A stretch of DNA of 64,000 nucleotides. It comes from Alphaproteobacteria bacterium (lineage in GTDB: Bacteria > Pseudomonadota > Alphaproteobacteria > Ferrovibrionales > Ferrovibrionaceae). The notes under the pieces were generated by a model that worked only from the letters and a program-made list of their open reading frames with translations, had not been told where the DNA came from and did no database searches. Positions 1 to 64,000 of the stretch are shown here, piece after piece (position 1 is the stretch's first letter; the number at the start of each line of letters is the position of its first letter). The translations under genes were made by a program, and so were the position numbers. Location of the stretch: the NCBI GenBank assembly GCA_017307375.1, contig JAFKFH010000007.1:124001-188000 (forward strand), read 5' to 3'.

Positions 1-1
1 T

Positions 2-322
2 CCGCACGGTCTGGATTGCGAGGCCTTCACCGCGGCGGCCCTCGCCCGGGCCATGGCCGAGGCCCGCGACCCGCACGACCGCGAGCACGTGACGCCGTGG
101 CTGCGCCGGGAGGTCGGCTTGCTGCGGGTCAACCTCGACGGGCCTGGCGGGGATCTCGTCCATCGGCGCTGGACGCTCGACTACCCTGAGGATTTCGATT
201 TCTTCACAGCGGTCTTCGCAGCCCTCGAAGATGCCGCCACCGCAGGGTGGCGCGAGGTGCTGGCCCTGGTCGAGGCGCGGCCGGAGATTGCCGCGCTGAA
301 CGCCGTGCGCGCGCAGCGCTGA
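2..322 (+). CDS. SpsF/PseF-like sugar cytidylyltransferase, C-terminal part
   Basis: Only the last 106 codons are inside the window; the reading frame is open from base 2 and the gene starts upstream. The segment contains RRWTLDYPEDFDFF, which resembles the C-terminal motif of SpsF/acylneuraminate cytidylyltransferase proteins. In pseudaminate clusters such a protein commonly occupies the slot just before pseG and is expected to make CMP-pseudaminic acid. Its TGA shares one base with the ATG of the PseG-PseH gene, so the two are translationally coupled. The family call rests on the C-terminal motif and context only; the catalytic N-terminus is not visible. Confidence 0.65.
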   Translation, partial: PHGLDCEAFTAAALARAMAEARDPHDREHVTPWLRREVGLLRVNLDGPGGDLVHRRWTLDYPEDFDFFTAVFAALEDAATAGWREVLALVEARPEIAALNAVRAQR

Positions 323-1767
323 TGGCGCCGCTGGTCGTCGCCCGGTTCGATGCCGGTGCCCGGCTGGGGCTCGGCCATCTCGTGCGGTGCCACGCCTTGC
401 TCGACCTCCTGGGCGGTCTCGGCTGGGTCCGGGCGGTGGCCGTGAATGCCGAAGGCACGGTATTCCTTCCTGATCGCGGCATGGCCACACTGGTGGTCGG
501 CGACGACGATGCGGCGCGGATGCGCGCCCGCTGGCCGGACGGCTGCGACCTTGTCATCGTCGACCACTATCGCCGCGATGCCGGTTTCGAACGCGCATTG
601 CGTGGCTGGGCTCGCCGTATCCTGGTGATCGACGATCTCGCCGACAGGCCGCATGATGCCGATCTTCTGCTCGACCAGACGCCGGGGCGCGGTGCCGCCG
701 ACTATGGCAGCCTGATCGGCCCGGCCACGCGTGGTCTGTTCGGCGGGGAACATGCGTTGCTGCGACCGCAATTTCAGGCTGCCCGCCGCGTGGCGCTGGC
801 CCGGCGCGACGGGCGCGCGGTCGAACGCATCGCCATCGCCTTCGGTGGCTCCGATCCCGATGACTGGACCAGCCGCGCAATCGGGGCGCTGGCGGCTTGC
901 GGGTTTTCCGGCGCACTCGATGTGGTGCTGGGGGCGGCGGCGCCCCATGGCGACCGGGTTAGGGCTGCAATAGCGCCGTTCGGCGATCGGGCGTTGGTGC
1001 ATCGTGACGTCGCCGACATGGCCGGGCTGCTTGCCCGGGCCGACCTCGCGATCGGCGCGGCCGGTGTCTCGTCGTGGGAGCGTTGCGCGCTGGGCCTGCC
1101 CGCCCTTGCCGTCGTCATCGCCGACAATCAGGAGGCTTGCGCGGCTGCCCTGGCCAGGTCCGGCGCGGCGGCGATCTCGGATGCCGCCAGCCTCGCCGAT
1201 GACTTGGCCCAGCTTCTGGATCAACCGGCGACCAGGGTCGCAATGGCTACCGCCGGCGCCTCGCTTTGCGACGGTCGCGGCCTGCAGCGGGTGGCCCTGG
1301 CGCTGCTTCCGTCATTGCCGGTGCGTGGCGGCATCGCGTCGTTGCGCCTGGCGGAGCCGGACGATTCGGCGCGGATGTTGTCTTGGCAAAGCCTGCCCGA
1401 GGTGCGCCGCTTTGCCCGCAATCCTGCCGTACCGACGCCCGAGGAGCATGCCGCATGGCTCGACGGGGTTTTGTCCGACCCCCGGCGCTGGCTGATGCTG
1501 ATCGAACTGGATGGCCGCCCCTGCGGGGTGCTCCGTCTCGATCAGGCCGAAGACGGACGCTTTGAAGTGTCGATCCTGGTCGATCCGGCGCTGCAGGGCC
1601 GGGGGGCGGCGCTGGCCGCGCTCAACTTGGCGCAAGGTTTATGCGCCGGCGTGGATATCCTGGCCGAAGTCGATCCGGACAACGCGGCATCGCGGGCGCT
1701 GTTCCTGAAGGCCGGGTTTCAGGCCATCGATGCCCGTCACTGGCGGTGGCGGGCGGATATCGCCTAG
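322..1767 (+). CDS. pseG: PseG-PseH fusion: UDP-sugar hydrolase plus N-acetyltransferase
   Basis: The product is a 481-residue bifunctional enzyme of CMP-pseudaminic acid synthesis. Residues 1 to about 335 match PseG, which removes UDP from UDP-2,4-diacetamido-2,4,6-trideoxy-L-altrose. Visible marks are RFDAGARLGLGHLVRC, with the GxGH loop and its probable catalytic histidine, and IDDLADRPHDADLLLDQ. From about residue 340 a GNAT domain follows (LRLAEPDDSARMLSW, then the acetyl-CoA loop DPALQGRGAA and the C-terminal NAASRALFLKAGF). This matches PseH, the 4-N-acetyltransferase acting two steps earlier. The ATG at 322 overlaps the upstream stop; the frame is open further upstream but only as a shadow of the previous gene. 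The stop is intertwined with that of the convergent repeat protein gene. PseB and PseC are not in view and are presumably upstream. Confidence 0.9.
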   Translation: MAPLVVARFDAGARLGLGHLVRCHALLDLLGGLGWVRAVAVNAEGTVFLPDRGMATLVVGDDDAARMRARWPDGCDLVIVDHYRRDAGFERALRGWARRILVIDDLADRPHDADLLLDQTPGRGAADYGSLIGPATRGLFGGEHALLRPQFQAARRVALARRDGRAVERIAIAFGGSDPDDWTSRAIGALAACGFSGALDVVLGAAAPHGDRVRAAIAPFGDRALVHRDVADMAGLLARADLAIGAAGVSSWERCALGLPALAVVIADNQEACAAALARSGAAAISDAASLADDLAQLLDQPATRVAMATAGASLCDGRGLQRVALALLPSLPVRGGIASLRLAEPDDSARMLSWQSLPEVRRFARNPAVPTPEEHAAWLDGVLSDPRRWLMLIELDGRPCGVLRLDQAEDGRFEVSILVDPALQGRGAALAALNLAQGLCAGVDILAEVDPDNAASRALFLKAGFQAIDARHWRWRADIA

Positions 1768-2798
1768 CCGAGCAGCGAGACGATTGCGCCGGCCTGCTGC
1801 TGGTAGAACGGCGGCTTGGCAAAATTGATCAGGTTCTGCGGCGTGACCTGCTTGGCCACGACCGACTGCGTCGCGTTGTCGATGTCGAGATAAAAAGGCG
1901 TGCCGGCCGCGGCAAAGCTCAACGCATCCTTCTGCCATTTCGTGGAGGCGCCGAGATTCGGATAGGGGTCTTCCTTCAGGAACTGCGGGACGACGTTGTC
2001 GACCGTATTCTCCTTGACCACCGGCTGACCAAGGTTGTCGACATCGAAGTAGAAGCTCTTGCCCAGGTCGGCGAGGGTCTTGGCATCGTTCTGCCAAGAC
2101 TGCAGATAGATCCCGCTGGTCACTGCATCGTTCCAGTCGGAGATGGTTTGGCGCAAAACGGCGCGACGGTCCGCGCGCTCGTCCAAGAAAGTCGCCTTGG
2201 TCTGGTCGCCCAACACCAGCTTTCCCGTCGAATCAAGCCCGAGCTTGAACGGCACCATATTGGTGGTCATGTTCTTGGCCTTGATGAACAGATCCTCTGT
2301 CGCCTGCTCCAAACCGTTTTGCTGACGCGACAATTGCTTGGCGGCTGACTCCAACTGCTGGCGCAAGCCTTGGTTCACCTGGTTGGCGTTCTGCTTGACG
2401 ACCAATTTGTCGAGCTGATCCAGCGCGTCGTTAAGCTTGTTCTTCTGAATCGTGTTGTACTTGCTGAGATCACTGTCCCGCATGCGTTCGATCGCAGGCT
2501 TGCCGTCGTCGCCGACCGTGACGAAAAAAGGCTGGCCGGTCTTGGCGAGGTAGGCCGCCGACATTTCCCAATTGTCCTTGGGATTGAGCTGGCCGGTGGC
2601 GAAGGCATTGATCCGGTTGGACGCGATGGTCAGCACGTTGTTCTTGCTGCGCTCGATCGCCCCCTGGTTGATGATCTTGTCCAGGCTTTCCTTGGTGACC
2701 GGCGTGCTGATTGAGGTGCCGAAGCCCGTTTGCTTGCCCGCGGCAAAGCCCTTCGCAATCAGCGAGGCGAGACTGGAGCCGTAGGACGGAATGGACAT
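1764..2798 (-). CDS. Uncharacterised repeat protein in the flagellin glycosylation island
   Basis: I do not recognise a family for this 344-residue protein. It has no signal peptide or membrane segment. It carries three clear copies of a roughly 31-residue unit at residues 76-106, 234-265 and 287-318, with the pattern W-x3-A-x2-[LF]-A-x2-G-x-[PS]-F-[FY]-x3-[DN]-x-G. A fourth, degenerate copy lies near 176-200. Examples are YLAKTGQPFFVTV, TLADLGKSFYFDV and SFAAAGTPFYLDI. A Gln/Leu-rich stretch at about 116-172 may be helical or coiled coil. The ATG is preceded by AGAAGGGAG. It is divergent from pseI and converges on pseGH, ending in a CTAG where both stop codons overlap. Base composition looks less GC-rich than its neighbours. 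A surface or flagellum-linked role is only a guess from location. Confidence 0.75.
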   Translation of the reverse strand: MSIPSYGSSLASLIAKGFAAGKQTGFGTSISTPVTKESLDKIINQGAIERSKNNVLTIASNRINAFATGQLNPKDNWEMSAAYLAKTGQPFFVTVGDDGKPAIERMRDSDLSKYNTIQKNKLNDALDQLDKLVVKQNANQVNQGLRQQLESAAKQLSRQQNGLEQATEDLFIKAKNMTTNMVPFKLGLDSTGKLVLGDQTKATFLDERADRRAVLRQTISDWNDAVTSGIYLQSWQNDAKTLADLGKSFYFDVDNLGQPVVKENTVDNVVPQFLKEDPYPNLGASTKWQKDALSFAAAGTPFYLDIDNATQSVVAKQVTPQNLINFAKPPFYQQQAGAIVSLLG

Positions 2799-3002
2799 CG
2801 GGCTACTCCCTTCTGAAGCTGCCGTTCACGAAATCGGAAACTCGCGACCTAAACCACGGTTCGCACGCTTTCGGTTCTGAAAGCAATGACTAGACGATAT
2901 AATGCCGGAATTCCGCGCGTTTGTCGACCTGTTCAAATTTCGGCAAAGCCCGAATTTCCGGGTGATAGACTGCGGATAGTGCCTCGGACGGAAGAGTTGA
3001 GC

Positions 3003-4079
3003 ATGACCGGTTCCTCGCCCGAAATCTTCATTGCCGGCCGGCGGATCGCTGCCGACGCGCCGCCCTTTGTCATCGCCGAGCTGTCGGGAAACCATAACGG
3101 CGACATCGAGCGCGCCTTTGCCATCATGGAAGCCGCCGCGGCGGCCGGCGCCTCGGCCGTCAAGTTGCAGACTTATACGGCCGATACCATCACAATCGAC
3201 CACGACGGCCCCGGCTTCGTCATAGAGAGCGGTCCGTGGGCCGGGCGCCGGCTGCACGATCTCTATGCCGAGGCCCATACCCCCTGGTCCTGGCACGAAC
3301 CGTTGTTCGCCAAGGCGAAGACGCTGGGACTTGCCGTATTCGCCAGCGTGTTCGATGAGACCTCGATCGATTTCCTGGAGGATCTGGGGTGCCCCGCCTA
3401 CAAGATCGCCTCGTTCGAGATCGTCGACCTGCCGCTGATCGCCCGGGCGGCCGCCACGGGCAAGCCCCTGATCATTTCGACCGGCATGGCGGGCCTTGGC
3501 GATATCGAGGCGGCAGTCTCAGCCGCGCGGGCTGCCGGCGCGCGCGATCTGGTTCTGCTTCACTGCGTCAGCGGCTATCCAACCCCGGCGGCCGAAGCCA
3601 ACCTGGCGACGATCGGCCATCTCGGCCGGGCCTTCGATACCATCGTCGGCCTTTCCGATCACACGCTTGGCGTCGCCGTGTCGGTGGCGGCGGTGGCGCT
3701 CGGGGCGGCGGTGATCGAGAAACACGTGACGCTGCGCCGGGCCGACGGCGGCCCCGATGCGGGCTTCAGCCTCGAGCCGGAGGAACTGTCGCTGCTCTGC
3801 GCCGCGACGGCCGATGCCTGGGCGGCCCGTGGCACGGTGATGTATGGCAACAAGCCGAGCGAGGCGGCGAGCCGCCAGTTCCGTCGATCGCTCTATGCAG
3901 TGCGCGATATCAAGGCAGGGGAGGCACTGACCGCAGATAATGTCCGGTCGATCCGGCCGGGGTTCGGCCTTGCGCCCAAATACCTGCCGCGGGTGCTCGG
4001 GTCACGTGCATTGCAAGATATTGCAAAGGGGACGCCGCTGGGCTGGAAAATGATCGCGGAAGCCGGGCCGAACGGCTAA
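3003..4079 (+). CDS. pseI: Pseudaminic acid synthase PseI
   Basis: The 358-residue product belongs to the NeuB/PseI sialic acid synthase family, which condenses a 2,4-diacetamido hexose with phosphoenolpyruvate. The N-terminal TIM barrel shows FVIAELSGNHNGD, AVKLQTYTADTITID, HTPWSWHEPL, PAYKIASFEIVDLPLI and LIISTGMAG. These are closer to PseI than to NeuB or LegI, because the TADTITID and SFEIVD signatures mark the pseudaminate branch. A C-terminal SAF (antifreeze-like) domain starts at about residue 285 (SLYAVRDIKAGEALT). I chose the ATG at 3003 because homology begins there and GGAAGAG lies just upstream; the frame stays open to 2886. The gene stands alone, divergent from the repeat protein gene. 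Confidence 0.92.
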   Translation: MTGSSPEIFIAGRRIAADAPPFVIAELSGNHNGDIERAFAIMEAAAAAGASAVKLQTYTADTITIDHDGPGFVIESGPWAGRRLHDLYAEAHTPWSWHEPLFAKAKTLGLAVFASVFDETSIDFLEDLGCPAYKIASFEIVDLPLIARAAATGKPLIISTGMAGLGDIEAAVSAARAAGARDLVLLHCVSGYPTPAAEANLATIGHLGRAFDTIVGLSDHTLGVAVSVAAVALGAAVIEKHVTLRRADGGPDAGFSLEPEELSLLCAATADAWAARGTVMYGNKPSEAASRQFRRSLYAVRDIKAGEALTADNVRSIRPGFGLAPKYLPRVLGSRALQDIAKGTPLGWKMIAEAGPNG

Positions 4080-4210
4080 CATCCCGGTTGCACGGATGCT
4101 CCTTATGGTTCATCCGATATATTAGCGGTGCGCAGGGTTCGATCGATCGGTCCGTTAGGCTGCTGCGGGCCGCTTGAGACGTGAGAGACCAGAAGGTTCC
4201 GGAGGGGTAG

Positions 4211-4666
4211 ATGACCACAGGCTATGCGAAGTCCCAGGAAGCGTCGCTCGGCAGCGGCCCGCCGCAGCTGACCGAGTCGTGGGCGCTGACCACGGCCGCC
4301 CGCAAGATGCTTGAGGCCAAGGAACGCCCCGACGACATCGACGGCCTGACCCAGGCCGTGCGCATCAACTGGCGGCTGTGGACGATTTTCCAGGCCGAAC
4401 TGATCGAGCCGACCAGCCCGATGCCGGCGGATATCAGGAGCAACCTGCTCAGCCTCGCCGCCTTCGTCGACAAGCAATCGACCTCGATTCTCGGCGATCC
4501 GAAGCCGGAAAAGCTCGATGTGCTGATCAACATCAATCGCCAGATCGCGGCTGGCTTGGCCGAATCCGGTCGCCGCCAGCAGGAGGGTGATGCCGCCGCG
4601 CGCAACGCCGCCCAGCAGCAGACGCCGGCCGGCGCAGCGACCACGTCGCGCGATACCCGCGCCTGA
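4211..4666 (+). CDS. flaF: Flagellar biosynthesis regulator FlaF
   Basis: The 151-residue protein matches FlaF, an alphaproteobacterial regulator required for flagellin synthesis or export. The core motif is present: ESWALTTAARKMLEA, then AVRINWRLWTIFQAEL, LPA-like MPADIRSNLLSLAAFVD and KQ. The C-terminal 30 residues are a low-complexity Gln/Ala/Thr tail. A strong ribosome binding site (GGAGGGG) lies just before the ATG. It is followed after 42 bases by flbT, the usual partner, with which it acts in opposition in Caulobacter: FlaF promotes flagellin translation and FlbT represses it. Confidence 0.88.
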   Translation: MTTGYAKSQEASLGSGPPQLTESWALTTAARKMLEAKERPDDIDGLTQAVRINWRLWTIFQAELIEPTSPMPADIRSNLLSLAAFVDKQSTSILGDPKPEKLDVLININRQIAAGLAESGRRQQEGDAAARNAAQQQTPAGAATTSRDTRA

Positions 4667-4708
4667 TCGACGGATGTCACTAACCCCCTCGCGTTCCGGT
4701 ACCATGCG

Positions 4709-5107
4709 ATGCCTCTGACGCTGAAACTGAAGAACGGGCAGAAGGTCATCATCAACGGCGCGGTGATCGAGAATTCGGGGCCCCCGGCAACGATGGTGGT
4801 GCACAACACTGCCAATATTCTGCGGGACAAGGACGTACTGACCGAGCAAGAGGCAAAGAGTCCCGCCTCGCTCGTCTACTATGCCCTGCAATGCGCCTAT
4901 CTGTTTGAGGACAATCGCGTCGAATTCCTCGAGCGTTTCGAGCAATTGCTGCGCGACTACGTGGGGGCGGCGCCATCGGCCACGCCGCTCGCCATCGATA
5001 TTCTGACCCTCGCCGGGCAGGGCGACCTCTACGGCGCGTTACGCACCGCGCGCAAGCTGCGTGAGCACGAAGAGGAGCGTATGGGGGCGATGCTGCGCAG
5101 CATCTGA
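4709..5107 (+). CDS. flbT: Flagellin translation repressor FlbT
   Basis: The 132-residue protein matches FlbT, which in Caulobacter binds the 5' leader of flagellin mRNA and limits its translation and stability until hooks are complete. Family signatures visible are LTLKLKNGQKVIINGAVIEN near the N-terminus and TEQEAKSPASLVYYALQCAYL in the middle, followed by a helical C-terminus (GDLYGALRTARKLREHE). It lies directly downstream of flaF in the conserved order. The target here would be the flagellin gene 5 kb away, which has a long possible leader. Confidence 0.9.
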   Translation: MPLTLKLKNGQKVIINGAVIENSGPPATMVVHNTANILRDKDVLTEQEAKSPASLVYYALQCAYLFEDNRVEFLERFEQLLRDYVGAAPSATPLAIDILTLAGQGDLYGALRTARKLREHEEERMGAMLRSI

Positions 5108-5140
5108 CGGCCGAAGCGCCGCCGCGACGACCGGCAGAGC

Positions 5141-5355
5141 ATGATCGACGACCTGTCCGCCGAACGTTCGAACGCAATTTCGCCGCGTTCGCCGACGCCC
5201 TGCCCGAACTTCATGCCGTTCTCGCCGCGATCGACGCGTCGGCGCCGCTTATCCTCACTAAGCCCGGCGAACCAGGCGACATCCCTGCTCTATGGCGGCC
5301 GGGCGCCACGGCCGCTCCGGCCGAGATGGCGGAGGCGTCGCGGTGCGGACGCTGA
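5141..5355 (+). pseudogene. Frameshifted relic resembling the N-terminus of a Maf/DUF115 protein
   Basis: The 416-base stretch between flbT and the convergent Maf gene has no intact gene. An ATG at 5141 opens MIDDLSAER, after which the convincing frame shifts at about 5165 to one reading TFERNFAAFADALPELHAVL and, from 5254, TKPGEPGDIPALW, ending at a TGA at 5353-5355. This aligns by eye with the start of the Maf paralogues downstream (LFLRNMEKLAEVAPDLHGLI ... DPGNADDIN). Shared features are the F/L-x-R-N motif, the P-x-LH motif and the PG-x-x-x-DI motif. I read it as the decayed start of a fifth Maf gene. Alternatives are an unrelated small gene or a sequencing frameshift; the missing 500 or more residues argue against a simple error. 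Confidence 0.4.
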
Positions 5356-5523
5356 CCAAGGAATCGATCATCGTCACGGTCCAGACGGCTTTTCGTCATG
5401 CCATCGGCCACGATCAGGTTGCCGATGCCCGGCTGCTTGACTCACGGTGACGGCCTCCAAGGAATCCCTGGCGCGCATGGGGCCGGGCTGAAGCGGACGA
5501 TTGCGGCGATCGCCTGACAGGTC
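5356..5523. other. Short coding-like stretch of unknown origin between relic and maf gene
   Basis: After the relic, a third frame with a possible GTG at 5343 reads RTLTKESIIVTVQTAF and runs to a TGA at 5448-5450. Its composition looks coding, but it is only 35 codons long, lacks a ribosome binding site and matches nothing I know. It may be a further frameshifted piece of the same decayed gene. From 5451 to 5523 nothing is recognisable, and no T-rich terminator hairpin is visible before the end of the convergent maf gene. Confidence 0.25.
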
Positions 5524-7488
5524 TCAGGCCGCAGCGCCGGTCGCGTCGAGCTCGGCGATGAAGCCGTCGTACAACTCGTGAATGTCGACGATGATCTTAT
5601 CCAGCGTCTCGTCCAACCGATTGAGCAACTCCTCCATGAAACCGCGACGCAGGTCGACGTCCAGGCGATGGGCGAAGAAGTAAGCGAACTGCAACACCAT
5701 CATCATCGAACCAAGAGTGACGGCCGCGATCAGTTCAGCATCCGCAAAGTTGCCCTTCCGATCCAGACGAGCGGCAATCGCATCATAGAGCTTAAAGAAG
5801 TCCCACTGCTCCTCACGCGCCTGGACAGTGATTTCATTGAGCTTTTCACGCCAGGCAGCAAAGTTCTCCTTTGCCTCGACGATCCGCTCGCGCTTCAGCA
5901 AATCGCGGGGGGAGCAGGCCGAGACTTCCTTGCCGATCTGCGCAAGATCGTTCTGATTGGACGGCAGGCCTTCGGCCTGCGTCGCGAACTGGGTCGGCAG
6001 CAACGGTGCCGTGCCCACGATCTTGATGCCGTCGCTGCAGTTGAAGAACTGGCGATCGGGAAAACCCTTCAGCAGGTTCTGCAGCATGGTGCGCGCCCAT
6101 AGCAGGATGCTGTTAGTGAACGCCTTGCCGCCGAAATTCGCCGGCAGCTCGATCTTCATCGGCTCGATCAGCCGGGTGTAGGTCTTCGTCCACTCCTTGT
6201 TGTAGACGGCATCCTTGGCGTGGTGGACATCCTTGCGGCGCGAGCCCAGGTCGACGCCGACGAAGTAGATGCGGCGGAAGCCGAGCATCACCGCGATCCG
6301 AGTGCCCAGGTTCGAGACGTTGGGGGCGCCGCCATAGACTGCCTTGTCCAGGCTCCCGAACAGGATGGTCGAGGACAGCGCGTCGCGGAAATAGAGCATG
6401 CGCTTGCCGAACATGCCGGGGACGCGCGGATCTACCGTGGTCGTCGCGATCAGCGTAATGCCGCTGAGGTCGAATTCCTGCGACAGCGGTTCGAGATGCT
6501 CGAAGACGGCGGGAACATTCTCCAGCTCGCAGTGATAGTGCGGCACGATGCCGTTGCGCAACAGGACGCGCAGCGTGGTGCCGCAGGAGAGCAAGACGAC
6601 CTTGTCGCGCAATTTCCGGATCAGCTCGAACGACCGGTCGATCGACGGGCCCGAACCCAGGATCAGGATCGGCGTCTCCTTCAGCAGGCGGGGGGCGGGT
6701 TCCAGCAGGTCGAAATCGTAGCGGATCAGATTCTGGAACGTGTTCCGCATCATGATGATTTCGTCTTCGAAGAACCCCTTGGAGATCAACTGAAGGGGTA
6801 TCTGCTTGACGAAATGGTCGAATGCACCATCGAGCAGGAACGAGGAATAGTGCCGGTAGATGTAGGAACCGTCGACCAGGCCGAAGTCAATATTGCGCAG
6901 GTGGTAATGTACCGCTTGGCCGATTTCGTCAGGGTTGTCGCCGATATAGAAGGTAAGCTTGCCGCCGTTCTCGTCGATCTTCGCGAAGATCCTGGTCCAG
7001 TCGACGAAATAAAGACTATGATAGATGAATTCCGGAAATTGCTCGACGATCACGAGATTGCGGAATTCGAATTCACTGGCCAGCCGGTTGAGATGCAGGC
7101 CCAGACCTACGCCGAACACGATCATGAAGCCCGTCTTTTCCCGGGGCAGCATGTGCACGTCGCTGATGTTCTCGGCTTTGAAATGCCGGAAGATGCCCTT
7201 CTGCACGATATGAGGTAGCCGCGATACCTCCTTCGGTTCGCGCGGCAGCGTCAGGTTCAGGCGATCGGGCCGCTTGATGTAGCGGGCCCATTGCTCTTCC
7301 AGATAGGCTTCAGCGCCACCTTCGTAGAAGGCCGTATGGCCGAGATCGAGGTTCAGTGCCGGGCCGCCCTCCATGCCGACAATGCGCGAGGCCGACAGAA
7401 CTGTCGTGATCTGCTCGTAGACGCGCGGATAACGTTCCTTGACGGCCGCCAGATTGGCGGCCAGCAGGGTATCGCTGGCGGCCGGCAT
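5524..7488 (-). CDS. Maf/DUF115 flagellin nonulosonate transferase (copy 1)
   Basis: The 654-residue protein belongs to the motility accessory factor (Maf) family, with the 6-hydroxymethylpterin pyrophosphokinase MptE-like (DUF115) core. Maf proteins transfer pseudaminic or legionaminic acid from the CMP sugar to flagellin in the cytoplasm. The nucleotide-binding signature ILGSGPSIDRSFELIRKL is near residue 275, followed by LSCGTTLRVLLRNGIVPHYH and the FVGVDLGSRR motif. The ATG at 7488 overlaps the stop of the upstream TPR glycosyltransferase by one base; a TTG three bases earlier is less likely. It is clearly more divergent from copies 2-4 than they are from one another. Its position beside the pse genes suggests a pseudaminate donor, which is inference. 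Confidence 0.85.
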   Translation of the reverse strand: MPAASDTLLAANLAAVKERYPRVYEQITTVLSASRIVGMEGGPALNLDLGHTAFYEGGAEAYLEEQWARYIKRPDRLNLTLPREPKEVSRLPHIVQKGIFRHFKAENISDVHMLPREKTGFMIVFGVGLGLHLNRLASEFEFRNLVIVEQFPEFIYHSLYFVDWTRIFAKIDENGGKLTFYIGDNPDEIGQAVHYHLRNIDFGLVDGSYIYRHYSSFLLDGAFDHFVKQIPLQLISKGFFEDEIIMMRNTFQNLIRYDFDLLEPAPRLLKETPILILGSGPSIDRSFELIRKLRDKVVLLSCGTTLRVLLRNGIVPHYHCELENVPAVFEHLEPLSQEFDLSGITLIATTTVDPRVPGMFGKRMLYFRDALSSTILFGSLDKAVYGGAPNVSNLGTRIAVMLGFRRIYFVGVDLGSRRKDVHHAKDAVYNKEWTKTYTRLIEPMKIELPANFGGKAFTNSILLWARTMLQNLLKGFPDRQFFNCSDGIKIVGTAPLLPTQFATQAEGLPSNQNDLAQIGKEVSACSPRDLLKRERIVEAKENFAAWREKLNEITVQAREEQWDFFKLYDAIAARLDRKGNFADAELIAAVTLGSMMMVLQFAYFFAHRLDVDLRRGFMEELLNRLDETLDKIIVDIHELYDGFIAELDATGAAA

Positions 7489-9386
7489 CAAGCGCCCCGC
7501 TGACTCGCCACGACCTGACGCAGCGTATCCGCCAACATCCTGGCGCGCGCCGCCGGCCGGGCATCGGTACCAGCGGCGACCGCGTCGACCACGCGTTGGC
7601 GTGCGGCTTCACGACCTGCGTCGGTCAACAGCGGGCCCAGGATCGCCGCAAGGTCTTGCGGTGTCGCGGCAATCCAGTCCACCAACCCGACGCTGGTCAG
7701 GGCGCTGGCGGTGCTGCGGCCGGCCGGGGTATCGCCCGGCAGGGTCACGACCGGACGGCCCATCAGCAGCGCGGCCATCGCGCTCTCGACATCGCAGACC
7801 GGGCCGATGTCCAGGATGACGTCGGCGGCGGCAATCAGTTCCATCGCCTCCTTTTCCGGTGCGACGTCAGCCATCGTCACGATACGGTCCGCGCAGCCAT
7901 ACCAAACGAATTGTTCCAGCAGGTTCTCGAAGCCGTCCTCGCCGCCGAGCCGGCCGCGGTCGAGCAACAGCAGCGCGTCGGGAAGGGCATCCAGAAGGTC
8001 TGCGAGGATCGCGCAGTTGGTCGGATTGAGCAAAGCGCGCGTGGCGCGTAGGCCGATCACCCGTAATTCCTCGGCCGCACGCAGCGGCAGGGCCGGCAGG
8101 ACATCTTCGGGCAAGCCGTATAGCGGCGCAGGCGTCGTCGCCGCGATGCCCTCCAGGCCGGCGATCAGCACCGCATCGCCGACCACGCCGGTGGCGCCGA
8201 ACGCCGAGGCCACCGCCGGCAGCTGGGCCAAAGCGAGGACGAGGCAGTTGGGCTGCTCCAGCAACAGTCCGGCGCGCTCGTTGGTGCCGATGTCGTCGAG
8301 CGCGATCAGCACGTCGACCCCGACGTTCTCGATCATCAGGGCGGCGGTGGCGTCGTCGATGTCGGCGAAGTCGATCCAGTCGTCGGCGACGTGGCGCAGG
8401 CGTCGGGTCAGCGCGTCATCCTGCCGCGACAGGTTGAACACGGTCAGTTCCCAACCCGTGATGTCGCTGCGCTGGAGGAACATGCTGAGCAGGTTGAGAG
8501 GTGCGGCCGCCACCGACAGCCGGCCCGATAGCAGGCCGATCCGCAGCTTGCGGTTTTCGAGCGGTTCGAAATAGGGCGTCTCCGCCGCGTCTTTGGCCGC
8601 CGCCTGCAATCCGGCGCGCCAGTGCCGCGCGGCGGCGCCGAGCGAAGCGGCCGTAATCGCCGGGTTGAAACGCAAGTCGGCGATGCGGGCGGCGGCGATG
8701 CCAGCGTCGTCGGGATCGTGGCGCAGCGCCTGCTCATAAAGTGCGGCGGCTTCGTTGTGCCTGCCGCAACGCGCCAGGGTCGAGGCGATGGCGGCAAAAT
8801 CCCAGCCCCGCGGGGCGCCGGCCGCGACCAGCCCCTGCAGCGCCATCAGCGCGTCGAACGGGCGATTCTGTGCGTTGATTGTGGCGGCAAGGCCGCGCCA
8901 GCCATCCATCGAATGCGTATTCAATGTGATTTCGCGCCGGAACATGCGCTCGGCTTCCGCCAGCTTGCCCTCGGCCTGCAGGGCCAGCGCCGCCTGCAGC
9001 AGCGGATCGGCCTTGATGTTCAGGAAGTGGTCGGCAAAGACGCCGAGCCAACTTGGCAGCAAGCCCGGAATCGGGCTGTGAGCCAGGGCCGGCGACAGCT
9101 TGGCAAAGAACAGCGCGTCGTGCAGCTTGCCCAGCCGCGCATAGGTGATCGCCAGCGCCTCGGCGTGTTCGTGGACCGACGGGGCCAGCTGATGGGCGGT
9201 ATCGAAGAACTTGAGCGCTTCGACCGGTTCGCCGGCATACAGCGCAAGCAGCCCGAGCATGTGCTGGGTGACCGGCGATTCCGGATCGGCCGCCGATATC
9301 TTCTCGATCCGGGCATAGGCCTCGCCCAGTTGCTTGTCAGCGAGCGCCTGCAGCGCCGAGGCAATCAGGTCCTGATTCTCTGTCAT
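7488..9386 (-). CDS. TPR protein with degenerate GT41-like domain, FlmG-like flagellin glycosyltransferase
   Basis: The 632-residue protein has an N-terminal array of TPR-like helices (about residues 1-240). A C-terminal domain (about 290-620) resembles the O-GlcNAc transferase/SPINDLY GT41 fold. The clearest match is VTLPGDTPAGRSTASALTSV, equivalent to the VTLPGD-x-R-x-x-S segment of that family. The preceding half is degenerate: the usual PxQVxWxGYPGTTG segment is replaced by QPNCLVLALAQLPAV. The architecture matches Caulobacter FlmG, a TPR protein that binds flagellin and is needed for its pseudaminate glycosylation. The ATG at 9386 follows GGGACGG; a GTG four codons earlier is an alternative. 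It overlaps maf copy 1 by one base and sits just after the flagellin terminator, so it has its own transcript or is read through. Confidence 0.75.
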   Translation of the reverse strand: MTENQDLIASALQALADKQLGEAYARIEKISAADPESPVTQHMLGLLALYAGEPVEALKFFDTAHQLAPSVHEHAEALAITYARLGKLHDALFFAKLSPALAHSPIPGLLPSWLGVFADHFLNIKADPLLQAALALQAEGKLAEAERMFRREITLNTHSMDGWRGLAATINAQNRPFDALMALQGLVAAGAPRGWDFAAIASTLARCGRHNEAAALYEQALRHDPDDAGIAAARIADLRFNPAITAASLGAAARHWRAGLQAAAKDAAETPYFEPLENRKLRIGLLSGRLSVAAAPLNLLSMFLQRSDITGWELTVFNLSRQDDALTRRLRHVADDWIDFADIDDATAALMIENVGVDVLIALDDIGTNERAGLLLEQPNCLVLALAQLPAVASAFGATGVVGDAVLIAGLEGIAATTPAPLYGLPEDVLPALPLRAAEELRVIGLRATRALLNPTNCAILADLLDALPDALLLLDRGRLGGEDGFENLLEQFVWYGCADRIVTMADVAPEKEAMELIAAADVILDIGPVCDVESAMAALLMGRPVVTLPGDTPAGRSTASALTSVGLVDWIAATPQDLAAILGPLLTDAGREAARQRVVDAVAAGTDARPAARARMLADTLRQVVASQRGA

Positions 9387-9486
9387 GATCCGTCCCACGC
9401 GTCGTCGACGAGCCGTTCAACGGCTCCTGAAGCCCCGAGCTTCGACTGAAGATGAATACTCGTCAACAAGGTCCTGCATCACAAAG

Positions 9487-9512
9487 AAAAGGCCCCGGTA
9501 AAGGGGCCTTTT
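9487..9512 (-). terminator. Intrinsic terminator downstream of flagellin
   Basis: A perfect 10-bp inverted repeat (AAAAGGCCCC / GGGGCCTTTT) with a 6-base loop lies 25 bases after the flagellin stop codon. On the minus strand the stem is followed by TTTTC-rich sequence, as in a Rho-independent terminator. It separates the flagellin from the TPR glycosyltransferase gene whose start is 100 bases further on. Confidence 0.85.
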
Positions 9513-9536
9513 CCAGTGAGCTTAGGCTGTCCGCGA

Positions 9537-10466
9537 TTAGCGGAGGAGCTGCAGCACCGCCTGCTGGTTCTGGCCGGCAACCGACAGCGCCTGAATGCTC
9601 AGCGACTGGCGGGTGTTCAGCGCGACCAGGTTGGCGCCTTCCTCATTCAGGTCGGCAAGAGTGAGCTTCTCCGCACCGGTCTTGAGGTCGTTTGAGTAGT
9701 TGGTCGTGAAGTCCGCACGGGTCTGCAGGATCGAGACCTGAACGCCGAGCTGCGAGCCCAGGTTCTGGATCTGCGTGATCGCACGGTCCAGGCGCGAAAG
9801 GATGGCCTGGAACCGCGAGCCGGCGATCGATGCCAGCGACTGGGCGGCGGTCGAACCGGCGATGTTCGACAGACCCGAACCGTTCGCAAACGTCGCGATG
9901 TTCGAGAAGATGAACGAACCTGCCGAGTTGAACGCCGCGGCGTCGGTGAAGATCGCGCGGGCCTGGGCGGCGGCGGTCGAGTCGAGGTCGAAACCACGAA
10001 CGTTCAGCACGGCGGCGGTACGCTCGGAGAACTGAACCGAGAGCTTGGCCGCGGTCGAGGTCAGAATGTTCAGACCGTTGTAGGACGAGTCCTTCAAGAG
10101 CTGATTGATCTGACGGCCGATTTCACGGATCGACGTCGTCGTCGCAGCACGCTGGGACTGGTTCTGCGACGCCGCCGCCTGAACAAGGCCCTTCATCGAG
10201 GTCAGGAAGTTCGAAACCGACTGCACGCCACGCAGGGTGGACTGCAGCGTGCTCAGACCCTGGTCGATGGTGTCCTTGCGGGCGGTAAGGTCGGTCGCAC
10301 GGTTGCTCAGGCCTTGCGCCTGGAAGAACGCGACCGCGTTGTCCAGAACGGTGTTGACCTTCTTGCCCGAGGTCAGGCGGCCCTGCGTACGCGCCGACAG
10401 GTCGGCGGTCTGCTGCAGCGAGATCAGGGACGAACGTGCGGCGGAGGTAAGGCTGATATCCGACAT
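9537..10466 (-). CDS. Flagellin
   Basis: The 309-residue protein is a flagellin, the subunit of the flagellar filament. The conserved N-terminal helices (SLISLQQTADLSARTQGRL, TSGKKVN, DTIDQGLSTLQSTLRGVQSV) and C-terminal helices (TNYSNDLKTGAEKLTLADLN, EEGANLVALNTRQSLSIQAL) are intact. The central part, about residues 130-230, is short and rich in Ser, Thr and Ala, with no large D2/D3 domain. Its surface loops are the expected acceptors for the nonulosonic acids made by neighbouring genes. AGAAGGAG precedes the ATG. It is monocistronic, with its own terminator, and codon use is strongly biased to C-ending codons as expected for a highly expressed gene. No symbol is given because alphaproteobacterial flagellins have inconsistent names. 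Confidence 0.96.
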   Translation of the reverse strand: MSDISLTSAARSSLISLQQTADLSARTQGRLTSGKKVNTVLDNAVAFFQAQGLSNRATDLTARKDTIDQGLSTLQSTLRGVQSVSNFLTSMKGLVQAAASQNQSQRAATTTSIREIGRQINQLLKDSSYNGLNILTSTAAKLSVQFSERTAAVLNVRGFDLDSTAAAQARAIFTDAAAFNSAGSFIFSNIATFANGSGLSNIAGSTAAQSLASIAGSRFQAILSRLDRAITQIQNLGSQLGVQVSILQTRADFTTNYSNDLKTGAEKLTLADLNEEGANLVALNTRQSLSIQALSVAGQNQQAVLQLLR

Positions 10467-10658
10467 AACTCAATCTCCTTCTGAGATTACTGGCTTTTAA
10501 GGCAACGCCCCACATTCTGGGAGCATTGGGGATAATCCAAGCCTTCGGCCATGGATTACCGAAAACTCTACGAGTCGAGAGGCCCAGAGTCAATACCGGA
10601 AGACTAGTCCCGCGCCCGACTGGCGCTCGATTCCAGAAAAAATGGTAATCAAAAGTAA

Positions 10659-10685
10659 TGGTCGGCAATCGATTCATTCTTTTGA
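10659..10685 (-). promoter_or_regulatory. Possible sigma-28 flagellin promoter
   Basis: On the minus strand TCAAAAGA (10685-10678) and GCCGACCA (10666-10659) are separated by exactly 11 bases, the spacing of the sigma-28 consensus TAAAGTTT-N11-GCCGATAA. The -10 box matches at 6 of 8 positions, the -35 box at only 3. It would leave a leader of about 185 bases before the flagellin ATG. This is weak evidence; sigma-70-like boxes closer to the gene are an alternative. Confidence 0.3.
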
Positions 10686-10780
10686 ATTGTCAAATAATGG
10701 ATTCCTGGCAAACCGTTCGCAACCGACCATCTGTCCCAGTTTTGCGATGCGGCCGGTCGAGACCGCCCAGCAGATTGCGC

Positions 10781-10796
10781 TGGGCCGCACCTTGCC
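10781..10796 (+). promoter_or_regulatory. Possible sigma-54 promoter for the legB operon
   Basis: TGGGCCGCACCTTGCC fits the sigma-54 pattern TGGCACG-N4-TTGCW: the invariant GG (10782-10783) and GC (10794-10795) are exactly 10 bases apart and TTGC is intact. Transcription would begin near 10807, giving a leader of about 59 bases before the legB ATG. Control by sigma-54 would tie sugar synthesis to the class II/III flagellar programme. No activator site was identified. Confidence 0.4.
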
Positions 10797-10865
10797 GGCC
10801 TGCTGGCCAATAAGGCAATGTATACGCAATCGAAGGCAGTTTCGCGAGAACGCAAGGCTTTCAGA

Positions 10866-11831
10866 ATGTCGGATCTCACCCTCGTCACCGGCGCCGGCGG
10901 TTTTATCGGCAGTCACGTCGTTGAACATCTGCTGGGGCAGGGTCGGCGGGTGCGCGCCCTGGTTCATTACGACGGGAACGGCCGGGCGGGCTGGCTCGAC
11001 CAACTCGATCCGGCCCTGCGCGGCGGGGTCGAGATCGTCCAGGGCGACGTGCGCGACGCCGAGGCGATGCGGACCCTGGTCCAGGGCGTCGACACGGTGC
11101 TGCACCTCGCGGCACTGATCGCGATACCGTACTCCTACGGCGCGCCACGCTCCTATATCGATACCAACGTAACCGGCTCGCTGAACCTGCTGGTCGCGGC
11201 CCGCGACGCGGGCGTGCGCCGCTTCGTCCAGACCTCGACCAGCGAGGTCTACGGGACCGCACGGCAGGTGCCGATGGCCGAAAGCCATCCGCTGAATGCC
11301 CAGTCGCCCTATGCCGCCTCCAAGACCGCCGGCGACCAACTGGCCCTGTCGTTCCACGCGGCCTTCGGGCTGGGGGTCACGGTGCTGCGCCCGTTCAACG
11401 CTTACGGGCCGCGGCAATCCGTGCGTGCCGTCATCCCGACGATCATCACCCAGGCGGTGGCCGGACGGAACAGCATCAGCCTCGGCGCCCTGCACCCCAC
11501 CCGCGACTTCAACTTCGTCGCCGACCTGGCCGAGGCCTTCGTCGCCCTCGCGGCCTGCGACGCCGCCATCGGCCAGACGGTCAATGTCGGCTCAGGCTTC
11601 GAGATTTCGATCGGCGAGGTCCTCGATCTGGTCGGCCGGCTGATCGGCCGGTCGCTCGAGCCCGAGACGGAGACCGCGCGGCTGCGCCCCAAGGCCAGCG
11701 AGGTCGAGCGGCTGTTCGCCGATGCAGGCCGCATGACTGCGCTGACCGGCTGGCGTCCCCCCCACGGCGGTCGCGATGGCTTCGAACGCGGCCTGGCCGC
11801 CACTATCGACTGGTATCGGGCCCGGCCATGA
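10866..11831 (+). CDS. legB: LegB-type NDP-N-acetylglucosamine 4,6-dehydratase
   Basis: The 321-residue protein is an extended short-chain dehydrogenase. It shows the NAD-binding motif VTGAGGFIGSHVVEHL at the N-terminus, STSEVYGTA, and the catalytic SPYAASKTAGDQ (Tyr-x3-Lys). The context is that of LegB, which in Campylobacter converts GDP-GlcNAc to the 4-keto-6-deoxy sugar at the start of the legionaminic acid branch; the next gene encodes the enzyme that supplies the GDP sugar. I placed the start at the ATG at 10866 where homology begins. Its stop overlaps the ptmE ATG (ATGA), indicating translational coupling. Without biochemical data, a UDP sugar substrate cannot be excluded. Confidence 0.85.
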   Translation: MSDLTLVTGAGGFIGSHVVEHLLGQGRRVRALVHYDGNGRAGWLDQLDPALRGGVEIVQGDVRDAEAMRTLVQGVDTVLHLAALIAIPYSYGAPRSYIDTNVTGSLNLLVAARDAGVRRFVQTSTSEVYGTARQVPMAESHPLNAQSPYAASKTAGDQLALSFHAAFGLGVTVLRPFNAYGPRQSVRAVIPTIITQAVAGRNSISLGALHPTRDFNFVADLAEAFVALAACDAAIGQTVNVGSGFEISIGEVLDLVGRLIGRSLEPETETARLRPKASEVERLFADAGRMTALTGWRPPHGGRDGFERGLAATIDWYRARP

Positions 11832-12907
11832 CCGACGTCTATGCCGGCGAAGGCCTGATCGAGCAGCTGTCGCTCACCCCGGATACGCCGCTGGTCAAGG
11901 TGATCGAGCGTCTTTCGCAGAGCCCCTCGAAGCTGCTGATCGTGCGTGACCCGACCGGGCGGCTGATCGGTGTCGTTACCGACACCGATATCCGCCGCGC
12001 GCTGCTCGACGGCCTCGAATTCCAGGCCGCGCTGGGCCAGTTCATGAACCGCCACCCGATCACCGTGCCGGCGACGATGGCCGAGGACGAGGTGGCGGCA
12101 CTGATGATGGCGCGTAGCCTGTCGCATCTGCCGGTGCTGGACGATCGCGGCCGGGTCGTGCGCGTCCGTTACATCCATGAGTTCGTGCAGCGGGGCACGG
12201 GCGAGCCGCCGCGCGATCCGGTCGCCGTGGTGATGGCCGGCGGTTTCGGCACCCGCCTGCGACCGCTGACCGACAAGGTGCCCAAGCCGATGCTGCCGGT
12301 GGGCGGCCGCCCCATGCTGTTTATCGTGCTGGACCAGATCCTCAACGAAGGTTTCAAGCGGATCTGGGTGACGCTGCATTACCGGGCGGAGGACATCGCC
12401 TCGGCGCTGCGCGAGGTGCCGCGCTATCGCGAGCATGTCGAATGCGTGGTCGAGCAAACGCCGCTCGGCACCGCCGGCGGGCTGACCCTGCTGCCGGAAC
12501 GGCCGACCTCGCCGTTCCTGGTGATGAATGCCGACCTGCTGTGCGAAGTGCCGCTGGCCGAACTGCGCCGCTTCCACCAGCGCGAAGGCAATGTCGCCAC
12601 GCTGGCGACGCGCGAGGACCACTACGAAGTGCCCTACGGCGTGGTCGAGACCGAAGGCACGCGCATCACCACCTTGCGGGAAAAGCCGCGTTTGTCCTAC
12701 CGCATCAACACCGGGGTCTACATCCTGTCGCCGACGATCCTCGACCGGCTGCAACCCGACCAGCCGATGCCGATGACCACCTTGCTCGACCGGCTGATGG
12801 CCGAGGGCGGGCGGATCGGCAGCTTCCCGGTCCACGAACGCTGGCTCGACATCGGCACCCCTACCACGCTCGCCGAGGCCCGCGGCCAGTTCGGACCGAC
12901 GTCGTGA
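11828..12907 (+). CDS. ptmE: PtmE-like CBS-domain sugar-1-phosphate guanylyltransferase
   Basis: The 359-residue protein joins an N-terminal pair of CBS repeats (about residues 10-125; KLLIVRDPTGRLIGVVTDTD and SHLPVLDDRGRVV) to a nucleotidyltransferase domain. The latter has the signature VVMAGGFGTRLRPLTDKVPKPM near residue 135. This architecture is that of Campylobacter PtmE, which makes GDP-glucosamine or a related GDP sugar to feed LegB. The CBS pair may sense adenine nucleotides, which is known only for CBS domains in general. The gene overlaps legB by four bases and legC by four bases, so all three form one coupled operon. Confidence 0.85.
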   Translation: MTDVYAGEGLIEQLSLTPDTPLVKVIERLSQSPSKLLIVRDPTGRLIGVVTDTDIRRALLDGLEFQAALGQFMNRHPITVPATMAEDEVAALMMARSLSHLPVLDDRGRVVRVRYIHEFVQRGTGEPPRDPVAVVMAGGFGTRLRPLTDKVPKPMLPVGGRPMLFIVLDQILNEGFKRIWVTLHYRAEDIASALREVPRYREHVECVVEQTPLGTAGGLTLLPERPTSPFLVMNADLLCEVPLAELRRFHQREGNVATLATREDHYEVPYGVVETEGTRITTLREKPRLSYRINTGVYILSPTILDRLQPDQPMPMTTLLDRLMAEGGRIGSFPVHERWLDIGTPTTLAEARGQFGPTS

Positions 12908-14079
12908 GTGCGGCGGTCGATCGGCTGGAAGGGTTCCTGCGCGGCGCGCTTGGCCACGAAGGCACCGTCGCGCTGCACGAACCCCATATCGGCGACATCG
13001 AGAAGCGGCACGTGATGGCGTGCCTCGATTCCGGATGGGTCTCGACCGCGGGGCCGCTGATTACGGCCTTGCAGCGGGAATTGGCCGCCGCCACCGGCCG
13101 CCGCTTCGCCGTGGTCGTGGTAAACGGCACGGCGGCCCAGCATGTCGCGCTGCTGGCGCTGGGTGTGCGGCGCGACGACCTGGTGATCTGCCCGGCGATC
13201 AGTTTCGTGGCCACCGCCAACGCGATCTCGCATGCGCAGGCGAGCCCACTGTTCGTCGACGTCGAACCAGACCACCTGACCCTCGATCCGGCGGCGGTCG
13301 CGGCGTTCTTGACCGACGAATGCGAGAGGGGGCCCGACGGTCCGGTCCATCGCGCAACCGGCCGGCGGGTCGCCGGCATGGTGCCGGTCGACATCTTCGG
13401 CCATCCTGCCCGCCTCGACGAACTTCAGCTGCTGGCCGATGCCCACGGCCTTTGGCTGCTGGAGGATGCCGCCGAAGCGCTCGCCACCCGCTATCGCGGA
13501 CGGCTCTGCGGCGCCTTCGGCCGCGCGGCGGTGCTGAGCTTCAACGGCAACAAGATCGTCACCGCCGGCGGCGGCGGCGCGGTCGTCACCGACGACGAGG
13601 CGCTGGCCGCGCGGGTCAACCACCTGGCGACGACCGCGCGCCTGCCGCATGCCTGGGATTTCGACCATGACGAGGTCGGCTACAACTACCGCATGCCCAG
13701 CCTGAACGCCGCGCTGTGCATGGCCCAGCTCGAGACCCTGGCACCCAAGATCGCGATGAAGCGCGCTCTGCACGCCCGCTATCGCGAGCTCTTCGCCGGG
13801 CTGAACGAAGCGGTGCTGATGACGGATGCCGAGGGCGTGGAGAGCAACTACTGGCTAAACGCCCTCCGCTTTCCCGACAATGCGGCGCGCGAAGCCTTCC
13901 TGGCCGAGGCCAATGCGCGCGGCATCCAGGCGCGCGCCTGCTGGCAGGCGTTGCCTTCCTTGTCGATCTATCGCGATGCGCCGCGTGCCGCAGCCGGGGT
14001 CGGGCGCGCGGTCGATCTGGCGGGCCGCGTCGCCAACCTGCCGAGCAGCCCGCAACTGCTGGGCCCTATCGGCGGCTGA
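12904..14079 (+). CDS. legC: LegC-type sugar 4-aminotransferase
   Basis: The 391-residue protein is a DegT/DnrJ/EryC1 (fold type I) PLP-dependent aminotransferase. It would aminate the 4-keto sugar made by LegB. Visible marks are NGTAAQHVALLALGVR, VPVDIFGHPARLDEL, LLEDAAEALATRYRG and the PLP lysine in SFNGNKIVTAGGGG. ALATRY and the extended N-terminus with EPHIGDIEKRHV fit the LegC group. The start is a GTG overlapping the ptmE stop as GTGA; the open frame extends upstream only as a shadow of ptmE. Its 3' end overlaps the convergent legF gene by 14 bases. Confidence 0.85.
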   Translation: MSAAVDRLEGFLRGALGHEGTVALHEPHIGDIEKRHVMACLDSGWVSTAGPLITALQRELAAATGRRFAVVVVNGTAAQHVALLALGVRRDDLVICPAISFVATANAISHAQASPLFVDVEPDHLTLDPAAVAAFLTDECERGPDGPVHRATGRRVAGMVPVDIFGHPARLDELQLLADAHGLWLLEDAAEALATRYRGRLCGAFGRAAVLSFNGNKIVTAGGGGAVVTDDEALAARVNHLATTARLPHAWDFDHDEVGYNYRMPSLNAALCMAQLETLAPKIAMKRALHARYRELFAGLNEAVLMTDAEGVESNYWLNALRFPDNAAREAFLAEANARGIQARACWQALPSLSIYRDAPRAAAGVGRAVDLAGRVANLPSSPQLLGPIGG

Positions 14080-14761
14080 CGATCATCTCGGCTTCCATGA
14101 GGCCCAATTCGTCGTCGATGTCGACCGACCGGTCGCGCGGCATCACGTAACCCACGCTGTCCGGCCCGATCAATTCGCCGCCGGCCAGGAACCAGTCCAG
14201 CCGCGCGACATAGATCGCGCCGTTCAGCCGATAGCCCGGCCGGCAATCCTGCGAGCGGCGGCCGGCAATTTCCTGGAACGGGGCACCGATGACCGAGGAC
14301 AGCCGGCCGTCGGCCTCGTGCCAGAACAGATGGGCCGGCACGGTTTCCGCCGGGCAGATGCTGACGACAGAGGAGAGATCCCGCCCCTGCGCCACCGCCA
14401 CCGCCCCGTCGATGTCTTCGGCCAGTCGGAGGGGCGAGGTCGGTTGCAGCAGCACCAGCCGGCTGAACGTCGCGGCCGTGTCGATAGCGGCCAGCGCGTG
14501 GCGCACCACGTCGGCGCTGGTCGCGGTATCGGTGGCCAGTTCAGGCGGCCGCATGAACGGCACGTCGCAGCCGGCGGCAGTGGCGGTCGCCGCGATCTCG
14601 GCATCGTCGGTCGACAGGACGACCCGGTCGAGGCTTTGCGCTGCCAACGCCGCTTCGACGGTCCAGTTGATCAGCGGCTTGCCACCCAGGAGGCGCAGGT
14701 TCTTGCGCGGCACGCGCTTGGAACCGCCGCGGGCGAGGATAAGGCCGAGGGTCTTGTCCAT
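14066..14761 (-). CDS. legF: LegF-type CMP-nonulosonate synthetase
   Basis: The 231-residue protein is an acylneuraminate cytidylyltransferase (NeuA/PseF/LegF family), activating a nonulosonic acid with CTP. The N-terminal nucleotide-binding motif LILARGGSKRVPRKNLRLLG is complete, followed by LINWTVEAAL, LQPTSPLRLAEDID and the metal-binding DRSVDIDDELGLMEAE. Being last in the operon with legI, it most likely makes CMP-legionaminate or a variant. The ATG at 14761 has GAAAGG five bases upstream; a GTG two codons earlier overlaps the preceding stop and is an alternative start. Confidence 0.85.
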   Translation of the reverse strand: MDKTLGLILARGGSKRVPRKNLRLLGGKPLINWTVEAALAAQSLDRVVLSTDDAEIAATATAAGCDVPFMRPPELATDTATSADVVRHALAAIDTAATFSRLVLLQPTSPLRLAEDIDGAVAVAQGRDLSSVVSICPAETVPAHLFWHEADGRLSSVIGAPFQEIAGRRSQDCRPGYRLNGAIYVARLDWFLAGGELIGPDSVGYVMPRDRSVDIDDELGLMEAEMIVSRR

Positions 14762-14763
14762 GG

Positions 14764-15825
14764 TCACCTTTCGCCTCCGACGGGAAGACGGTAATGCTGG
14801 AGCTGGGGCGGCGCCCGCCGCCCGCTCTGCCGCGACCAGCTTTGCGACAGCGCGGCGTAGGTCGCCTCGTCCCAGATGCGGCGGCCGATGTGAAAGGGCA
14901 GGGTCGTGCGGCTGAACTGCCGCTTGAAATGCAGCAGCCGGTCATCGGGCAGGTTGGTACGCCCGCCACCGAGGAACATGACTTTAAGGCCGCGGGCCAT
15001 GCCCCACAGGGCGGCCTGGTGCAGCAGCAGGTTGTTCGGGGCGTGCTGACGAAATTCCTGCAGGCTGCCACTGAGGTGATAGTGCAGCGTATCGCCGCCG
15101 ACGAGGAAGATGGCTGCGGCGCAAGCGATGCCCGCCTTGCGCACGATCGAGATCACCGGGGCCGGCCGTAGCAGGGCGAGGCGCCGGTAATAATCGTCCG
15201 GAAAGTGGTAGAACGCGCCCGCGCCCAGGCCCTGCATCGTCGCATCGTAGATCGCGCGGAACGCCGGCCAGCATTCGGCGAAGGAAACGATTTCGGCCTC
15301 GAGCCCGGCGCGCAGCGCCTTGCGCAGGAGGTTGCGTTGCGCGCCGTCATACACCGACCATAGCTCATCCTCGCCGCCGGGCAGGGCGACGGTGACGGTC
15401 GGGCGGTCCTCGATCACGCGCATGCCCGGGCTGGCATGGCGCTGGGTTTGCAGCAGCGGATGGAAACGGCAGAATTCTGTGATGACGCCGTGGTCGTGCG
15501 CCCAGCCGGCAAATCCCGCCCAGGCCCGGTCATGGAAACCCGGCGTGGCGGTCTCGGCCAGCGGGCCGGTGTAGCCGTAGACCGTCTCGATATCGTGCAG
15601 CCCCGGCGCCGTTGCCTCCGCCCCGACCCGTGCGATCGGCCGGAGCCGGAAGGGATACAGCAGCCGGCCGTCTCCATCTTCGTGGACGTACATAAGTGTC
15701 TGCGCTTCGTCGTCGAGATAGGCGGCATGATAGGCCGCGCTGAAATACGGATCGTCGCAGCCGAGCGCGGCAAGCTGCGCCTGCCAGCGGTCTTGGTCAG
15801 TCAGGGGGACGATGTCCCAGGGCAC
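14764..15825 (-). CDS. FemAB/GNAT-family acyltransferase in the leg operon
   Basis: The 353-residue protein looks like the FemAB-type GNAT family found in polysaccharide and lipid modification loci. Visible segments include RRLALLRPAPVISIVRKAG, IACAAAIFLVGGDTLHYHLS and a C-terminal NNLLLHQAALWGMARGLK with FLGGG after it. The start is a GTG two bases after the legI stop. Upstream frame extension is a shadow of legI. In this operon it could N-acylate or aminoacylate the nonulosonic acid or its precursor, perhaps taking the role of the missing LegH acetyltransferase. That is inference; substrate and acyl donor are unknown. Confidence 0.7.
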   Translation of the reverse strand: MPWDIVPLTDQDRWQAQLAALGCDDPYFSAAYHAAYLDDEAQTLMYVHEDGDGRLLYPFRLRPIARVGAEATAPGLHDIETVYGYTGPLAETATPGFHDRAWAGFAGWAHDHGVITEFCRFHPLLQTQRHASPGMRVIEDRPTVTVALPGGEDELWSVYDGAQRNLLRKALRAGLEAEIVSFAECWPAFRAIYDATMQGLGAGAFYHFPDDYYRRLALLRPAPVISIVRKAGIACAAAIFLVGGDTLHYHLSGSLQEFRQHAPNNLLLHQAALWGMARGLKVMFLGGGRTNLPDDRLLHFKRQFSRTTLPFHIGRRIWDEATYAALSQSWSRQSGRRAPPQLQHYRLPVGGER

Positions 15826-15827
15826 GG

Positions 15828-16901
15828 TCAGTCGATCTGTTCGTCGGGTTCGTAGGCACGCCGGGCCGGTGTCCCCAGGATTTCCCAGAAGCGCATTGGC
15901 GAGATGCCGTCGCCTGGGCGCTTGGCGGTCAGGTCGCCGTCGCCGAAGATGGCGCCCGCCGCGATGGCGCGACGGGCGACGATGCTGCGCCGGGCGATGG
16001 TGATGTTCTTGATCTCGGACGGCGCCGGCACCTTGCGGCCGTCGCCCAATGCGGCCTCGACTTGCCGGATGCCGGCGACCATCGCCTTCAGCTCGGCCGG
16101 ATCGAGCGAGGCCTTGTGGTCGGGACCGGCCATGCCGCGGTCCAGCGTGAAATGCTTCTCGACTATGACGGCGCCGCGCGCCACCGCCGCGATCGGTATG
16201 TTGATGCCGGGCGTATGGTCGGAAAACCCGACCGGCAGGCCGAAGGCATCGCGCAGCGTATCCATCGCGCGCAGATTGGCGTCGGCGAACGGCGCGGGAT
16301 ATTCGGTCGTGCAATGCAACAGGCGCACCTTGGCGCGCAGCGCCGCCTGGCCGCCCGGATCGGCAAAGGCTTCGGCGATGGCCGCGCGGGTCGGGCGGGT
16401 CTGGCCGAGATAGCCGGCCGCCAGCACGCCCAGCGCCTCCCGCACCTCGTCCAGCGTCGACATGCCGGTCGACAGGATGATCTCCACCCCGGCCGCGGCC
16501 GAGGCCAGCAACAGCGGGGCGTTGGTCACTTCGCCCGAGGCCAGCTTGATCGTGTCGAGCCCGAGGTCGTGCACCAGCACGTCGAGGCTGGGCAGGTCGA
16601 AGGGTGTCGACAGGAAGGTAATCCCCTTGGCCCGGCTGTATTCGGCCAGTTCGCCATAGGCGGTCATCGGCAAGGCCAGCTTGCGCACCATGTCGAGCTG
16701 GGTTTCCGAAGCGCCGGTCGTGCGTTCCTGGTATTCGGCCTTGCGGGCGAAGCGGCTGATCACTTCCTCGGGCACGAAGGTCTGGAACTTGACGACGTCG
16801 GCACCGGCAGCGACGGCCGCGTCGACCAGCGCGCGGGCGAGGCCGATGTCGCCGTTGTGGTTGACGCCAGCCTCCGCGATGATCAGCACGCTGTCGGTCA
16901 T
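15828..16901 (-). CDS. legI: LegI/NeuB-type legionaminic acid synthase
   Basis: The 357-residue protein is a second NeuB-family synthase in this window. It shows LIIAEAGVNHNGDIGLARAL, VVKFQTFVPEEVISRFARKA, YQERTTG, FLSTPFDLPSLDVL, IKLASGEVTNAPLLL, ILSTGMSTLDEV and VEKHFTLDRGMAGPDHKASL, with a C-terminal SAF domain (RRSIVARRAIAAG). KFQTF and SGEVTN place it with NeuB/LegI rather than PseI. The ATG at 16901 follows CAGGAG, 16 bases after the stop of maf copy 2. It condenses a 2,4-diacetamido-mannose-type sugar with phosphoenolpyruvate. Confidence 0.9.
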   Translation of the reverse strand: MTDSVLIIAEAGVNHNGDIGLARALVDAAVAAGADVVKFQTFVPEEVISRFARKAEYQERTTGASETQLDMVRKLALPMTAYGELAEYSRAKGITFLSTPFDLPSLDVLVHDLGLDTIKLASGEVTNAPLLLASAAAGVEIILSTGMSTLDEVREALGVLAAGYLGQTRPTRAAIAEAFADPGGQAALRAKVRLLHCTTEYPAPFADANLRAMDTLRDAFGLPVGFSDHTPGINIPIAAVARGAVIVEKHFTLDRGMAGPDHKASLDPAELKAMVAGIRQVEAALGDGRKVPAPSEIKNITIARRSIVARRAIAAGAIFGDGDLTAKRPGDGISPMRFWEILGTPARRAYEPDEQID

Positions 16902-16917
16902 CGTCCGCTCCTGAACG

Positions 16918-18852
16918 TCATGGTGCCGGCGCCGGGCTGTCGGCGACCGTGTTGTCGAGCCGGTCGGCCAGCAGCGCGAACGCTGCCTTGAAGCCGGCAA
17001 GAAGTGTATCGTGGAAGTCCGCATCGTCCATCATGGCCTGTTCGACAGCATGGTGGAACGCGTACTGGAACATGGTCAGTACCGAGCCTTCGACGAGGAA
17101 GCGCAAGGCTTGCCCGGCTTCGGTGAACGAGGCCTCGATGGCATCGTTCCAGGCGACGAGATCGGCGCCTGCCGCGCGCAAAGCGGTCAGCCGGGCGCCG
17201 AGCTCCTCGCCCCAGCGCCGGCAGGCGGCCTGCAGCGCGCCGATATCGGTGCCGGCGATATGCCCGGCCGGCACGTAGCCCGCCGCGATCGTAGCGGCGA
17301 GCTTACGCGGATCGGCATTGGTCGCGGCCGGCCGGATCTGGCTGCCCAGCCGGGCCGCCGCACCGGCGATGCGCAGGCCATCGGCGCAATTGAAGAACCT
17401 CACATGGGGCAGGGCTGCGATCAACATCTCGGTGGCGTTGAGAAAGCCGTGCAGCAGGCGGTTGGTATAGGCCTTGCCGCCGAAATTCGCCGGGCCGGCG
17501 ATCTCCAGTCGGTCGGCCACGCGCCGATAGGTATCGGCCCATGCCGGATCGGTCATCCAGATCGAATCGGCGACGTGATGCCGATCGGGATGGCGGCTGC
17601 CGAAATCGGTGCCGAACAGCAGGATTTCGCGAAAGCCGAATTCGGCTGCCATGCGGATGGCTAGGGTCACGCAGTTCGGTGAGGTGCCGTGGACGACGGT
17701 GTCCTGATCGCCGAACAGGGCGGCGGTGACCATGCCGTCGCGCAGATAGAACAAGGTTTCGCCGAACAGCCGGGGAATGCGGGCATCGACGGTGGTCGAC
17801 CCGATCAGGCGGATGCCGGCGAGGTCGTGGGCCGCGGCCACTGGCGCCAGCGCGTCGTAATTCTCCGCCGTGTTCTCGATCTCGCACTGGAAGTCCGGCA
17901 CGATGCCCTGGCGCAGCAGCGAACCAAGCGTGGTGCCGGCCGAGAAGAACACCGCATGCTCGCGCAGGCGGGCGAGGTCGCCCAGGTTCTTGTCGAGCGA
18001 CGGGCCGGCGCCGATGATGACTGCCGGCATATCCCGGGCCGGCCCTGGGCGGTTGACGATCAGCCGTACGGGGCCGCCCGCGACGTTGCGGGTCGTGTTT
18101 GCCAGCATCAGCAACTGGTCCTCGAAGAAGCCGCGGCTGTCGAGGAAGGATGCGTTCAGCCGCCGGGCCACTTCCTGGCGACATTGATCGAGCGGGATGC
18201 TGTCGTAGTGGCGGAAGAAATAGCTGCCGTGCAGGGTGCCGAAGCAGGGCCCGCGCAGATAGGCGAGCAGTTCGGTGCTGGTCGTGGTGGGATCGTCGCC
18301 CACGATCAGTCGGATACTGCCCTGCCTGGCGGCGAGCCGTTCGAGCCAGGATGTCCAGTCCTGCAGCCATAGGCTGTGCCAGAGCAGTTCGGCGAAGGGC
18401 TCGATCAGCGCGAGATGGCGGAACGCCAGTCGCTCGAACAGCAGGTTGATTTGCTCGCCCAGGCCGACGCCGAACATGATCAGGGCGGCACCGGGATTGG
18501 CGTCGCGCGACGCAGCATGAGGACGGCCCGCGATCAGGGCGTCGATGGGCTGGCGCACGCAATCGGTAATGTCTTCACTGAGGCCATTGCGCGGGGGGGC
18601 GCCGCATAGCAGCCGGTCGGGACAGTTCAGATAGGTTTCTACCTGCATTTGAGCCTGCCGCCTGGCGCCGGCTCCGCCAGGATAAAGCAGCCGACCATCG
18701 AACTCGAGATTGATGTCGTTGGGATCGCCAGGATGGGAAACGATTCGCCCGTTTCCATCGCGGAACGCTGCCATGCGATCGCGGAACTCCGGCGCCACCG
18801 CAGCTAGGGCGGCAAGATTGTGCCCGAACAGACGTTCCGACGGCCCAGTCAC
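16918..18852 (-). CDS. Maf/DUF115 flagellin nonulosonate transferase (copy 2)
   Basis: The 644-residue Maf family protein carries VIIGAGPSLDKNLGDLARL, FFSAGTTLGSLLRQGIVPDF followed by the EIENT loop, and LLFGTDFGSRHPDRHHVADS. The DUF115 core is flanked by a helical N-terminal region (ERLFGHNLAALAAVAPEF) and a C-terminal helical region thought to contact flagellin. It starts with a GTG that overlaps the stop of copy 3 as GTGA. Third of three tandem copies, it directly precedes legI, so its likely donor is the CMP-nonulosonate made by legI/legF; this is inference. Confidence 0.85.
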   Translation of the reverse strand: MTGPSERLFGHNLAALAAVAPEFRDRMAAFRDGNGRIVSHPGDPNDINLEFDGRLLYPGGAGARRQAQMQVETYLNCPDRLLCGAPPRNGLSEDITDCVRQPIDALIAGRPHAASRDANPGAALIMFGVGLGEQINLLFERLAFRHLALIEPFAELLWHSLWLQDWTSWLERLAARQGSIRLIVGDDPTTTSTELLAYLRGPCFGTLHGSYFFRHYDSIPLDQCRQEVARRLNASFLDSRGFFEDQLLMLANTTRNVAGGPVRLIVNRPGPARDMPAVIIGAGPSLDKNLGDLARLREHAVFFSAGTTLGSLLRQGIVPDFQCEIENTAENYDALAPVAAAHDLAGIRLIGSTTVDARIPRLFGETLFYLRDGMVTAALFGDQDTVVHGTSPNCVTLAIRMAAEFGFREILLFGTDFGSRHPDRHHVADSIWMTDPAWADTYRRVADRLEIAGPANFGGKAYTNRLLHGFLNATEMLIAALPHVRFFNCADGLRIAGAAARLGSQIRPAATNADPRKLAATIAAGYVPAGHIAGTDIGALQAACRRWGEELGARLTALRAAGADLVAWNDAIEASFTEAGQALRFLVEGSVLTMFQYAFHHAVEQAMMDDADFHDTLLAGFKAAFALLADRLDNTVADSPAPAP

Positions 18853-20840
18853 CGTTCTTGCTCGCTGGCGAGAAAGTCGAATTCTGCGGTCATGATCTCG
18901 TCGAGACGCTGCCGCATGTGGGTCAGTGCCGCGATGAAGCCCTGGATGACGAGTATCTTGTAGCCATGGTCGTCAAGCATACAGTTGCGAATGGCATAGT
19001 GGAAAGCGTGCCGGAACATTAACGCCATCGATCCCCATGCCAGCATGCGGACGCCAGAGTCGAGATGCCCGGTCTCGGAATTTGCCAGAGACAGGTGGAT
19101 CGCATCGTGCAGGTCTATGAGATCGCCACCCGGCCCAGATAGCTCCTGCAGCTTTACGAGCAGACCGTCTGTCCAAGTCCGGTATTTTCGCCGAAACTCT
19201 CGGATGCGCTCCTGGTCGACAACCCCGCCGGCCGGATAGGTCGCAACGGAGTTGCGGATTTCCTCGACCGCAGCCAGCCGCTTGTCGGGCATGATTGGAA
19301 AATTTGCCTGAGACGGCAGTTTTGCAATGGCTCCTTCGATACGGGCACCATCGGCACAGTTGAAGAAGGTGATATCGCCAGCCATGGCGATAAGCCTCTG
19401 CGTGGAATGGAGAAATTGTTCCAATAGCCGGTTCGAGTAGATCTTTCCACCGAAGTTGCCGGCCATCTGCAGGTTCATGGTTTCGGCAATCCGGTCATAT
19501 CTCTCCCGCCAGGCCGGATCGGTCATCCAGATCGAGTCGGCGGCATGATGTTGATCGGGGCGCCGGCTGCCGAAATCCGTACCGAACAGGTAGACGGTGC
19601 GAAATCCGAAGCGCGCCACCATTCGGGTTGCGACCGTGACACAATTCGGCGTGGTTGCGATGATGCTGGTCTCGTCGGTGCCGTACAGCGACGAGGACAT
19701 GCCGGGGTCGCGTACGAACAGGAGGCTATCGCCGAACAGCGCGGGCATTCGGGAATCGACAGTGGCCGAGGCGATCAGCGTGACCGCGGAAAGATCGTGG
19801 ACAGCCGCCACCGGCAGCAGCGCTTGGTAATTGTCTTCGGTGTTTTCCAGTTCGCAATGAAAGTCTGGTACAATGCCGTGGCGCAGCAGTGCGCCGATCG
19901 TTGTTCCCGCCGACAGCAGAACCGCGCCATCGCGCAATGCCGCGAGGTGGGGCATGGCCTTGGTCAGCGACGGTCCGGCGCCACAGATGATGGCGGGCAC
20001 CGTCTTCTCTGTTGGGCGGTGATTTGTAACCAGTTTGACGGAACTGCGTGAGAAATTTCGCGTCGAATTGATCATCATGACCAATTCGTCCTCGAAATAG
20101 CCTTCGCCGTTCCCCGCATTGACGCGTTCGGCGAACCGGTCGGCACACCTGTTCAATGCCAGGCTCGAGTAATGTCCATAGCAATAGGTGCCGTCGAAGG
20201 CCGCACCCGTCGATAGAAGATGGTTGTGGATTGTTGTCGAGAGATACTCGACATCCTCGCCCGTAACGACGTGGAGGGTGCCACCGCGCGCCGCCAGCAG
20301 ATCGTACCAACTGGCCCATTCCTGGAGCCACAGGCTGTGCCAGAGGAACTCGGTGATCGGCTCGACGATGATCACGTGCCTGAAGACCAGGGCATCCAGC
20401 AGGAAACGCACGGGTTCTCCAAGGCCGATACCGAATAGGATAAGCACCGAGGCCCGATGGTGCTGGGCTTGGCTGGCGTGTTTCCGATGTTGCTTGCCGA
20501 CCAGGGCGTCGACGCGGTCGCGGACGAAATTGATGCAGGGAGATTCATTCCCGGTTGTTGGAGGCCAAAACAGCCTGCGCGGCGCCGCGAGATAGCGTGC
20601 TACTTCGCGCTGGGCATGGGCGCGCGCGCCGAGGCCTTCAGCGTAGAACAGTCTGCCCTCGACAAGAAAATTGATGTCATCGGCATTGCCAGGATCGCGG
20701 ATCACCTCGCCGGCGAAATCGCGCAGGTCTGCAATCAGGCCATGCAGATCCGGCGCTACCTCGGCGAGCTTTTCCATGTTTCGCAGAAACAATTCTTCGG
20801 AAGGCCCGTCGACCCGGTGTAGCAGCGCGGATTCAGTCAT
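18849..20840 (-). CDS. Maf/DUF115 flagellin nonulosonate transferase (copy 3)
   Basis: The 663-residue Maf paralogue has IICGAGPSLTKAMPHLAAL, LLSAGTTIGALLRHGIVPDF and YLFGTDFGSRRPDQHHAADS. It is closest to copy 4 (ELFLRNMEKLAEVAPDLHG against ALFLRNMEKLAAVAPDIHA). I placed the start at the ATG at 20840; the frame is open 14 codons further but homology ends there. The ribosome binding site is weak. Its codons are visibly less GC-rich than those of copies 2 and 4, with many A- and T-ending codons, suggesting a different history, such as transfer or recombination. Confidence 0.85.
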   Translation of the reverse strand: MTESALLHRVDGPSEELFLRNMEKLAEVAPDLHGLIADLRDFAGEVIRDPGNADDINFLVEGRLFYAEGLGARAHAQREVARYLAAPRRLFWPPTTGNESPCINFVRDRVDALVGKQHRKHASQAQHHRASVLILFGIGLGEPVRFLLDALVFRHVIIVEPITEFLWHSLWLQEWASWYDLLAARGGTLHVVTGEDVEYLSTTIHNHLLSTGAAFDGTYCYGHYSSLALNRCADRFAERVNAGNGEGYFEDELVMMINSTRNFSRSSVKLVTNHRPTEKTVPAIICGAGPSLTKAMPHLAALRDGAVLLSAGTTIGALLRHGIVPDFHCELENTEDNYQALLPVAAVHDLSAVTLIASATVDSRMPALFGDSLLFVRDPGMSSSLYGTDETSIIATTPNCVTVATRMVARFGFRTVYLFGTDFGSRRPDQHHAADSIWMTDPAWRERYDRIAETMNLQMAGNFGGKIYSNRLLEQFLHSTQRLIAMAGDITFFNCADGARIEGAIAKLPSQANFPIMPDKRLAAVEEIRNSVATYPAGGVVDQERIREFRRKYRTWTDGLLVKLQELSGPGGDLIDLHDAIHLSLANSETGHLDSGVRMLAWGSMALMFRHAFHYAIRNCMLDDHGYKILVIQGFIAALTHMRQRLDEIMTAEFDFLASEQER

Positions 20841-20900
20841 GTCGGCACCGATGCATCGACGCCACCGGCACGTAATGGGCAACTCTTTCCGACATATCCG

Positions 20901-22874
20901 TCATACGTCGAATTCCGCCTTGAACACTGCGTCGAACTGCCGACGCATCTCGAGAAGCGAGGCGCGGAACCCGGCCAGCACAACGCCCATCAGGCCCGCA
21001 TCCGCGATCAACTGATGTCGGACGGCATAGTGGAAGGCGTGGCGGAACATCATGGCCAGCGAGCCCCAGGCCATGATGCGAATGCCCACGGCCGGTGCGC
21101 CCTGGCCGAAACGGTCGATTGACCCGTAGATGGCGTCATGGATGTCGATCAGGTCGCCGCCGTCGCGCCCGATCCTGGCGAGGTCGTCGAGCAGGTCGTG
21201 TATCCACTGGGCAAAAAGCCGCCGGAACTGCGCCGCGCGCGGTTGGTCGATCAGGTCGCCGGGCGCATGCGGTTCGGTGGCTTCGCAAATTTTCGCGAAG
21301 GCAGCCAGCCGTTGCTGGCGCGTGGCGCGGACGGCGACCTGGGCGGGCAGCCTGGGGGCGGCGCCGGCGATACGGACGCCGTCAGAGCAGTTGAAGAACG
21401 TAACATCGGAGGCGTTCTTGATCAGGCGCTGGGCCGAGTGCAGGAAGTACTCCAGCAGCTTGTTGCTGTAGGCCTTGCCGCCGAAGTTGGCGGGCATGGG
21501 CATGTTCATCGCCTCGACGCTGCGATCGTATTTTTCGCGCCATACCGGATCGGTCATCCAGATCGAATCGGCAACATGGTGGAGTTCGGGCCGGCGACTG
21601 CCGAAATCGGTGCCGAACAGATAGACTTCGCGCAGGCCGAACCGGCTAATCATGCGGGTGGCGAGCGTCATGCAGTTGGGCGGCGTGCCGTCGATCGCCG
21701 TCATGACGTCGGCATAGAGGCAGGCCGACATGCCTTGGTCGCGCAGATAGAGCAGGCTGCCGCCAAACAGATCGGGCATGCGCGGATCGACCGTGGCCGA
21801 GGCGATGAGCGTTATGCCCGACAGGTCGTGGGCAGCGGCGACCGGAGCCAGGGCGTCGAAATTTTCTTCGCTGTTTTCGATCTCGCAGTGGAAATCGGGC
21901 ACGATGCCATAGCGCAGCAGGCTGCCGAGGGTGGTGCCCGCCGAGAAGACGATCGCCCCCTCGCGATTGGCCGCGATGTGCGGCAGGGCGGCGGCGAGCG
22001 AAGGGCCGGCGCCGATGATCATGGCGGGCACGGTCTTTTCCGTCGCCCGGTGGTTGGTGATGAGCCGCACCGGGCGCCGCGTCAGGTTCCGGGTCGAATT
22101 GATCGTCATGATCAGTTCGTCCTCGAAAAACCCCTCGCCGGTGATCGAGTTCACCCGGTCATAGAAGCGCTTGACGGTGTTGTCGAGCGCGCTGCTGGAG
22201 TAATGGCCGTAGCAATAGGTTCCGTCGAATATCGCGCCGGTCGCCAGCAGATGCTGGTGCGCGATGGTGGACATGATCTCGGCGTCGTCGTCGGACGTCA
22301 CCCGCAGCGTGCCGCCGCGGGCCGCCAGCAGATCGAGCCAGCCGGCCCAGTCCTGCAGCCAGAGACTGTGCCAGATGAATTCGGCGATTGGTTCGACCAC
22401 GATGACGTGGCGGAATTCCAGGGCGCCGAGCAGTAGCCGCAGCGGCTCGCCCAGGCCCAGGCCGAACATCACCAGCACGGCGGCGCGATGATGACCAGGC
22501 TGCCCTCCGGGCCGCAGGCCGCGACTTTGGGCAAAGGCATCGACGCGCTCGCGCATCAGGTTGGCGATCGCCGATTCCGGCTCGGTCAGCGGTGCCCAGC
22601 TCAGCTGTTGCGGCGCCGTCAGGTATTTCTCGACTTCTCGGCGTGCATGCGCACGCGCGCCGAGGCCCGAGCCGTAGAATTGCCGACCGTCGACGACGAA
22701 GTTGATGTCGCCGGCATCGTCGGCATCCTGCACCACACGGCCGGCCACCGCCTTGATGTCGGCCATCCTCGCATGAATGTCCGGTGCGACGGCCGCCAGC
22801 TTTTCCATGTTGCGCAGGAAAAGCGCTTCCGAAGGCATATCGACCGGGGGCGGGGCGTAAGTCTTCACCGACAT
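20901..22874 (-). CDS. Maf/DUF115 flagellin nonulosonate transferase (copy 4)
   Basis: The 657-residue Maf paralogue shows MIIGAGPSLAAALPHIAANR, VFSAGTTLGSLLRYGIVPDF and YLFGTDFGSRRPELHHVADS. Its N-terminal segment APPPVDMPSEALFLRNMEKL parallels copy 3. The ATG at 22874 is 43 bases downstream of the CgeB-like gene. It is first of three tandem copies; the 60-base gap to copy 3 is the only sizeable spacer in the array. Which acceptor sites or sugars distinguish the copies cannot be told from sequence. Confidence 0.85.
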   Translation of the reverse strand: MSVKTYAPPPVDMPSEALFLRNMEKLAAVAPDIHARMADIKAVAGRVVQDADDAGDINFVVDGRQFYGSGLGARAHARREVEKYLTAPQQLSWAPLTEPESAIANLMRERVDAFAQSRGLRPGGQPGHHRAAVLVMFGLGLGEPLRLLLGALEFRHVIVVEPIAEFIWHSLWLQDWAGWLDLLAARGGTLRVTSDDDAEIMSTIAHQHLLATGAIFDGTYCYGHYSSSALDNTVKRFYDRVNSITGEGFFEDELIMTINSTRNLTRRPVRLITNHRATEKTVPAMIIGAGPSLAAALPHIAANREGAIVFSAGTTLGSLLRYGIVPDFHCEIENSEENFDALAPVAAAHDLSGITLIASATVDPRMPDLFGGSLLYLRDQGMSACLYADVMTAIDGTPPNCMTLATRMISRFGLREVYLFGTDFGSRRPELHHVADSIWMTDPVWREKYDRSVEAMNMPMPANFGGKAYSNKLLEYFLHSAQRLIKNASDVTFFNCSDGVRIAGAAPRLPAQVAVRATRQQRLAAFAKICEATEPHAPGDLIDQPRAAQFRRLFAQWIHDLLDDLARIGRDGGDLIDIHDAIYGSIDRFGQGAPAVGIRIMAWGSLAMMFRHAFHYAVRHQLIADAGLMGVVLAGFRASLLEMRRQFDAVFKAEFDV

Positions 22875-22917
22875 TTCCGTGAGTTGAACCAGCTAGGGCA
22901 AGAATAGCCCGGCGGGG

Positions 22918-24030
22918 CTACCAGCCAACAGCGGAAAGCAGTCGCCGAGCCCGGGCACCGTAATCGTGCTGTCCGGCCAGCAAGGTATGGCCCCGTTCGG
23001 CCGCGTCCTGAAGGACCGCCCCGACGGGTAGAGCCGCGACCGGTCTGCCCCGGTAACGGCGCAGCGGCAGATCCGCGCCCAATTCGCGCCAGAATGCGCC
23101 GTCGGTCGTCATCGCCGCCGTGCCGGCGGCCAAGGCATGAAACACGCGCTCGTGGCTGCCGTGATAGCCGGTCGTCGGATTGAGCGACAGCTTAGCCCGG
23201 CCGACCAGCGCTTGTGCCTCGGCCAGTTCGAGCCGCCCGAGGAACCGGGCTGGGCCGCCGCGGGCCGCCAGCCGCTGCCAGCCGTCGCCGATCACGGTCA
23301 GCGGCCGGTCGAGCAACGTTTCGGCCGCCTGCCAGCGCAGGCTCGACCGCAGGTAGCGGTCGAGGGTGGCGACATAAGGATGGGCGGCAAGCGGTGCCGA
23401 GAGGTCGAGGCCGAGGTCGCGGCCGGTTGCCGCGACCAGGTCGGCCAGGTGCCGCTCCGGCTCGGCTGCCTGGGCCTCCAGCATCGCCTCGAGCCGGGCG
23501 GCCACCGCCGGGCCGAAATCGCGCCAGGCCGCCCGCAGGTCGTCGGGCGCGCCGGCGGCCGAGGCGACCAGGATGATCTCCAGATCCCGCTCGGACCAGG
23601 GCAGGGGCTGCGCGATCGGGTCCGCGGCATGCGGCAGCATCAGGAAGCGCCTTCCCGGCAACTGCCGGCGACACCAGGCGACGTCATCCTCCGAGATCAG
23701 CGTGACCAGGTGATCGACGTCGTCGAGCGCGATCTGATCCCAGTAGAGCAGGGCCGGGTCGACATAGACCGCCACGACGGCGATGCCCAGCCGGCGATAG
23801 AGATTGGCCGGTCCCGGCGTCTGGTCGAAACCGATGCCGGAATGGCAGAGAACGAAGGCGACATCGCCGCCGGCCGCGGCCCCCGCGATCTGCCGGCCGT
23901 AGTCGGGGGCGCGGCTGTCGGGCGTCAGCACGCGATGCCCGAGCGAGCGGAAGGCGGCGGCGAAACCGGCCAGCTGGGCGGCAACGCTGCCGACATAGGA
24001 GGCGCCGGTCGGCAGGACGATCGTCGCCAT
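22918..24030 (-). CDS. CgeB-like glycosyltransferase
   Basis: The 370-residue protein resembles the CgeB group of glycosyltransferases (GT-B fold). The C-terminal donor-binding region reads LSLNPTTGYHGSHERVFHAL, then AAGTAAMTTDGAFWRELG, the typical S-H-E-R-x-F-x-A-L-A-x-G pattern. The N-terminus MATIVLPTGASYVGSVAAQL begins the first Rossmann-like half. The ATG at 24030 was chosen because upstream codons are a shadow of the preceding gene. It lies between a small membrane protein gene and the Maf array in the same direction, so it may add a further sugar to the flagellin glycan. No signal peptide is seen, so it should act in the cytoplasm. Confidence 0.75.
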   Translation of the reverse strand: MATIVLPTGASYVGSVAAQLAGFAAAFRSLGHRVLTPDSRAPDYGRQIAGAAAGGDVAFVLCHSGIGFDQTPGPANLYRRLGIAVVAVYVDPALLYWDQIALDDVDHLVTLISEDDVAWCRRQLPGRRFLMLPHAADPIAQPLPWSERDLEIILVASAAGAPDDLRAAWRDFGPAVAARLEAMLEAQAAEPERHLADLVAATGRDLGLDLSAPLAAHPYVATLDRYLRSSLRWQAAETLLDRPLTVIGDGWQRLAARGGPARFLGRLELAEAQALVGRAKLSLNPTTGYHGSHERVFHALAAGTAAMTTDGAFWRELGADLPLRRYRGRPVAALPVGAVLQDAAERGHTLLAGQHDYGARARRLLSAVGW

Positions 24031-24037
24031 CGCGGTG

Positions 24038-24352
24038 TCAGACCCGGCGGTCGGGCGGGGCGGTATCCTCGGTCTCGATGACGACGGCGCGGCCTTCGAT
24101 GACCTGCGGGCCTGACGGATGCTGCGGCTGGCGGGGTTCCTCGCCGGGGAAGCCGCGGGGGCGCGGCCGCAGGCCGGGGAACAGCCGCATGACCAGGGCG
24201 GTGGCACCGACGACGACGAGACCCGCGATCAGGAAGGCGAAGCCGAGCAGGGCGAGCAGGGCTAGGACGACGAGGACCAGCAGCGCGCGCAGCCACATCC
24301 CCGGCGGTATCCGCGACAGGATCTGCCCCCAGGGGATGTTCGAACGGGCCAT
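24038..24352 (-). CDS. Small membrane protein heading the maf/leg operon
   Basis: The 104-residue protein has a long hydrophobic stretch at about residues 20-55 (LRALLVLVVLALLALLGFAF followed by LIAGLVVVGATALVM), enough for one or two membrane helices. A Pro/Arg-rich cytoplasmic tail ends in an acidic segment. GGAGG lies seven bases before the ATG, an excellent ribosome binding site. I do not recognise a family. It is seven bases upstream of the CgeB-like gene. It could be an unrelated first gene of the operon or a membrane tether for the glycosyltransferases; nothing in the sequence decides this. Confidence 0.75.
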   Translation of the reverse strand: MARSNIPWGQILSRIPPGMWLRALLVLVVLALLALLGFAFLIAGLVVVGATALVMRLFPGLRPRPRGFPGEEPRQPQHPSGPQVIEGRAVVIETEDTAPPDRRV

Positions 24353-24423
24353 CTCAATACCTCCGCCAAGACGCGTCTCAAGTCCTGATGCTATCACAGC
24401 TCGCTGCCGCTATGCTCCGGCGC

Positions 24424-25053
24424 ATGAACGCTTTCCGCCCCGCCGGCCGCGAGCCGATGCTGAACCTGCCGCCGATGACGGCGGCCCTGATCATCACCAA
24501 CCTGGCCGTCGAGGTCGTGCGCATGCTGCTCTCCGAGCAGCAGGATCTCGAACTCGTCTTCCGCTTCGGCTTCGTCCCGGCGCTGTACGGCCATGCCGGC
24601 GGGCCGGATGCCGAATCGTTGCTGGCGCCGCTGACCTACCAGTTCCTGCATGGCGGCTGGCTGCATGTCGGGCTGAACATGGTGTCGCTGGCCGCTTTCG
24701 GCTCAGGCGTCGAGCGCCTGTTCGGCCCTTACCGCTACCTGGCCTATTACCTGTTCTGCGGGCTGGTCGCCGCCGGCGTTCACTATCTCGTGTTCCCGGC
24801 CGGGCAGATGCCGGTCATCGGCGCGTCGGGGGCGATTTCCGGAATCTTCGGCGGCGTGCTGATCGTGCTGTGGCGCCGCGGCAGCGGGTCGCTCTGGGTG
24901 ATGGGCGGGCTGTGGATCGCGATGACGGTGATCTTCGGCATGGCGCCGGTCACCGGGATGGACGAGGCGCCGATCGCCTGGCAGGCGCATATCGGCGGCT
25001 TCGTCGCGGGGCTGGCGGCCTTCCGGCTGTTCGCCCCGCGACACGTCTGGTAG
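24424..25053 (+). CDS. Rhomboid family intramembrane serine protease
   Basis: The protein (209 residues from the chosen ATG) is a rhomboid protease. It cleaves transmembrane substrates inside the membrane. The serine motif GASGAISGIFGG is in the fourth helix. The second helix has HGGWLHVGLNM, with the conserved H-x3-N, and the catalytic histidine lies in WQAHIGGFVAGL. About six hydrophobic segments fit the basic six-helix form. Starts at 24388, 24424 and 24459 are all in frame; 24424 is preferred because homology begins soon after, but no strong ribosome binding site decides it. It is divergent from the glycosylation operon. Confidence 0.88.
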   Translation: MNAFRPAGREPMLNLPPMTAALIITNLAVEVVRMLLSEQQDLELVFRFGFVPALYGHAGGPDAESLLAPLTYQFLHGGWLHVGLNMVSLAAFGSGVERLFGPYRYLAYYLFCGLVAAGVHYLVFPAGQMPVIGASGAISGIFGGVLIVLWRRGSGSLWVMGGLWIAMTVIFGMAPVTGMDEAPIAWQAHIGGFVAGLAAFRLFAPRHVW

Positions 25054-25064
25054 CTCGCGCCCCG

Positions 25065-26882
25065 TCAGCTGGCGGCGCGCGAGGCCTTCTTGCGCTCGTT
25101 CGGGTCGAGGATGCGCTTGCGCAGCCGGATCGTCTTCGGGGTGACCTCGACCAGCTCGTCGTCGTCGATATAGGCGATCGCCTGTTCGAGGCTCATCTTG
25201 CGCGGCGGGGTCAGGCGCACGGCCTCGTCCTTGCCGGCGGCGCGGAAGTTGGTCAGCTGCTTCGACTTCAGCGGGTTGACCTCGAGATCGTTGCCGCGGC
25301 TGTGCTCGCCGATCAGCATGCCCTCGTAGACCTTGACGCCGGTTTCGATGAACAGGGCGCCGCGCTCCTCCAGGTTCCACAGGGCGTAGGTGACCGCCTC
25401 GCCCGCGCCGTTGGAGATCAGCACGCCGTTGCGCCGGCCCTGGATCGCGCCGCGATGCGGCCCGTAGGCATAGAACACGCGGTTCATGACGCCGGTGCCA
25501 CGGGTGTCGGTCAGGAATTCGCCGTGATAGCCGATCAGGCCGCGGCTGGGCGCGTGCAGGATGATGCGGGTCTTGCCGCCGCCCGACGGGCGCATGTCGC
25601 GCAGTTCGGCGCGCCGCAGCGACAGCTTCTCGACGACGACGCCGGTATATTCCTCGTCGACGTCGATCTGGACTTCCTCGATCGGCTCGAGCAGCTGGCC
25701 GGTCTCCTCGTCCTTCTTGAACAGCACGCGCGGCCGGCTGATCGACAGCTCGAAACCTTCGCGGCGCATGGTCTCGACCAGCACGCCGAGCTGGAGTTCG
25801 CCGCGGCCGGCGACTTCGAAGGCGTCCTTGCTCTCCGATTCGGTCACCTTGATCGCGACATTGCCCTCGGCCTCGCGCATCAGGCGGGCCAGGATCACGC
25901 GGCTGGTGACCTTGTCGCCCTCGCGGCCGGCCAGCGGGCTGTCATTGACCGAGAAGGTCATGGCCAGGGTCGGCGGGTCGATCGGCTGGGCGATGATCGG
26001 GCGCTCGACCGCCGGATCGCAGATGGTGTCGGCGACGGTGGTCTTCTCCAGCCCGGCCAGCGCGACGATGTCGCCGGCCTCGGCCAGGTCGACGCCGGTC
26101 CGCTCGATGCCGCGGAATGCCAGCACCTTGGTGACGCGGCCGGTCTCGATCACGTTGCCGTTGCGGTCCAGCGCCTTGATCGACTGGTTGGGGCGCACGG
26201 TGCCGGATTCGATGCGGCCGGTCAGCACGCGGCCGAGATAGGGATTGGCCTCGAGCGTCGTGACCAGGAAGCGGAACGGCGCGTCCGGCTCCGACTTCGG
26301 CGGCGGCACATGGCGCAGCACCAGGTCGAACATCGGGGTCAGCGATTCCTTGGGGCCGTCAAGGCTTTCCGCCGCCCAGCCCTGCTTGGCCGAGGCGAAC
26401 AGCGTCGGGAAATCCAGCTGCTCGTCGGAGGCGTCGAGCGAGGCGAACAGGTCGAACACCTCGTCATGCACCTCATGGGCGCGGGCATCCGATCGGTCGA
26501 CCTTGTTGATCACCACGATCGGGCGCAGGCCGAGCTTGAGGGCCTTGCCGGTGACGAACTTGGTCTGGGGCAGGGGGCCTTCGGCCGCGTCGACCAGCAG
26601 GATGACGCCGTCGACCATGCTGAGGATACGCTCGACCTCGCCGCCGAAATCGGCGTGGCCCGGGGTATCGACGATATTGATCCGGGTGCCCTGCCAGACC
26701 ACCGAGGTGGCCTTGGCCAGGATGGTGATGCCGCGCTCGCGCTCCAGATCGTTGGAGTCCATGATGCGCTCGGCGACCTGCTGGTTCTCGCGGAAGGCGC
26801 CGGACTGGCGGAGGAGGCCGTCGACCAGCGTCGTCTTGCCGTGGTCGACGTGGGCAATGATCGCGATATTGCGAATTTCCAT
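25065..26882 (-). CDS. typA: Ribosome-associated GTPase TypA/BipA
   Basis: The 605-residue protein is a translational GTPase of the TypA/BipA family, which binds ribosomes under stress and assists 50S assembly. The G domain shows the P-loop IIAHVDHGKTTLVDGLL, switch II DTPGHADFGGEVER and NKVDRSDARAHEVHDE. EF-G-like domains II, III and V and the BipA-specific C-terminal region (MNRVFYAYGPHRGAIQGRRN, GVLISNGAGEAVTYALWNLE) are complete. Length is normal for the family. It is transcribed alone toward the rhomboid gene. Confidence 0.96.
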   Translation of the reverse strand: MEIRNIAIIAHVDHGKTTLVDGLLRQSGAFRENQQVAERIMDSNDLERERGITILAKATSVVWQGTRINIVDTPGHADFGGEVERILSMVDGVILLVDAAEGPLPQTKFVTGKALKLGLRPIVVINKVDRSDARAHEVHDEVFDLFASLDASDEQLDFPTLFASAKQGWAAESLDGPKESLTPMFDLVLRHVPPPKSEPDAPFRFLVTTLEANPYLGRVLTGRIESGTVRPNQSIKALDRNGNVIETGRVTKVLAFRGIERTGVDLAEAGDIVALAGLEKTTVADTICDPAVERPIIAQPIDPPTLAMTFSVNDSPLAGREGDKVTSRVILARLMREAEGNVAIKVTESESKDAFEVAGRGELQLGVLVETMRREGFELSISRPRVLFKKDEETGQLLEPIEEVQIDVDEEYTGVVVEKLSLRRAELRDMRPSGGGKTRIILHAPSRGLIGYHGEFLTDTRGTGVMNRVFYAYGPHRGAIQGRRNGVLISNGAGEAVTYALWNLEERGALFIETGVKVYEGMLIGEHSRGNDLEVNPLKSKQLTNFRAAGKDEAVRLTPPRKMSLEQAIAYIDDDELVEVTPKTIRLRKRILDPNERKKASRAAS

Positions 26883-27069
26883 GGGGCTCGTGCTTCTGTT
26901 CAGGGCGTCAATGAGCGTTCCCGGTCATTCGCGTTGACGCCACGACACGACCAATTCCGTTTTCCTGGGTTCGCTGCTCAGCGGCAAACCGATAGCGGGA
27001 CGCCGCGCTATATAAGCCCGGCGCCGCTTTTGGGCAAGCCTCGTCCTTTCGCGGTTGCGAAATAAGACG
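26883..27069. other. Intergenic region upstream of typA
   Basis: The 187 bases carry the typA promoter and the end of the argE-like transcript. An interrupted inverted repeat GCGTCAA (26905-26911) / TTGACGC (26934-26940) lies in the probable typA leader. No T-run follows it and no function can be assigned. No clear terminator for argE is visible. Confidence 0.3.
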
Positions 27070-28230
27070 TCAGACGGTCAGCCGGTCGGCCAGCTTGCCG
27101 AGGAATTCCTCGCACTTGGCAATCTGCTCCAAGGCAATGAATTCATTGGGTTTATGGGCCTGCTCGATCGAGCCGGGGCCGCAGACGATGGTCGGTATGC
27201 CGATTTCGCTGAACAGCCCCGCTTCGGTGCCGAAGGAGACCTTCTCGGCAGCGTTGTGGCCGGAAATGCCCTTGGCCAGCACGATGACGTCGGCATCTTC
27301 GGGCGTCGCCAGGCCGGGAAACTCCGAGCGCGGCTCGATGCGGATCGCCGCATCCGGGAATACCGCGCGCATTTCCGCCAGCAAGGTCTGGGCGTGGGCC
27401 TCGACGCGGGCGATGAAGGCGTCGGGGCTGTCGTCGGGCAGGTAGCGGATCTCGAAATCGAAGCTGCAATCCTTGGGCACGATGTTCAGCGCGGTGCCGC
27501 CCTGGATCGTCCCGGTGTGGATGGTCGAATAGGGCGGGTCGAACGCCTTGTCGAACGGCCCCTTGGTCTTCTTCTCGCGTGCCAGCGCGCGCAGGAAGCT
27601 GACCATTTCGGCGGCATATTCGACCGCGTTGACGCCGGTATGGGCGATCGAGGAATGGCATTCCAGGCCGCAGACATGGCCGCGCCACGACCGCTTGCCC
27701 TTGTGCTGGGCGATGATGCGCATCTCGGTCGGTTCGCCGACGATGCAGGCCCGGGGCTTGACCGGCATGTGGCGCAGCGTTTCGACCAGCCGCTTGGCGC
27801 CGAGGCAGCCGACCTCCTCGTCGTAGGAAAAGGCGAGATGAACCGGGGTGTGCAGCTTGCGCCGTACCAGGTCGGGAACCTGGGCCAGTACCAGGGCGAC
27901 GAAGCTTTTCATGTCGCAGGTACCGCGACCGTACAGCCGGTCGTCGCGTTCGACCACGGTCCAGGGATCGCTGTCCCAGTCCTGGCCGTCGATCGGCACG
28001 ACATCGGTATGGCCCGACAGCATGATGCCGCCGCAGCCTTCCGGACCGATCGTGGCATAGAGATTGGCCTTCTTGCCGGTTTCGTCGGGCACCAGATGCG
28101 AGGTGATGCCGTGTTCGGCCAGATAGCCGCGGACCCAGTCGATCAGATCGAGATTGGAATTGCGCGAGGTGGTATCGAACGCGATCAGCCGTTCGATCAT
28201 CGCGCGGCCGGCGGCGGTAGGGGCGTTCAT
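27070..28230 (-). CDS. argE: Acetylornithine deacetylase-like M20 peptidase
   Basis: The 386-residue protein is an M20-family dinuclear metallohydrolase close to ArgE, which removes acetate from N-acetylornithine in arginine synthesis. Metal and catalytic motifs are visible: MLSGHTDVVPIDGQDWDSDP, LYGRGTCDMKSFVALVLAQV, YDEEVGCLGAKRLV and VGEPTEMRI. VCGPGSIEQAHKPNEFI near the C-terminus is typical of the ArgE/DapE group. The ATG overlaps the stop of the gamma-carbonic-anhydrase-like gene as ATGA. Other N-acyl amino acid substrates are possible, since many alphaproteobacteria have several such paralogues. Confidence 0.8.
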   Translation of the reverse strand: MNAPTAAGRAMIERLIAFDTTSRNSNLDLIDWVRGYLAEHGITSHLVPDETGKKANLYATIGPEGCGGIMLSGHTDVVPIDGQDWDSDPWTVVERDDRLYGRGTCDMKSFVALVLAQVPDLVRRKLHTPVHLAFSYDEEVGCLGAKRLVETLRHMPVKPRACIVGEPTEMRIIAQHKGKRSWRGHVCGLECHSSIAHTGVNAVEYAAEMVSFLRALAREKKTKGPFDKAFDPPYSTIHTGTIQGGTALNIVPKDCSFDFEIRYLPDDSPDAFIARVEAHAQTLLAEMRAVFPDAAIRIEPRSEFPGLATPEDADVIVLAKGISGHNAAEKVSFGTEAGLFSEIGIPTIVCGPGSIEQAHKPNEFIALEQIAKCEEFLGKLADRLTV

Positions 28231-28805
28231 CGGGTAAGGGCCTCGAGTTCCTTGGTCAGCGCGGCGATCTGGTCGCCGATCCATTTCATCGTGTCGGGCT
28301 TGGCCCATTCGCGGAACTCGCCGGCCTGATAGGCCAGCGCGTTGCGATGGTACATCAGCGCGTTCAGCTTATTGCGTACGTAAGAATTCTCGCTGCGGAT
28401 GACCTTGCCCGGCACCCCGACGACGATCGAGTTGTCGGGGATCACCTGGCCCTCGCGCACGAAGGCATGCTGGCCGATGACGCAGTTGTTGCCGACGACC
28501 GCGCCGTCGGCCACGGTCGCGTTGATGCCGATCAGGCAATGGTCGCCGATCGTCGCGCCGTGGATCGTGCAATGGTGGGTGATCGAGCAGTAGTCGCCGA
28601 TGATGGTCGGCGTCCGATCGCCGACATGCAGCATGACGAAATCCTGAATGTTGGTATAGCGGCCGACCACGATCTCGTGCATCTCGGCCCGTGCCACCAC
28701 GTTGCACCAGATCGAGGCACCTTCGCCGACCCGCATCTTGCCGTAGAGGAGGGCAGAGGGGTGGACATAGGCCGGGTTGTCGAGAACGACGTCGGGACCG
28801 ATCAC
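28227..28805 (-). CDS. Gamma-carbonic-anhydrase-like hexapeptide repeat protein
   Basis: The 192-residue protein has a left-handed beta-helix of hexapeptide repeats, for example IIGDYCSITHHCTIHGATIG and LIGINATVADGAVVGNNCVI. Zinc-ligand histidines of the gamma carbonic anhydrase family appear in SITHHCTIHG. After the helix comes VVGVPGKVIR and a C-terminal alpha-helical tail. Members include YrdA, PaaY and CaiE; some hydrate CO2, others act as thioesterases or have unknown roles. It is translationally coupled to the argE-like gene and follows kup by 16 bases, so it may share a transcript with both. Confidence 0.85.
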   Translation of the reverse strand: MIGPDVVLDNPAYVHPSALLYGKMRVGEGASIWCNVVARAEMHEIVVGRYTNIQDFVMLHVGDRTPTIIGDYCSITHHCTIHGATIGDHCLIGINATVADGAVVGNNCVIGQHAFVREGQVIPDNSIVVGVPGKVIRSENSYVRNKLNALMYHRNALAYQAGEFREWAKPDTMKWIGDQIAALTKELEALTR

Positions 28806-28821
28806 GATGAAATCCGCCTGG

Positions 28822-30729
28822 CTAGAGTTCGATCTGGGTGCCGAGTTCGACGACCCGGTTGGTCGGGATCCGGAAGAATTCGGTGACGCTGACCGCCTGG
28901 CGCGTCATCGCGATATAGAGCTTCTCGCGCCACATCGAGATGTCGGGCCGCCGGGTCGGGATGATGGTCTCGCGGCCCAGGAAGAAGGACGTCTCCATCA
29001 TGTTGAAGGTCAGGCCGCGGCTGGCGCATTGCCGCATCGCCTCGGGAATGTCGGGCTCTTCCTTGAAGCCGTAGCGGATGGCGATGCGGTAGACGTTTTC
29101 GGCCAGCGTCTCGATGTCGATCCGCTCGGGGCCCGAAACGCTCGGCACATCCAGGGTCTGCACCGTCATGAACACGACGCGGTTATGCAGCACCTTGTTG
29201 TGCTTGAGGTTGTGGAGCAGGGCGTAGGGGACGCCGTCCTTGCTCGAGGTCATGAAGACCGCCGTACCGGGCACCCGCATCGGCGGGTTGACCTGGAGCC
29301 GCGCCAGGAAGGCGTCGAGCGACAGCGCATCGGCGCGCAGGCGGGCGATGAAGATGCCACGGCCCTTGTGCCAGGTGGTCATCAGCAGGAACACGATCAT
29401 CGCGATGACGACCGGGAACCAGCCGCCATCCGGCAGCTTGATGATGTTGGCCGAGACGAACGCGATGTCGATGATCAGGAAGAAGCCGAATACCGCGATG
29501 ATCGTGACCGGCCGCCAGCGCCACAGCGTCGCGGCGACGACCGAGGCCATGATCGTCGTGATCAGCATCGTGCCGGTGACGGCAATGCCGTAGGCCGCGG
29601 CGAGATTGGCCGACGACTTGAAACTCAGCACCAGGATCAGCACCGCGATCATCAGCAGCCAGTTGATCTGCGGCATGTAGATCTGGCCGATCGCCTTCTC
29701 CGACGTATGCAGGACCCGCAGCCGCGGCAGATAGCCGAGCTGGACGGCCTGCCGCGACATCGAATAGGCGCCGGTAATCACCGCCTGGCAGGCGATGACC
29801 GTCGCCATCGTCGCCAGCACGATCATCGGATATCGCGCCCATTCCGGCACGATCAGGTAGAAGGGGTTCTTCGCCGCCTCCGGCTGGTCGATCAGCAGCG
29901 CGCCCTGGCCGTAGTAGTTCAGCAGCAACGCCGGAAACACCAGGAACAGCCAAGCCAGGCGGATCGGCCGCTTGCCGAAATGGCCCATGTCGGCATAGAG
30001 CGCCTCGGCCCCGGTGATCGACAGCACCACCGCGCCGAGCGCCAGGAAGGCCAGGACCTTGTGGTCGATGCCGAATTCCAGCGCATAGATCGGATTGAGC
30101 GCCCAGAGGACGCGCGGTTCGTCGATGATCTGGTTGATGCCGAGCGCGGCAAGGGCCAGGAACCAGACCACGGTGATCGGGCCGAACAGCGCGCTGACGC
30201 TGGCCGTGCCGCGCTTTTGCACGATGAAGACGCCGACCAGCACGACACAGGTCAGCGGCACGACATAGTGCGAGAATGCCGGCGAGACGACGTCGAGCCC
30301 TTCGATCGCCGACAGCACCGACATCGACGGCGTGATGATCGCGTCGCCATAGAACAGGGCGCAGCCGAAAATGCCCAGGCCCATCAGCACGGCATGCAGC
30401 CGCGGGTCCTTCTGCACATGGCGCAGGGCCAGCGCGGTCATCGCGAGGATGCCGCCTTCGCCGCGGTTGTCGGCCCGCATCACCAGCACGATGTATTTGA
30501 GGGTGACCACCAGGAACAGGCTCCAGGTGATCAGACTCAGGATGCCCAGCACGTTCGGCAGGTTGGGCTCGATCCCGGTCAGCTCGCTGAAACACTCCTT
30601 CAGGGTGTAGAGCGGGCTGGTGCCGATGTCGCCGTAGACGACGCCTACGGCACCCACGCAAAGGCCGAACAGCCCCCCGGGGCTCGACGCTGCGTGTCCC
30701 GAAGCGGAATCGGTTGGGGAAGAGGTCAT
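28822..30729 (-). CDS. kup: Low-affinity potassium transporter Kup
   Basis: The 635-residue integral membrane protein is a KUP/HAK/KT potassium-proton symporter. The N-terminal signature GVVYGDIGTSPLYTLKECF is intact, with about twelve hydrophobic segments. Family blocks include NRGEGGILAMTAL, GALFYGDAIITPSMSVLSAI-like sequence near residue 135 and a soluble C-terminal domain of about 170 residues. I placed the start at the ATG at 30729; earlier in-frame codons lack homology. Length is normal for the family. Confidence 0.95.
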   Translation of the reverse strand: MTSSPTDSASGHAASSPGGLFGLCVGAVGVVYGDIGTSPLYTLKECFSELTGIEPNLPNVLGILSLITWSLFLVVTLKYIVLVMRADNRGEGGILAMTALALRHVQKDPRLHAVLMGLGIFGCALFYGDAIITPSMSVLSAIEGLDVVSPAFSHYVVPLTCVVLVGVFIVQKRGTASVSALFGPITVVWFLALAALGINQIIDEPRVLWALNPIYALEFGIDHKVLAFLALGAVVLSITGAEALYADMGHFGKRPIRLAWLFLVFPALLLNYYGQGALLIDQPEAAKNPFYLIVPEWARYPMIVLATMATVIACQAVITGAYSMSRQAVQLGYLPRLRVLHTSEKAIGQIYMPQINWLLMIAVLILVLSFKSSANLAAAYGIAVTGTMLITTIMASVVAATLWRWRPVTIIAVFGFFLIIDIAFVSANIIKLPDGGWFPVVIAMIVFLLMTTWHKGRGIFIARLRADALSLDAFLARLQVNPPMRVPGTAVFMTSSKDGVPYALLHNLKHNKVLHNRVVFMTVQTLDVPSVSGPERIDIETLAENVYRIAIRYGFKEEPDIPEAMRQCASRGLTFNMMETSFFLGRETIIPTRRPDISMWREKLYIAMTRQAVSVTEFFRIPTNRVVELGTQIEL

Positions 30730-30927
30730 CTGCGTCCCGGTTTCGTTGGCGATCCTGACGCACTCTGCCGCACGGCGCCACCCCCCGTCGCGCGAGCACG
30801 TCCGCGTCTTATACGATCCTCGCCGCGCCATCGGCAACCGGACATTCCGGGGCAAGATGGCGCAGATGTCCCGCGTTGCCGCCGTCCGCGCCTTCGCCTA
30901 TACCGGCAAAGACGATATTGGTTCCCG

Positions 30928-31659
30928 ATGACTGCTCCTGTTGATATCGACGACCTGGGACGCCTGCCGCTTACGCGGCTGCAAGCCATGCTCGCCGCCG
31001 GCGAGACGGTGGTCGAGTCGGCGCGCGCCCTGGCGAGCGTGGGATCGAACCCGGTGGCCGAGATGCTGAGGGGCCAGGGGCGGTTCTACAAGGAAGATCA
31101 CTACCCGAAGGGCGACGTGTTCGATCCGGACAGCCACGCGCAATATTATTACCATGCACATCGCGGCGGCACCGAACACGGGCACTTCCACACCTTTGTC
31201 GCCCAGGGCGGCATGCCGCCCGGCGTCGAACCCTCGAAGAGATTCGCCGGGCGCGTGCCGACGCCGTCGCGCCATGCCCTGACCCATCTGGTCGCGGTGG
31301 CGATGGACGACTACGGGCGCCCGATCGCCCTGTTCACCACGAATCGCTGGGTGACCGACGAAACCTGGTACTCGGCGCGCGACGTGATCGCCGTCCTCGA
31401 TCGTTTCGCGGTCGGCCATGACCGGCCGTCGCGGCTGGTCAACCGCTGGATCGGCGGGGTGCTCGGGCTGTTTCAGCCGACCATCGTCGAATTGCTGCGG
31501 AGCCGCGATCAGGCGGTCGAAAGCCTCGGCCGGCAACAGCCGGCCCGCGACCCGCTGGAGGATCCCGGGCTGGAAATCACCTCCTGGGCGGAAATCTCGG
31601 TCGATCGGCAGATGCGCCGGGTACGGCGCGCGTTGGCCCAGGCGACGGCCAGGCGCTGA
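30928..31659 (+). CDS. Uncharacterised protein (possible DUF6969 family)
   Basis: The 243-residue protein has no signal peptide or membrane segment. Its most conserved-looking part is a His/Tyr-rich block: HAQYYYHAHRGGTEHGHFHT at about residues 70-90. After it come HLVAVAMDDYGRPIALFTTN and RWVTDETWY. I associate this pattern with the uncharacterised DUF6969 group, but not firmly. The clustered histidines (HAH, EHGHFH) suggest a metal site. The ATG was chosen where coding composition starts. The gene is divergent from kup and convergent with the TRAP binding protein gene; the context gives no role. Confidence 0.7.
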   Translation: MTAPVDIDDLGRLPLTRLQAMLAAGETVVESARALASVGSNPVAEMLRGQGRFYKEDHYPKGDVFDPDSHAQYYYHAHRGGTEHGHFHTFVAQGGMPPGVEPSKRFAGRVPTPSRHALTHLVAVAMDDYGRPIALFTTNRWVTDETWYSARDVIAVLDRFAVGHDRPSRLVNRWIGGVLGLFQPTIVELLRSRDQAVESLGRQQPARDPLEDPGLEITSWAEISVDRQMRRVRRALAQATARR

Positions 31660-31663
31660 AGGC

Positions 31664-32746
31664 TCAGCGCATGACGCTCAGGTCGCGCCAGTTGCGATAC
31701 CGGTTGCGGAATTCGTTCAGCGAATCCCAGATCTGCTTGAAAGCCGGGTTCTTCGCGGTCTCCTCGACCACGATCTGCTCCCAGCCCTGGTTGAGTGCGA
31801 CCAGGACCGAGCCGGGCCAGCGATGGATCTCGACGCCCTTGTCCTTCAGCTGGTTCAGGGCTTCCGCCTGGCTGATATTGCCCTGGGCCAGGCTGTCGGC
31901 GATCGAATCGCCGCAGGCGGTCTCGATCTCGGCCCGGCGTTCCGGGGTGAAGTCGTTCCACAGCTGCTGGTTGACGATCAGCACCAGCAAGCCGGCCGGT
32001 TGCTGCCAGCCGGGAAAATAGTAGTGCTTGACCAGTTTGTAGAAACCCATGTCGAGGTCGAGCACCGGGTAGCTCATCTCGACGGCGTCGATATTGCCCT
32101 GCTGCAGCTGGTTGAAGGCCTGGCCCGACGGCAGGCGCACGACCTCGACCCCTGCCTTCTCCAGCACCTTGGCCGCCGTGCCGTAGCTGCGCATGCGCAG
32201 GCCCTTGAGGTCGGCGGGCTTGTTGATCTCGCTGCGAAACCAGCCGCCCGCGCGCGGCGGAGTGATCCCGCAGGGCACCGCCGCGACATGACTGTCGGCA
32301 AACAGGGCGCGCATCAGGTCGAACCCGCCGCCCCGGAACAGCCAGGCGACGAATTCGACGCCGGAGGGGCCGAACGGCACCGCGCCGAACAGGGTGAAGG
32401 CGGAATTCTGGTCGGCGAACAGCGATGGTGCCACCCAGGCGCTCTGGATCTTGCCCTGGGCCACGGCGGCCAGCAGGTCGCGGGGCTGAACCGACTCGCC
32501 GGGCTCCTCCAGATCGACGTCGACCCGACCGCCGGTCAGGCGCTCGACCTTGTCGGCGAAGGCGACGAGGCGCTCGCCCAGCAGCGGCGTCTGGGTCGGA
32601 AAGGCGGAGGCGATCACCAGCTTGGTCGGCGGCGCGACGACGGGCGCCACGGCGGCCACAGGCTCGCGTCGCGGCTGTTGCACAATGGCGCCAAGGCCAA
32701 CACCGACCAGGAAGGCCAGTAATATCGCGGCCAGAAGCTTAGGCAC
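31664..32746 (-). CDS. TRAP transporter solute-binding protein (DctP family), orphan
   Basis: The 360-residue protein has an N-terminal hydrophobic signal or anchor (LLAAILLAFLVGVGLGAIV) followed by a DctP-fold domain. Typical marks are KLVIASAFPTQTPLLGERL, INKPADLKGLRMRSYGTAAK and VVRLPSGQAFNQLQQGNIDA followed by VEMSYP. The GTG at 32746 has GAGGGAG at ideal spacing. DctP proteins capture carboxylates and related acids in the periplasm for a DctQ/DctM permease. No permease gene lies in the window. The arginine after LKGLRM may be the ligand-carboxylate-binding residue, known in the family. Confidence 0.85.
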   Translation of the reverse strand: MPKLLAAILLAFLVGVGLGAIVQQPRREPVAAVAPVVAPPTKLVIASAFPTQTPLLGERLVAFADKVERLTGGRVDVDLEEPGESVQPRDLLAAVAQGKIQSAWVAPSLFADQNSAFTLFGAVPFGPSGVEFVAWLFRGGGFDLMRALFADSHVAAVPCGITPPRAGGWFRSEINKPADLKGLRMRSYGTAAKVLEKAGVEVVRLPSGQAFNQLQQGNIDAVEMSYPVLDLDMGFYKLVKHYYFPGWQQPAGLLVLIVNQQLWNDFTPERRAEIETACGDSIADSLAQGNISQAEALNQLKDKGVEIHRWPGSVLVALNQGWEQIVVEETAKNPAFKQIWDSLNEFRNRYRNWRDLSVMR

Positions 32747-32830
32747 GCTGCTCCCTCGTAAAGAGGACGAGTGTACTTCGACTGAGTGGGCTTGTGTATC
32801 GGCTGCCGGGCGGTGCCGCAACGGGAACGT

Positions 32831-33610
32831 TTACCGGTTACACTTAATTAAGCTGGGTTGCATCCAAGCAAGACTCTCGCTCGTTGTCGTCGTGCTTGGC
32901 CTGTACTCGCAGCCAATGCGACCCTGATAGCCCAGGCGGTCGAATTCGCCGATCAGCCAGACCAGGTCGAGCTCGCCTGCGCCCGGTTCGTGCCGGCCTG
33001 GCGGGTTGGCGATCTGGACATGGCGGATGCGCGGCAGCAGGCGGCGGAAGCGACCGTGGACATCGCCTTCCTCGAGCTGGACGTGATAGCAGTCGAATTG
33101 CAGCCCCAGATTCGGCCGGGCTACCGCGTCGAGGGTCGGGACGGCCTGATCGGTACGATTCAGATAGTAGCCGGGCATCGACGCCCGGCTGATCGGTTCG
33201 ATGGTGAAGCCCATGCCGGGCGCCTGATCGGCGATCCAGGCGAGGTTTGCGCGATAAACGGCCTCGGCTGCCTCATCGCGCGGCGCGACGCCGGCCATGC
33301 AATGCACCATCGGACAACCGCAAGCTGCCGCATGATCGAGTGCCTTGAGGGCGCCATCGCGGAATTCGGCCTCCCGGCCCGGTACGGCGGCAAGCCCGCG
33401 GTCGCCGGCGACGGCATCGCCGAAGGGGGTATTGATCAGGGTGACGGCGACCCCGGCGTCGCGCGCCCATCGGGCGACGGTATCGGGGTTTTCGTCATAG
33501 GCGCCGACGAACTCGACTTCCGTAAATCCGGCCGCCGCCGCCGCCGCGAAACGGGCGGGCAGCGGCAGTTCGGTGAACAGGAATCCGATATTGGCGACGA
33601 GACGCGGCAT
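32831..33610 (-). CDS. Hydroxypyruvate isomerase-like sugar isomerase
   Basis: The 259-residue protein is a TIM-barrel isomerase of the xylose isomerase-like/AP endonuclease 2 superfamily. It resembles Hyi/GlxB and OtnI, which interconvert hydroxypyruvate or related keto-aldoses. Visible marks are ANIGFLFTELPLPARF with GFTEVEFV after it, TLINTPFGD, NPPGRHEPGAGELDL and the C-terminal GRIGCEYRP. The start is the ATG at 33610; a long upstream open frame is a shadow of the oppositely oriented mlaE gene. Substrate is not determined by sequence alone. Confidence 0.82.
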   Translation of the reverse strand: MPRLVANIGFLFTELPLPARFAAAAAAGFTEVEFVGAYDENPDTVARWARDAGVAVTLINTPFGDAVAGDRGLAAVPGREAEFRDGALKALDHAAACGCPMVHCMAGVAPRDEAAEAVYRANLAWIADQAPGMGFTIEPISRASMPGYYLNRTDQAVPTLDAVARPNLGLQFDCYHVQLEEGDVHGRFRRLLPRIRHVQIANPPGRHEPGAGELDLVWLIGEFDRLGYQGRIGCEYRPSTTTTSESLAWMQPSLIKCNR

Positions 33611-33692
33611 GGATTGTGACAATGACGGCAGCCTGACGCGGCCGCAAGCGCGGTTGATCTGGTTGCGCTGCAATGCCAAGGTGCGCCCGGTC

Positions 33693-34832
33693 ATGAATGC
33701 GGAAATCGGCAAGACGACGTTTTGGCAGACGGCGCGGCGCGAGGGGGGGCTCGGCTGTGCCTGTACCGGCGCCTGGATCATCGCGAATGCCGCCGCGATC
33801 GACGCAGCCATTGCCGGCACCGAATCGGTCTCCGGCCACGCGATCCTCGACCTCGGCGGGCTCAGCCGGCTCGATACCGCCGGGGCCCATCTGATCGTCA
33901 AGGCCGAACGGCGCCTCGCCGCCGGCGGCGCGACGGTCGAACGCATCGGCGCCCGGCCCGAATACGAGACCCTGCTCGAACTCGTCACCTGCGACGCGGC
34001 GCGGCTGGTGCCGCCGCCCCCCGGCCCACCCTGGATCATCCGCTTTCTCGGCGGTATCGGGCAGTCCACCGTCAACGCCGGCCACGAGGCGCGCGATCTG
34101 ATCGGCTTCATCGGCTTGGTCATCGTGACGCTCGCGCGGCTGATCGTGAAACCCTGGCGCCTGCGTCTCACCAGCCTGGTCTTCAACATCGAGCAGGTCG
34201 GCTTCAACGCGATGCCGATCATCGGCCTGCTGTCGTTCCTGATCGGGGTCGTGATGGCCTATCAGGGGGCCGACCAGTTGGCCCGGTTCGGAGCACAGAT
34301 CTACGTCGTCAACCTGCTGGGCATCTCGGTGCTGCGCGAACTCGGGGTGCTGATGACCTCGATCATCGTCGCCGGCCGCTCGGGCAGCGCGTTCACCGCG
34401 CAGATCGGATCGATGAAGCTGCGCGAGGAGATCGACGCGATGCGCACGATCGGCCTGGACCCGGTCGAGGTGCTGGTGCTGCCGCGGGTCCTCGCACTGA
34501 TCGTCGCGCTGCCGCTGCTGACGTTCTTTGCCGATATCATGGGGCTGCTGGGCGGCGCGCTGATGGCCTGGAGTTCCCTCGACCTGCCGCCGCGCCTGTT
34601 CCTGACCCAGCTGCAGCAGGCGGTCGAGTTGCATACCTTCTTCGTCGGGCTCATCAAGGCCCCGGTATTCGCGATGACCATCGCGATCGTCGGCTGCTAC
34701 ATGGGCATGAAGGTGTCGGGCTCGGCCGAAAGCGTCGGCAAGATGACGACAGCGTCGGTCGTCCTCTCGATCTTCCTCGTCATCGTGATCGACGCGTTCT
34801 TCTCGGTGTTCTTCTCGATGGTGGGATTGTGA
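33693..34832 (+). CDS. mlaE: STAS-MlaE fusion permease of lipid ABC transporter
   Basis: The 379-residue protein starts with a STAS domain (about residues 1-110; VSGHAILDLGGLSRLDTAGA then HLIVKAE). It continues as an MlaE-type permease with about five membrane helices: FNIEQVGFNAMPIIGLLSFL, VLRELGVLMTSIIVAGRSGS and FTAQIGSMKLREEIDAMRTI. In E. coli the STAS protein MlaB is separate; here it is fused, as is common outside the Enterobacteria. The Mla system moves phospholipids between outer and inner membranes. It is coupled to mlaF by a GTGA overlap. Confidence 0.92.
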   Translation: MNAEIGKTTFWQTARREGGLGCACTGAWIIANAAAIDAAIAGTESVSGHAILDLGGLSRLDTAGAHLIVKAERRLAAGGATVERIGARPEYETLLELVTCDAARLVPPPPGPPWIIRFLGGIGQSTVNAGHEARDLIGFIGLVIVTLARLIVKPWRLRLTSLVFNIEQVGFNAMPIIGLLSFLIGVVMAYQGADQLARFGAQIYVVNLLGISVLRELGVLMTSIIVAGRSGSAFTAQIGSMKLREEIDAMRTIGLDPVEVLVLPRVLALIVALPLLTFFADIMGLLGGALMAWSSLDLPPRLFLTQLQQAVELHTFFVGLIKAPVFAMTIAIVGCYMGMKVSGSAESVGKMTTASVVLSIFLVIVIDAFFSVFFSMVGL

Positions 34833-35602
34833 GGCCGGAGGCGCGCGAGGCGGTGATCACCGTCCGCGGCCTGCGCAACCAGTTCGGCGCGCAGGTGATC
34901 CACGACCACCTGGATCTCGACGTCTGGCGCGGCGAGGTGCTCGGCATCGTCGGCGGCTCCGGTACCGGCAAATCGGTGCTGATGCGCACGATCGTCGGGC
35001 TCAACCGCCCGCGTGCCGGATCGATCAACGTGCTCGGCGTCGACGTGCTCGGCGCGGACGAGGACGTCCGCCATGCGGTCGAGCGGCGCTGGGGCGTGCT
35101 GTTCCAGGACGGGGCGCTGTTCTCGTCGCTGACCGTGGCCCAGAACATCGAGGTGCCGATGAAGGAGCATCTCGACCTGCCCGACAAGCTGCGCGCCGAG
35201 ATCGCGCGGCTCAAGGTCAAGCTGGTCGGCCTGCCGCCGGAGGCCGCCGACAAGTTTCCCTCCGAGCTGTCGGGCGGCATGCGCAAGCGCGCCGGGCTGG
35301 CCCGGGCGCTGGCGCTCGACCCGGAGATCGTCTTCCTCGACGAGCCGACCGCCGGCCTCGATCCGGTCGGGGCGACCGCCTTCGACAACCTGATCAAGGA
35401 CCTGCAGCAGGCTTTGGGCCTGACCGTCTTCATGGTGACCCACGATCTCGATTCGCTCTACGCGATCTGCGACCGCATCGCCGTGCTGGCCGAGAAGCGC
35501 GTGCTGGTCGAAGGGCCGATCGAGGTGATGCTGGAGCAGACCCATCCCTGGATCAGGGAATATTTCCACGGGCCGCGCGCGCGCGCCGCCCTTGGCGCTT
35601 GA
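34829..35602 (+). CDS. mlaF: MlaF-type ABC transporter ATPase
   Basis: The 257-residue ATPase energises the MlaE permease. Walker A is GGSGTGKSVLMRTIVGL, the Q-loop is GVLFQDGALFSSLTV, the ABC signature is ELSGGMRKRAGLARALALDP and Walker B is IVFLDEPTAGLDPVG, with the H-loop in VTHDLDSLY. The start is a GTG overlapping the mlaE stop. The extended C-terminal tail, ending in YFHGPRARAALGA, matches the MlaF group. Confidence 0.93.
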   Translation: MRPEAREAVITVRGLRNQFGAQVIHDHLDLDVWRGEVLGIVGGSGTGKSVLMRTIVGLNRPRAGSINVLGVDVLGADEDVRHAVERRWGVLFQDGALFSSLTVAQNIEVPMKEHLDLPDKLRAEIARLKVKLVGLPPEAADKFPSELSGGMRKRAGLARALALDPEIVFLDEPTAGLDPVGATAFDNLIKDLQQALGLTVFMVTHDLDSLYAICDRIAVLAEKRVLVEGPIEVMLEQTHPWIREYFHGPRARAALGA

Positions 35603-35613
35603 AGGGACGACAG

Positions 35614-36603
35614 ATGGAAACCAAGGCGCATCACGTCTTGATCGGCAGTTTCGTGCTGGCCTTCGTCGCCGCGATCTTCGGCTTCGTCATCTGGCTGGCG
35701 CGCGTCGACCTGACCAAGCAGGTCGACATGTACGACATCTATTTCTTCGGCTCGGTGGCAGGCCTCGGCGTCGGCGGGGATGTCCGCTTCAACGGCGTCA
35801 AGGTCGGTTCGGTCAATTCGATCGTGCTGGACCCTGACGATCCGCAGCGCGTCAAGGTCACGATCGAGGTCGAGGGCGGGACGCCGATCCGCACCGATTC
35901 CTACGCCCAGCTCGACCTGCAGGGCATCACCGGCGTCTCCTTCGTGCAGATCGTCGCCGGCACCTCGCGTGCGCCGCTGCTGGCCAAGGACGGGGCGTCG
36001 CGCCCGGTCATCCTGTCGCGCTCGTCGAACATCGCCAAGCTGGTGGAAGGGGCACCGCAGCTGATCGGCCGGATGATCGAGGTGGTCGACCGGATCGCGA
36101 ACATCCTCAATCCGGACACCCAGGCCGACATGATCAAGATCGTCGGCGACCTGCGCAAGATGACGGAGATGCTGGCCAGCCGCGAAGAAGCCTTCGGCCG
36201 CATCGTCGACAACTTCGACGCCACCTCGACCGAGGTGGTGGCCGGCTCCAAGCAGCTCCGCGATTTCGCCGGCCGGCTGAACAAGCTGGCGGGCGAGGCC
36301 GAGAAGACGCTGGCCGGCCTCAACGCGCTGACCAACCAGGATGGCCGCGCGATGATCGCCGATATCCGCAAGACCACCCAGTCGGTGGACCTGCTGGCCA
36401 AGGAAGTCCACGGCCTGGTCGCCGAGAACCGGCGGCCGATCGGCGATTTTGCCAATGACGGCCTGACCGATTTCCGCCGCCTGCTCGACGAGGCGCGCAT
36501 CCTGATCGGCAACCTGCAGCGCGTCGCCAACCGGCTCGAGGACAACCCGAGCCAGATCATCTTCGGTGCCCGGGATTCCGAATTCCGGCCGAATTCGCGG
36601 TGA
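35614..36603 (+). CDS. mlaD: MlaD/MCE-domain substrate-binding protein
   Basis: The 329-residue protein has one N-terminal membrane helix (IGSFVLAFVAAIFGFVIWLA), a single MCE domain (about residues 40-120; GSVAGLGVGGDVRFNGVKVG) and a long helical C-terminal part (about 150-310) rich in charged heptads. MCE proteins form hexameric rings that pass lipids through the periplasm. It is longer than E. coli MlaD (183 residues), resembling alphaproteobacterial forms with a helical extension. The ATG follows AAGGGA; a TTG five codons earlier overlaps mlaF. Confidence 0.9.
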   Translation: METKAHHVLIGSFVLAFVAAIFGFVIWLARVDLTKQVDMYDIYFFGSVAGLGVGGDVRFNGVKVGSVNSIVLDPDDPQRVKVTIEVEGGTPIRTDSYAQLDLQGITGVSFVQIVAGTSRAPLLAKDGASRPVILSRSSNIAKLVEGAPQLIGRMIEVVDRIANILNPDTQADMIKIVGDLRKMTEMLASREEAFGRIVDNFDATSTEVVAGSKQLRDFAGRLNKLAGEAEKTLAGLNALTNQDGRAMIADIRKTTQSVDLLAKEVHGLVAENRRPIGDFANDGLTDFRRLLDEARILIGNLQRVANRLEDNPSQIIFGARDSEFRPNSR

Positions 36604-36611
36604 GGCCCCCG

Positions 36612-37283
36612 ATGACCCAGTCCTTCTCCACCCGTCGCGCGCTGCTCGGCCGTGGCCTGGCGCTCGGCGCTGCAGCGCCTGTGCTGGGCGCCTGCGAAGC
36701 GATCCGCCTGGGCGGGCCACCGCCCGACCTGTTCACGCTGGCGCCCAAGTACCGGTTCGATCCGAACCTGCCCAAGGTCGACTGGCAGCTGGTCATCGAG
36801 GAGCCGCTGTCTTCCGGAGCGCTCGACACCAATCGCATCGCCGTGCGGCCGAGCCAGTTCGAGCTGAAGTACTGGGCCGATGCCCGCTGGACCGAGCGGG
36901 CGCCGCGCATGGTCCAGACCGTGCTGATCGAGAGTTTCGAGAATACCGGCAAGATCGTCGCGGTCGGCCGCCAAGCGGTCGGGCTGCGCTCGGACTACAA
37001 CCTGAAGAGCGAACTGCGCGAATTCGAACTCGACCTCTACCGAAATCCGAACCAGCCGCAGGCCCGCGTCCGGCTGAACCTGAAACTCGTGCGCCAGCCG
37101 CGCGAACAGATCATCGCCTCGGCTTCGTTCCGCAATGCCGAACCGGCGCGCAGCCTCAACCTGCCCGACGTCATCGAGGCCTTCAACGAGGCGATCAACA
37201 AGATCCTGCGCCGCACCGTGGAATGGACGCTGCAGGCGCCGACCCATCCAGGTGTCGAGACCCTGGACGACCAGAACGGCTGA
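36612..37283 (+). CDS. ABC-type transport auxiliary lipoprotein (PqiC-like)
   Basis: The 223-residue protein has an N-terminal signal TRRALLGRGLALGAAAPVLG that ends in a lipobox with Cys at about residue 30. The twin arginine suggests possible Tat export. The remaining domain (PDLFTLAPKYRFDPNLPKVD, IVAVGRQAVGLRSDYNLKSE) fits the ABC transport auxiliary family to which PqiC belongs. These are outer-membrane lipoproteins working with MCE rings. It closes the Mla operon, nine bases after mlaD. No MlaA or MlaC homologue is in the window. Confidence 0.85.
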   Translation: MTQSFSTRRALLGRGLALGAAAPVLGACEAIRLGGPPPDLFTLAPKYRFDPNLPKVDWQLVIEEPLSSGALDTNRIAVRPSQFELKYWADARWTERAPRMVQTVLIESFENTGKIVAVGRQAVGLRSDYNLKSELREFELDLYRNPNQPQARVRLNLKLVRQPREQIIASASFRNAEPARSLNLPDVIEAFNEAINKILRRTVEWTLQAPTHPGVETLDDQNG

Positions 37284-38024
37284 TCAGCTGCGCGTGATGC
37301 CGTGGAGCGGCACCAGCGTGCTGCCGCCGTCGTAGTCGATCCGCCGTATCGGCACGCCGTACAGCCGCGACAGTGTCTCGGCCTGCAGGATCTCGCCGGC
37401 GGGCCCCGACAGGGGCGCCGCCCCGCCCAGCAACAGGGCGTGATCGGCGAGGTCGGCGGCGTGTTCGGGGTGGTGGGTGGTGAAGACCACGGTCATGCCG
37501 CGGCTGTCGGCCAGGCGCCGCATCAGCCGAAGCACCGCACCCTGATTGGTCAGGTCGAGGGCCGATGCCGGCTCGTCCAGGACCAGAATGTCGGCGCCGG
37601 TCGCCAGCGCGCGGGCGAGCAGCACCAGCTGACGCTGACCGCCGCTGAGCTGGTCGTAGCGTCGGTCGGCCAGCGTGCCGATGCCGATTTCGTCCAGGCA
37701 GGCCTGGGCGATCGCCACATCCTTGCGGCCCGGCGCGCCGAAGCGCCCGAGATGCCGGCTGCGGCCGAGCAGCACCATTTCGCGCACCAGATAGCCGAGA
37801 TCCGCCTGGGTCGCCTGCGGCACATGGCCGACCGGACCTGCTGCCTCGATGCTGCCTTCGGTGAGCGGCGCGATGCCACATAGGGCACGCAGCAGCGTCG
37901 TCTTGCCGCAGCCGTTGGGGCCGAGGATCGCGGTGACGGCGGCCGGCGGCGCCGTGAAGGAGAGATGGCGGAACAGCCATTGTCCCGGCCGATAGGCATG
38001 GCCGGCCGCGCGGCAGCCGATCAT
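37284..38024 (-). CDS. FecE/BtuD-type ABC transporter ATPase
   Basis: The 246-residue ATPase belongs to the iron-chelate/cobalamin importer group. Walker A is LGPNGCGKTTLLRALCGIAP, the signature is DQLSGGQRQLVLLARALATG and Walker B is ADILVLDEPASALDLTNQG, with VVFTTHHPEHAADLADHALL holding the H-loop. Its ATG overlaps the permease stop as ATGA. It converges on the Mla operon lipoprotein gene with no spacer. It powers uptake through the neighbouring FecCD-type permease. Confidence 0.9.
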   Translation of the reverse strand: MIGCRAAGHAYRPGQWLFRHLSFTAPPAAVTAILGPNGCGKTTLLRALCGIAPLTEGSIEAAGPVGHVPQATQADLGYLVREMVLLGRSRHLGRFGAPGRKDVAIAQACLDEIGIGTLADRRYDQLSGGQRQLVLLARALATGADILVLDEPASALDLTNQGAVLRLMRRLADSRGMTVVFTTHHPEHAADLADHALLLGGAAPLSGPAGEILQAETLSRLYGVPIRRIDYDGGSTLVPLHGITRS

Positions 38025-39043
38025 GCCGTCCGCCCCCGGGCGGCCGCCCGGTGCAGCAGCAGCGCGAAGACCGGCGTGCCGACCACCGCGGTCACGATCC
38101 CCACCGGAATCTCGGCGGCGGTCAGGTCGCGGGCGATCGTATCGGCGACCAGCATGAAGGAGGCGCCGATCAGCAGCGAAGCGGGCAGCAGCCGCCGGTG
38201 ATCGGCCCCGACCAGCAGCCGGGCCAGGTTCGGCACGACCAGCCCGACCCAGCCGATGACCCCGCTGATCGCGACCTGGGCGGCGACGATCACGCAGACC
38301 GCGGCCAGCAGGATCAGCCGGTCGCGGCCCGGGGCGCAGCCAAGCGCGCGGGCCTCGTCGTCGCCGAGCGACAGCAGGTTGATGCGCCAGCGCATCGCCA
38401 GCACCACGCTGCCTGCCGCCACGGTGCAGGTGGTCGCTAGCGCAAGCCCCGGCCAGCTGGCGGTGGCAAGGCTGCCCAGCAGCCAGAAGACCAGGGCCGG
38501 CAATTTGGTCTCGGGGTCGGCGATGAAGGTGATGAAGCCGACGACGGCCGAGCAGAAGGCGCCGATGACGATCCCGGCCAGCACCAGCGTCAGCACGGGC
38601 GCGACCCGGCCGCGTGGCTGCATCGCCAGCACCGCGCCGAGGGCACCGGCCGCGCCGGCGAAGGCACCGAAGGTCACCGCCGGGCCGAAGCCGAAGGCCA
38701 GAATCGCCGCGACCCCGCCCAGCGAGGCACCGGCCGACATGCCGATGGTCTGGGGGCCGACCAGCGGGTTGCGGAAGACGCCTTGCAGCGCCGCGCCGCA
38801 CAGCGCGAGCCCGGCCCCGGTGACGATCGCCATCAGGACCCGCGGCAGCCGCACCACCAGCACCACCATCCGTTCGGTCGGCGACCAGTCCGGCACGATG
38901 TCGAACAGCGGTGCGGCCAGGATGGCGAGAACCCGGGTCGGCGGCACCGGATAGCGGCCGGCCGCCAGCGCGTGGAGGGTCAGGCCGGCCATCAGCAGCC
39001 CCAGCAGCGACCAGAACAGGGCCGGGCGGCGGTGGATCGTCAT
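38021..39043 (-). CDS. FecCD/BtuC-type ABC transporter permease
   Basis: The 340-residue polytopic membrane protein matches the FecCD family, which has ten helices. Visible marks are VVRLPRVLMAIVTGAGLALC, GAALQGVFRNPLVGPQTIGM, SAGASLGG, ISGVIGWVGLVVPNLARLLV and GIVTAVVGTPVFALLL. These are the usual family blocks. Only one permease gene is present, so it would act as a homodimer like BtuC. It overlaps both neighbours by four bases. Confidence 0.92.
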   Translation of the reverse strand: MTIHRRPALFWSLLGLLMAGLTLHALAAGRYPVPPTRVLAILAAPLFDIVPDWSPTERMVVLVVRLPRVLMAIVTGAGLALCGAALQGVFRNPLVGPQTIGMSAGASLGGVAAILAFGFGPAVTFGAFAGAAGALGAVLAMQPRGRVAPVLTLVLAGIVIGAFCSAVVGFITFIADPETKLPALVFWLLGSLATASWPGLALATTCTVAAGSVVLAMRWRINLLSLGDDEARALGCAPGRDRLILLAAVCVIVAAQVAISGVIGWVGLVVPNLARLLVGADHRRLLPASLLIGASFMLVADTIARDLTAAEIPVGIVTAVVGTPVFALLLHRAAARGRTA

Positions 39044-40140
39044 CGCGCGCCCCCTGCAAGACCGCCGTATCCGGCCGAGTTACGGTTGGCCGCCATGAAC
39101 AGGATGACGTCGATGTCGGCGTCGTCGACCGGCCGTTCGTAGAGGAAGCGATACCAGTCGCTGATGTCGGCGCGCAGCGTCGGGGCCAGCCGCCCCGGCT
39201 GCAGCAGGCCGGCCAGCCACCCCCAGGCGAGCGCCGATTCCTGGCTCGGCGGATCCCAGCGATAGCCGCCGAGCGGCATGCGATAGACGCGGCGGTCGCG
39301 TATCGCCGCGACCGACTGCAGCCGCGGATCGGCATAGAGGTCGGCGGGCATCGCCGTATCGAAGTTCCCGAGCAGCACGATGTCGGGGTTCCAGACCAGC
39401 AGTTGTTCCACGGTGACGGTCCGCGCGCCGCGGGGCAGGTCGGCGGCGACGTTGCGGCCGCCGGCGAGCCTGATGCAGAAATCGATGTAGGACTCGCTGC
39501 CGCCTACGGTGAACGCGCCGTTGTAGCGGCTCAGATAAAGCACGCCAGGACGACCGCCGGGCTGCAGCCCGGCCATGGCCTGCTCGATCTCCGCCTGGCG
39601 GATGGCCTGTCGCGTCACGATCGCATCGGCCCGCGCCGGATCCCCGGCGGCGGTACCCAGCAGCCGGGTATAGGCCGCCATTTCCGCCTGGCCGCCATAG
39701 CGGATGCCCATCACCTTCAGCCCCGCGCGCTCCAGCATCGCGATCGGCTCGTCCCCTTCGCTTGCCCACTGGACGACCAGGTCGGGGGTCAGGGTCAGCA
39801 CCTGCTCGACATTCGGCAGCATGGTATTGCCCTGGGTCACGTCGGTGGCGATGGCGGCATAGCCGGGAAAGAAGCGGCCGAGGATCCCGTCGCGCATGGC
39901 GGCGGCCGAGGCCCGATTCATGCCGGCGATGCGCGCGACGCCGCGATCGAGGGCGATGAAGGTCGAGGGTGCCGGCATCGGCAGGAAGACCGCGCGTTCG
40001 ACCGGCTGCGGAAACGACAGGGCGCGACCGCGCTGGTCGGTCACGTCGGCAGACTGAACCGGCTGCAGTCCTGATAATATGATAATCGCGATAGTTGCGG
40101 CGACCAAGCTGATTGTATTGGCGCGGCGAGATACGTGCAT
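39040..40140 (-). CDS. FecB/BtuF-type periplasmic binding protein
   Basis: The protein has a hydrophobic signal (NTISLVAATIAIIILSGLQP, cleavage probably after VQSA) and a class III periplasmic binding domain. Marks include VTDQRGRALSFPQPVERAVF, LPNVEQVLTLTPDLVVQWAS and WNPDIVLLGN, the paired-lobe pattern of iron-siderophore, haem, cobalamin and molybdate-type receptors. The ATG at 40140 gives a normal signal peptide (366 residues); in-frame ATG/GTG codons at 40197-40200 would add 19-20 residues. Neither start has a strong ribosome binding site. The ligand is not evident. It is divergent from the TonB receptor. Confidence 0.85.
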   Translation of the reverse strand: MHVSRRANTISLVAATIAIIILSGLQPVQSADVTDQRGRALSFPQPVERAVFLPMPAPSTFIALDRGVARIAGMNRASAAAMRDGILGRFFPGYAAIATDVTQGNTMLPNVEQVLTLTPDLVVQWASEGDEPIAMLERAGLKVMGIRYGGQAEMAAYTRLLGTAAGDPARADAIVTRQAIRQAEIEQAMAGLQPGGRPGVLYLSRYNGAFTVGGSESYIDFCIRLAGGRNVAADLPRGARTVTVEQLLVWNPDIVLLGNFDTAMPADLYADPRLQSVAAIRDRRVYRMPLGGYRWDPPSQESALAWGWLAGLLQPGRLAPTLRADISDWYRFLYERPVDDADIDVILFMAANRNSAGYGGLAGGAR

Positions 40141-40204
40141 CTTTGCCAACCTGTTGATTCCGAACAATCCAATGCGGCGTATCGCGGTTTGGGTCATCAC
40201 TTTT

Positions 40205-40222
40205 GATACTGATTTTGATTCT
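40205..40222. promoter_or_regulatory. Three tandem GATNNT hexamers, possible Fur-like operator
   Basis: The very AT-rich gap between the divergent uptake genes contains GATACT GATTTT GATTCT back to back. Fur boxes can be read as arrays of GATAAT-like hexamers, so this is a candidate metal-responsive operator serving both directions. The match is imperfect and no mirrored copy is evident. In alphaproteobacteria Irr or RirA could bind instead. Confidence 0.35.
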
Positions 40223-40305
40223 TATTTACAATAATGGATTCAACCAATAACGTTCAGCCGTCGCTCCGGGGGGAACGTTCATCTTGTTGTTTCAGGTACC
40301 TGCCG

Positions 40306-42474
40306 ATGATGTTCGGAAAGCCTGCCGGCGCCCTCGGGGTGGCGCTGGCCTTGATTCCCGCCTCGCTCGCCGCTCAGCCGGTCGCGCCGTCGACCCTGCC
40401 GGTCCTGTCCGTCACGGGTAGTGCGGGTGCCGCCGCGAATGCGGGGCTTCCCGATGCCGAGAAGCCGGCCCAGACGCTGCATCAGGAGACGTCGTCGGTC
40501 AGTGTCGTCGACCGCGCCGAGATCGAGCAGTTCAGCCCGGCCTCGACGCTCGACATTCTGCGCGACGTACCGGGTATCTCGGTGTCGCGTTCGGGCGGGA
40601 TCGGCGGGCAGATCTACATGCGCGGCTTCTCGTCGAACGATTTCCGCTCGTCGATGTATATCGACGGCGACCGCTTCCACGGCCGCAACACCCTGCAATT
40701 ATCCTATCTCGACCCCGAGGAACTGGCGCGGGTCGAGGTGATCCGCGGCCCGGGATCGGTGCTCTACGGGTCGGAAGCGATGACGGGCCTGGTCAATTTC
40801 ATCACGCTGCGGCCGAGCGGGAACGTGTTTGCACCGACCTTCCGCTATACCGGCGGCAGCGCGTCGCTGACCTATGGCAGTGCTGCCGATGCCGTGCGCG
40901 GCGGCCTGGCGATCGAGGGGGCGGGGGCCGGCTTCGACTTCCGGGGCAGCGTCGCGGCACGCTACGGCAGCGACTATTCGTCGCCGCTCGGCACCGTACC
41001 GAATTCCGACTACAAGACGTTCGGCGGCAGCCTGATCCTCGGCTATACCCCGAAACTGGGCGAGCGCTTCGAGGTCCTGGGCCGGGCCGAGACCGTCACC
41101 AACGGGCGGGCGGGTGGCGTCGGCGGCGTGCCGGGCGCCCCGCTCCTGGTGGCGCGCGAGCAGCCGAACCAGGTCTATATGGGCCGCCTCGGCTATGTGC
41201 GCGATCTCGATACCGGCTGGTTCTCGCGGATCGAGGCCAACACCTATGTGAATTATTTCTACACCAAGCTGACGACCGTCAATCGCACCGTCGCCCGCCA
41301 GGTCACCTCGACCAACAGCTACGTGATCGGCCCGACCGTCTGGGGCGGCAAGATCATGGGTACCGTGCCCTGGCGCAATGCGACCACCAATCTCGGTGTC
41401 GACTTCTCCTACGAGGAACGGTCCGGCAGCGAGCAGTCGAACCAGGTGGCGCGCTACAACGCCAACGGCACCCTGGCGTCGATCACCACGCGACCGCGAT
41501 TCCAGACCGGGCCGGATGCGAACCAGACCAACGCGGGTGCCTTCGTGCTGCACGAGTGGACGCCGGTCGAGCAGGTGACGGTGTCGGCCGGCGGGCGGCT
41601 CGACTGGTTCAACACGCAGACGGCGACCACCCCGCTGTCGTCGCCCGCGCTGCTGCCGGCCTATCTGCGCTCGGCCGAAACCAACAACTACGCCGCCACC
41701 GGCTCGGTCGGTCTGGTCTACCGGCCGTTGTCGCATCTCGATCTCGTCGCCAATGTCGGCAATTCGTTCCGTCAGCCGACGACGTCCGAGATGTTTTCCT
41801 CCGGCGTTTCCGGGGCGGGCTATACCGTGCCGAATCCCGGGTTGAAGCCTGAGCGCGGCATGACCTACGAAGGCGGTTTCCGCCTGCACTTCGCCAATGC
41901 CAGCGCCAGCGTCACCGCCTATCACAACACCTACAAGGACCTGATCGTCACCGCGCCGGTGACTTACCTGGGCACGGCGTCGACGCAGCGCCAGAACGTC
42001 TCGGAGGCCAAGATCGACGGCATCGAGATCCAGGGCAACGTCATGGTGCTGCCCGCCGTCAGCCTGTTCGGCAATGCGACGGCCCTGCGCGGTACCAACA
42101 CGGCGACGAACAAGCCTTTGCCCTATATCTCGCCGTTCCACGGCCGTGTGGGTGTCGAATATGCCCCGGCAGGCCAGGGTTACACCATGACCGGGACCGT
42201 CGACATGGCCTCAGCCAAGACCCGGATCGACAGCACGCAGGAATTCCCGACCGGCGGGTACGGCGTGTTCAATCTTTATGCGACGCTTGATCTCGACCGC
42301 CTGATATCGCCGCAACTCGGCAATACCAGGCTGATCCTCGGGGCGGAGAACATCTTCAACAAGGCCTACCGCGATGCCTCGACCTACGGTTCGGTCGCCT
42401 ATGCCGAAAGCCTGACCAACCCGCTGGTCGAACCGGGCCGCAACTTCACGGCGACCCTGCGGGTGAAGTTCTGA
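40306..42474 (+). CDS. TonB-dependent outer-membrane receptor
   Basis: The 722-residue protein has a signal peptide (GALGVALALIPASLAAQ), a plug domain (TSSVSVVDRAEIEQFSPAST, then LDILRDVPGISVSRSGGIGG, and EVIRGPGSVLYGSEAMTGLV) and a beta barrel. The barrel ends in NPLVEPGRNFTATLRVKF, with the C-terminal Phe typical of outer-membrane barrels. A TonB box is probably in TLPVLSVTG. It takes up a chelate or cofactor using TonB energy, presumably delivered to the divergent FecB-type system. The ATG at 40306 gives a clean signal peptide; the ATG at 40234 would add 24 odd residues. Its stop overlaps the next ATG. Confidence 0.93.
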   Translation: MMFGKPAGALGVALALIPASLAAQPVAPSTLPVLSVTGSAGAAANAGLPDAEKPAQTLHQETSSVSVVDRAEIEQFSPASTLDILRDVPGISVSRSGGIGGQIYMRGFSSNDFRSSMYIDGDRFHGRNTLQLSYLDPEELARVEVIRGPGSVLYGSEAMTGLVNFITLRPSGNVFAPTFRYTGGSASLTYGSAADAVRGGLAIEGAGAGFDFRGSVAARYGSDYSSPLGTVPNSDYKTFGGSLILGYTPKLGERFEVLGRAETVTNGRAGGVGGVPGAPLLVAREQPNQVYMGRLGYVRDLDTGWFSRIEANTYVNYFYTKLTTVNRTVARQVTSTNSYVIGPTVWGGKIMGTVPWRNATTNLGVDFSYEERSGSEQSNQVARYNANGTLASITTRPRFQTGPDANQTNAGAFVLHEWTPVEQVTVSAGGRLDWFNTQTATTPLSSPALLPAYLRSAETNNYAATGSVGLVYRPLSHLDLVANVGNSFRQPTTSEMFSSGVSGAGYTVPNPGLKPERGMTYEGGFRLHFANASASVTAYHNTYKDLIVTAPVTYLGTASTQRQNVSEAKIDGIEIQGNVMVLPAVSLFGNATALRGTNTATNKPLPYISPFHGRVGVEYAPAGQGYTMTGTVDMASAKTRIDSTQEFPTGGYGVFNLYATLDLDRLISPQLGNTRLILGAENIFNKAYRDASTYGSVAYAESLTNPLVEPGRNFTATLRVKF

Positions 42475-42965
42475 TGGCCGCGGAACCGACCGTCCGCATC
42501 ATGGGCGAGGAGGAGGTCATCGCCGTGACCTGGCCGGCCGTGGCGGCCTATCACGGGCAGGGGGCGCTGGCGATGCTGGCGCTGACCTTCCAGGCCCTGA
42601 ACGGGATGATGGCACTGCTGCCGGCAATCCCGCGCCGCGAAGACATCACGATCCTGTCCGGCCATCCCGGCCCCGGGGTGCGGGATGCCTTCGAGTTCGT
42701 GACGCGGGCCGTGACGCGCGGTGCCTACACCGTCGATCGCAGCCTGCCCGAAGCACGCTTCAATCCGCATGGCGACATGTCCTACAGCTTCCGCCTGACC
42801 GCCGGCTCCCGGACTGTCGCGGCGGTACTGCGCGAAGGCGTGCTGCCGCCGCGCTTCTTTGCCCTGTTCAAGGGCGGCGATCCCGCCGAACTCAGCGCGC
42901 TGAAGCGCCGGATCGCCGACGAGGCGCTGGCCGCGCCCCCCGACCGGGCGTTCATCCTGTCATGA
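42474..42965 (+). CDS. FmdE-like protein coupled to TonB receptor
   Basis: The 163-residue protein resembles the FmdE family, named for formylmethanofuran dehydrogenase subunit E. These proteins are also found in bacteria beside metal or cofactor uptake genes. The N-terminal AAYHGQGALAMLALTFQALN parallels the F-H-G-H-x-x-P-x-L-x-x-G-x-R motif. The central SGHPGPGVRDAFEFVTRAVT parallels the G-x-D-A-x-Q-x-x-T block. The third block is GDMSYSFRL. The usual Cys after the first His and the C-terminal zinc finger are absent, so metal binding would differ. It overlaps the receptor stop by one base and the next gene by four. Confidence 0.55.
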   Translation: MAAEPTVRIMGEEEVIAVTWPAVAAYHGQGALAMLALTFQALNGMMALLPAIPRREDITILSGHPGPGVRDAFEFVTRAVTRGAYTVDRSLPEARFNPHGDMSYSFRLTAGSRTVAAVLREGVLPPRFFALFKGGDPAELSALKRRIADEALAAPPDRAFILS

Positions 42966-43558
42966 TCCTCGTGCTGACCACCGGTTTCGACGAGGGGGCG
43001 GCCGCGCGTCTGGCGCGGCAGCCGGGCATGGCCGGCCACATCGCCGGCCTCGATCAATATGCGTTCGACGAGGCCAGCCTCGCCGGTCGGCGGGCCCTGG
43101 TCATCGGGATGCACTGCGACCAGCGATTCCTAGCCGGGCGCGCCGGGTTGATAGCCGATTTCCTGCGGCACGGCGGGCGCGTCGTCGCCTCGGGACACCA
43201 TGCCTATCCGATCCTGCCGGGTATCGGGGGATTTGCCGCCGCCGAGCGGCCGACGCTTGCCGACCTGACGATCCATCGCCTGGTCGACCACCCGGTCTGG
43301 ACCGGCGTCGACGGCGCGGATCTCACTTTTCGCCGGGGCGTGGCAGGCTTCTATGGCCGGGTCTGGCACGACCCGCCCGATGGCGCGCTGATCGTCAACG
43401 GCATTGGTCCGGACCGCCGGCCGCTCGATTTCATCTACGGCGTGGACGCCGGGACCGTGCTGTTTCACGGCGGCAACGATCTTACCGGCTATGGCAGCGC
43501 CGACGATTCCAGTGGGCGCATCCTGCCGCAACTGCTCGACTGGATGATGGCGTCATGA
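42962..43558 (+). CDS. ThuA/class I amidotransferase-like protein A
   Basis: The 198-residue protein has a flavodoxin-like alpha/beta layout seen in ThuA and glutamine-amidotransferase-like proteins. A first strand is MILVLTTGFDEGA; ALVIGMHCDQRFL is followed by a helix, then FLRHGGRVVASGHHAYPILP and a late GTVLFHGGNDLTGYG. No Cys-His-Glu triad of a true amidotransferase is evident: MHCD has a Cys but not the G-x-C-x-G elbow. It is coupled by four-base overlaps to the FmdE-like gene and the related protein B. I infer a role in handling the imported compound or sensing it; nothing specific is known to me. Confidence 0.55.
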   Translation: MILVLTTGFDEGAAARLARQPGMAGHIAGLDQYAFDEASLAGRRALVIGMHCDQRFLAGRAGLIADFLRHGGRVVASGHHAYPILPGIGGFAAAERPTLADLTIHRLVDHPVWTGVDGADLTFRRGVAGFYGRVWHDPPDGALIVNGIGPDRRPLDFIYGVDAGTVLFHGGNDLTGYGSADDSSGRILPQLLDWMMAS

Positions 43559-44175
43559 CGATCGCGGTGCTCGATGGCGGAACCTATTACCACCACGAAA
43601 CCATCCACGGCCCGCGCTATCGCGGCCGGTTCGACCGGGTGATCCATGCGCCGGCCCTGACTGCGGGCGATCTTGCCGATGTCACCACCCTGATCGTACC
43701 GGATCGCATCAGCCCGACGGTGCTGCGCCGGCATCGTGACCTGCTGAACGGATTTCCCATGGCGGGCCGGACCCTGGTGGTGCTGGGCGAGAACGACGTC
43801 ATGACCTGGCTCGACGGCGTCGCGTGGACCCCGCGCCCGACGAATTTCTGGTGGTGGCTGGCTCCCGGGGCCGAACCCCCGCACCAGTTTCCCGCGCCCG
43901 GCCACGCGCTGTTCCGGCATATCCGACCGGCCGATACCGTCTGGCACTTCCACGGCGTGCTGCAGGCGCCGGCCGGCGCCGAGGTGCTGGTCTCGGTGCC
44001 GGCCGATCCGGACGGGCGTGATCGGGGCGGGGCGCTGCTTTACGAGGACCTGACGACGCGGCCGGGCCGGCTGATCGTTGCGACCCTCGATCCGTTCTAT
44101 CACCACGGCAGCCGGTTCATGCCGGCGACGACCCGGTTCCTCGACGGTTTCCTGCCGTGGCTGCGAACGCTGTGA
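43555..44175 (+). CDS. ThuA/class I amidotransferase-like protein B
   Basis: The 206-residue protein shares the fold pattern of protein A: MTIAVLDGGTYYHHETIHGP at the N-terminus, then DVTTLIVPDRISPTVLRRHR and the strand GRTLVVLGENDVM. LIVATLDPFYHHGSRFMP near the end is the counterpart of the FHGGNDLTGYG region of A. Overall identity with A looks low, but length, order of elements and adjacency suggest an old duplication. His pairs (YHHE, YHHG) may bind a metal. It is the last gene of the receptor operon and converges on a phosphoribosyltransferase gene. Confidence 0.55.
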   Translation: MTIAVLDGGTYYHHETIHGPRYRGRFDRVIHAPALTAGDLADVTTLIVPDRISPTVLRRHRDLLNGFPMAGRTLVVLGENDVMTWLDGVAWTPRPTNFWWWLAPGAEPPHQFPAPGHALFRHIRPADTVWHFHGVLQAPAGAEVLVSVPADPDGRDRGGALLYEDLTTRPGRLIVATLDPFYHHGSRFMPATTRFLDGFLPWLRTL

Positions 44176-44181
44176 GGCGGA

Positions 44182-44682
44182 TCAGCCCTTGCGCAGTTCG
44201 ACGATCGGCTTCGACATCACCGCTTCCTGGTCCCACGGGAACAGGATCCAGGTGTCCTGGCTGACTTCGGTGACATAGCTGTCGACCATCGGACGACCGG
44301 CCGGCTTGGCATAGATGGTCGCGAAATGGGCGCGCGGCAGCATGTCGCGCACAGCCTTTGCGGTGACCCCGGTATCGACCAGGTCGTCGACGATCAGCCA
44401 GCCTTCACCGCCCTTGGCCAGGGCTGCTTCCGGGGTCTTGAGCATGGCGACGCTGTCGCGCCGCGACGTCTTGTCGTAGGTCGAACAGCAGATCGTCTCG
44501 ATCAGCCGAACATCCAACTCGCGGGCCACGATCGCCGCCGGCACCAGCCCGCCGCGCGTGACCGCGACGATGCCGGCGAACGGCCCGCGCTCGATCAGCC
44601 GCCAGGCCAGCGCCTTGCAATTGCGGTGCAACTCTTCCCACGAAACCGGGAACATGCGGGCATAGGCAGAGGCCTCGGCCAT
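44182..44682 (-). CDS. gpt: Xanthine-guanine phosphoribosyltransferase
   Basis: The 166-residue protein is a type I phosphoribosyltransferase of the Gpt group, salvaging xanthine and guanine with PRPP. The PRPP loop reads GWLIVDDLVDTGVTAKAVRD. The N-terminal FPVSWEELHRNCKALAWRL, the IVAVTRGGLVPAAIVARELD segment and the C-terminal hood (DTWILFPWD) match Gpt. Length fits the E. coli enzyme (152 residues) with a short extension. It lies six bases from the enoyl-CoA hydratase gene in the same direction. Confidence 0.9.
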   Translation of the reverse strand: MAEASAYARMFPVSWEELHRNCKALAWRLIERGPFAGIVAVTRGGLVPAAIVARELDVRLIETICCSTYDKTSRRDSVAMLKTPEAALAKGGEGWLIVDDLVDTGVTAKAVRDMLPRAHFATIYAKPAGRPMVDSYVTEVSQDTWILFPWDQEAVMSKPIVELRKG

Positions 44683-44688
44683 CTTCGA

Positions 44689-45462
44689 TCACTCCTTGAA
44701 TGCGACGGGTCGTTTGTCGAGAAAGGCCCGGATCCCGATCGAGGCATCGGGGCTGGCCTGGGTCAGGGCGGTGGCGAGGGTTTCGGTGAACAGGCCCTGG
44801 GCCGCCGGCATCTCGGCGATCCGCGTCAGGGCCTGCACCGTCAGGTAATTGGAGAGTTCGGCATTGCCGGCAACCGTCTCGGCCAGTTCGAGCGCCTTGG
44901 CCATGCCGGCGCCGGCGGCAACCAGATAGTGGGTCAGGCCGAGCTTCTGGCCCTCCTCGGCGTCGAGCCGGCGGCCGGTCAGCATCATCTCCCGCATGCG
45001 GTCGCCGCCGATGATGCGGGCGACCCGGACCGAGGCCCCGCCACCGACATAGATGCCACGCCGCGCCTCGGGCAGCGAATAGAAGCAGGAGGGCTCGCCG
45101 ACCCGGATATGGGCCGCGGTGGCAATCTCGAGGCCGCCGCCGATCACCGCCCCGGTCAGCGCCGCGATGACGATCAGGCCGCCGTATTCGACCTTGTCGA
45201 GGATGCGATGCCACATGCGGCTGTGATGCACCGATTCGATCGCGGACCGCGTCAGATGCTCGGACAGGTCGAGGCCGGCGCTGAAATGATCGCCGGCGCC
45301 CGTCAGCACCGCGACGCGCACGCCGTCCGGCGGCTGGTCGAAAAAGGCCTCGATCTCGGCCATCAGCGCATCGTTGACGGCGTTGCGCTTTTCCGGCCGG
45401 TTCAGGCAGAGCACCGCGACCGGGCCGTCCACTTCGATGCGCAGCAGGCTCGTATCGGTCAT
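44689..45462 (-). CDS. Enoyl-CoA hydratase/isomerase family protein
   Basis: The 257-residue crotonase-fold protein acts on an acyl-CoA. The CoA-binding block is CLNRPEKRNAVNDALMAEIE, the first oxyanion-hole segment is DHFSAGLDLSEHL and the second is ALTGAVIGGGLEIATAAHIR. The catalytic glutamates of hydratases are partly replaced: the region after GGLEIA reads IRVGEPSCFYSLPEARRGIY, with one Glu in PEARRGI. The ATG at 45462 follows GAGGGGG. Chain-length or reaction type cannot be read from sequence. Probably co-transcribed with gpt. Confidence 0.85.
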   Translation of the reverse strand: MTDTSLLRIEVDGPVAVLCLNRPEKRNAVNDALMAEIEAFFDQPPDGVRVAVLTGAGDHFSAGLDLSEHLTRSAIESVHHSRMWHRILDKVEYGGLIVIAALTGAVIGGGLEIATAAHIRVGEPSCFYSLPEARRGIYVGGGASVRVARIIGGDRMREMMLTGRRLDAEEGQKLGLTHYLVAAGAGMAKALELAETVAGNAELSNYLTVQALTRIAEMPAAQGLFTETLATALTQASPDASIGIRAFLDKRPVAFKE

Positions 45463-45545
45463 ACCGGGTCCCCCTCGCGGTTCGCGCGAAAATAGCGAGC
45501 GAATCGCCTGCCGCACAAGGGGCGGCCATGGTAATAGGCGGACCG

Positions 45546-46199
45546 ATGTTCGATCTGCAGATCCTGTTCTACCTGCTGAAGGGCCTGGGATGCGGCTTTG
45601 CCATCGCCGCACCGGTCGGACCGGTCGGCGTCATCTGTGTCCGCCGCACCCTGGTCAACGGCCGGCGGGCGGGTCTGGTCGCGGGGCTCGGTGCGGCGAT
45701 CGCCGACATGCTCTATGGGGCGATCGCCGCCTTCTCGCTGACGCTGGTCTCCGACTGGCTGATCGAACACGAACATCCGATCCGGCTGGTCGGCGGGGCG
45801 CTGCTGATCGTCTTCGGCGTCCGCATCCTGCGCCGCCTGGCGGCCGCGCCGACCGACGCGGCCCTGGCCGGCGACGAGGCATTCCGGCCCGGCCAGGCTT
45901 TTGGCTCGACCTTCCTGCTGACCGCGACCAACCCGATCACCATCGTCGCCTTTCTCGGCATCTTCGCTGCCGTGGGAATCGGCAATATCGGCGATAGCAT
46001 CTGGTACCGGGTCAGCCTGGTGGCCGGCGTGTTCGCGGGGTCGTGTCTATGGTGGCTTGCGATCGCCATAGGCGCCGGCCATGTCCGCCAGTTCCTCTCC
46101 CACGGCGGCATGGCCTGGGTCAACCGTGCCTCCGGCGCGCTGATGCTCGCTTTCGGTGCTTATGCCTTGATTTCCGTGGTTTTTGCGCTGCGGCAATAA
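45546..46199 (+). CDS. LysE/RhtB family exporter
   Basis: The 217-residue membrane protein has about six helices and the LysE family N-terminal motif GFAIAAPVGPVGVICVRRTL. FLLTATNPITIVAFLGIFAA in the middle carries the conserved NP. Family members export amino acids or other small metabolites. An ATG six codons upstream (45528) is in frame; 45546 is preceded by AGGCGG and gives a better fit. It is divergent from the enoyl-CoA hydratase gene. Confidence 0.88.
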   Translation: MFDLQILFYLLKGLGCGFAIAAPVGPVGVICVRRTLVNGRRAGLVAGLGAAIADMLYGAIAAFSLTLVSDWLIEHEHPIRLVGGALLIVFGVRILRRLAAAPTDAALAGDEAFRPGQAFGSTFLLTATNPITIVAFLGIFAAVGIGNIGDSIWYRVSLVAGVFAGSCLWWLAIAIGAGHVRQFLSHGGMAWVNRASGALMLAFGAYALISVVFALRQ

Positions 46200-46314
46200 T
46201 CGCCTATTCAGGGAGGTCCGTCTTTCGCATCCTGGCGGCTGTCCGGGTGGACAGGATCGTCTTTCCGGCCCTAGAGTGTCGCGCAGCAAAGCCATAGGAG
46301 GGGAGGCTCCGATA

Positions 46315-47916
46315 ATGCGACTTCGTACCTTGTTTACTGTTGCGGCTCTCGGTCTGACGATGGCACTGCCGCTGGCGGCGGTGACCTCGACGCCGGCCGC
46401 GGCCAAGACCTTCCGTTGGGCCAATGACGGCGACGTCAACTCGATGGACCCGTATGCGCGCAACGAGACGTTCCTGCTCAGCTTCAACCTGAACATCTAC
46501 GAGCCGCTGGTGCGCCGCACCGCGGATCTCAAGAAGGATCCGGGCCTGGCCACGGAGTGGAAGGCGACTTCGCCGACCGTCTGGCAGTTCAAGCTGCGCC
46601 AGGGCGTCAAGTTCTCCGACGGCACCCCGTTCACGGCCGACGACGTCGTCTTCTCTTACGGCCGTGCGGTCGGTCCGGGCTCGAACATCGGCACGGCCTT
46701 CGCCTCGGTCAAGGAAGTGCGCAAGATCGACGACTTCACCGTCGAGGTCGAGACCAAGTACCCGAACCCCATCTTCGTCGACGAGATCACCAACTGGGGG
46801 ATCATGTCGAAGGCGTGGTGCGAGAAGAACAACGCCGTCAATTCGGCCGACCTGACCAAGAACGAAGAGAATTTCGCCACCCGCAACGCGATGGGGACCG
46901 GCCCCTTCATGCTGAAGAGCCGCGAACCCGACGTGAAGACCGTTCTGGTCCCGAACCCGGGCTGGTGGGACAAGCCCCAGCACAACCTGACCGAGGTCGT
47001 GTTCCAGCGCATCGCCAACGGCGCCACCCGCGTCGCGGCGCTGAAGTCGGGCGAAATCGACATGGTCTACACGATCCCGCCGCAGGACGTGGAGCCGCTG
47101 AAGAAGTCCGACGGCATCAGTGTGCTGGAAGGCCCGGAAACCCGCGTCGTCTATCTCGGCTTCGACCAGGCCCGCGACGAACTGCTCTATTCGAACATCA
47201 AGGGCAAGAACCCGTTCAAGGACCCGAAGGTGCGCCTGGCGTTCTGGCAGGCGATCGATACGGATGCGATCAAGACCCGCGTGATGCGCGGCCAGTCGCA
47301 GCCGGTCGCGCTGATGTGGGCGCCGGGCATCAACGGCTATTCCAAGGATGTCGACGTCCGCCCGAAGTACGACCCGGAAGCGTCGAAGAAGCTGCTGGCC
47401 GAGGCCGGCTACGACAAGGGCTTCGAACTGACCCTGGATTGCCCGAACGACCGCTACGTCAATGACGAGGCGATCTGCCAGGCCGTCACCGCGATGCTGG
47501 CCCGCGTCGGCGTCAAGGTCACCCTGCGGGCCCAGAACCGGCTGAAGTATTTCGCCCAGATCTTGGGGCCGAAATACGACACCAGCTTCTACATGCTGGG
47601 CTGGACCCCGGCGACCTACGACGCGCACAACGCGATGCAGGCGCTGATGCAGACTCGCGACAACAAGCAGATCGGGCTGTTCAACGTCGGCGGCTGGTCG
47701 AACAAGAAGTTCGACGACTTGGCGAACACGATCGCCCAGGAACTCGATCAGCCCAAGCGCGATGCGATGATCAAGGAAGCCGCGATCATCCATCGTGACG
47801 AGGTCGGCCATATCCCGCTGCATCAGCAGTACGTGGTCTGGGCGGCGCGCAAGAACATCGACCTGAAGCAACAGGCCGACAACATGTTCCCGCTGCGCTT
47901 CGTCAAGGTGAACTGA
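46315..47916 (+). CDS. Peptide ABC transporter substrate-binding protein (family 5)
   Basis: The 533-residue protein has a signal peptide (TLFTVAALGLTMALPLAAVT, with AAA before cleavage) and an SBP family 5 domain (DppA/OppA-like). Marks include RWANDGDVNSMDPYARNETF, FKLRQGVKFSDGTPFTADDV and KIDDFTVEVETKYPNPIF. These are typical of peptide, nickel or opine receptors. A strong AGGAGGGGAGG lies upstream of the ATG. It is followed by a terminator and then by two permease and two ATPase genes. Codon use is strongly biased, consistent with high expression. The exact ligand is unknown. Confidence 0.92.
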   Translation: MRLRTLFTVAALGLTMALPLAAVTSTPAAAKTFRWANDGDVNSMDPYARNETFLLSFNLNIYEPLVRRTADLKKDPGLATEWKATSPTVWQFKLRQGVKFSDGTPFTADDVVFSYGRAVGPGSNIGTAFASVKEVRKIDDFTVEVETKYPNPIFVDEITNWGIMSKAWCEKNNAVNSADLTKNEENFATRNAMGTGPFMLKSREPDVKTVLVPNPGWWDKPQHNLTEVVFQRIANGATRVAALKSGEIDMVYTIPPQDVEPLKKSDGISVLEGPETRVVYLGFDQARDELLYSNIKGKNPFKDPKVRLAFWQAIDTDAIKTRVMRGQSQPVALMWAPGINGYSKDVDVRPKYDPEASKKLLAEAGYDKGFELTLDCPNDRYVNDEAICQAVTAMLARVGVKVTLRAQNRLKYFAQILGPKYDTSFYMLGWTPATYDAHNAMQALMQTRDNKQIGLFNVGGWSNKKFDDLANTIAQELDQPKRDAMIKEAAIIHRDEVGHIPLHQQYVVWAARKNIDLKQQADNMFPLRFVKVN

Positions 47917-47929
47917 CGCAGTAAGGTTC

Positions 47930-47965
47930 GCGGCGCCGTCCGGTTGGACGGCGCCGCGGCTTTTT
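47930..47965 (+). terminator. Intrinsic terminator between binding protein and permease genes
   Basis: A perfect 12-bp GC-rich stem (GCGGCGCCGTCC / GGACGGCGCCGC, 47930-47957) with a 4-base loop is followed by five T residues. It lies 13 bases after the binding protein stop. Partial termination here would give excess binding protein over the membrane components, the usual arrangement for such operons. Confidence 0.85.
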
Positions 47966-48091
47966 CCGGGGCGGACAACGCCGCCGGGCTGAGTTATACA
48001 AAGAGTCGAGTGGTCGGGGACGTCTGTTTTGCAGGCGAAACATGACCGCCGGGGGACTTCACTCAAGAGTACGAGAGGGCTCGACGCAGCG

Positions 48092-49072
48092 ATGCTCGCC
48101 TTCATTTTGCGACGCCTTTTCCAATCCGTCATCGTGATGCTGGCCGTGGCGTTCGTGTCGTTCGTCATGTTCAATTTCGTCGGCGACCCGGTCAACGCGA
48201 TGGTCGGCCAGGACACGACGATGCAGGATCGCGAGGCGCTGCGCGAGAAGCTGGGGTTGAACGATCCCATGCCGATCCGCTTTGCCCGCTTCGTCGGCAA
48301 TGCGTTGCAGGGCAACTTCGGATTGTCGTATCGCACCGCCGAACCGGTCGGGCGCATGATTGCCGAACGCCTGCCGGCGACTCTGGAACTCTCCCTGGTC
48401 GCCGCGACCTTCGCGCTGATCGTCGGGTTGATGATGGGGGTCTATACCGGCCTCTACCGCAATTCCTGGCTCAGTCGCCTGTTCATGACGCTGTCGTTGA
48501 TCGGCGTGTCGCTGCCGCCGTTCATGGTCGGCATCCTGCTGATCCTCGTCTTTGCCGTGCTGCTCGGCTGGCTGCCGTCGTTCGGACGCGGCGACGTCGT
48601 CAAGATCGGGGGCTGGACTACCGGGTTCCTGACCGTCTCGGGCTGGAAGGCCCTGATCCTGCCGGCCGTCACGCTGGGCCTGTTCCAGATGACCCTGATC
48701 ACCCGCCTCGTGCGCGCCGAGATGCTCGAGGTGCTGCGTACCGACTATATCAAGTTCGCCCGCGCCCGCGGCCTGTCGAACCGGGCGGTCAATTTCGGCC
48801 ATGCGCTGAAGAACACGCTGGTGCCGGTCATCACCATCACCGGCCTGCAACTCGGCGCCATCATCGCCTTCGCGATCATCACCGAGACCGTGTTCTCCTG
48901 GCCCGGCATCGGCCTCCTGTTCATCCAGTCGGTCTACTTCGCCGATATTCCGGTCATGTCGACCTATCTGGTCATGATCGGCCTGATCTTCGTCATCATC
49001 AACCTGATCGTCGACCTCCTCTATTTCGCGGTCGATCCGCGCCTGCGGATCGGCGGCGGGGGAGGGCACTGA
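48092..49072 (+). CDS. Peptide ABC transporter permease, DppB type
   Basis: The 326-residue membrane protein is the first permease of the family 5 importer. It starts with MLAFILRRLFQSVIVMLAVA and shows the EAA-type loop region FARARGLSNRAVNFGHALKN. GLQLGAIIAFAIITETVFSW, PGIGLLFIQSVYFADIPVMS and a last helix follow. I placed the start at the ATG at 48092 where the family N-terminus begins; the frame opens 21 codons earlier. It precedes the DppC gene by one base. Confidence 0.9.
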   Translation: MLAFILRRLFQSVIVMLAVAFVSFVMFNFVGDPVNAMVGQDTTMQDREALREKLGLNDPMPIRFARFVGNALQGNFGLSYRTAEPVGRMIAERLPATLELSLVAATFALIVGLMMGVYTGLYRNSWLSRLFMTLSLIGVSLPPFMVGILLILVFAVLLGWLPSFGRGDVVKIGGWTTGFLTVSGWKALILPAVTLGLFQMTLITRLVRAEMLEVLRTDYIKFARARGLSNRAVNFGHALKNTLVPVITITGLQLGAIIAFAIITETVFSWPGIGLLFIQSVYFADIPVMSTYLVMIGLIFVIINLIVDLLYFAVDPRLRIGGGGGH

Positions 49073-49073
49073 G

Positions 49074-50000
49074 ATGATCGCCCGTCTGTCCGACGGCCTG
49101 CGCCGCGCGCTCGATTCCGACATCTTCTATTCGTTCCGCAACTCGCCGCTGACCATCCTCTCGGCGGTGGTGACGCTGATCTTCTTCATCGGCGCCTTCT
49201 TCTCGCCTTGGCTGGCGCCGCATAATCCGTTCGACGTCGCGACGCTGAACCTGATGGATGCCTTCACCCCGCCGGTCTGGCTGCCCGAGGGGAATCCGAT
49301 CTATCCGATCGGTACCGACGACCAGGGCCGCGATCTGCTGTCGGCGATCATGTACGGCACCCGCGTGTCGCTGGTGGTCGGCTTCTGCTCGGTCGCCTTC
49401 GCCATGGTGCTCGGCGTGTCGCTCGGGCTGATCTCGGGCTATTTCGGCGGCATGGTCGATTCGGTGATCATGCGCGTCGCCGACGTTCAGCTGACCTTCC
49501 CCGCCATCCTGATCGCGCTGCTGCTCGATGGCGTGGTGCGCGGCCTCATGGGAACCGAGCAGCATGACAACCTGGCCCTGATGGTTCTGGTCTTCTCGAT
49601 CGGCCTCAGCTACTGGGTGCAGTATGCGCGGACCGTACGCGGGTCGGTGCTGGTCGAGCGCAACAAGGAATATGTCCAGGCCGCCCGTGTGATCGGCCTG
49701 CCGTCCGTGCTGATCATGATCCGGCACGTGCTGCCCAACGTGCTTGGCCCGGTCCTGGTCATCGCCACCATCAACCTGGCGCTCGCCGTGATCACCGAGG
49801 CGACTTTGTCGTTCCTCGGCGTCGGCCTGCCGCCGACCCAGCCGTCGCTCGGCACGCTGATCCGTATCGGCAACGGCTTCCTGTTCTCCGGGGAATGGTG
49901 GATCACCGTCTTCCCCGGCATCGCGCTCGCCGTCTTCGTGCTGGCCGTCAACCTGCTTGGCGACTGGCTGCGCGACGCGCTCAACCCGCGCCTCCGGTAA
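49074..50000 (+). CDS. Peptide ABC transporter permease, DppC type
   Basis: The 308-residue membrane protein is the second permease. FYSFRNSPLTILSAVVTLIF forms the first helix. The conserved IGTDDQGRDLLSAIMYGTRV, then LVVGF, the EAA loop AARVIGLPSVLIMIRHVLPN and ATLSFLGVGLPPTQPSLGTL follow. These are standard DppC/OppC blocks, including the periplasmic TDxxGRD motif. It pairs with the DppB protein to form the channel. Confidence 0.92.
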   Translation: MIARLSDGLRRALDSDIFYSFRNSPLTILSAVVTLIFFIGAFFSPWLAPHNPFDVATLNLMDAFTPPVWLPEGNPIYPIGTDDQGRDLLSAIMYGTRVSLVVGFCSVAFAMVLGVSLGLISGYFGGMVDSVIMRVADVQLTFPAILIALLLDGVVRGLMGTEQHDNLALMVLVFSIGLSYWVQYARTVRGSVLVERNKEYVQAARVIGLPSVLIMIRHVLPNVLGPVLVIATINLALAVITEATLSFLGVGLPPTQPSLGTLIRIGNGFLFSGEWWITVFPGIALAVFVLAVNLLGDWLRDALNPRLR

Positions 50001-50005
50001 GCGTC

Positions 50006-50983
50006 ATGGCAGAGCCAGTCCTCGAAGTTAAGAACCTGCGGGTCGAGTTCCCGACCCGCCGCGGCACGCTCGTCGCCGTCGACGACGTCTCGTTCTCGAT
50101 CGCGCCGGGCGAAGTGCTCGGCGTCGTCGGTGAATCCGGCGCCGGCAAGTCGATGACCGGGTCGGCCGTGATCGGCCTCTTGACCCCGCCCGGGCGCGTC
50201 GCCGCCGGCGAGATCCGGCTGATGGGGCGGCGGATCGACAAGCTGCCCTATGGCGAGATGCGCAAGATCCGCGGCCGGCAGATCGGTGCGATCTTCCAGG
50301 ACCCGCTGACCAGCCTGAACCCGCTCTACCGTATCGGCGACCAATTGGTCGAGACGATCCTGACCCACCTGCCGATGACCAAGGCCGAGGCACGGGCGCG
50401 GGCCATCGGACTGCTGAAGGAAGTCGGCATTCCCGGTGCGGAAGACCGCATCGATCATTACCCTCACCAGTTCTCGGGCGGCATGCGCCAGCGGGTGGTG
50501 ATCGCGCTGGCCCTTTGCTGCAACCCGACGCTGATCATCGCCGACGAACCGACGACGGCCCTCGACGTCTCGATCCAGGCGCAGATCATCACGCTGCTGA
50601 AGCGGCTGTGCGCCGAACATGGCTGCTCGGTCATGCTGGTCACCCACGACATGGGCGTGATCGCCGAGACGGCCGACCGGGTGGCGGTGATGTATGCCGG
50701 CCGCATCGCCGAGATCGGGCCGGTGCGCGACGTGATCAAGCATGCCCACCATCCCTATACCCGCGGCCTGATGGGCGCGATTCCGACGATCAGCGAACGC
50801 GAGGGGCGGCTGAACCAGATCGATGGGGCGATGCCGCGGCTGAATGCCATTCCGCGCGGCTGCGCCTTCAACCCCCGCTGCCCCGAAGTTTTCGACCGCT
50901 GCCGCGTCGACCGGCCCGACCTGATGCGGGCGGGCGGGTCGCTTGCCGCCTGCTGGAAGGCGGAGGAGGCCGTCAATGGCTGA
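50006..50983 (+). CDS. Peptide ABC transporter ATPase, DppD type
   Basis: The 325-residue ATPase has Walker [20 protein letters not shown]-loop [19 protein letters not shown], signature [20 protein letters not shown] and Walker [20 protein letters not shown]. The C-terminal oligopeptide/dipeptide domain ([20 protein letters not shown]) includes the cysteines that bind an iron-sulfur cluster in some family members. It begins five bases after the DppC gene and overlaps the next gene by eight bases. Confidence 0.93.
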
Positions 50984-52007
50984 GACGATGCTGAAGGTCG
51001 AAGGCCTCAAGCGCTATTTCGACGTCTCGCCGCCCTGGCTGAACCGCGTCCTCGACGGATCGGGCCGCCGGGTCGTGCATGCGGTGGACGGCGTCTCGTT
51101 CTCGATCGAGCGTGGCGAAACCTTCTCGCTGGTCGGCGAATCCGGTTGCGGCAAGTCGACGGTCGCCCGCCTCGTGGTCGGGCTTTACGATCCGTCGGGC
51201 GGCCAGATCACCTTCGAAGGCGCCGACCTCTCGGGCGCCGCGGCGCGGCGCAAGCATGGCGACAAGCAGTCGCGCATGCAGATGATTTTCCAGGACCCCT
51301 ATGCCAGCCTCAATCCGCGCTGGCGGGTGGGGCGCATCATCGCCGAGCCGATCCGCTTCAAGAAGCTGATCCAGGGGGGCGACAAGATCAAGGCGCGGGT
51401 CGGCGAACTGCTCAGCCTAGTCGGGCTGTCGCCGGCCGATGCCGACAAGTTCCCGCATGAATTCTCCGGCGGGCAGCGCCAGCGCATCTCGATCGCCCGC
51501 GCGTTGGCCGGCCAGCCGGAATTCCTGGTCTGCGACGAGCCGACTTCGGCGCTCGATGTTTCGGTGCAGGCCCAGATTCTGAACCTGATGGCCGAACTGC
51601 AGGCGGAACTCGGTCTGACCTATCTGTTCATCAGCCACAATCTGGCCGTGGTCCACCACGTCTCCGACAAGGTCGGCGTGATGTATCTCGGCCGCCTGGT
51701 CGAATGGGCCGAGACCCGCACGCTGTTCGGCCGGCCGCTCCATCCCTATACCCGGATGCTGCTCGATGCGATCCCGGACCTCGACATGTCCGGCCGGTCG
51801 CGCACGCCGGTCGCCGGCGAGGTGCCCAGCCCGATCAACCCGCCATCCGGCTGCAGCTTTCATCCGCGCTGTCCGCTGGCCAACGAGCGCTGCAAGCGCG
51901 AAGTGCCGCAATCGCTGACCGTACCGGGCGGCGCGGTGGCCTGCCATGCCGTGCAGGAGGGCCGCCTGCCGCCCTGGCATGGGGGAACCGTGGCTGCGGC
52001 TGAGTAA
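50976..52007 (+). CDS. Peptide ABC transporter ATPase, DppF type
   Basis: The 343-residue second ATPase has Walker [59 protein letters not shown] and [16 protein letters not shown]. It also has the C-terminal [20 protein letters not shown]. The ATG lies within the end of the DppD gene and is preceded by GGCGGAGGAGGC, an optimal ribosome binding site. It completes the importer: one receptor, two permeases, two ATPases. Confidence 0.93.
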
Positions 52008-52098
52008 AACTGAGGCGAGATGCCGCAAGCCTGATCACGCATAAGGCGCTAGACTGACTTCATGTGATTGTTTCCATCGCATGAGGAGCCCTGCGCAA

Positions 52099-52923
52099 AT
52101 GGCGATCAAGAATATCCTGCTGCACCTGACCGACGACAAGCGGGCCGATGCCCGCATCAAGTCGGCCCTGGCGCTGGCCGCGGCCCATGAGGCGCATCTC
52201 ACCGCGCTCTACACGATTCCGCCGATCGAGATCCCGCCCTTCGTGATGGGCTCGATCCCGACCGAAATCATCGACCAGCGTCGCGAGGAGCATGAGGCGG
52301 CTGCCCGCAAGCAGCATGCCGATTTCGTCGCGGCCTGCGAGAAGCAGGGCGTCGTCAGCGAATGGCGCATCGCCGAGGGCGATGCCGCCGACATCCTGGC
52401 AATCCACGCCCGCTACGCCGACCTGACCGTGATCGGCCAGCCCGATCCGGACGAGGGCGGGCCGCTCGGCTATGAAACCCTGCCGCACGAACTGGTGCTG
52501 ACCGCCGGTGCGCCGGTGCTGGTGGTGCCGTATGCCGGCCGCTTCAACAAGCTGGGCCAGCGCATCCTGATCGCCTGGAACGGCAGCCGTGAATCGGCCC
52601 GCGCGGTGCGCGACGCGCTGCCGCTGCTCGCCCGGGCCCGCAAGGTCACGGTGTTCTCGGTCAACCCGACCAAGCGCGACCACATTCCGGGTGCCGACAT
52701 CGCCGCCCAGATCGCGCGGCATGGCGCGAAGGTCGAGGTGGCGCATACGGTCGCGCGCGATATCGACGTCGGCGACGTGCTGCTGGCCGCGGTCACCGAC
52801 CGGTCGGCCGATCTTGTCGTCATGGGCGCCTATGGCCATTCCCGGCTGCGCGAAATCGTGCTGGGCGGGGCGACGCAGTCGCTGCTCGGCCAGATGACCG
52901 TGCCGGTCCTGCTCAGTCACTGA
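52099..52923 (+). CDS. Tandem universal stress protein (UspA family)
   Basis: The 274-residue cytoplasmic protein contains two Usp domains (about 1-140 and 150-274). The second ends with the ATP-binding signature MGAYGHSRLREIVLGGATQS, matching G-x2-G-x9-G-[ST]. The first has the degenerate TVIGQPDPDEGGPLG. Tandem Usp proteins usually form stress-responsive monomers resembling a Usp dimer. The ATG at 52099 was chosen because the family N-terminus starts there (MAIKNILLHLTDD); GAGGAG lies upstream. Confidence 0.92.
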   Translation: MAIKNILLHLTDDKRADARIKSALALAAAHEAHLTALYTIPPIEIPPFVMGSIPTEIIDQRREEHEAAARKQHADFVAACEKQGVVSEWRIAEGDAADILAIHARYADLTVIGQPDPDEGGPLGYETLPHELVLTAGAPVLVVPYAGRFNKLGQRILIAWNGSRESARAVRDALPLLARARKVTVFSVNPTKRDHIPGADIAAQIARHGAKVEVAHTVARDIDVGDVLLAAVTDRSADLVVMGAYGHSRLREIVLGGATQSLLGQMTVPVLLSH

Positions 52924-52956
52924 ACCGGAACGAAACTCTGCGATCCTGACATTTGG

Positions 52957-52998
52957 CGGCGCGGGAATTTGTGATTGGAGTCACAAACTCCCGCGCCG
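52957..52998. repeat. Long stem-loop between usp and M20 peptidase genes
   Basis: An 18-bp inverted repeat with one mismatch (left arm 52957-52974, right arm 52981-52998; CGGCGCGGGA start, TCCCGCGCCG end) encloses a 6-base loop. No T-run follows on either strand, so it is not a classic intrinsic terminator. It probably forms a strong RNA hairpin at the 3' end of the usp message or protects it from decay. Confidence 0.6.
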
Positions 52999-53067
52999 TC
53001 TCATGGACAGGCCGCGGGCGGATCACTAGTCTTGAGGCCCTGGGGAATTTAGTTCTTGGAGAGGGCC

Positions 53068-54240
53068 ATGGGCGTTATCGACCGGATCAAGGCATTCCAC
53101 CCGGAATTGACCGAAATCCGCCGCGACCTGCACGCGCATCCGGAAACCGCGTTCGAGGAGAACCGGACCGCTGACATCGTCGCCGACAAGCTGCAATCTT
53201 GGGGGCTCGAGATTCATCGGGGCCTGGCCAAGACCGGCGTGGTCGGCACGCTGAAGGCCGGTCGCGCCAACCGGGCGATCGGCCTGCGCGCCGACATGGA
53301 CGCCCTCGACCTGATCGAACTGAACGAATTCGGGCACAAGTCGCGCCATGAAGGCAAGATGCACGGCTGCGGCCATGACGGACATACCGTCATGCTGCTC
53401 GGCGCTGCCAAGTATCTGTCCGAGAACCGCAATTTCGACGGCACCGTCCATTTCATCTTCCAGCCCGCCGAAGAGAACCTGGCCGGCGGCAAGGTGATGA
53501 TCGACGATGGCCTGTTCGAGAAGTTCCCGGTGGAATCGGTCTACGGCATGCACAACATGCCGGGTCTCGAGGTCGGCAAGTTCGCGGTGCGCGTCGGGCC
53601 GATGATGGCCTCCGCCGACATGTTCACCGTCAAGGTGCGCGGCGTCGGTGCCCACGGCGCCTATCCGCACAAGGGCGTCGATACCGTCCTGGTCGCGTCC
53701 GAGATGGTGGTGGCCCTGCAGTCGATCGTCGCCCGCAACGTCGATCCGCTGGAACCGGCCGTGATCTCGGTGACGATGTTCCAGTCGGGCCACACGACCA
53801 ACGTGATCCCGGAGCATGCGCTGCTCGGCGGTACCGTCCGCGCCTTCCGGCCGGAGGTGCAGGACCTGCTGGAGCGGCGGATGCGCGAGGTGCTCGACGG
53901 CATCGCCAGGGCTCATGGGGCGGAAGTCGAGCTCGACTACCAGCGCCGCTATCCGCCGACGATCAACACCGCCGACGAAACCGAGCTTGCCGCCGCCGCG
54001 GCCGGCATGGTCGTCGGACCGGAGAACGTCGTGCACAACATGGCACCGTCGATGGGCGCCGAGGACTTCGCCTGGATGCTGCGCGAGCGCCCCGGCTCCT
54101 ACGTCTGGATCGGCAATGGCGCCGGCGAGGGCAGCTGCATGGTCCACAATCCGCGCTACGACTTCAACGACGAGGTCCTGCCGATCGGGTCCAGCTACTG
54201 GGTCCGGCTGGTCGAGACCATACTGAAGCCCGCAGCCTGA
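53068..54240 (+). CDS. M20 family amidohydrolase (hippurate hydrolase-like)
   Basis: The 390-residue protein is an M20D metallopeptidase like hippurate hydrolase, IAA-amino acid hydrolase and N-acetyl-diaminopimelate deacetylase. Visible marks are EIRRDLHAHPETAFEENRTA, GLRADMDALDLIELNEFGHK, MHGCGHDGHTVMLLGAAKYL, FIFQPAEENLAGGKVMIDDG and MAPSMGAEDFAWML. These include the Cys/His metal ligands in HGCGHDGH. GGAGAGGG lies just before the ATG; a TTG four codons earlier is unlikely. It precedes the MBL-fold gene by 22 bases, probably in one transcript. Confidence 0.92.
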   Translation: MGVIDRIKAFHPELTEIRRDLHAHPETAFEENRTADIVADKLQSWGLEIHRGLAKTGVVGTLKAGRANRAIGLRADMDALDLIELNEFGHKSRHEGKMHGCGHDGHTVMLLGAAKYLSENRNFDGTVHFIFQPAEENLAGGKVMIDDGLFEKFPVESVYGMHNMPGLEVGKFAVRVGPMMASADMFTVKVRGVGAHGAYPHKGVDTVLVASEMVVALQSIVARNVDPLEPAVISVTMFQSGHTTNVIPEHALLGGTVRAFRPEVQDLLERRMREVLDGIARAHGAEVELDYQRRYPPTINTADETELAAAAAGMVVGPENVVHNMAPSMGAEDFAWMLRERPGSYVWIGNGAGEGSCMVHNPRYDFNDEVLPIGSSYWVRLVETILKPAA

Positions 54241-54262
54241 ACCCGGCGAAGGCGATCGGACC

Positions 54263-55087
54263 GTGAGCTTCAAGATAAAATTCTGGGGCGTCCGCGGTTC
54301 GATCGCCACCCCGTCGCCGCGCCACATCGCGTTCGGCGGCAATACCTCCTGCATCGAGGTTTCGGTCGGCGGACGGCGTATCGTGCTCGATGCCGGCACC
54401 GGGATGCGCATGCTGGGCCACTGGTTCAACCAGAAGAACGTCAAGGAAGCCGCGATCCTGCTGTCCCATACGCATTGGGACCACATCAACGGCTTCCCTT
54501 TCTTTTCGCCGGCCTTCCGCAAGGATTGCGCCTTCACCATCATGGCCGGGCATCTTGCCGCCCATGGCGGAATCAAGAAGGTGTTCGAGACCCAGATGTC
54601 TAACCCGGTGTTCCCGGTGCCGCTGGAGGCGATCGGCGCCCAGCTCGACTTCGCCGACTTCCAGGCTGGCGCCGACATCGCGCTGTCGCGCGACGTGCTG
54701 ATCCGCACCGCCGCGCTCAACCATCCGGACGGGGCGACCGGCTATCGCATCGAGTACCAGGGCAAGTCGATGTGCTACGTGACCGATACCGAGCATGTCC
54801 CGGGCAAGCCCGATCAGAGCGTGCTGGGCCTGATCGCCGGCGCCGACCTGGTCATCTACGATTCCACCTACACCGACAAGGAATTCCCCCAGAAGGTCGG
54901 CTGGGGCCATTCGACCTGGCAGGAGGGGGTGCGGCTGTGCCGCGCTGCCGGCGCCAAGCGGCTGGCCATCTTCCACCACGATCCCGACCACGAGGATCCC
55001 TTCATGGAGGCGGTCGAGGAAGAGGCGCGTCGGATGTGGGAAGGGGCCTTCGTCGCCCGCGAGAATATGCGGATCAATCTGGCCTGA
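54263..55087 (+). CDS. MBL-fold metallohydrolase (phosphodiesterase-like)
   Basis: The 274-residue protein is a metallo-beta-lactamase-fold hydrolase. It starts FKIKFWGVRGSIATPSP, with GGNTSCIEV and the zinc motif SHTHWDHINGFPFF (HxHxDH). Further ligands are in NHPDGATGYRI, CYVTDTEH and FHHDPDHEDPF. The WGVRGSIPTP-type beginning is typical of the MBL branch that includes cyclic nucleotide phosphodiesterases and the PhnP/ribonuclease Z-like group. The start is a GTG. The substrate is unknown. Confidence 0.88.
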   Translation: MSFKIKFWGVRGSIATPSPRHIAFGGNTSCIEVSVGGRRIVLDAGTGMRMLGHWFNQKNVKEAAILLSHTHWDHINGFPFFSPAFRKDCAFTIMAGHLAAHGGIKKVFETQMSNPVFPVPLEAIGAQLDFADFQAGADIALSRDVLIRTAALNHPDGATGYRIEYQGKSMCYVTDTEHVPGKPDQSVLGLIAGADLVIYDSTYTDKEFPQKVGWGHSTWQEGVRLCRAAGAKRLAIFHHDPDHEDPFMEAVEEEARRMWEGAFVARENMRINLA

Positions 55088-55094
55088 CGCCTGA

Positions 55095-57353
55095 TCACAG
55101 CCGCCAGATCTTGCTTATGCCGTCGAGGCGGCGATCCGTCCTGATGTCGAAGACGGCCCGCCTGGCCAGGCGATAGCCCAGTTCGCGATAGGCTTCGAAC
55201 TGCGCCTCGTTGAAGAACTGATCGGCCGTGCTTTCGTGCGGGAACGACGGATATTGCGCACGTCGTGCATAGAGATCGGCGGGAAGCCCTTCGGTCAGCG
55301 TCGGCTTGACGATGACCAGAAACCCTTCGGCGCCGGTGTCGGCATAGCGGAGCCGCGCGATCGCATAGCCCGATGCGGCCCGCTCGCCCGAACTCAGCCG
55401 TTCCAGCCCGAATTCGTCAATGAAATCGACATTGACCGCGAAATCGACGCGGATGCGCTCGATCATCGAGGCCAGGTCGGCGAATTCGAAGCGTTCATCG
55501 GCACCGGCTTCCGACAGCACGATCAGGCGACAGCGACGGCGGACCAGCTCATACACCCCGGTATTGTCGAAATGGCCGCCATCGGTGATCTGCAGGAACT
55601 GGCTGTCTTCGCGGAGATCCTCGCCCAGCATGTTCCACGCCGCGGGCTGGAGCAGATTGGGCCAGGACGCCGACTTGCCGGCGGGAAGCCTGGCCGGGTT
55701 CACCAGCCAGTAGCCGAGACGGATGTTGAGCAAGGTCATCAGGACCGAGACCAGCCGGCTGCGGGTCAGGCCAGTGCCGCCGACGCCGGCATTGGGGTTC
55801 GCGGCGGCCCCCGACGTCGCCATCGCGGTCGCCAGCGTAATGCCGCGGCCATCGTCCTCGGATTGACCGTACCGCGCGGTGCTCAGCCAGCCCGTCGCGT
55901 CGCTGCCGACATGCAGCGGCGACAGCAGGAAACTGTCGCCGGCCCGACCGCTGAAGCAGTATCGGGCCGACCCGGTCAGCACCACGTTCGCGTTGATCAG
56001 GTGATAGGGGCCGGCGTAGGGGATGGCATCCCGGCCGGCGCCGCACATCTGGTCGAGCCGCGCGGCATCGGCCTTGGCCGCCGGTTCCCAGCCGCCGCCT
56101 TGCAGCCTGTCGGCGTCCGGCAGGAACGTCTCCATCAGCCGATCCCGGTAGAAGCGATGCAGCGACGTGTCGTTGGCATTGATCCGCCAGGCGGCAAACA
56201 ACGCGACGACTTCGAGCAGCCCGGCGACGACGATCGCGACCTGTGCCGCGCCCGCCGGATCATGCAGTTCGTCGATGAAGACGACCAGCATGCGCTGGGC
56301 CAGCAACTGGGCGAGCCACAGAAACCCGATCAGCACCAGCGCCGCGGCAACCATCATCACCGGCAGCCTGCCTGCCTGGCCCGGCTGCGGCCGCTTGCCC
56401 AGCGCCGCGATCAGGGCGCCGCTGGAGCCGACCAGGACCGGCAGCAAGGCATCGGCGGCCTGGCCGGTCAGCAGCCTGTCGACCGTCGGCCCGAGATAGA
56501 AGAGGCCGGCGAGCCCGAGGCAGGCAAGCAGCGCCTGCAGGCTGATGCCAAAGCCGCGTTGCGTGAAGAGGCGGACGAAATAGGGCAGTGCGCTCGGATG
56601 GTCGCGCAACTCGCGGCGGCGATCGGCGCCGATCAGCGGCCGGAACGCGAGGTTCGGGCTGGCCCAGGACAGTACCGACAAGCCGAAGAAGACGGCCGCC
56701 GACAGGCCGGCGATCCAGCCCGCGCCCCAGGTGATGACCTGCGTCACCAGTTCTGCCGCGTCGTTCGACAGGGCGGCGCCCGGGCGCCAGGTCACGTTGC
56801 CCAGCAGCAGGGCACTGTGCAGGGCGAGCAGCATGGCGAGGACCAGGCCGAAATAGACGGCAAGGGTCGCCGTCATGCCGCGCAGGACGAACGCCATCCC
56901 GGCCAGCAGCGACAGCTTGCGGCTGGGGGCCAGATAGTTGCCACGCTGACGGATGAAGTCGAGGGCGCGCAACCGCGCCTCCGTACCCTGGGCATGCCGG
57001 GTGCCGGCCAGCGGGCTGGACAGGGGAAACGTGCCGGGGGTCAGCCCGCTTCCCGGAAGCTGCGACAACAACCAGCTGAGGGCGCAGCCGATATAGCCGC
57101 CCCCCGATACCGTAGACAGGTATTCGAAGCGCGACAGCGCTCGTTCGACCACCAGCGCCTGCAGCACGCCCAGAGCGAACGACGCCGAGCGGATTCCGCC
57201 GCCAGACAGTGCGAGGCCGGCGACGTTCTCCGGATCGACCGTGATCCTCCGCTCCAGCGTGTCATCCAGCCGGGTTTGCCGGATATGCGCGATTTCGCCG
57301 GCGAAGACCTCATCGAAGGTCAGTGTCGCCCGTTCATCCTTGTCCGTCGTCAT
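55095..57353 (-). CDS. Patatin-like phospholipase split by a membrane region
   Basis: The 752-residue protein has a patatin catalytic domain in two parts. The N-terminal part carries the oxyanion loop GLALSGGGIRSASFALGVLQ (about 46-65) and the nucleophile region YLSTVSGGGYIGCALSWLL, with Ser83 as the likely nucleophile. The first Gly of the usual GxSxG is Thr here. The partner Asp lies far away at about residue 590 in ITDGGHFDNTGVYELVRRR. Between them, about residues 150-400 contain six or so hydrophobic segments such as AGWIAGLSAAVFFGLSVLSW. The enzyme would be membrane-embedded with a cytoplasmic lipase. It converges on the MBL-fold gene. Confidence 0.85.
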   Translation of the reverse strand: MTTDKDERATLTFDEVFAGEIAHIRQTRLDDTLERRITVDPENVAGLALSGGGIRSASFALGVLQALVVERALSRFEYLSTVSGGGYIGCALSWLLSQLPGSGLTPGTFPLSSPLAGTRHAQGTEARLRALDFIRQRGNYLAPSRKLSLLAGMAFVLRGMTATLAVYFGLVLAMLLALHSALLLGNVTWRPGAALSNDAAELVTQVITWGAGWIAGLSAAVFFGLSVLSWASPNLAFRPLIGADRRRELRDHPSALPYFVRLFTQRGFGISLQALLACLGLAGLFYLGPTVDRLLTGQAADALLPVLVGSSGALIAALGKRPQPGQAGRLPVMMVAAALVLIGFLWLAQLLAQRMLVVFIDELHDPAGAAQVAIVVAGLLEVVALFAAWRINANDTSLHRFYRDRLMETFLPDADRLQGGGWEPAAKADAARLDQMCGAGRDAIPYAGPYHLINANVVLTGSARYCFSGRAGDSFLLSPLHVGSDATGWLSTARYGQSEDDGRGITLATAMATSGAAANPNAGVGGTGLTRSRLVSVLMTLLNIRLGYWLVNPARLPAGKSASWPNLLQPAAWNMLGEDLREDSQFLQITDGGHFDNTGVYELVRRRCRLIVLSEAGADERFEFADLASMIERIRVDFAVNVDFIDEFGLERLSSGERAASGYAIARLRYADTGAEGFLVIVKPTLTEGLPADLYARRAQYPSFPHESTADQFFNEAQFEAYRELGYRLARRAVFDIRTDRRLDGISKIWRL

Positions 57354-57423
57354 ACTCGCGTCCCGCCGCTATGCGATCGGACGCAAGTCTAGTCTTGTGA
57401 TTTTTAGGTGTCTATTGCCTGAT

Positions 57424-58911
57424 TTAATCAACTGATCTGAACGGCCCACCCTCGATCAGGCGCCATCGCGTCAGGCTGCGGTCGTCGTGCGATTGCCGCC
57501 AGGACAGCAGGCGCCTCGCGTATTTCGCGGCAATCCCCGCATGGTCCGGGTCGCGGGCCAGATCGGTCGTCTCGTCGGGATCGGCGGCGAGATCGAACAG
57601 CAGCGGGTCGAGACCGGCGAAATGCACGTACTTGAACCGCGCGTCGCGGATGACGGCGAGGTTGCAGCGATCGGCCGGCAGGCCGAACAGGGTTTCGGCC
57701 GCGCGCGTCGCCGGATCGCGGAAGTCGTATTCCCAATGCGCCGCGTCACGCCACGGCGCCAGTTCGCCGCGCAGCCAGGGCCGCAGCGACAGGCCCTGGG
57801 CCTGATCGGGCACGGGCGCGCCGATCAGGTCCATCACCGTCGGCAGGATGTCGACGCTTTCGGTGAAGGCGTCGACCTTGCGGCCGCGCGTATGGTCGAA
57901 TTCGGCGCGCGGATCGCGCACGATCAGCGGGACGTGATAGGCGCCGTCGTAGAAGCCCAACTTGCCGACCAGCCAGTGATCGCCCAGCATTTCGCCATGA
58001 TCGGAGGTGAAGATGATCAAGGTCCGCTTCAATTCCTCACGGTCATGCAGCGCATAGACGATATCGCCGATCGCATCGTCCACCTGGGACATCAGGCCGT
58101 AATAGGCGGCCGCCGCCTGCTGGATCGCCGCATCGTCGACCGGGGCGCGATAGCGCGCCTGGCCCAGCGCGAAGGCGAGGTACGGATGCTGCGCCGCCTC
58201 GGCCGCCAGCAGCGGCTTGCGCCGCGGACGCGGCATGCGCGCCGGATCGTGATAGGCGTGATAGGGCGGGCAGGCGACGAAGGGCGGATGCGGACGGTAG
58301 AACGAGACATGGGCAAACCATGGCTCGGTCTGGCCCGCCAGCCAGTCGGTAAAGGCACGGGCCAGGAACCGGGTCTCGGATTCGTCGGCGCCGAACAGCG
58401 TGTGCGGCCGCCCCTGCGCGTCGAAGACCGGCTTGAAGAAGGCCTGCTTCTCGGTCCCGAACTCATGGCCGCGGCGGCGCAGATCGGCGGCGAAGGGCGC
58501 GAAATCCTCATGCAGCGGCATGACCGGATCGAAGCCGTCCAGCACGCCTTCGTAGCTGGCGAGCCGGGCGTCGCCGGGCTCGAGTCCGCGGGGATCGGCC
58601 GTGGTGTCGGTATAGCCGAACAGTGCCGGCCGATAGCCTGCCGCGCGGGCCTCCCGAGCGATGTTGGTCAGCCGGGGATCGAGCGGCGAGCCGTTCAGCA
58701 CCGCGCGATGCGTGTGCAGATAGGTGCCGGTATAAAGGCTTGCCCGGCTCGGCCCGCAGGGAGCCGCCTGGGCATAATGGCGACGGAAGGTGACGCCGGC
58801 GCGGGCGAGACCGTCGATATGCGGCGTGCGCACATGCGGGTGGCCGACCGTCGACAGGCTGTCGCCGCGCCACTGGTCTGCCGTGATGAAGAGGATGTTG
58901 AGGCGGGACAT
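57424..58911 (-). CDS. Phosphonate monoester hydrolase-like enzyme (sulfatase superfamily)
   Basis: The 495-residue protein belongs to the alkaline phosphatase/sulfatase superfamily. It has the formylglycine motif PCGPSRASLYTG, with Cys52 to be converted by a maturase. Metal ligands sit in ITADQWRGD and IIFTSDHGEMLGDHWLVGKL. It strongly recalls rhizobial phosphonate monoester hydrolases through RAVLNGSPLD, GYTDTTADPRG, FYRPHPPFVACPPYHAYHD and AEAAQHPYLAFALG. Such enzymes split phosphonate and phosphodiester bonds, often also sulfate esters. There is no signal peptide, so it should be cytoplasmic. Its ATG shares the CATG palindrome with the divergent gene. Confidence 0.85.
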   Translation of the reverse strand: MSRLNILFITADQWRGDSLSTVGHPHVRTPHIDGLARAGVTFRRHYAQAAPCGPSRASLYTGTYLHTHRAVLNGSPLDPRLTNIAREARAAGYRPALFGYTDTTADPRGLEPGDARLASYEGVLDGFDPVMPLHEDFAPFAADLRRRGHEFGTEKQAFFKPVFDAQGRPHTLFGADESETRFLARAFTDWLAGQTEPWFAHVSFYRPHPPFVACPPYHAYHDPARMPRPRRKPLLAAEAAQHPYLAFALGQARYRAPVDDAAIQQAAAAYYGLMSQVDDAIGDIVYALHDREELKRTLIIFTSDHGEMLGDHWLVGKLGFYDGAYHVPLIVRDPRAEFDHTRGRKVDAFTESVDILPTVMDLIGAPVPDQAQGLSLRPWLRGELAPWRDAAHWEYDFRDPATRAAETLFGLPADRCNLAVIRDARFKYVHFAGLDPLLFDLAADPDETTDLARDPDHAGIAAKYARRLLSWRQSHDDRSLTRWRLIEGGPFRSVD

Positions 58912-59437
58912 GACGCCTGAAACTAAGCCACGAAGCCGCCGGCGCCTGCAACTGCTGCGGCGCATCCTGTCGCCGCTGATCGTGCTGGCGGCGCTGATCG
59001 TTTCGCTGGAATCCTGGCTGTGGGACCATTTCATGGCCCTGGCCCGCTGGGCCGAACGCGCGCCGCCGGTCCGCTGGACGATCGACGGCTATCGCCGCCT
59101 GCCGCCGCTGGCCATGGCCTTCGTCGTCTGCCTGGCGCTGGCGATCGGCGAGCCGCTGAAGCTGATCGGGCTGTGGCTCGCCTCGACCGGCCATCCGGTG
59201 CAGGCCGGCATCGCGATCGGGTCGGGCTACGTGCTCGGCACGGCGTTGCCGGCCTGGCTGGTCGCCCAGGGGCGGGAGCGGCTGATGACGCTCGCCTGGT
59301 TTGCCTGGGGTTATACGCGGCTGCACGGGCTGGTCCGGGCGGCGCATGACTATCTCGCCCGCCAGCCGGCCTGGGTGGCGACCAGGATATGGGTGGGACG
59401 CATGGTGCGACGGCTCAGGCTCTGGTCACGCCGCTAA
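58910..59437 (+). CDS. Small polytopic membrane protein of unknown function
   Basis: The 175-residue protein has three hydrophobic segments: RILSPLIVLAALIVSLESWL, PPLAMAFVVCLALAIGEPLK and AGIAIGSGYVLGTALPAWLV. The basic N- and C-terminal ends suggest a positive-inside orientation. No family is recognised with confidence. Its ATG at 58910-58912 overlaps the start codon of the divergent hydrolase; GAGGCGGGAC just before it is a good ribosome binding site lying inside the hydrolase coding region. A later start is possible but would break the first helix. Confidence 0.75.
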   Translation: MTPETKPRSRRRLQLLRRILSPLIVLAALIVSLESWLWDHFMALARWAERAPPVRWTIDGYRRLPPLAMAFVVCLALAIGEPLKLIGLWLASTGHPVQAGIAIGSGYVLGTALPAWLVAQGRERLMTLAWFAWGYTRLHGLVRAAHDYLARQPAWVATRIWVGRMVRRLRLWSRR

Positions 59438-59513
59438 CTCATATGTATGCTAACAATATCGCGTCCGGTTCGTTCGGTCCCAAGGCAGCCTTTGCGCAAC
59501 CCGGGGGGATGGC

Positions 59514-62500
59514 ATGCTGGAGTTGGCGTTCGGTTTCGTCACCGCGGATCTCTATCGTCACGACGGCCTGGCCCGGCTCGATGCGGTTTTCCGCCAATGG
59601 CTGGCAAGCCGCGATCCCGACCTCGACGACCGCCTCGAACGCGCCCGTGCGGCGAGCGCCCCCGCCCCGGCGGAATTGCTGATCGACCTCGCCCCGCCGG
59701 CCGAAGCGTTCGTCGCGACACTGTTCGGCATCGAAGCCGATGTTGCCGCGATGCGGGCCGAGATCGTCGGCCTGGCGCCACTCGCCGCGGTCAAGCGCAA
59801 CTTCGTGCAGCGCGTCGCGGTCAAGGGCCATGACGCGGCCAGTGCCGCGGCCATCGACGGCCCGGTGCTGCGCGCCGCGCTCGAAGATCATATCGGCCAG
59901 GATTTCGCCGAGCTCGATTTCGCGCGCGCCGTGCTCGACTGGGAGGCGAAGGACGGCTGTGCCGAGCCGTTGGCCCTCGCCCGCGACTACGCGGCCTGGG
60001 CGACGCTGTCGCCGGCCGGCCAGGCGCGCCATGGCGGTGGCGTGCTGTTCAAGGTGCCGCGCAAGACCGACCCCGAGCATCTGGTCCGTCATCTGGTGAC
60101 CGACGAGGCGGAAGGGTTCCCGCGGCATCGTCTCGACCCAGCTCACCTGCGGGCCCGCGACGGCTTCGGCCTGACCGATGCCGGCACCGATCTCGCCGGG
60201 GCGTGTGACCAGGCAAATTACTGCATCTGGTGCCATCATCAGGGAAAGGATTCCTGCTCGAAGGGCCTGCGCGATCGCCAGGGCGCGTTCAGGCAGAGTC
60301 CGTTCGGCGTGACCCTCGCCGGTTGCCCGCTCGAGGAGAAGATCTCCGAGATGCACGAGGTTTTCGCCGGTGGTGCGGCCATCGGCGCGCTGGCCGTCAT
60401 CACCCTCGACAACCCGATGGCTGCCGCCACCGGGCATCGCATCTGCAACGACTGCATGAAGGCCTGCATCTACCAGCGCCAGGACCCGGTCGATATCCCG
60501 CAGGCCGAGACCCGCATCCTGAAGAGCGTGCTGGCACTGCCCTACGGCTTCGAGATCTACGGCCTGCTGACCCGGTGGAATCCCCTGAACCTGCGCCGGC
60601 CGTTTCCGCGCCCGCCTTCGGGCCGGCGCGTGCTGGTGGCCGGGATGGGGCCGGCGGGCTTCACACTGGCCCACCACTTGATGAACGAAGGGCATTTCGT
60701 CGTCGGCATCGACGGCCTGAAGATCGAGCCGTTGCCCGGTGCGCTCGCCGATCCCTCGGTGCCGATCCGCGATATCGCCAGCTTGCGCGAAGATCTGGAC
60801 GACCGGGTGATGGCCGGTTTCGGCGGCGTCGCCGAATACGGCATCACCGTGCGCTGGGACAAGAATTTCCTCAAGATCGTGCGGCTGCTGCTGGAGCGGC
60901 GCGATCGTTTCCTGCTGCTCGGCGGCGTCCGTTTCGGTGGCACGCTGACCCTGGACGACGCCTTCGCCCAGGGCTTCGACCATGTCGCGCTGGCCGTGGG
61001 TGCCGGCCGGCCGACGGTGCTGGAACTGCCCCACGGACTGGCGCGCGGCGTGCGCACGGCCTCCGACTTCCTGATGGCGCTGCAGCTGACCGGCGCGGCC
61101 AAGCGCTCGTCGATCGCCAACATGCAGCTGCGATTGCCGGTGGTCGTCATCGGCGGCGGCCTGACCGCGATCGACGCCGCGACCGAGGCAATGGCCTACT
61201 ACCCGGTGCAGGTGGAGAAGTTCCTCGACCGCTACGAGACGCTGTCGCGCGAGCGGGGCGAAGCCGCCGTCCGCGCCGCCTTCACGCCCGACGAAGCGGT
61301 CGTGGCCGACGAGTTCCTGGTCCATGGACGGGCCGTGCGCGCCGAGCGGATGCAGGCGGCTGCAGAAGGGCGCCCCCCGAGGCTGGCGGCGCTGGTGCAG
61401 GGCTGGGGCGGCGTCACCATCGCCTATCGCCGCCGGCTGATCGACAGCCCGTCCTACACGCTCAATCACGAGGAGGTCGAGAAGGCACTGGAGGAAGGGA
61501 TCTCGTTCTGCGAAGGCTTGACGCCGCGCGCCGTCGACGTCGATGCATCGGGCCATGCTGCGGCCCTGCGCCTGACCGGCGAGAACGGGGCCGATGTCGT
61601 ACTCGCCGCGCGCGCGGTGCTGGTCGCGGCCGGAACCCAGCCCAACACCGTGCTGGCGCGCGAGGATGCCGGGAATTTCGTGCTGGCCGGCAAGTACTTC
61701 CGCGCGGTCGACGACAGCGGCGCGACGGTGACACCCGAACGCCAGATGGCCAAGCCGGCGGAGCCGCGCGTCCTCCTTGCCCGCCATCCCGACGGCCGTT
61801 TCGTCAGCTTCTTCGGCGATCTGCATCCGAGCTATTTCGGCAACGTGGTCAAGGCCATGGGATCGGCCGCCCAGGGCTATCCGACGGTCTGCCGTGTCCT
61901 CGACCAGGTCACGCCCGCGCCGATATCCGATGCGGCCTTTGCCGCCAGATTGCGCGACAACTGCCAGGCTCATGTGCATGCGGTCCACCGTCTGACGCCG
62001 ACGATTGTCGAGGTCGTCGTCCGGGCGCCGCAGGCCGCCCGCAATTTTCGCCCGGGGCAGTTCTACCGGCTGCAGAATTACGAACAGATCAGCCCCCGTA
62101 TCGACGGCACCGTGCTGGCGATGGAGGGGTTGGCGCTGACCGGCGCTTCGGTCGATACCGAGCGCGGGCTGTTGTCGACCATCGTGCTGGAAATGGGCGG
62201 CTCGTCCGATCTCTGTGCCCATCTGCGGCCGGGCGAACCGGTCGTCCTGATGGGGCCGACCGGCGCGCCGACCCATATCGCCGGCGGCGAAACGGTGCTG
62301 CTGGTCGGTGGCGGGCTGGGCAATGCGGTGCTGTTCTCGATCGGCCGCGCCTTCCGCGAGGCCGGCTCGCGGGTCCTCTACTTCGCCGGCTACAAGCGGA
62401 TGATCGATCGCTACAAGGTGGCCGAGATCGAGGCGGCAGCCGACGTTGTCGTCTGGTGCTGCGACGAGGCGCCAGGCTTCGCGCCCGGCCGGCCGCAGGA

Positions 62501-62924
62501 TCGCTCGACGGTCGCCAACATCGTCGAGGCGATCGCCGACTACGCCGCCGGCGAGCCGGCGATCCCGCTTTCTGCGGTCGACCGCATCATCGCCATCGGG
62601 TCAGACCGGATGATGGCGGCGGTGGCCGCGGCACGCCATGGCGTGCTGGCCCGCCACCTCAAGGCGGCGCATCTCGCCATCGGCTCGATCAATTCGCCGA
62701 TGCAGTGCATGATGAAGGAGATTTGCGCCCAGTGCCTGCAGCCGCAGGTCGATCCGGCGACCGGCGCGACCACCCATGTCTTTTCCTGCTTCAACCAGGA
62801 CCAGCCGCTCGACTGCGTCGACTGGCCGGCGCTGAACGACCGGCTGCGCCAGAATGCGGCGCAGGAAAAGCTGACCCGGCAGTGGATCGACCGCAGCCTG
62901 AAGGGACTAGGTCTGCGGTCCTAG
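59514..62924 (+). CDS. Fused NfnAB-like FAD/Fe-S pyridine nucleotide oxidoreductase
   Basis: The 1136-residue protein joins three parts. Residues 1-220 are an N-terminal region I cannot assign. Residues about 230-790 form a GltD/NfnB-like unit with Cys clusters CDQANYCIWCHHQGKDSC and CNDCMKACIYQRQDP for iron-sulfur clusters. It has dinucleotide folds VLVAGMGPAGFTLAHHLMNE near 371 and VVVIGGGLTAIDAATEAMAY near 542. Residues about 815-1136 form a PyrK/NfnA-like ferredoxin reductase unit: FRPGQFYRLQNYE, LLVGGGLGNAVLFSIGRAF, and C-terminal cysteines in CMMKEICAQCLQPQ and FSCFNQDQPLDC. NfnAB bifurcates electrons between NADH, NADPH and ferredoxin; a similar role here is inference. Confidence 0.85.
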   Translation: MLELAFGFVTADLYRHDGLARLDAVFRQWLASRDPDLDDRLERARAASAPAPAELLIDLAPPAEAFVATLFGIEADVAAMRAEIVGLAPLAAVKRNFVQRVAVKGHDAASAAAIDGPVLRAALEDHIGQDFAELDFARAVLDWEAKDGCAEPLALARDYAAWATLSPAGQARHGGGVLFKVPRKTDPEHLVRHLVTDEAEGFPRHRLDPAHLRARDGFGLTDAGTDLAGACDQANYCIWCHHQGKDSCSKGLRDRQGAFRQSPFGVTLAGCPLEEKISEMHEVFAGGAAIGALAVITLDNPMAAATGHRICNDCMKACIYQRQDPVDIPQAETRILKSVLALPYGFEIYGLLTRWNPLNLRRPFPRPPSGRRVLVAGMGPAGFTLAHHLMNEGHFVVGIDGLKIEPLPGALADPSVPIRDIASLREDLDDRVMAGFGGVAEYGITVRWDKNFLKIVRLLLERRDRFLLLGGVRFGGTLTLDDAFAQGFDHVALAVGAGRPTVLELPHGLARGVRTASDFLMALQLTGAAKRSSIANMQLRLPVVVIGGGLTAIDAATEAMAYYPVQVEKFLDRYETLSRERGEAAVRAAFTPDEAVVADEFLVHGRAVRAERMQAAAEGRPPRLAALVQGWGGVTIAYRRRLIDSPSYTLNHEEVEKALEEGISFCEGLTPRAVDVDASGHAAALRLTGENGADVVLAARAVLVAAGTQPNTVLAREDAGNFVLAGKYFRAVDDSGATVTPERQMAKPAEPRVLLARHPDGRFVSFFGDLHPSYFGNVVKAMGSAAQGYPTVCRVLDQVTPAPISDAAFAARLRDNCQAHVHAVHRLTPTIVEVVVRAPQAARNFRPGQFYRLQNYEQISPRIDGTVLAMEGLALTGASVDTERGLLSTIVLEMGGSSDLCAHLRPGEPVVLMGPTGAPTHIAGGETVLLVGGGLGNAVLFSIGRAFREAGSRVLYFAGYKRMIDRYKVAEIEAAADVVVWCCDEAPGFAPGRPQDRSTVANIVEAIADYAAGEPAIPLSAVDRIIAIGSDRMMAAVAAARHGVLARHLKAAHLAIGSINSPMQCMMKEICAQCLQPQVDPATGATTHVFSCFNQDQPLDCVDWPALNDRLRQNAAQEKLTRQWIDRSLKGLGLRS

Positions 62925-62943
62925 TCCCCCGGGGCCTTGCACG

Positions 62944-64000
62944 TCAGCCGGCCAGCTTGCGCAGGAAGGCATCGATCTCGCCGCTGAGCTGGCCGGACTG
63001 CGCCGACAGGTCCTCTGCCACATTGCGGACGTTGCCGGCGGCCTCCTCGGCATCGCGGGCCGAGCGGCTGACAGCTTCCACGTGGCGGGCGGCGTCGCGC
63101 GTGCCGGTCGCGGCTTCGTCGACGTTGCGCGCAATTTCCGCCGTCGCGGCCGATTGCTGTTCGACCGCGGCGGCGACCGCGGCGGCGATCTGGTTGATCT
63201 GGTCGATGGTTTCGCCGATCCGGGCGATCGCCGTCGCGGCATCGCCGGTCGACTGCTGCACCCCGGCGATCTGCTGGCCGATTTCCTCGGTCGCCTTCGA
63301 CGTCTGGTTGGCCAGGCTCTTGACCTCGGAAGCCACCACCGCGAAGCCCTTGCCGGCCTCCCCGGCGCGTGCGGCCTCGATCGTGGCGTTCAGGGCCAGC
63401 AGGTTGGTCTGGCCGGCGATGGCGTTGATCAGCCCGACCACCTCGCCGATCTTCTCGGCGGCGGCACGCAGCCCGCGCATGATGCCGTCGGTCTGGCGCG
63501 CCTGATCGACGGCAAGCCCGGCAATCCGCGTGGTGTTGGCGATCTGGCTGGCGATCTCGCGGATCGACGCGGACAATTCCTCGGTGGCCGCCGAAACGGT
63601 CTGGACGTTGGCCGAGGCCTGCTCGGTCGCCGTCGACGCGGCGAGCGACCCCTTGGACGTCGCGTCGGCAACGGTCGCCAGCCGGCCGGCATCGCCGCGC
63701 AACGCGCCGGCCGCCCGGCCGACCCGATCGGCCAGCGCGCCGACCGAGCCGCGGAAGGCTTCGGCCAGGCGATTCAGCTCCTCCCGGCGGGCCTGTTCGG
63801 CCTGAACGCGCTGGCGCTCCTCGGCGGCGCGCATCTCGGCATCGGCCTTGACCCGGGCCGCCTCGATCTCGCGCTCACGCCGGCGTTCGGCCTCGCGCGC
63901 CTGTTCGTCGGCCTGGCGCTTCTCTGCCTCGGCCCGTCGATCGGCCTCCTCGCGGGCGCGGCGGTCCGCCTCCTCGCGCCGGCGGCTGTCGGCAGCTTCC
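62944..64000 (-). CDS. Methyl-accepting chemotaxis protein, C-terminal part
   Basis: The gene runs off the window; about 352 codons are visible and the start is missing. A highly charged Arg/Glu/Ala-rich coiled coil (for example EEADRRARE) leads into the signalling domain. The receptor hairpin tip reads [20 protein letters not shown], then [20 protein letters not shown]. These residues bind CheA and CheW. Methylation helices flank it ([20 protein letters not shown] and [20 protein letters not shown]). The sensor part is outside the window. The long charged linker is seen in alphaproteobacterial receptors with HAMP domains. It converges on the oxidoreductase gene. Confidence 0.92.

Follow-up and report, generated by a model that had tools for sequence, protein, structure and literature searches.

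The closest described relatives of the locus reported here are the FecABCDE, Fhu and Fep importers, which resemble it in having a receptor, a class III binding protein, a FecCD permease and an ATPase, and in promoter boxes that are predicted to be of the iron type. The locus departs from them in possessing a single permease gene and in the replacement of the known ferric reductase or esterase by a cytoplasmic pair of proteins, termed here T1 and T2, which in some cases is joined by a third protein, E. Removal of iron from imported chelates is known for few enzyme types, and the step proposed below for T1-T2 is comparable to that of FhuF/FchR, ViuB/YqjH and Fes/IroE, in that it would represent release of iron after import and the gene adjoins that of an importer. 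Unlike these proteins, T1 and T2 are paired and display an unrelated, GATase1/ThuA-like fold, and no redox-cofactor or serine-hydrolase signature was identified in them. T2 is similar in fold to the ThuA/GATase1-like structures 1t0b, 2gk3, 3rht and 3soz (Z 12.5–14.6), but T1 and T2 of the window do not belong to this family at the sequence level, and the two have motifs of their own and form an obligate two-protein pair. In a like manner, E adopts the fold of the FmdE family (PF02663; 2glz, 2gvi and 3d00, Z 11–13.5), but differs in being devoid of cysteine. The combination of E with FecBCD is shared with C-P lyase operons (phnGHIJKL) from several proteobacterial plasmids and genomes, whereas phn genes are absent from the locus in the window. 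In the open-access literature we found no description of a module in which T1-T2 stands behind several importer classes, and the claim of an earlier note on this DNA that no characterized system has such a composition holds to that extent. The importer itself is ordinary; what is apparently undescribed in that literature is the T1-T2 pair and the way it recurs behind four importer classes.

The window, i.e. the entire stretch of 64,000 nucleotides that was analysed, lies on contig C9 of a 7.5 Mb alphaproteobacterial genome (G000). The list of open reading frames and reading of the sequence reveal a FecB-FecC-FecD set on the minus strand, divergent from a plus-strand operon coding for a TonB-dependent receptor, E, T1 and T2 (Table 1). 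Based on the Pfam matches and the locus layout, the linked TonB/FecBCD uptake set is complete, with a receptor, a class III binding protein, a FecCD permease and an ATPase. The receptor stop and the E start share one base (TGATG, 42472–42476), while E/T1 and T1/T2 overlap by an ATGA (42962–42965 and 43555–43558); four-base overlaps are also seen between FecB and FecC (39040–39043) and, if the FecD start is 38024, between FecC and FecD. The FecB start probably lies around 40140, where a signal peptide (MHVSRR...) is predicted, and the receptor may begin at 40306 or 40309. The earlier note had described a complete receptor and single-permease Fec importer, divergently linked to a trio of an FmdE-like protein and two related amidotransferase/ThuA-fold proteins with four-base overlaps; the open reading frames are as it stated, the Pfam matches are clear, and the folds as well as the kinship of the pair are borne out by the comparisons below. 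The closest solved chain to FecB is 4ovk (E 3e-45), followed by MolA (3psa) and others, and its relatives among solved structures include the molybdate-binding MolA and nickel-binding proteins, so that FecB by itself gives no indication of iron. Solved binding proteins proved uninformative as guides to ligand identity, since those of the Fec, Ssu, Opp and Fbp types each indicate different ligands.

Table 1. Coordinates of the uptake locus within the window
Feature	Coordinates	Strand	Evidence and remarks
FecD-type ABC ATPase	37284..38024	-	PF00005, E 2.9e-26; start taken from the ATGA overlap with FecC
FecC-type permease, encoded by one gene	38021..39043	-	PF01032 FecCD, E 4.5e-80
FecB-type class III substrate-binding protein	39040..40140	-	PF01497 Peripla_BP_2, E 1.8e-22; the reading frame can start at 40200
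Fur-box-like sequence GATACTGATTTTGATTCTT	40205..40223		14/19 to consensus; between FecB and receptor
TonB-dependent receptor	40234..42474	+	PF00593, E 1.8e-47; PF07715, E 8.3e-24
E, FmdE-fold protein without cysteine	42474..42965	+	AlphaFold pLDDT 97; 2glz, Z 13.5
T1, ThuA/GATase1-like, first of the pair	42962..43558	+	conserved residues in 101 sequences; T1 and T2 profiles recognize each other
T2, ThuA/GATase1-like, without cysteine	43555..44175	+	conserved residues; AlphaFold pLDDT 94; 2gk3, Z 14.6; 1t0b, Z 12.5

The T1 and T2 proteins of the window match no Pfam or NCBIfam model at E ≤ 1, including the ThuA model PF06283. Some relatives of T2 weakly match DUF4350, DUF4159 or ThuA, with PF06283 being recovered, weakly, in 3 of 58. 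The AlphaFold model of T2 matches STM3548 (2gk3), 3rht, 3soz and the ThuA-like protein 1t0b, and T1 is predicted to share this fold by virtue of its homology to T2. Iterated profiles of T1 and of T2 each recovered T1 as well as T2 domains, 198 in total from 95 loci, and this mutual recognition indicates that the two are related. Their ratio is 1:1 (100 and 99 domains), and they are fused in both orders, namely T1-T2 (L010, L022) and T2-T1 (L017, L019, L020, L021). These equal numbers, together with the fusions in either direction, are strong evidence that T1 and T2 act as a complex. Across 101 sequences T1 conserves D53, Q54, H79, H110, G126-V127, F130-Y131, R133, D156 and H169, while T2 conserves W99-W101, H117, W130, H131, H133, D179, H183 and F188-M189-P190, which include the motifs WWW, WHxHG and LDPxxHxGxxFMP. 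The Trp, His and Asp residues of T2 and the residue pattern of T1 are suggestive of metal or ligand binding, and the two proteins probably form a heterodimer with His/Asp/Trp-rich pockets. Glutamine amidotransferase activity of the class I type, which uses a catalytic cysteine, was rejected, as neither protein has a conserved cysteine; T2 contains none, and the only one in T1 lies outside the conserved positions.

E of the window likewise gave no Pfam or NCBIfam match at E ≤ 1, and PF02663 matched nothing in the host genome, although this model is weakly matched by 6 of 36 relatives of E (best 9e-4). Comparison of its AlphaFold model with solved structures identifies the fold as FmdE-like: the superposition on 2glz spans 131 residues at 2.6 Å, and it is followed by 3d00 (Z 12.5) and 2gvi (Z 11.2), the next row being at Z 5.0. 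Sequence searches of the PDB with profiles of T2 and E returned chance matches only. E lacks any visible signal peptide and is likely to be cytoplasmic. FmdE proteins presumably use cysteine metal ligands, and these cannot be present in the E of the window because it has no cysteine.

A genome scan with T1 alone yielded no match, whereas the T2 profile then recovered 318 relatives in species-level genomes, of which the best 80 were read along with more from plasmids; neighbouring genes were named by homology labels of transport genes, which set the scope of the survey. The pair occurs in Alpha-, Beta- and Gammaproteobacteria, Chloroflexota, Bacillota (Paenibacillus and Brevibacillus) and one haloarchaeon (Natribaculum), and its distribution is sporadic, with T2 detected in 4 genomes, including that of the window, in an even sample of 398 from Pseudomonadota. 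An importer, counted as near if within 6.5 kb of T2, adjoins 95 of the 99 T2 genes, the nearest type being Fec in 66, Opp in 18, Ssu in 10 and Fbp in 1; the other four, some of them on short contigs, have none within this distance. The shared task of the accessory proteins and the uptake machinery proposed in the earlier note is supported. Its claim of strict coupling to the receptor is not, because a TonB receptor gene is near only 42 of the 99 T2 genes and Gram-positive bacteria carry the module with Opp importers (L011, L099), which points to coupling with import rather than with the receptor. The conserved trio is supported by the neighbourhood analysis it called for, with T1-T2 as a strict pair. 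E is found near only 45 of the 99 T2 genes, and its absence from over half of the loci marks it as optional. What is conserved at the core is T1-T2 together with an importer.

The T2 tree requires at least nine changes of importer type, against a minimum possible of three, and for Fec at least five changes follow from the starred branches alone. The window T2 belongs to a well-supported clade (99*), where it groups with those of Rhodoplanes, Rhodopseudomonas and Bradyrhizobium, which share its Fec+E+TonB layout; nine Ssu-type loci fall in this clade too. As the pair was re-coupled to unrelated importers, the feature common to these systems is a step after import; and because importers of the Fec, Opp, Ssu and Fbp types all work with this one pair, recognition of the carrier would fall to T1-T2 and not to one importer. 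Iron-related neighbours are observed in methanotrophs (TonB siderophore receptors, PepSY proteins, flavodoxin and HemP), and FecI/FecR-like genes adjoin the Achromobacter locus. LysR or Crp/Fnr regulators are adjacent to many loci. Biosynthetic genes did not turn up among the transport-gene labels of the T1-T2 loci, and on this basis the cargo is most likely an environmental chelate or a foreign siderophore.

To investigate regulation we scanned the regions upstream of the importer and trio operons with consensus strings for metal regulators. In 139 upstream regions, which are related by descent, Fur boxes of at least 14/19 were recovered in 22 regions versus 2.3 expected and Irr boxes of at least 12/16 in 24 versus 3.3 expected, both expectations being from GC-matched windows of the same loci. 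The mirrored control motifs gave 0 and 1, and a shuffle control was also run. The Irr boxes are mainly from Hyphomicrobiales, and six of nine Ssu-type operons have one upstream, compared with 0.2 expected; near-consensus Fur boxes precede the E-T1-T2-Opp genes of Paenibacillus (18/19) and Brevibacillus (17/19). The box in the window scores at a level reached by chance in about 2% of regions, and among ten receptor upstream regions of the host genome only one other attains it; this genome codes for three Fur-family regulators, which from their sequences read as Fur-, Irr- and Zur-like. Zur boxes of at least 14/21 number 8 against 2.0 expected, a small excess that is probably due to their likeness to Fur boxes, and control by Zur, Mur or PhoB was set aside, as their boxes are at most weakly enriched. 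An Rfam search of the window and seven relatives returned no riboswitch, and riboswitch-controlled uptake of a cofactor (B12, thiamine, FMN or Moco) was rejected on this basis. The enrichment of Fur and Irr boxes favours a ferric chelate over a metal oxyanion, and along with the riboswitch result it runs counter to the earlier suggestion of a metal oxyanion or cofactor rather than a siderophore. Accepting these predicted boxes, we regard iron as the very probable cargo.

Taken together, the evidence leads us to favour, on balance, a module for iron starvation through which a small ferric chelate enters intact, to be processed in the cytoplasm by T1-T2. As judged from the protein families and the regulation, the receptor, FecB and FecCD would carry the intact chelate into the cytoplasm, where T1-T2, helped by E where present, would free the iron, either by binding the carrier or by breaking it. 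This latter step is proposed from the position of the genes, the fold, the obligate pairing, the swapping of importers and the conserved residues, and processing of the ligand, or release of its iron, is, by a modest preference, the role we assign to T1-T2; the idea that the ThuA-like proteins process the imported ligand thereby emerges as the likeliest function within the best explanation. A sensory or storage role would be a less probable alternative.

The gene neighbourhoods of E outside the T1-T2 module bear on the nature of the chelate. Operons with LysR, FecBCD, E and phnGHIJKL occur in six proteobacterial genera (Rhizobium, Agrobacterium, Labrenzia, Martelella, Proteus and Stutzerimonas), and E is also situated between FecBCD and phnGHIJKL on three E. 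coli plasmids. In Labrenzia, Martelella and Stutzerimonas a T1-T2 fusion is added within the C-P lyase cluster, and in A. vitis a T1T2 module stands in tandem with one for C-P lyase. The four cysteines of PhnJ are kept, and Fur-like boxes (13–14/19), with no good PhoB box, precede the C-P lyase operons of Proteus, Stutzerimonas, Martelella and Labrenzia. These observations suggest that the operons combining E, FecBCD and C-P lyase might, in that branch, serve to obtain iron from phosphonate chelates. They could also be extended to all the loci, such that the cargo throughout is a ferric phosphonate (or similar oxyanion) chelate, with T1-T2 and C-P lyase as alternative destroyers of the ligand and E as the common protein handing on iron or ligand. 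This we consider unlikely, since phn genes are missing from the vicinity of most T1-T2 loci, the boxes of three C-P lyase loci (L009, L105, L106) are weak (10–12/19), and the usual role of C-P lyase is in phosphate starvation; around the locus of the window no phnGHIJKL genes are found, and the one PhnI of the host genome lies away from it. In five gammaproteobacterial genomes a distant branch of E is encoded with hypE on one side and hypA/hypB/nicO on the other, and this context supports a probable metal-handling role for the E family. The same hyp/nickel operons, the resemblance of FecB to MolA and nickel-binding proteins, and the FmdE family name could be taken to imply uptake of molybdate/tungstate, nickel or cobalt, but we hold this to be quite improbable in light of the enriched Fur and Irr boxes, the lack of a riboswitch and the optional nature of E.

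Two further alternatives have still lower probability. T1-T2 and E, being cytoplasmic and always having an importer adjoining, might act as sensors of iron or ligand status that control the importer without touching the ligand. This reading seems remote, because no DNA- or membrane-binding part is seen in these proteins, separate regulators of the LysR and Crp/Fnr types are adjacent to many loci, and the pocket-like conserved His, Trp and Asp are better suited to binding a ligand or metal. The least probable is uptake of heme by the receptor and its degradation by the trio: the top NCBIfam model for the receptor is indeed TonB-hemin (TIGR01785) and its closest solved chains are PhuR and ShuA, but the score of 245.2 bits falls below the family cut-off of 316.85, and the window receptor lacks histidine in the regions equivalent to the ShuA plug (GYDHRG) and loop (SKHFS), the presumed sites of the axial His ligands. 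We also know of no Ssu-type importers for heme, which further counts against this proposal.

Returning to ferric chelate import followed by processing in the cytoplasm, a fuller picture, in which T1-T2 is a new ferric-chelate processing complex behind four importer families and a Fur-controlled C-P lyase acts with E in one branch to break a phosphonate chelate for its iron, is put forward tentatively, as the conjunction is rather doubtful. If the former proposal is true, T1-T2 would be a new general solution to iron release, able to handle what four importer classes deliver in Proteobacteria, Bacillota, Chloroflexota and one haloarchaeon, and hundreds of unannotated uptake systems would be marked as iron systems. 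We know of no function for the FmdE fold, and the presence of E in all these contexts offers a testable link for it among iron uptake, C-P lyase and hydrogenase maturation. Were the phosphonate-chelate branch also to be true, C-P lyase would there participate in iron acquisition rather than in phosphate scavenging.

The locus is directly adjoined in the window by an operon coding for a Mla-type permease, an ATPase, MlaD and an ABC-type lipoprotein, which is probably unrelated to it. In the Devosia loci L075 and L081, two pairs of the ThuA/GATase1-like proteins T1 and T2 occur near each other, one behind an Opp importer and the other with the FmdE-fold protein E. In many beta- and gammaproteobacterial copies, the receptor or FecB gene has a divergently oriented neighbor that codes for a Crp/Fnr-family regulator. 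The [NiFe]-hydrogenase maturation operons of five gammaproteobacterial genomes also encode a distant E-like protein with the FmdE fold, whose gene is flanked by hypE on one side and by hypA/hypB or nicO on the other.

Coordinates of neighboring and related features
Feature	Location	Positions
Mla-type operon	window	33573-37283
Crp/Fnr-family regulator gene (16 further loci, mainly beta/gamma and including L053, L064 and L095, have homologues)	L016	4054-4767
Distant E-like gene and hyp operon	L128	1414-6878
	L146	5178-10946
	L148	4800-9339
	L144, L147	
FecB- and T1T2-upstream sequences	L010	7430-7620, 8880-9100
	L109	4430-4620, 5880-6090
phnGHIJKLM and E homologue	L130	about 4000-9700
PhnI	G000 (this genome), L163	C35:44876-45934

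E further occurs in LysR/FecBCD/E/phnGHIJKL operons (L009, L010, L012, L100, L105, L106, L107 and L109), several carried on mobile plasmids; Fur-like boxes matching 13-14 of 19 consensus positions are present at four of these (L010, L100, L107 and L109), and none of the operons has a good PhoB box. Upstream of FecB in L010 and L109 lies the sequence TTCGAAATT..CTTC..CATTGTCCGATTTGTTCGACTTGAT, resembled by TTCGATC..TTCGACTTG upstream of T1T2; this is perhaps the LysR site. In an alphaproteobacterium (L130), an E homologue lies ~2 kb downstream of a canonical phnGHIJKLM cluster, an arrangement that might represent an independent association of E with C-P lyase. The window's genome encodes a single PhnI away from the locus, indicating that C-P lyase is present in this organism, unlinked to the locus.
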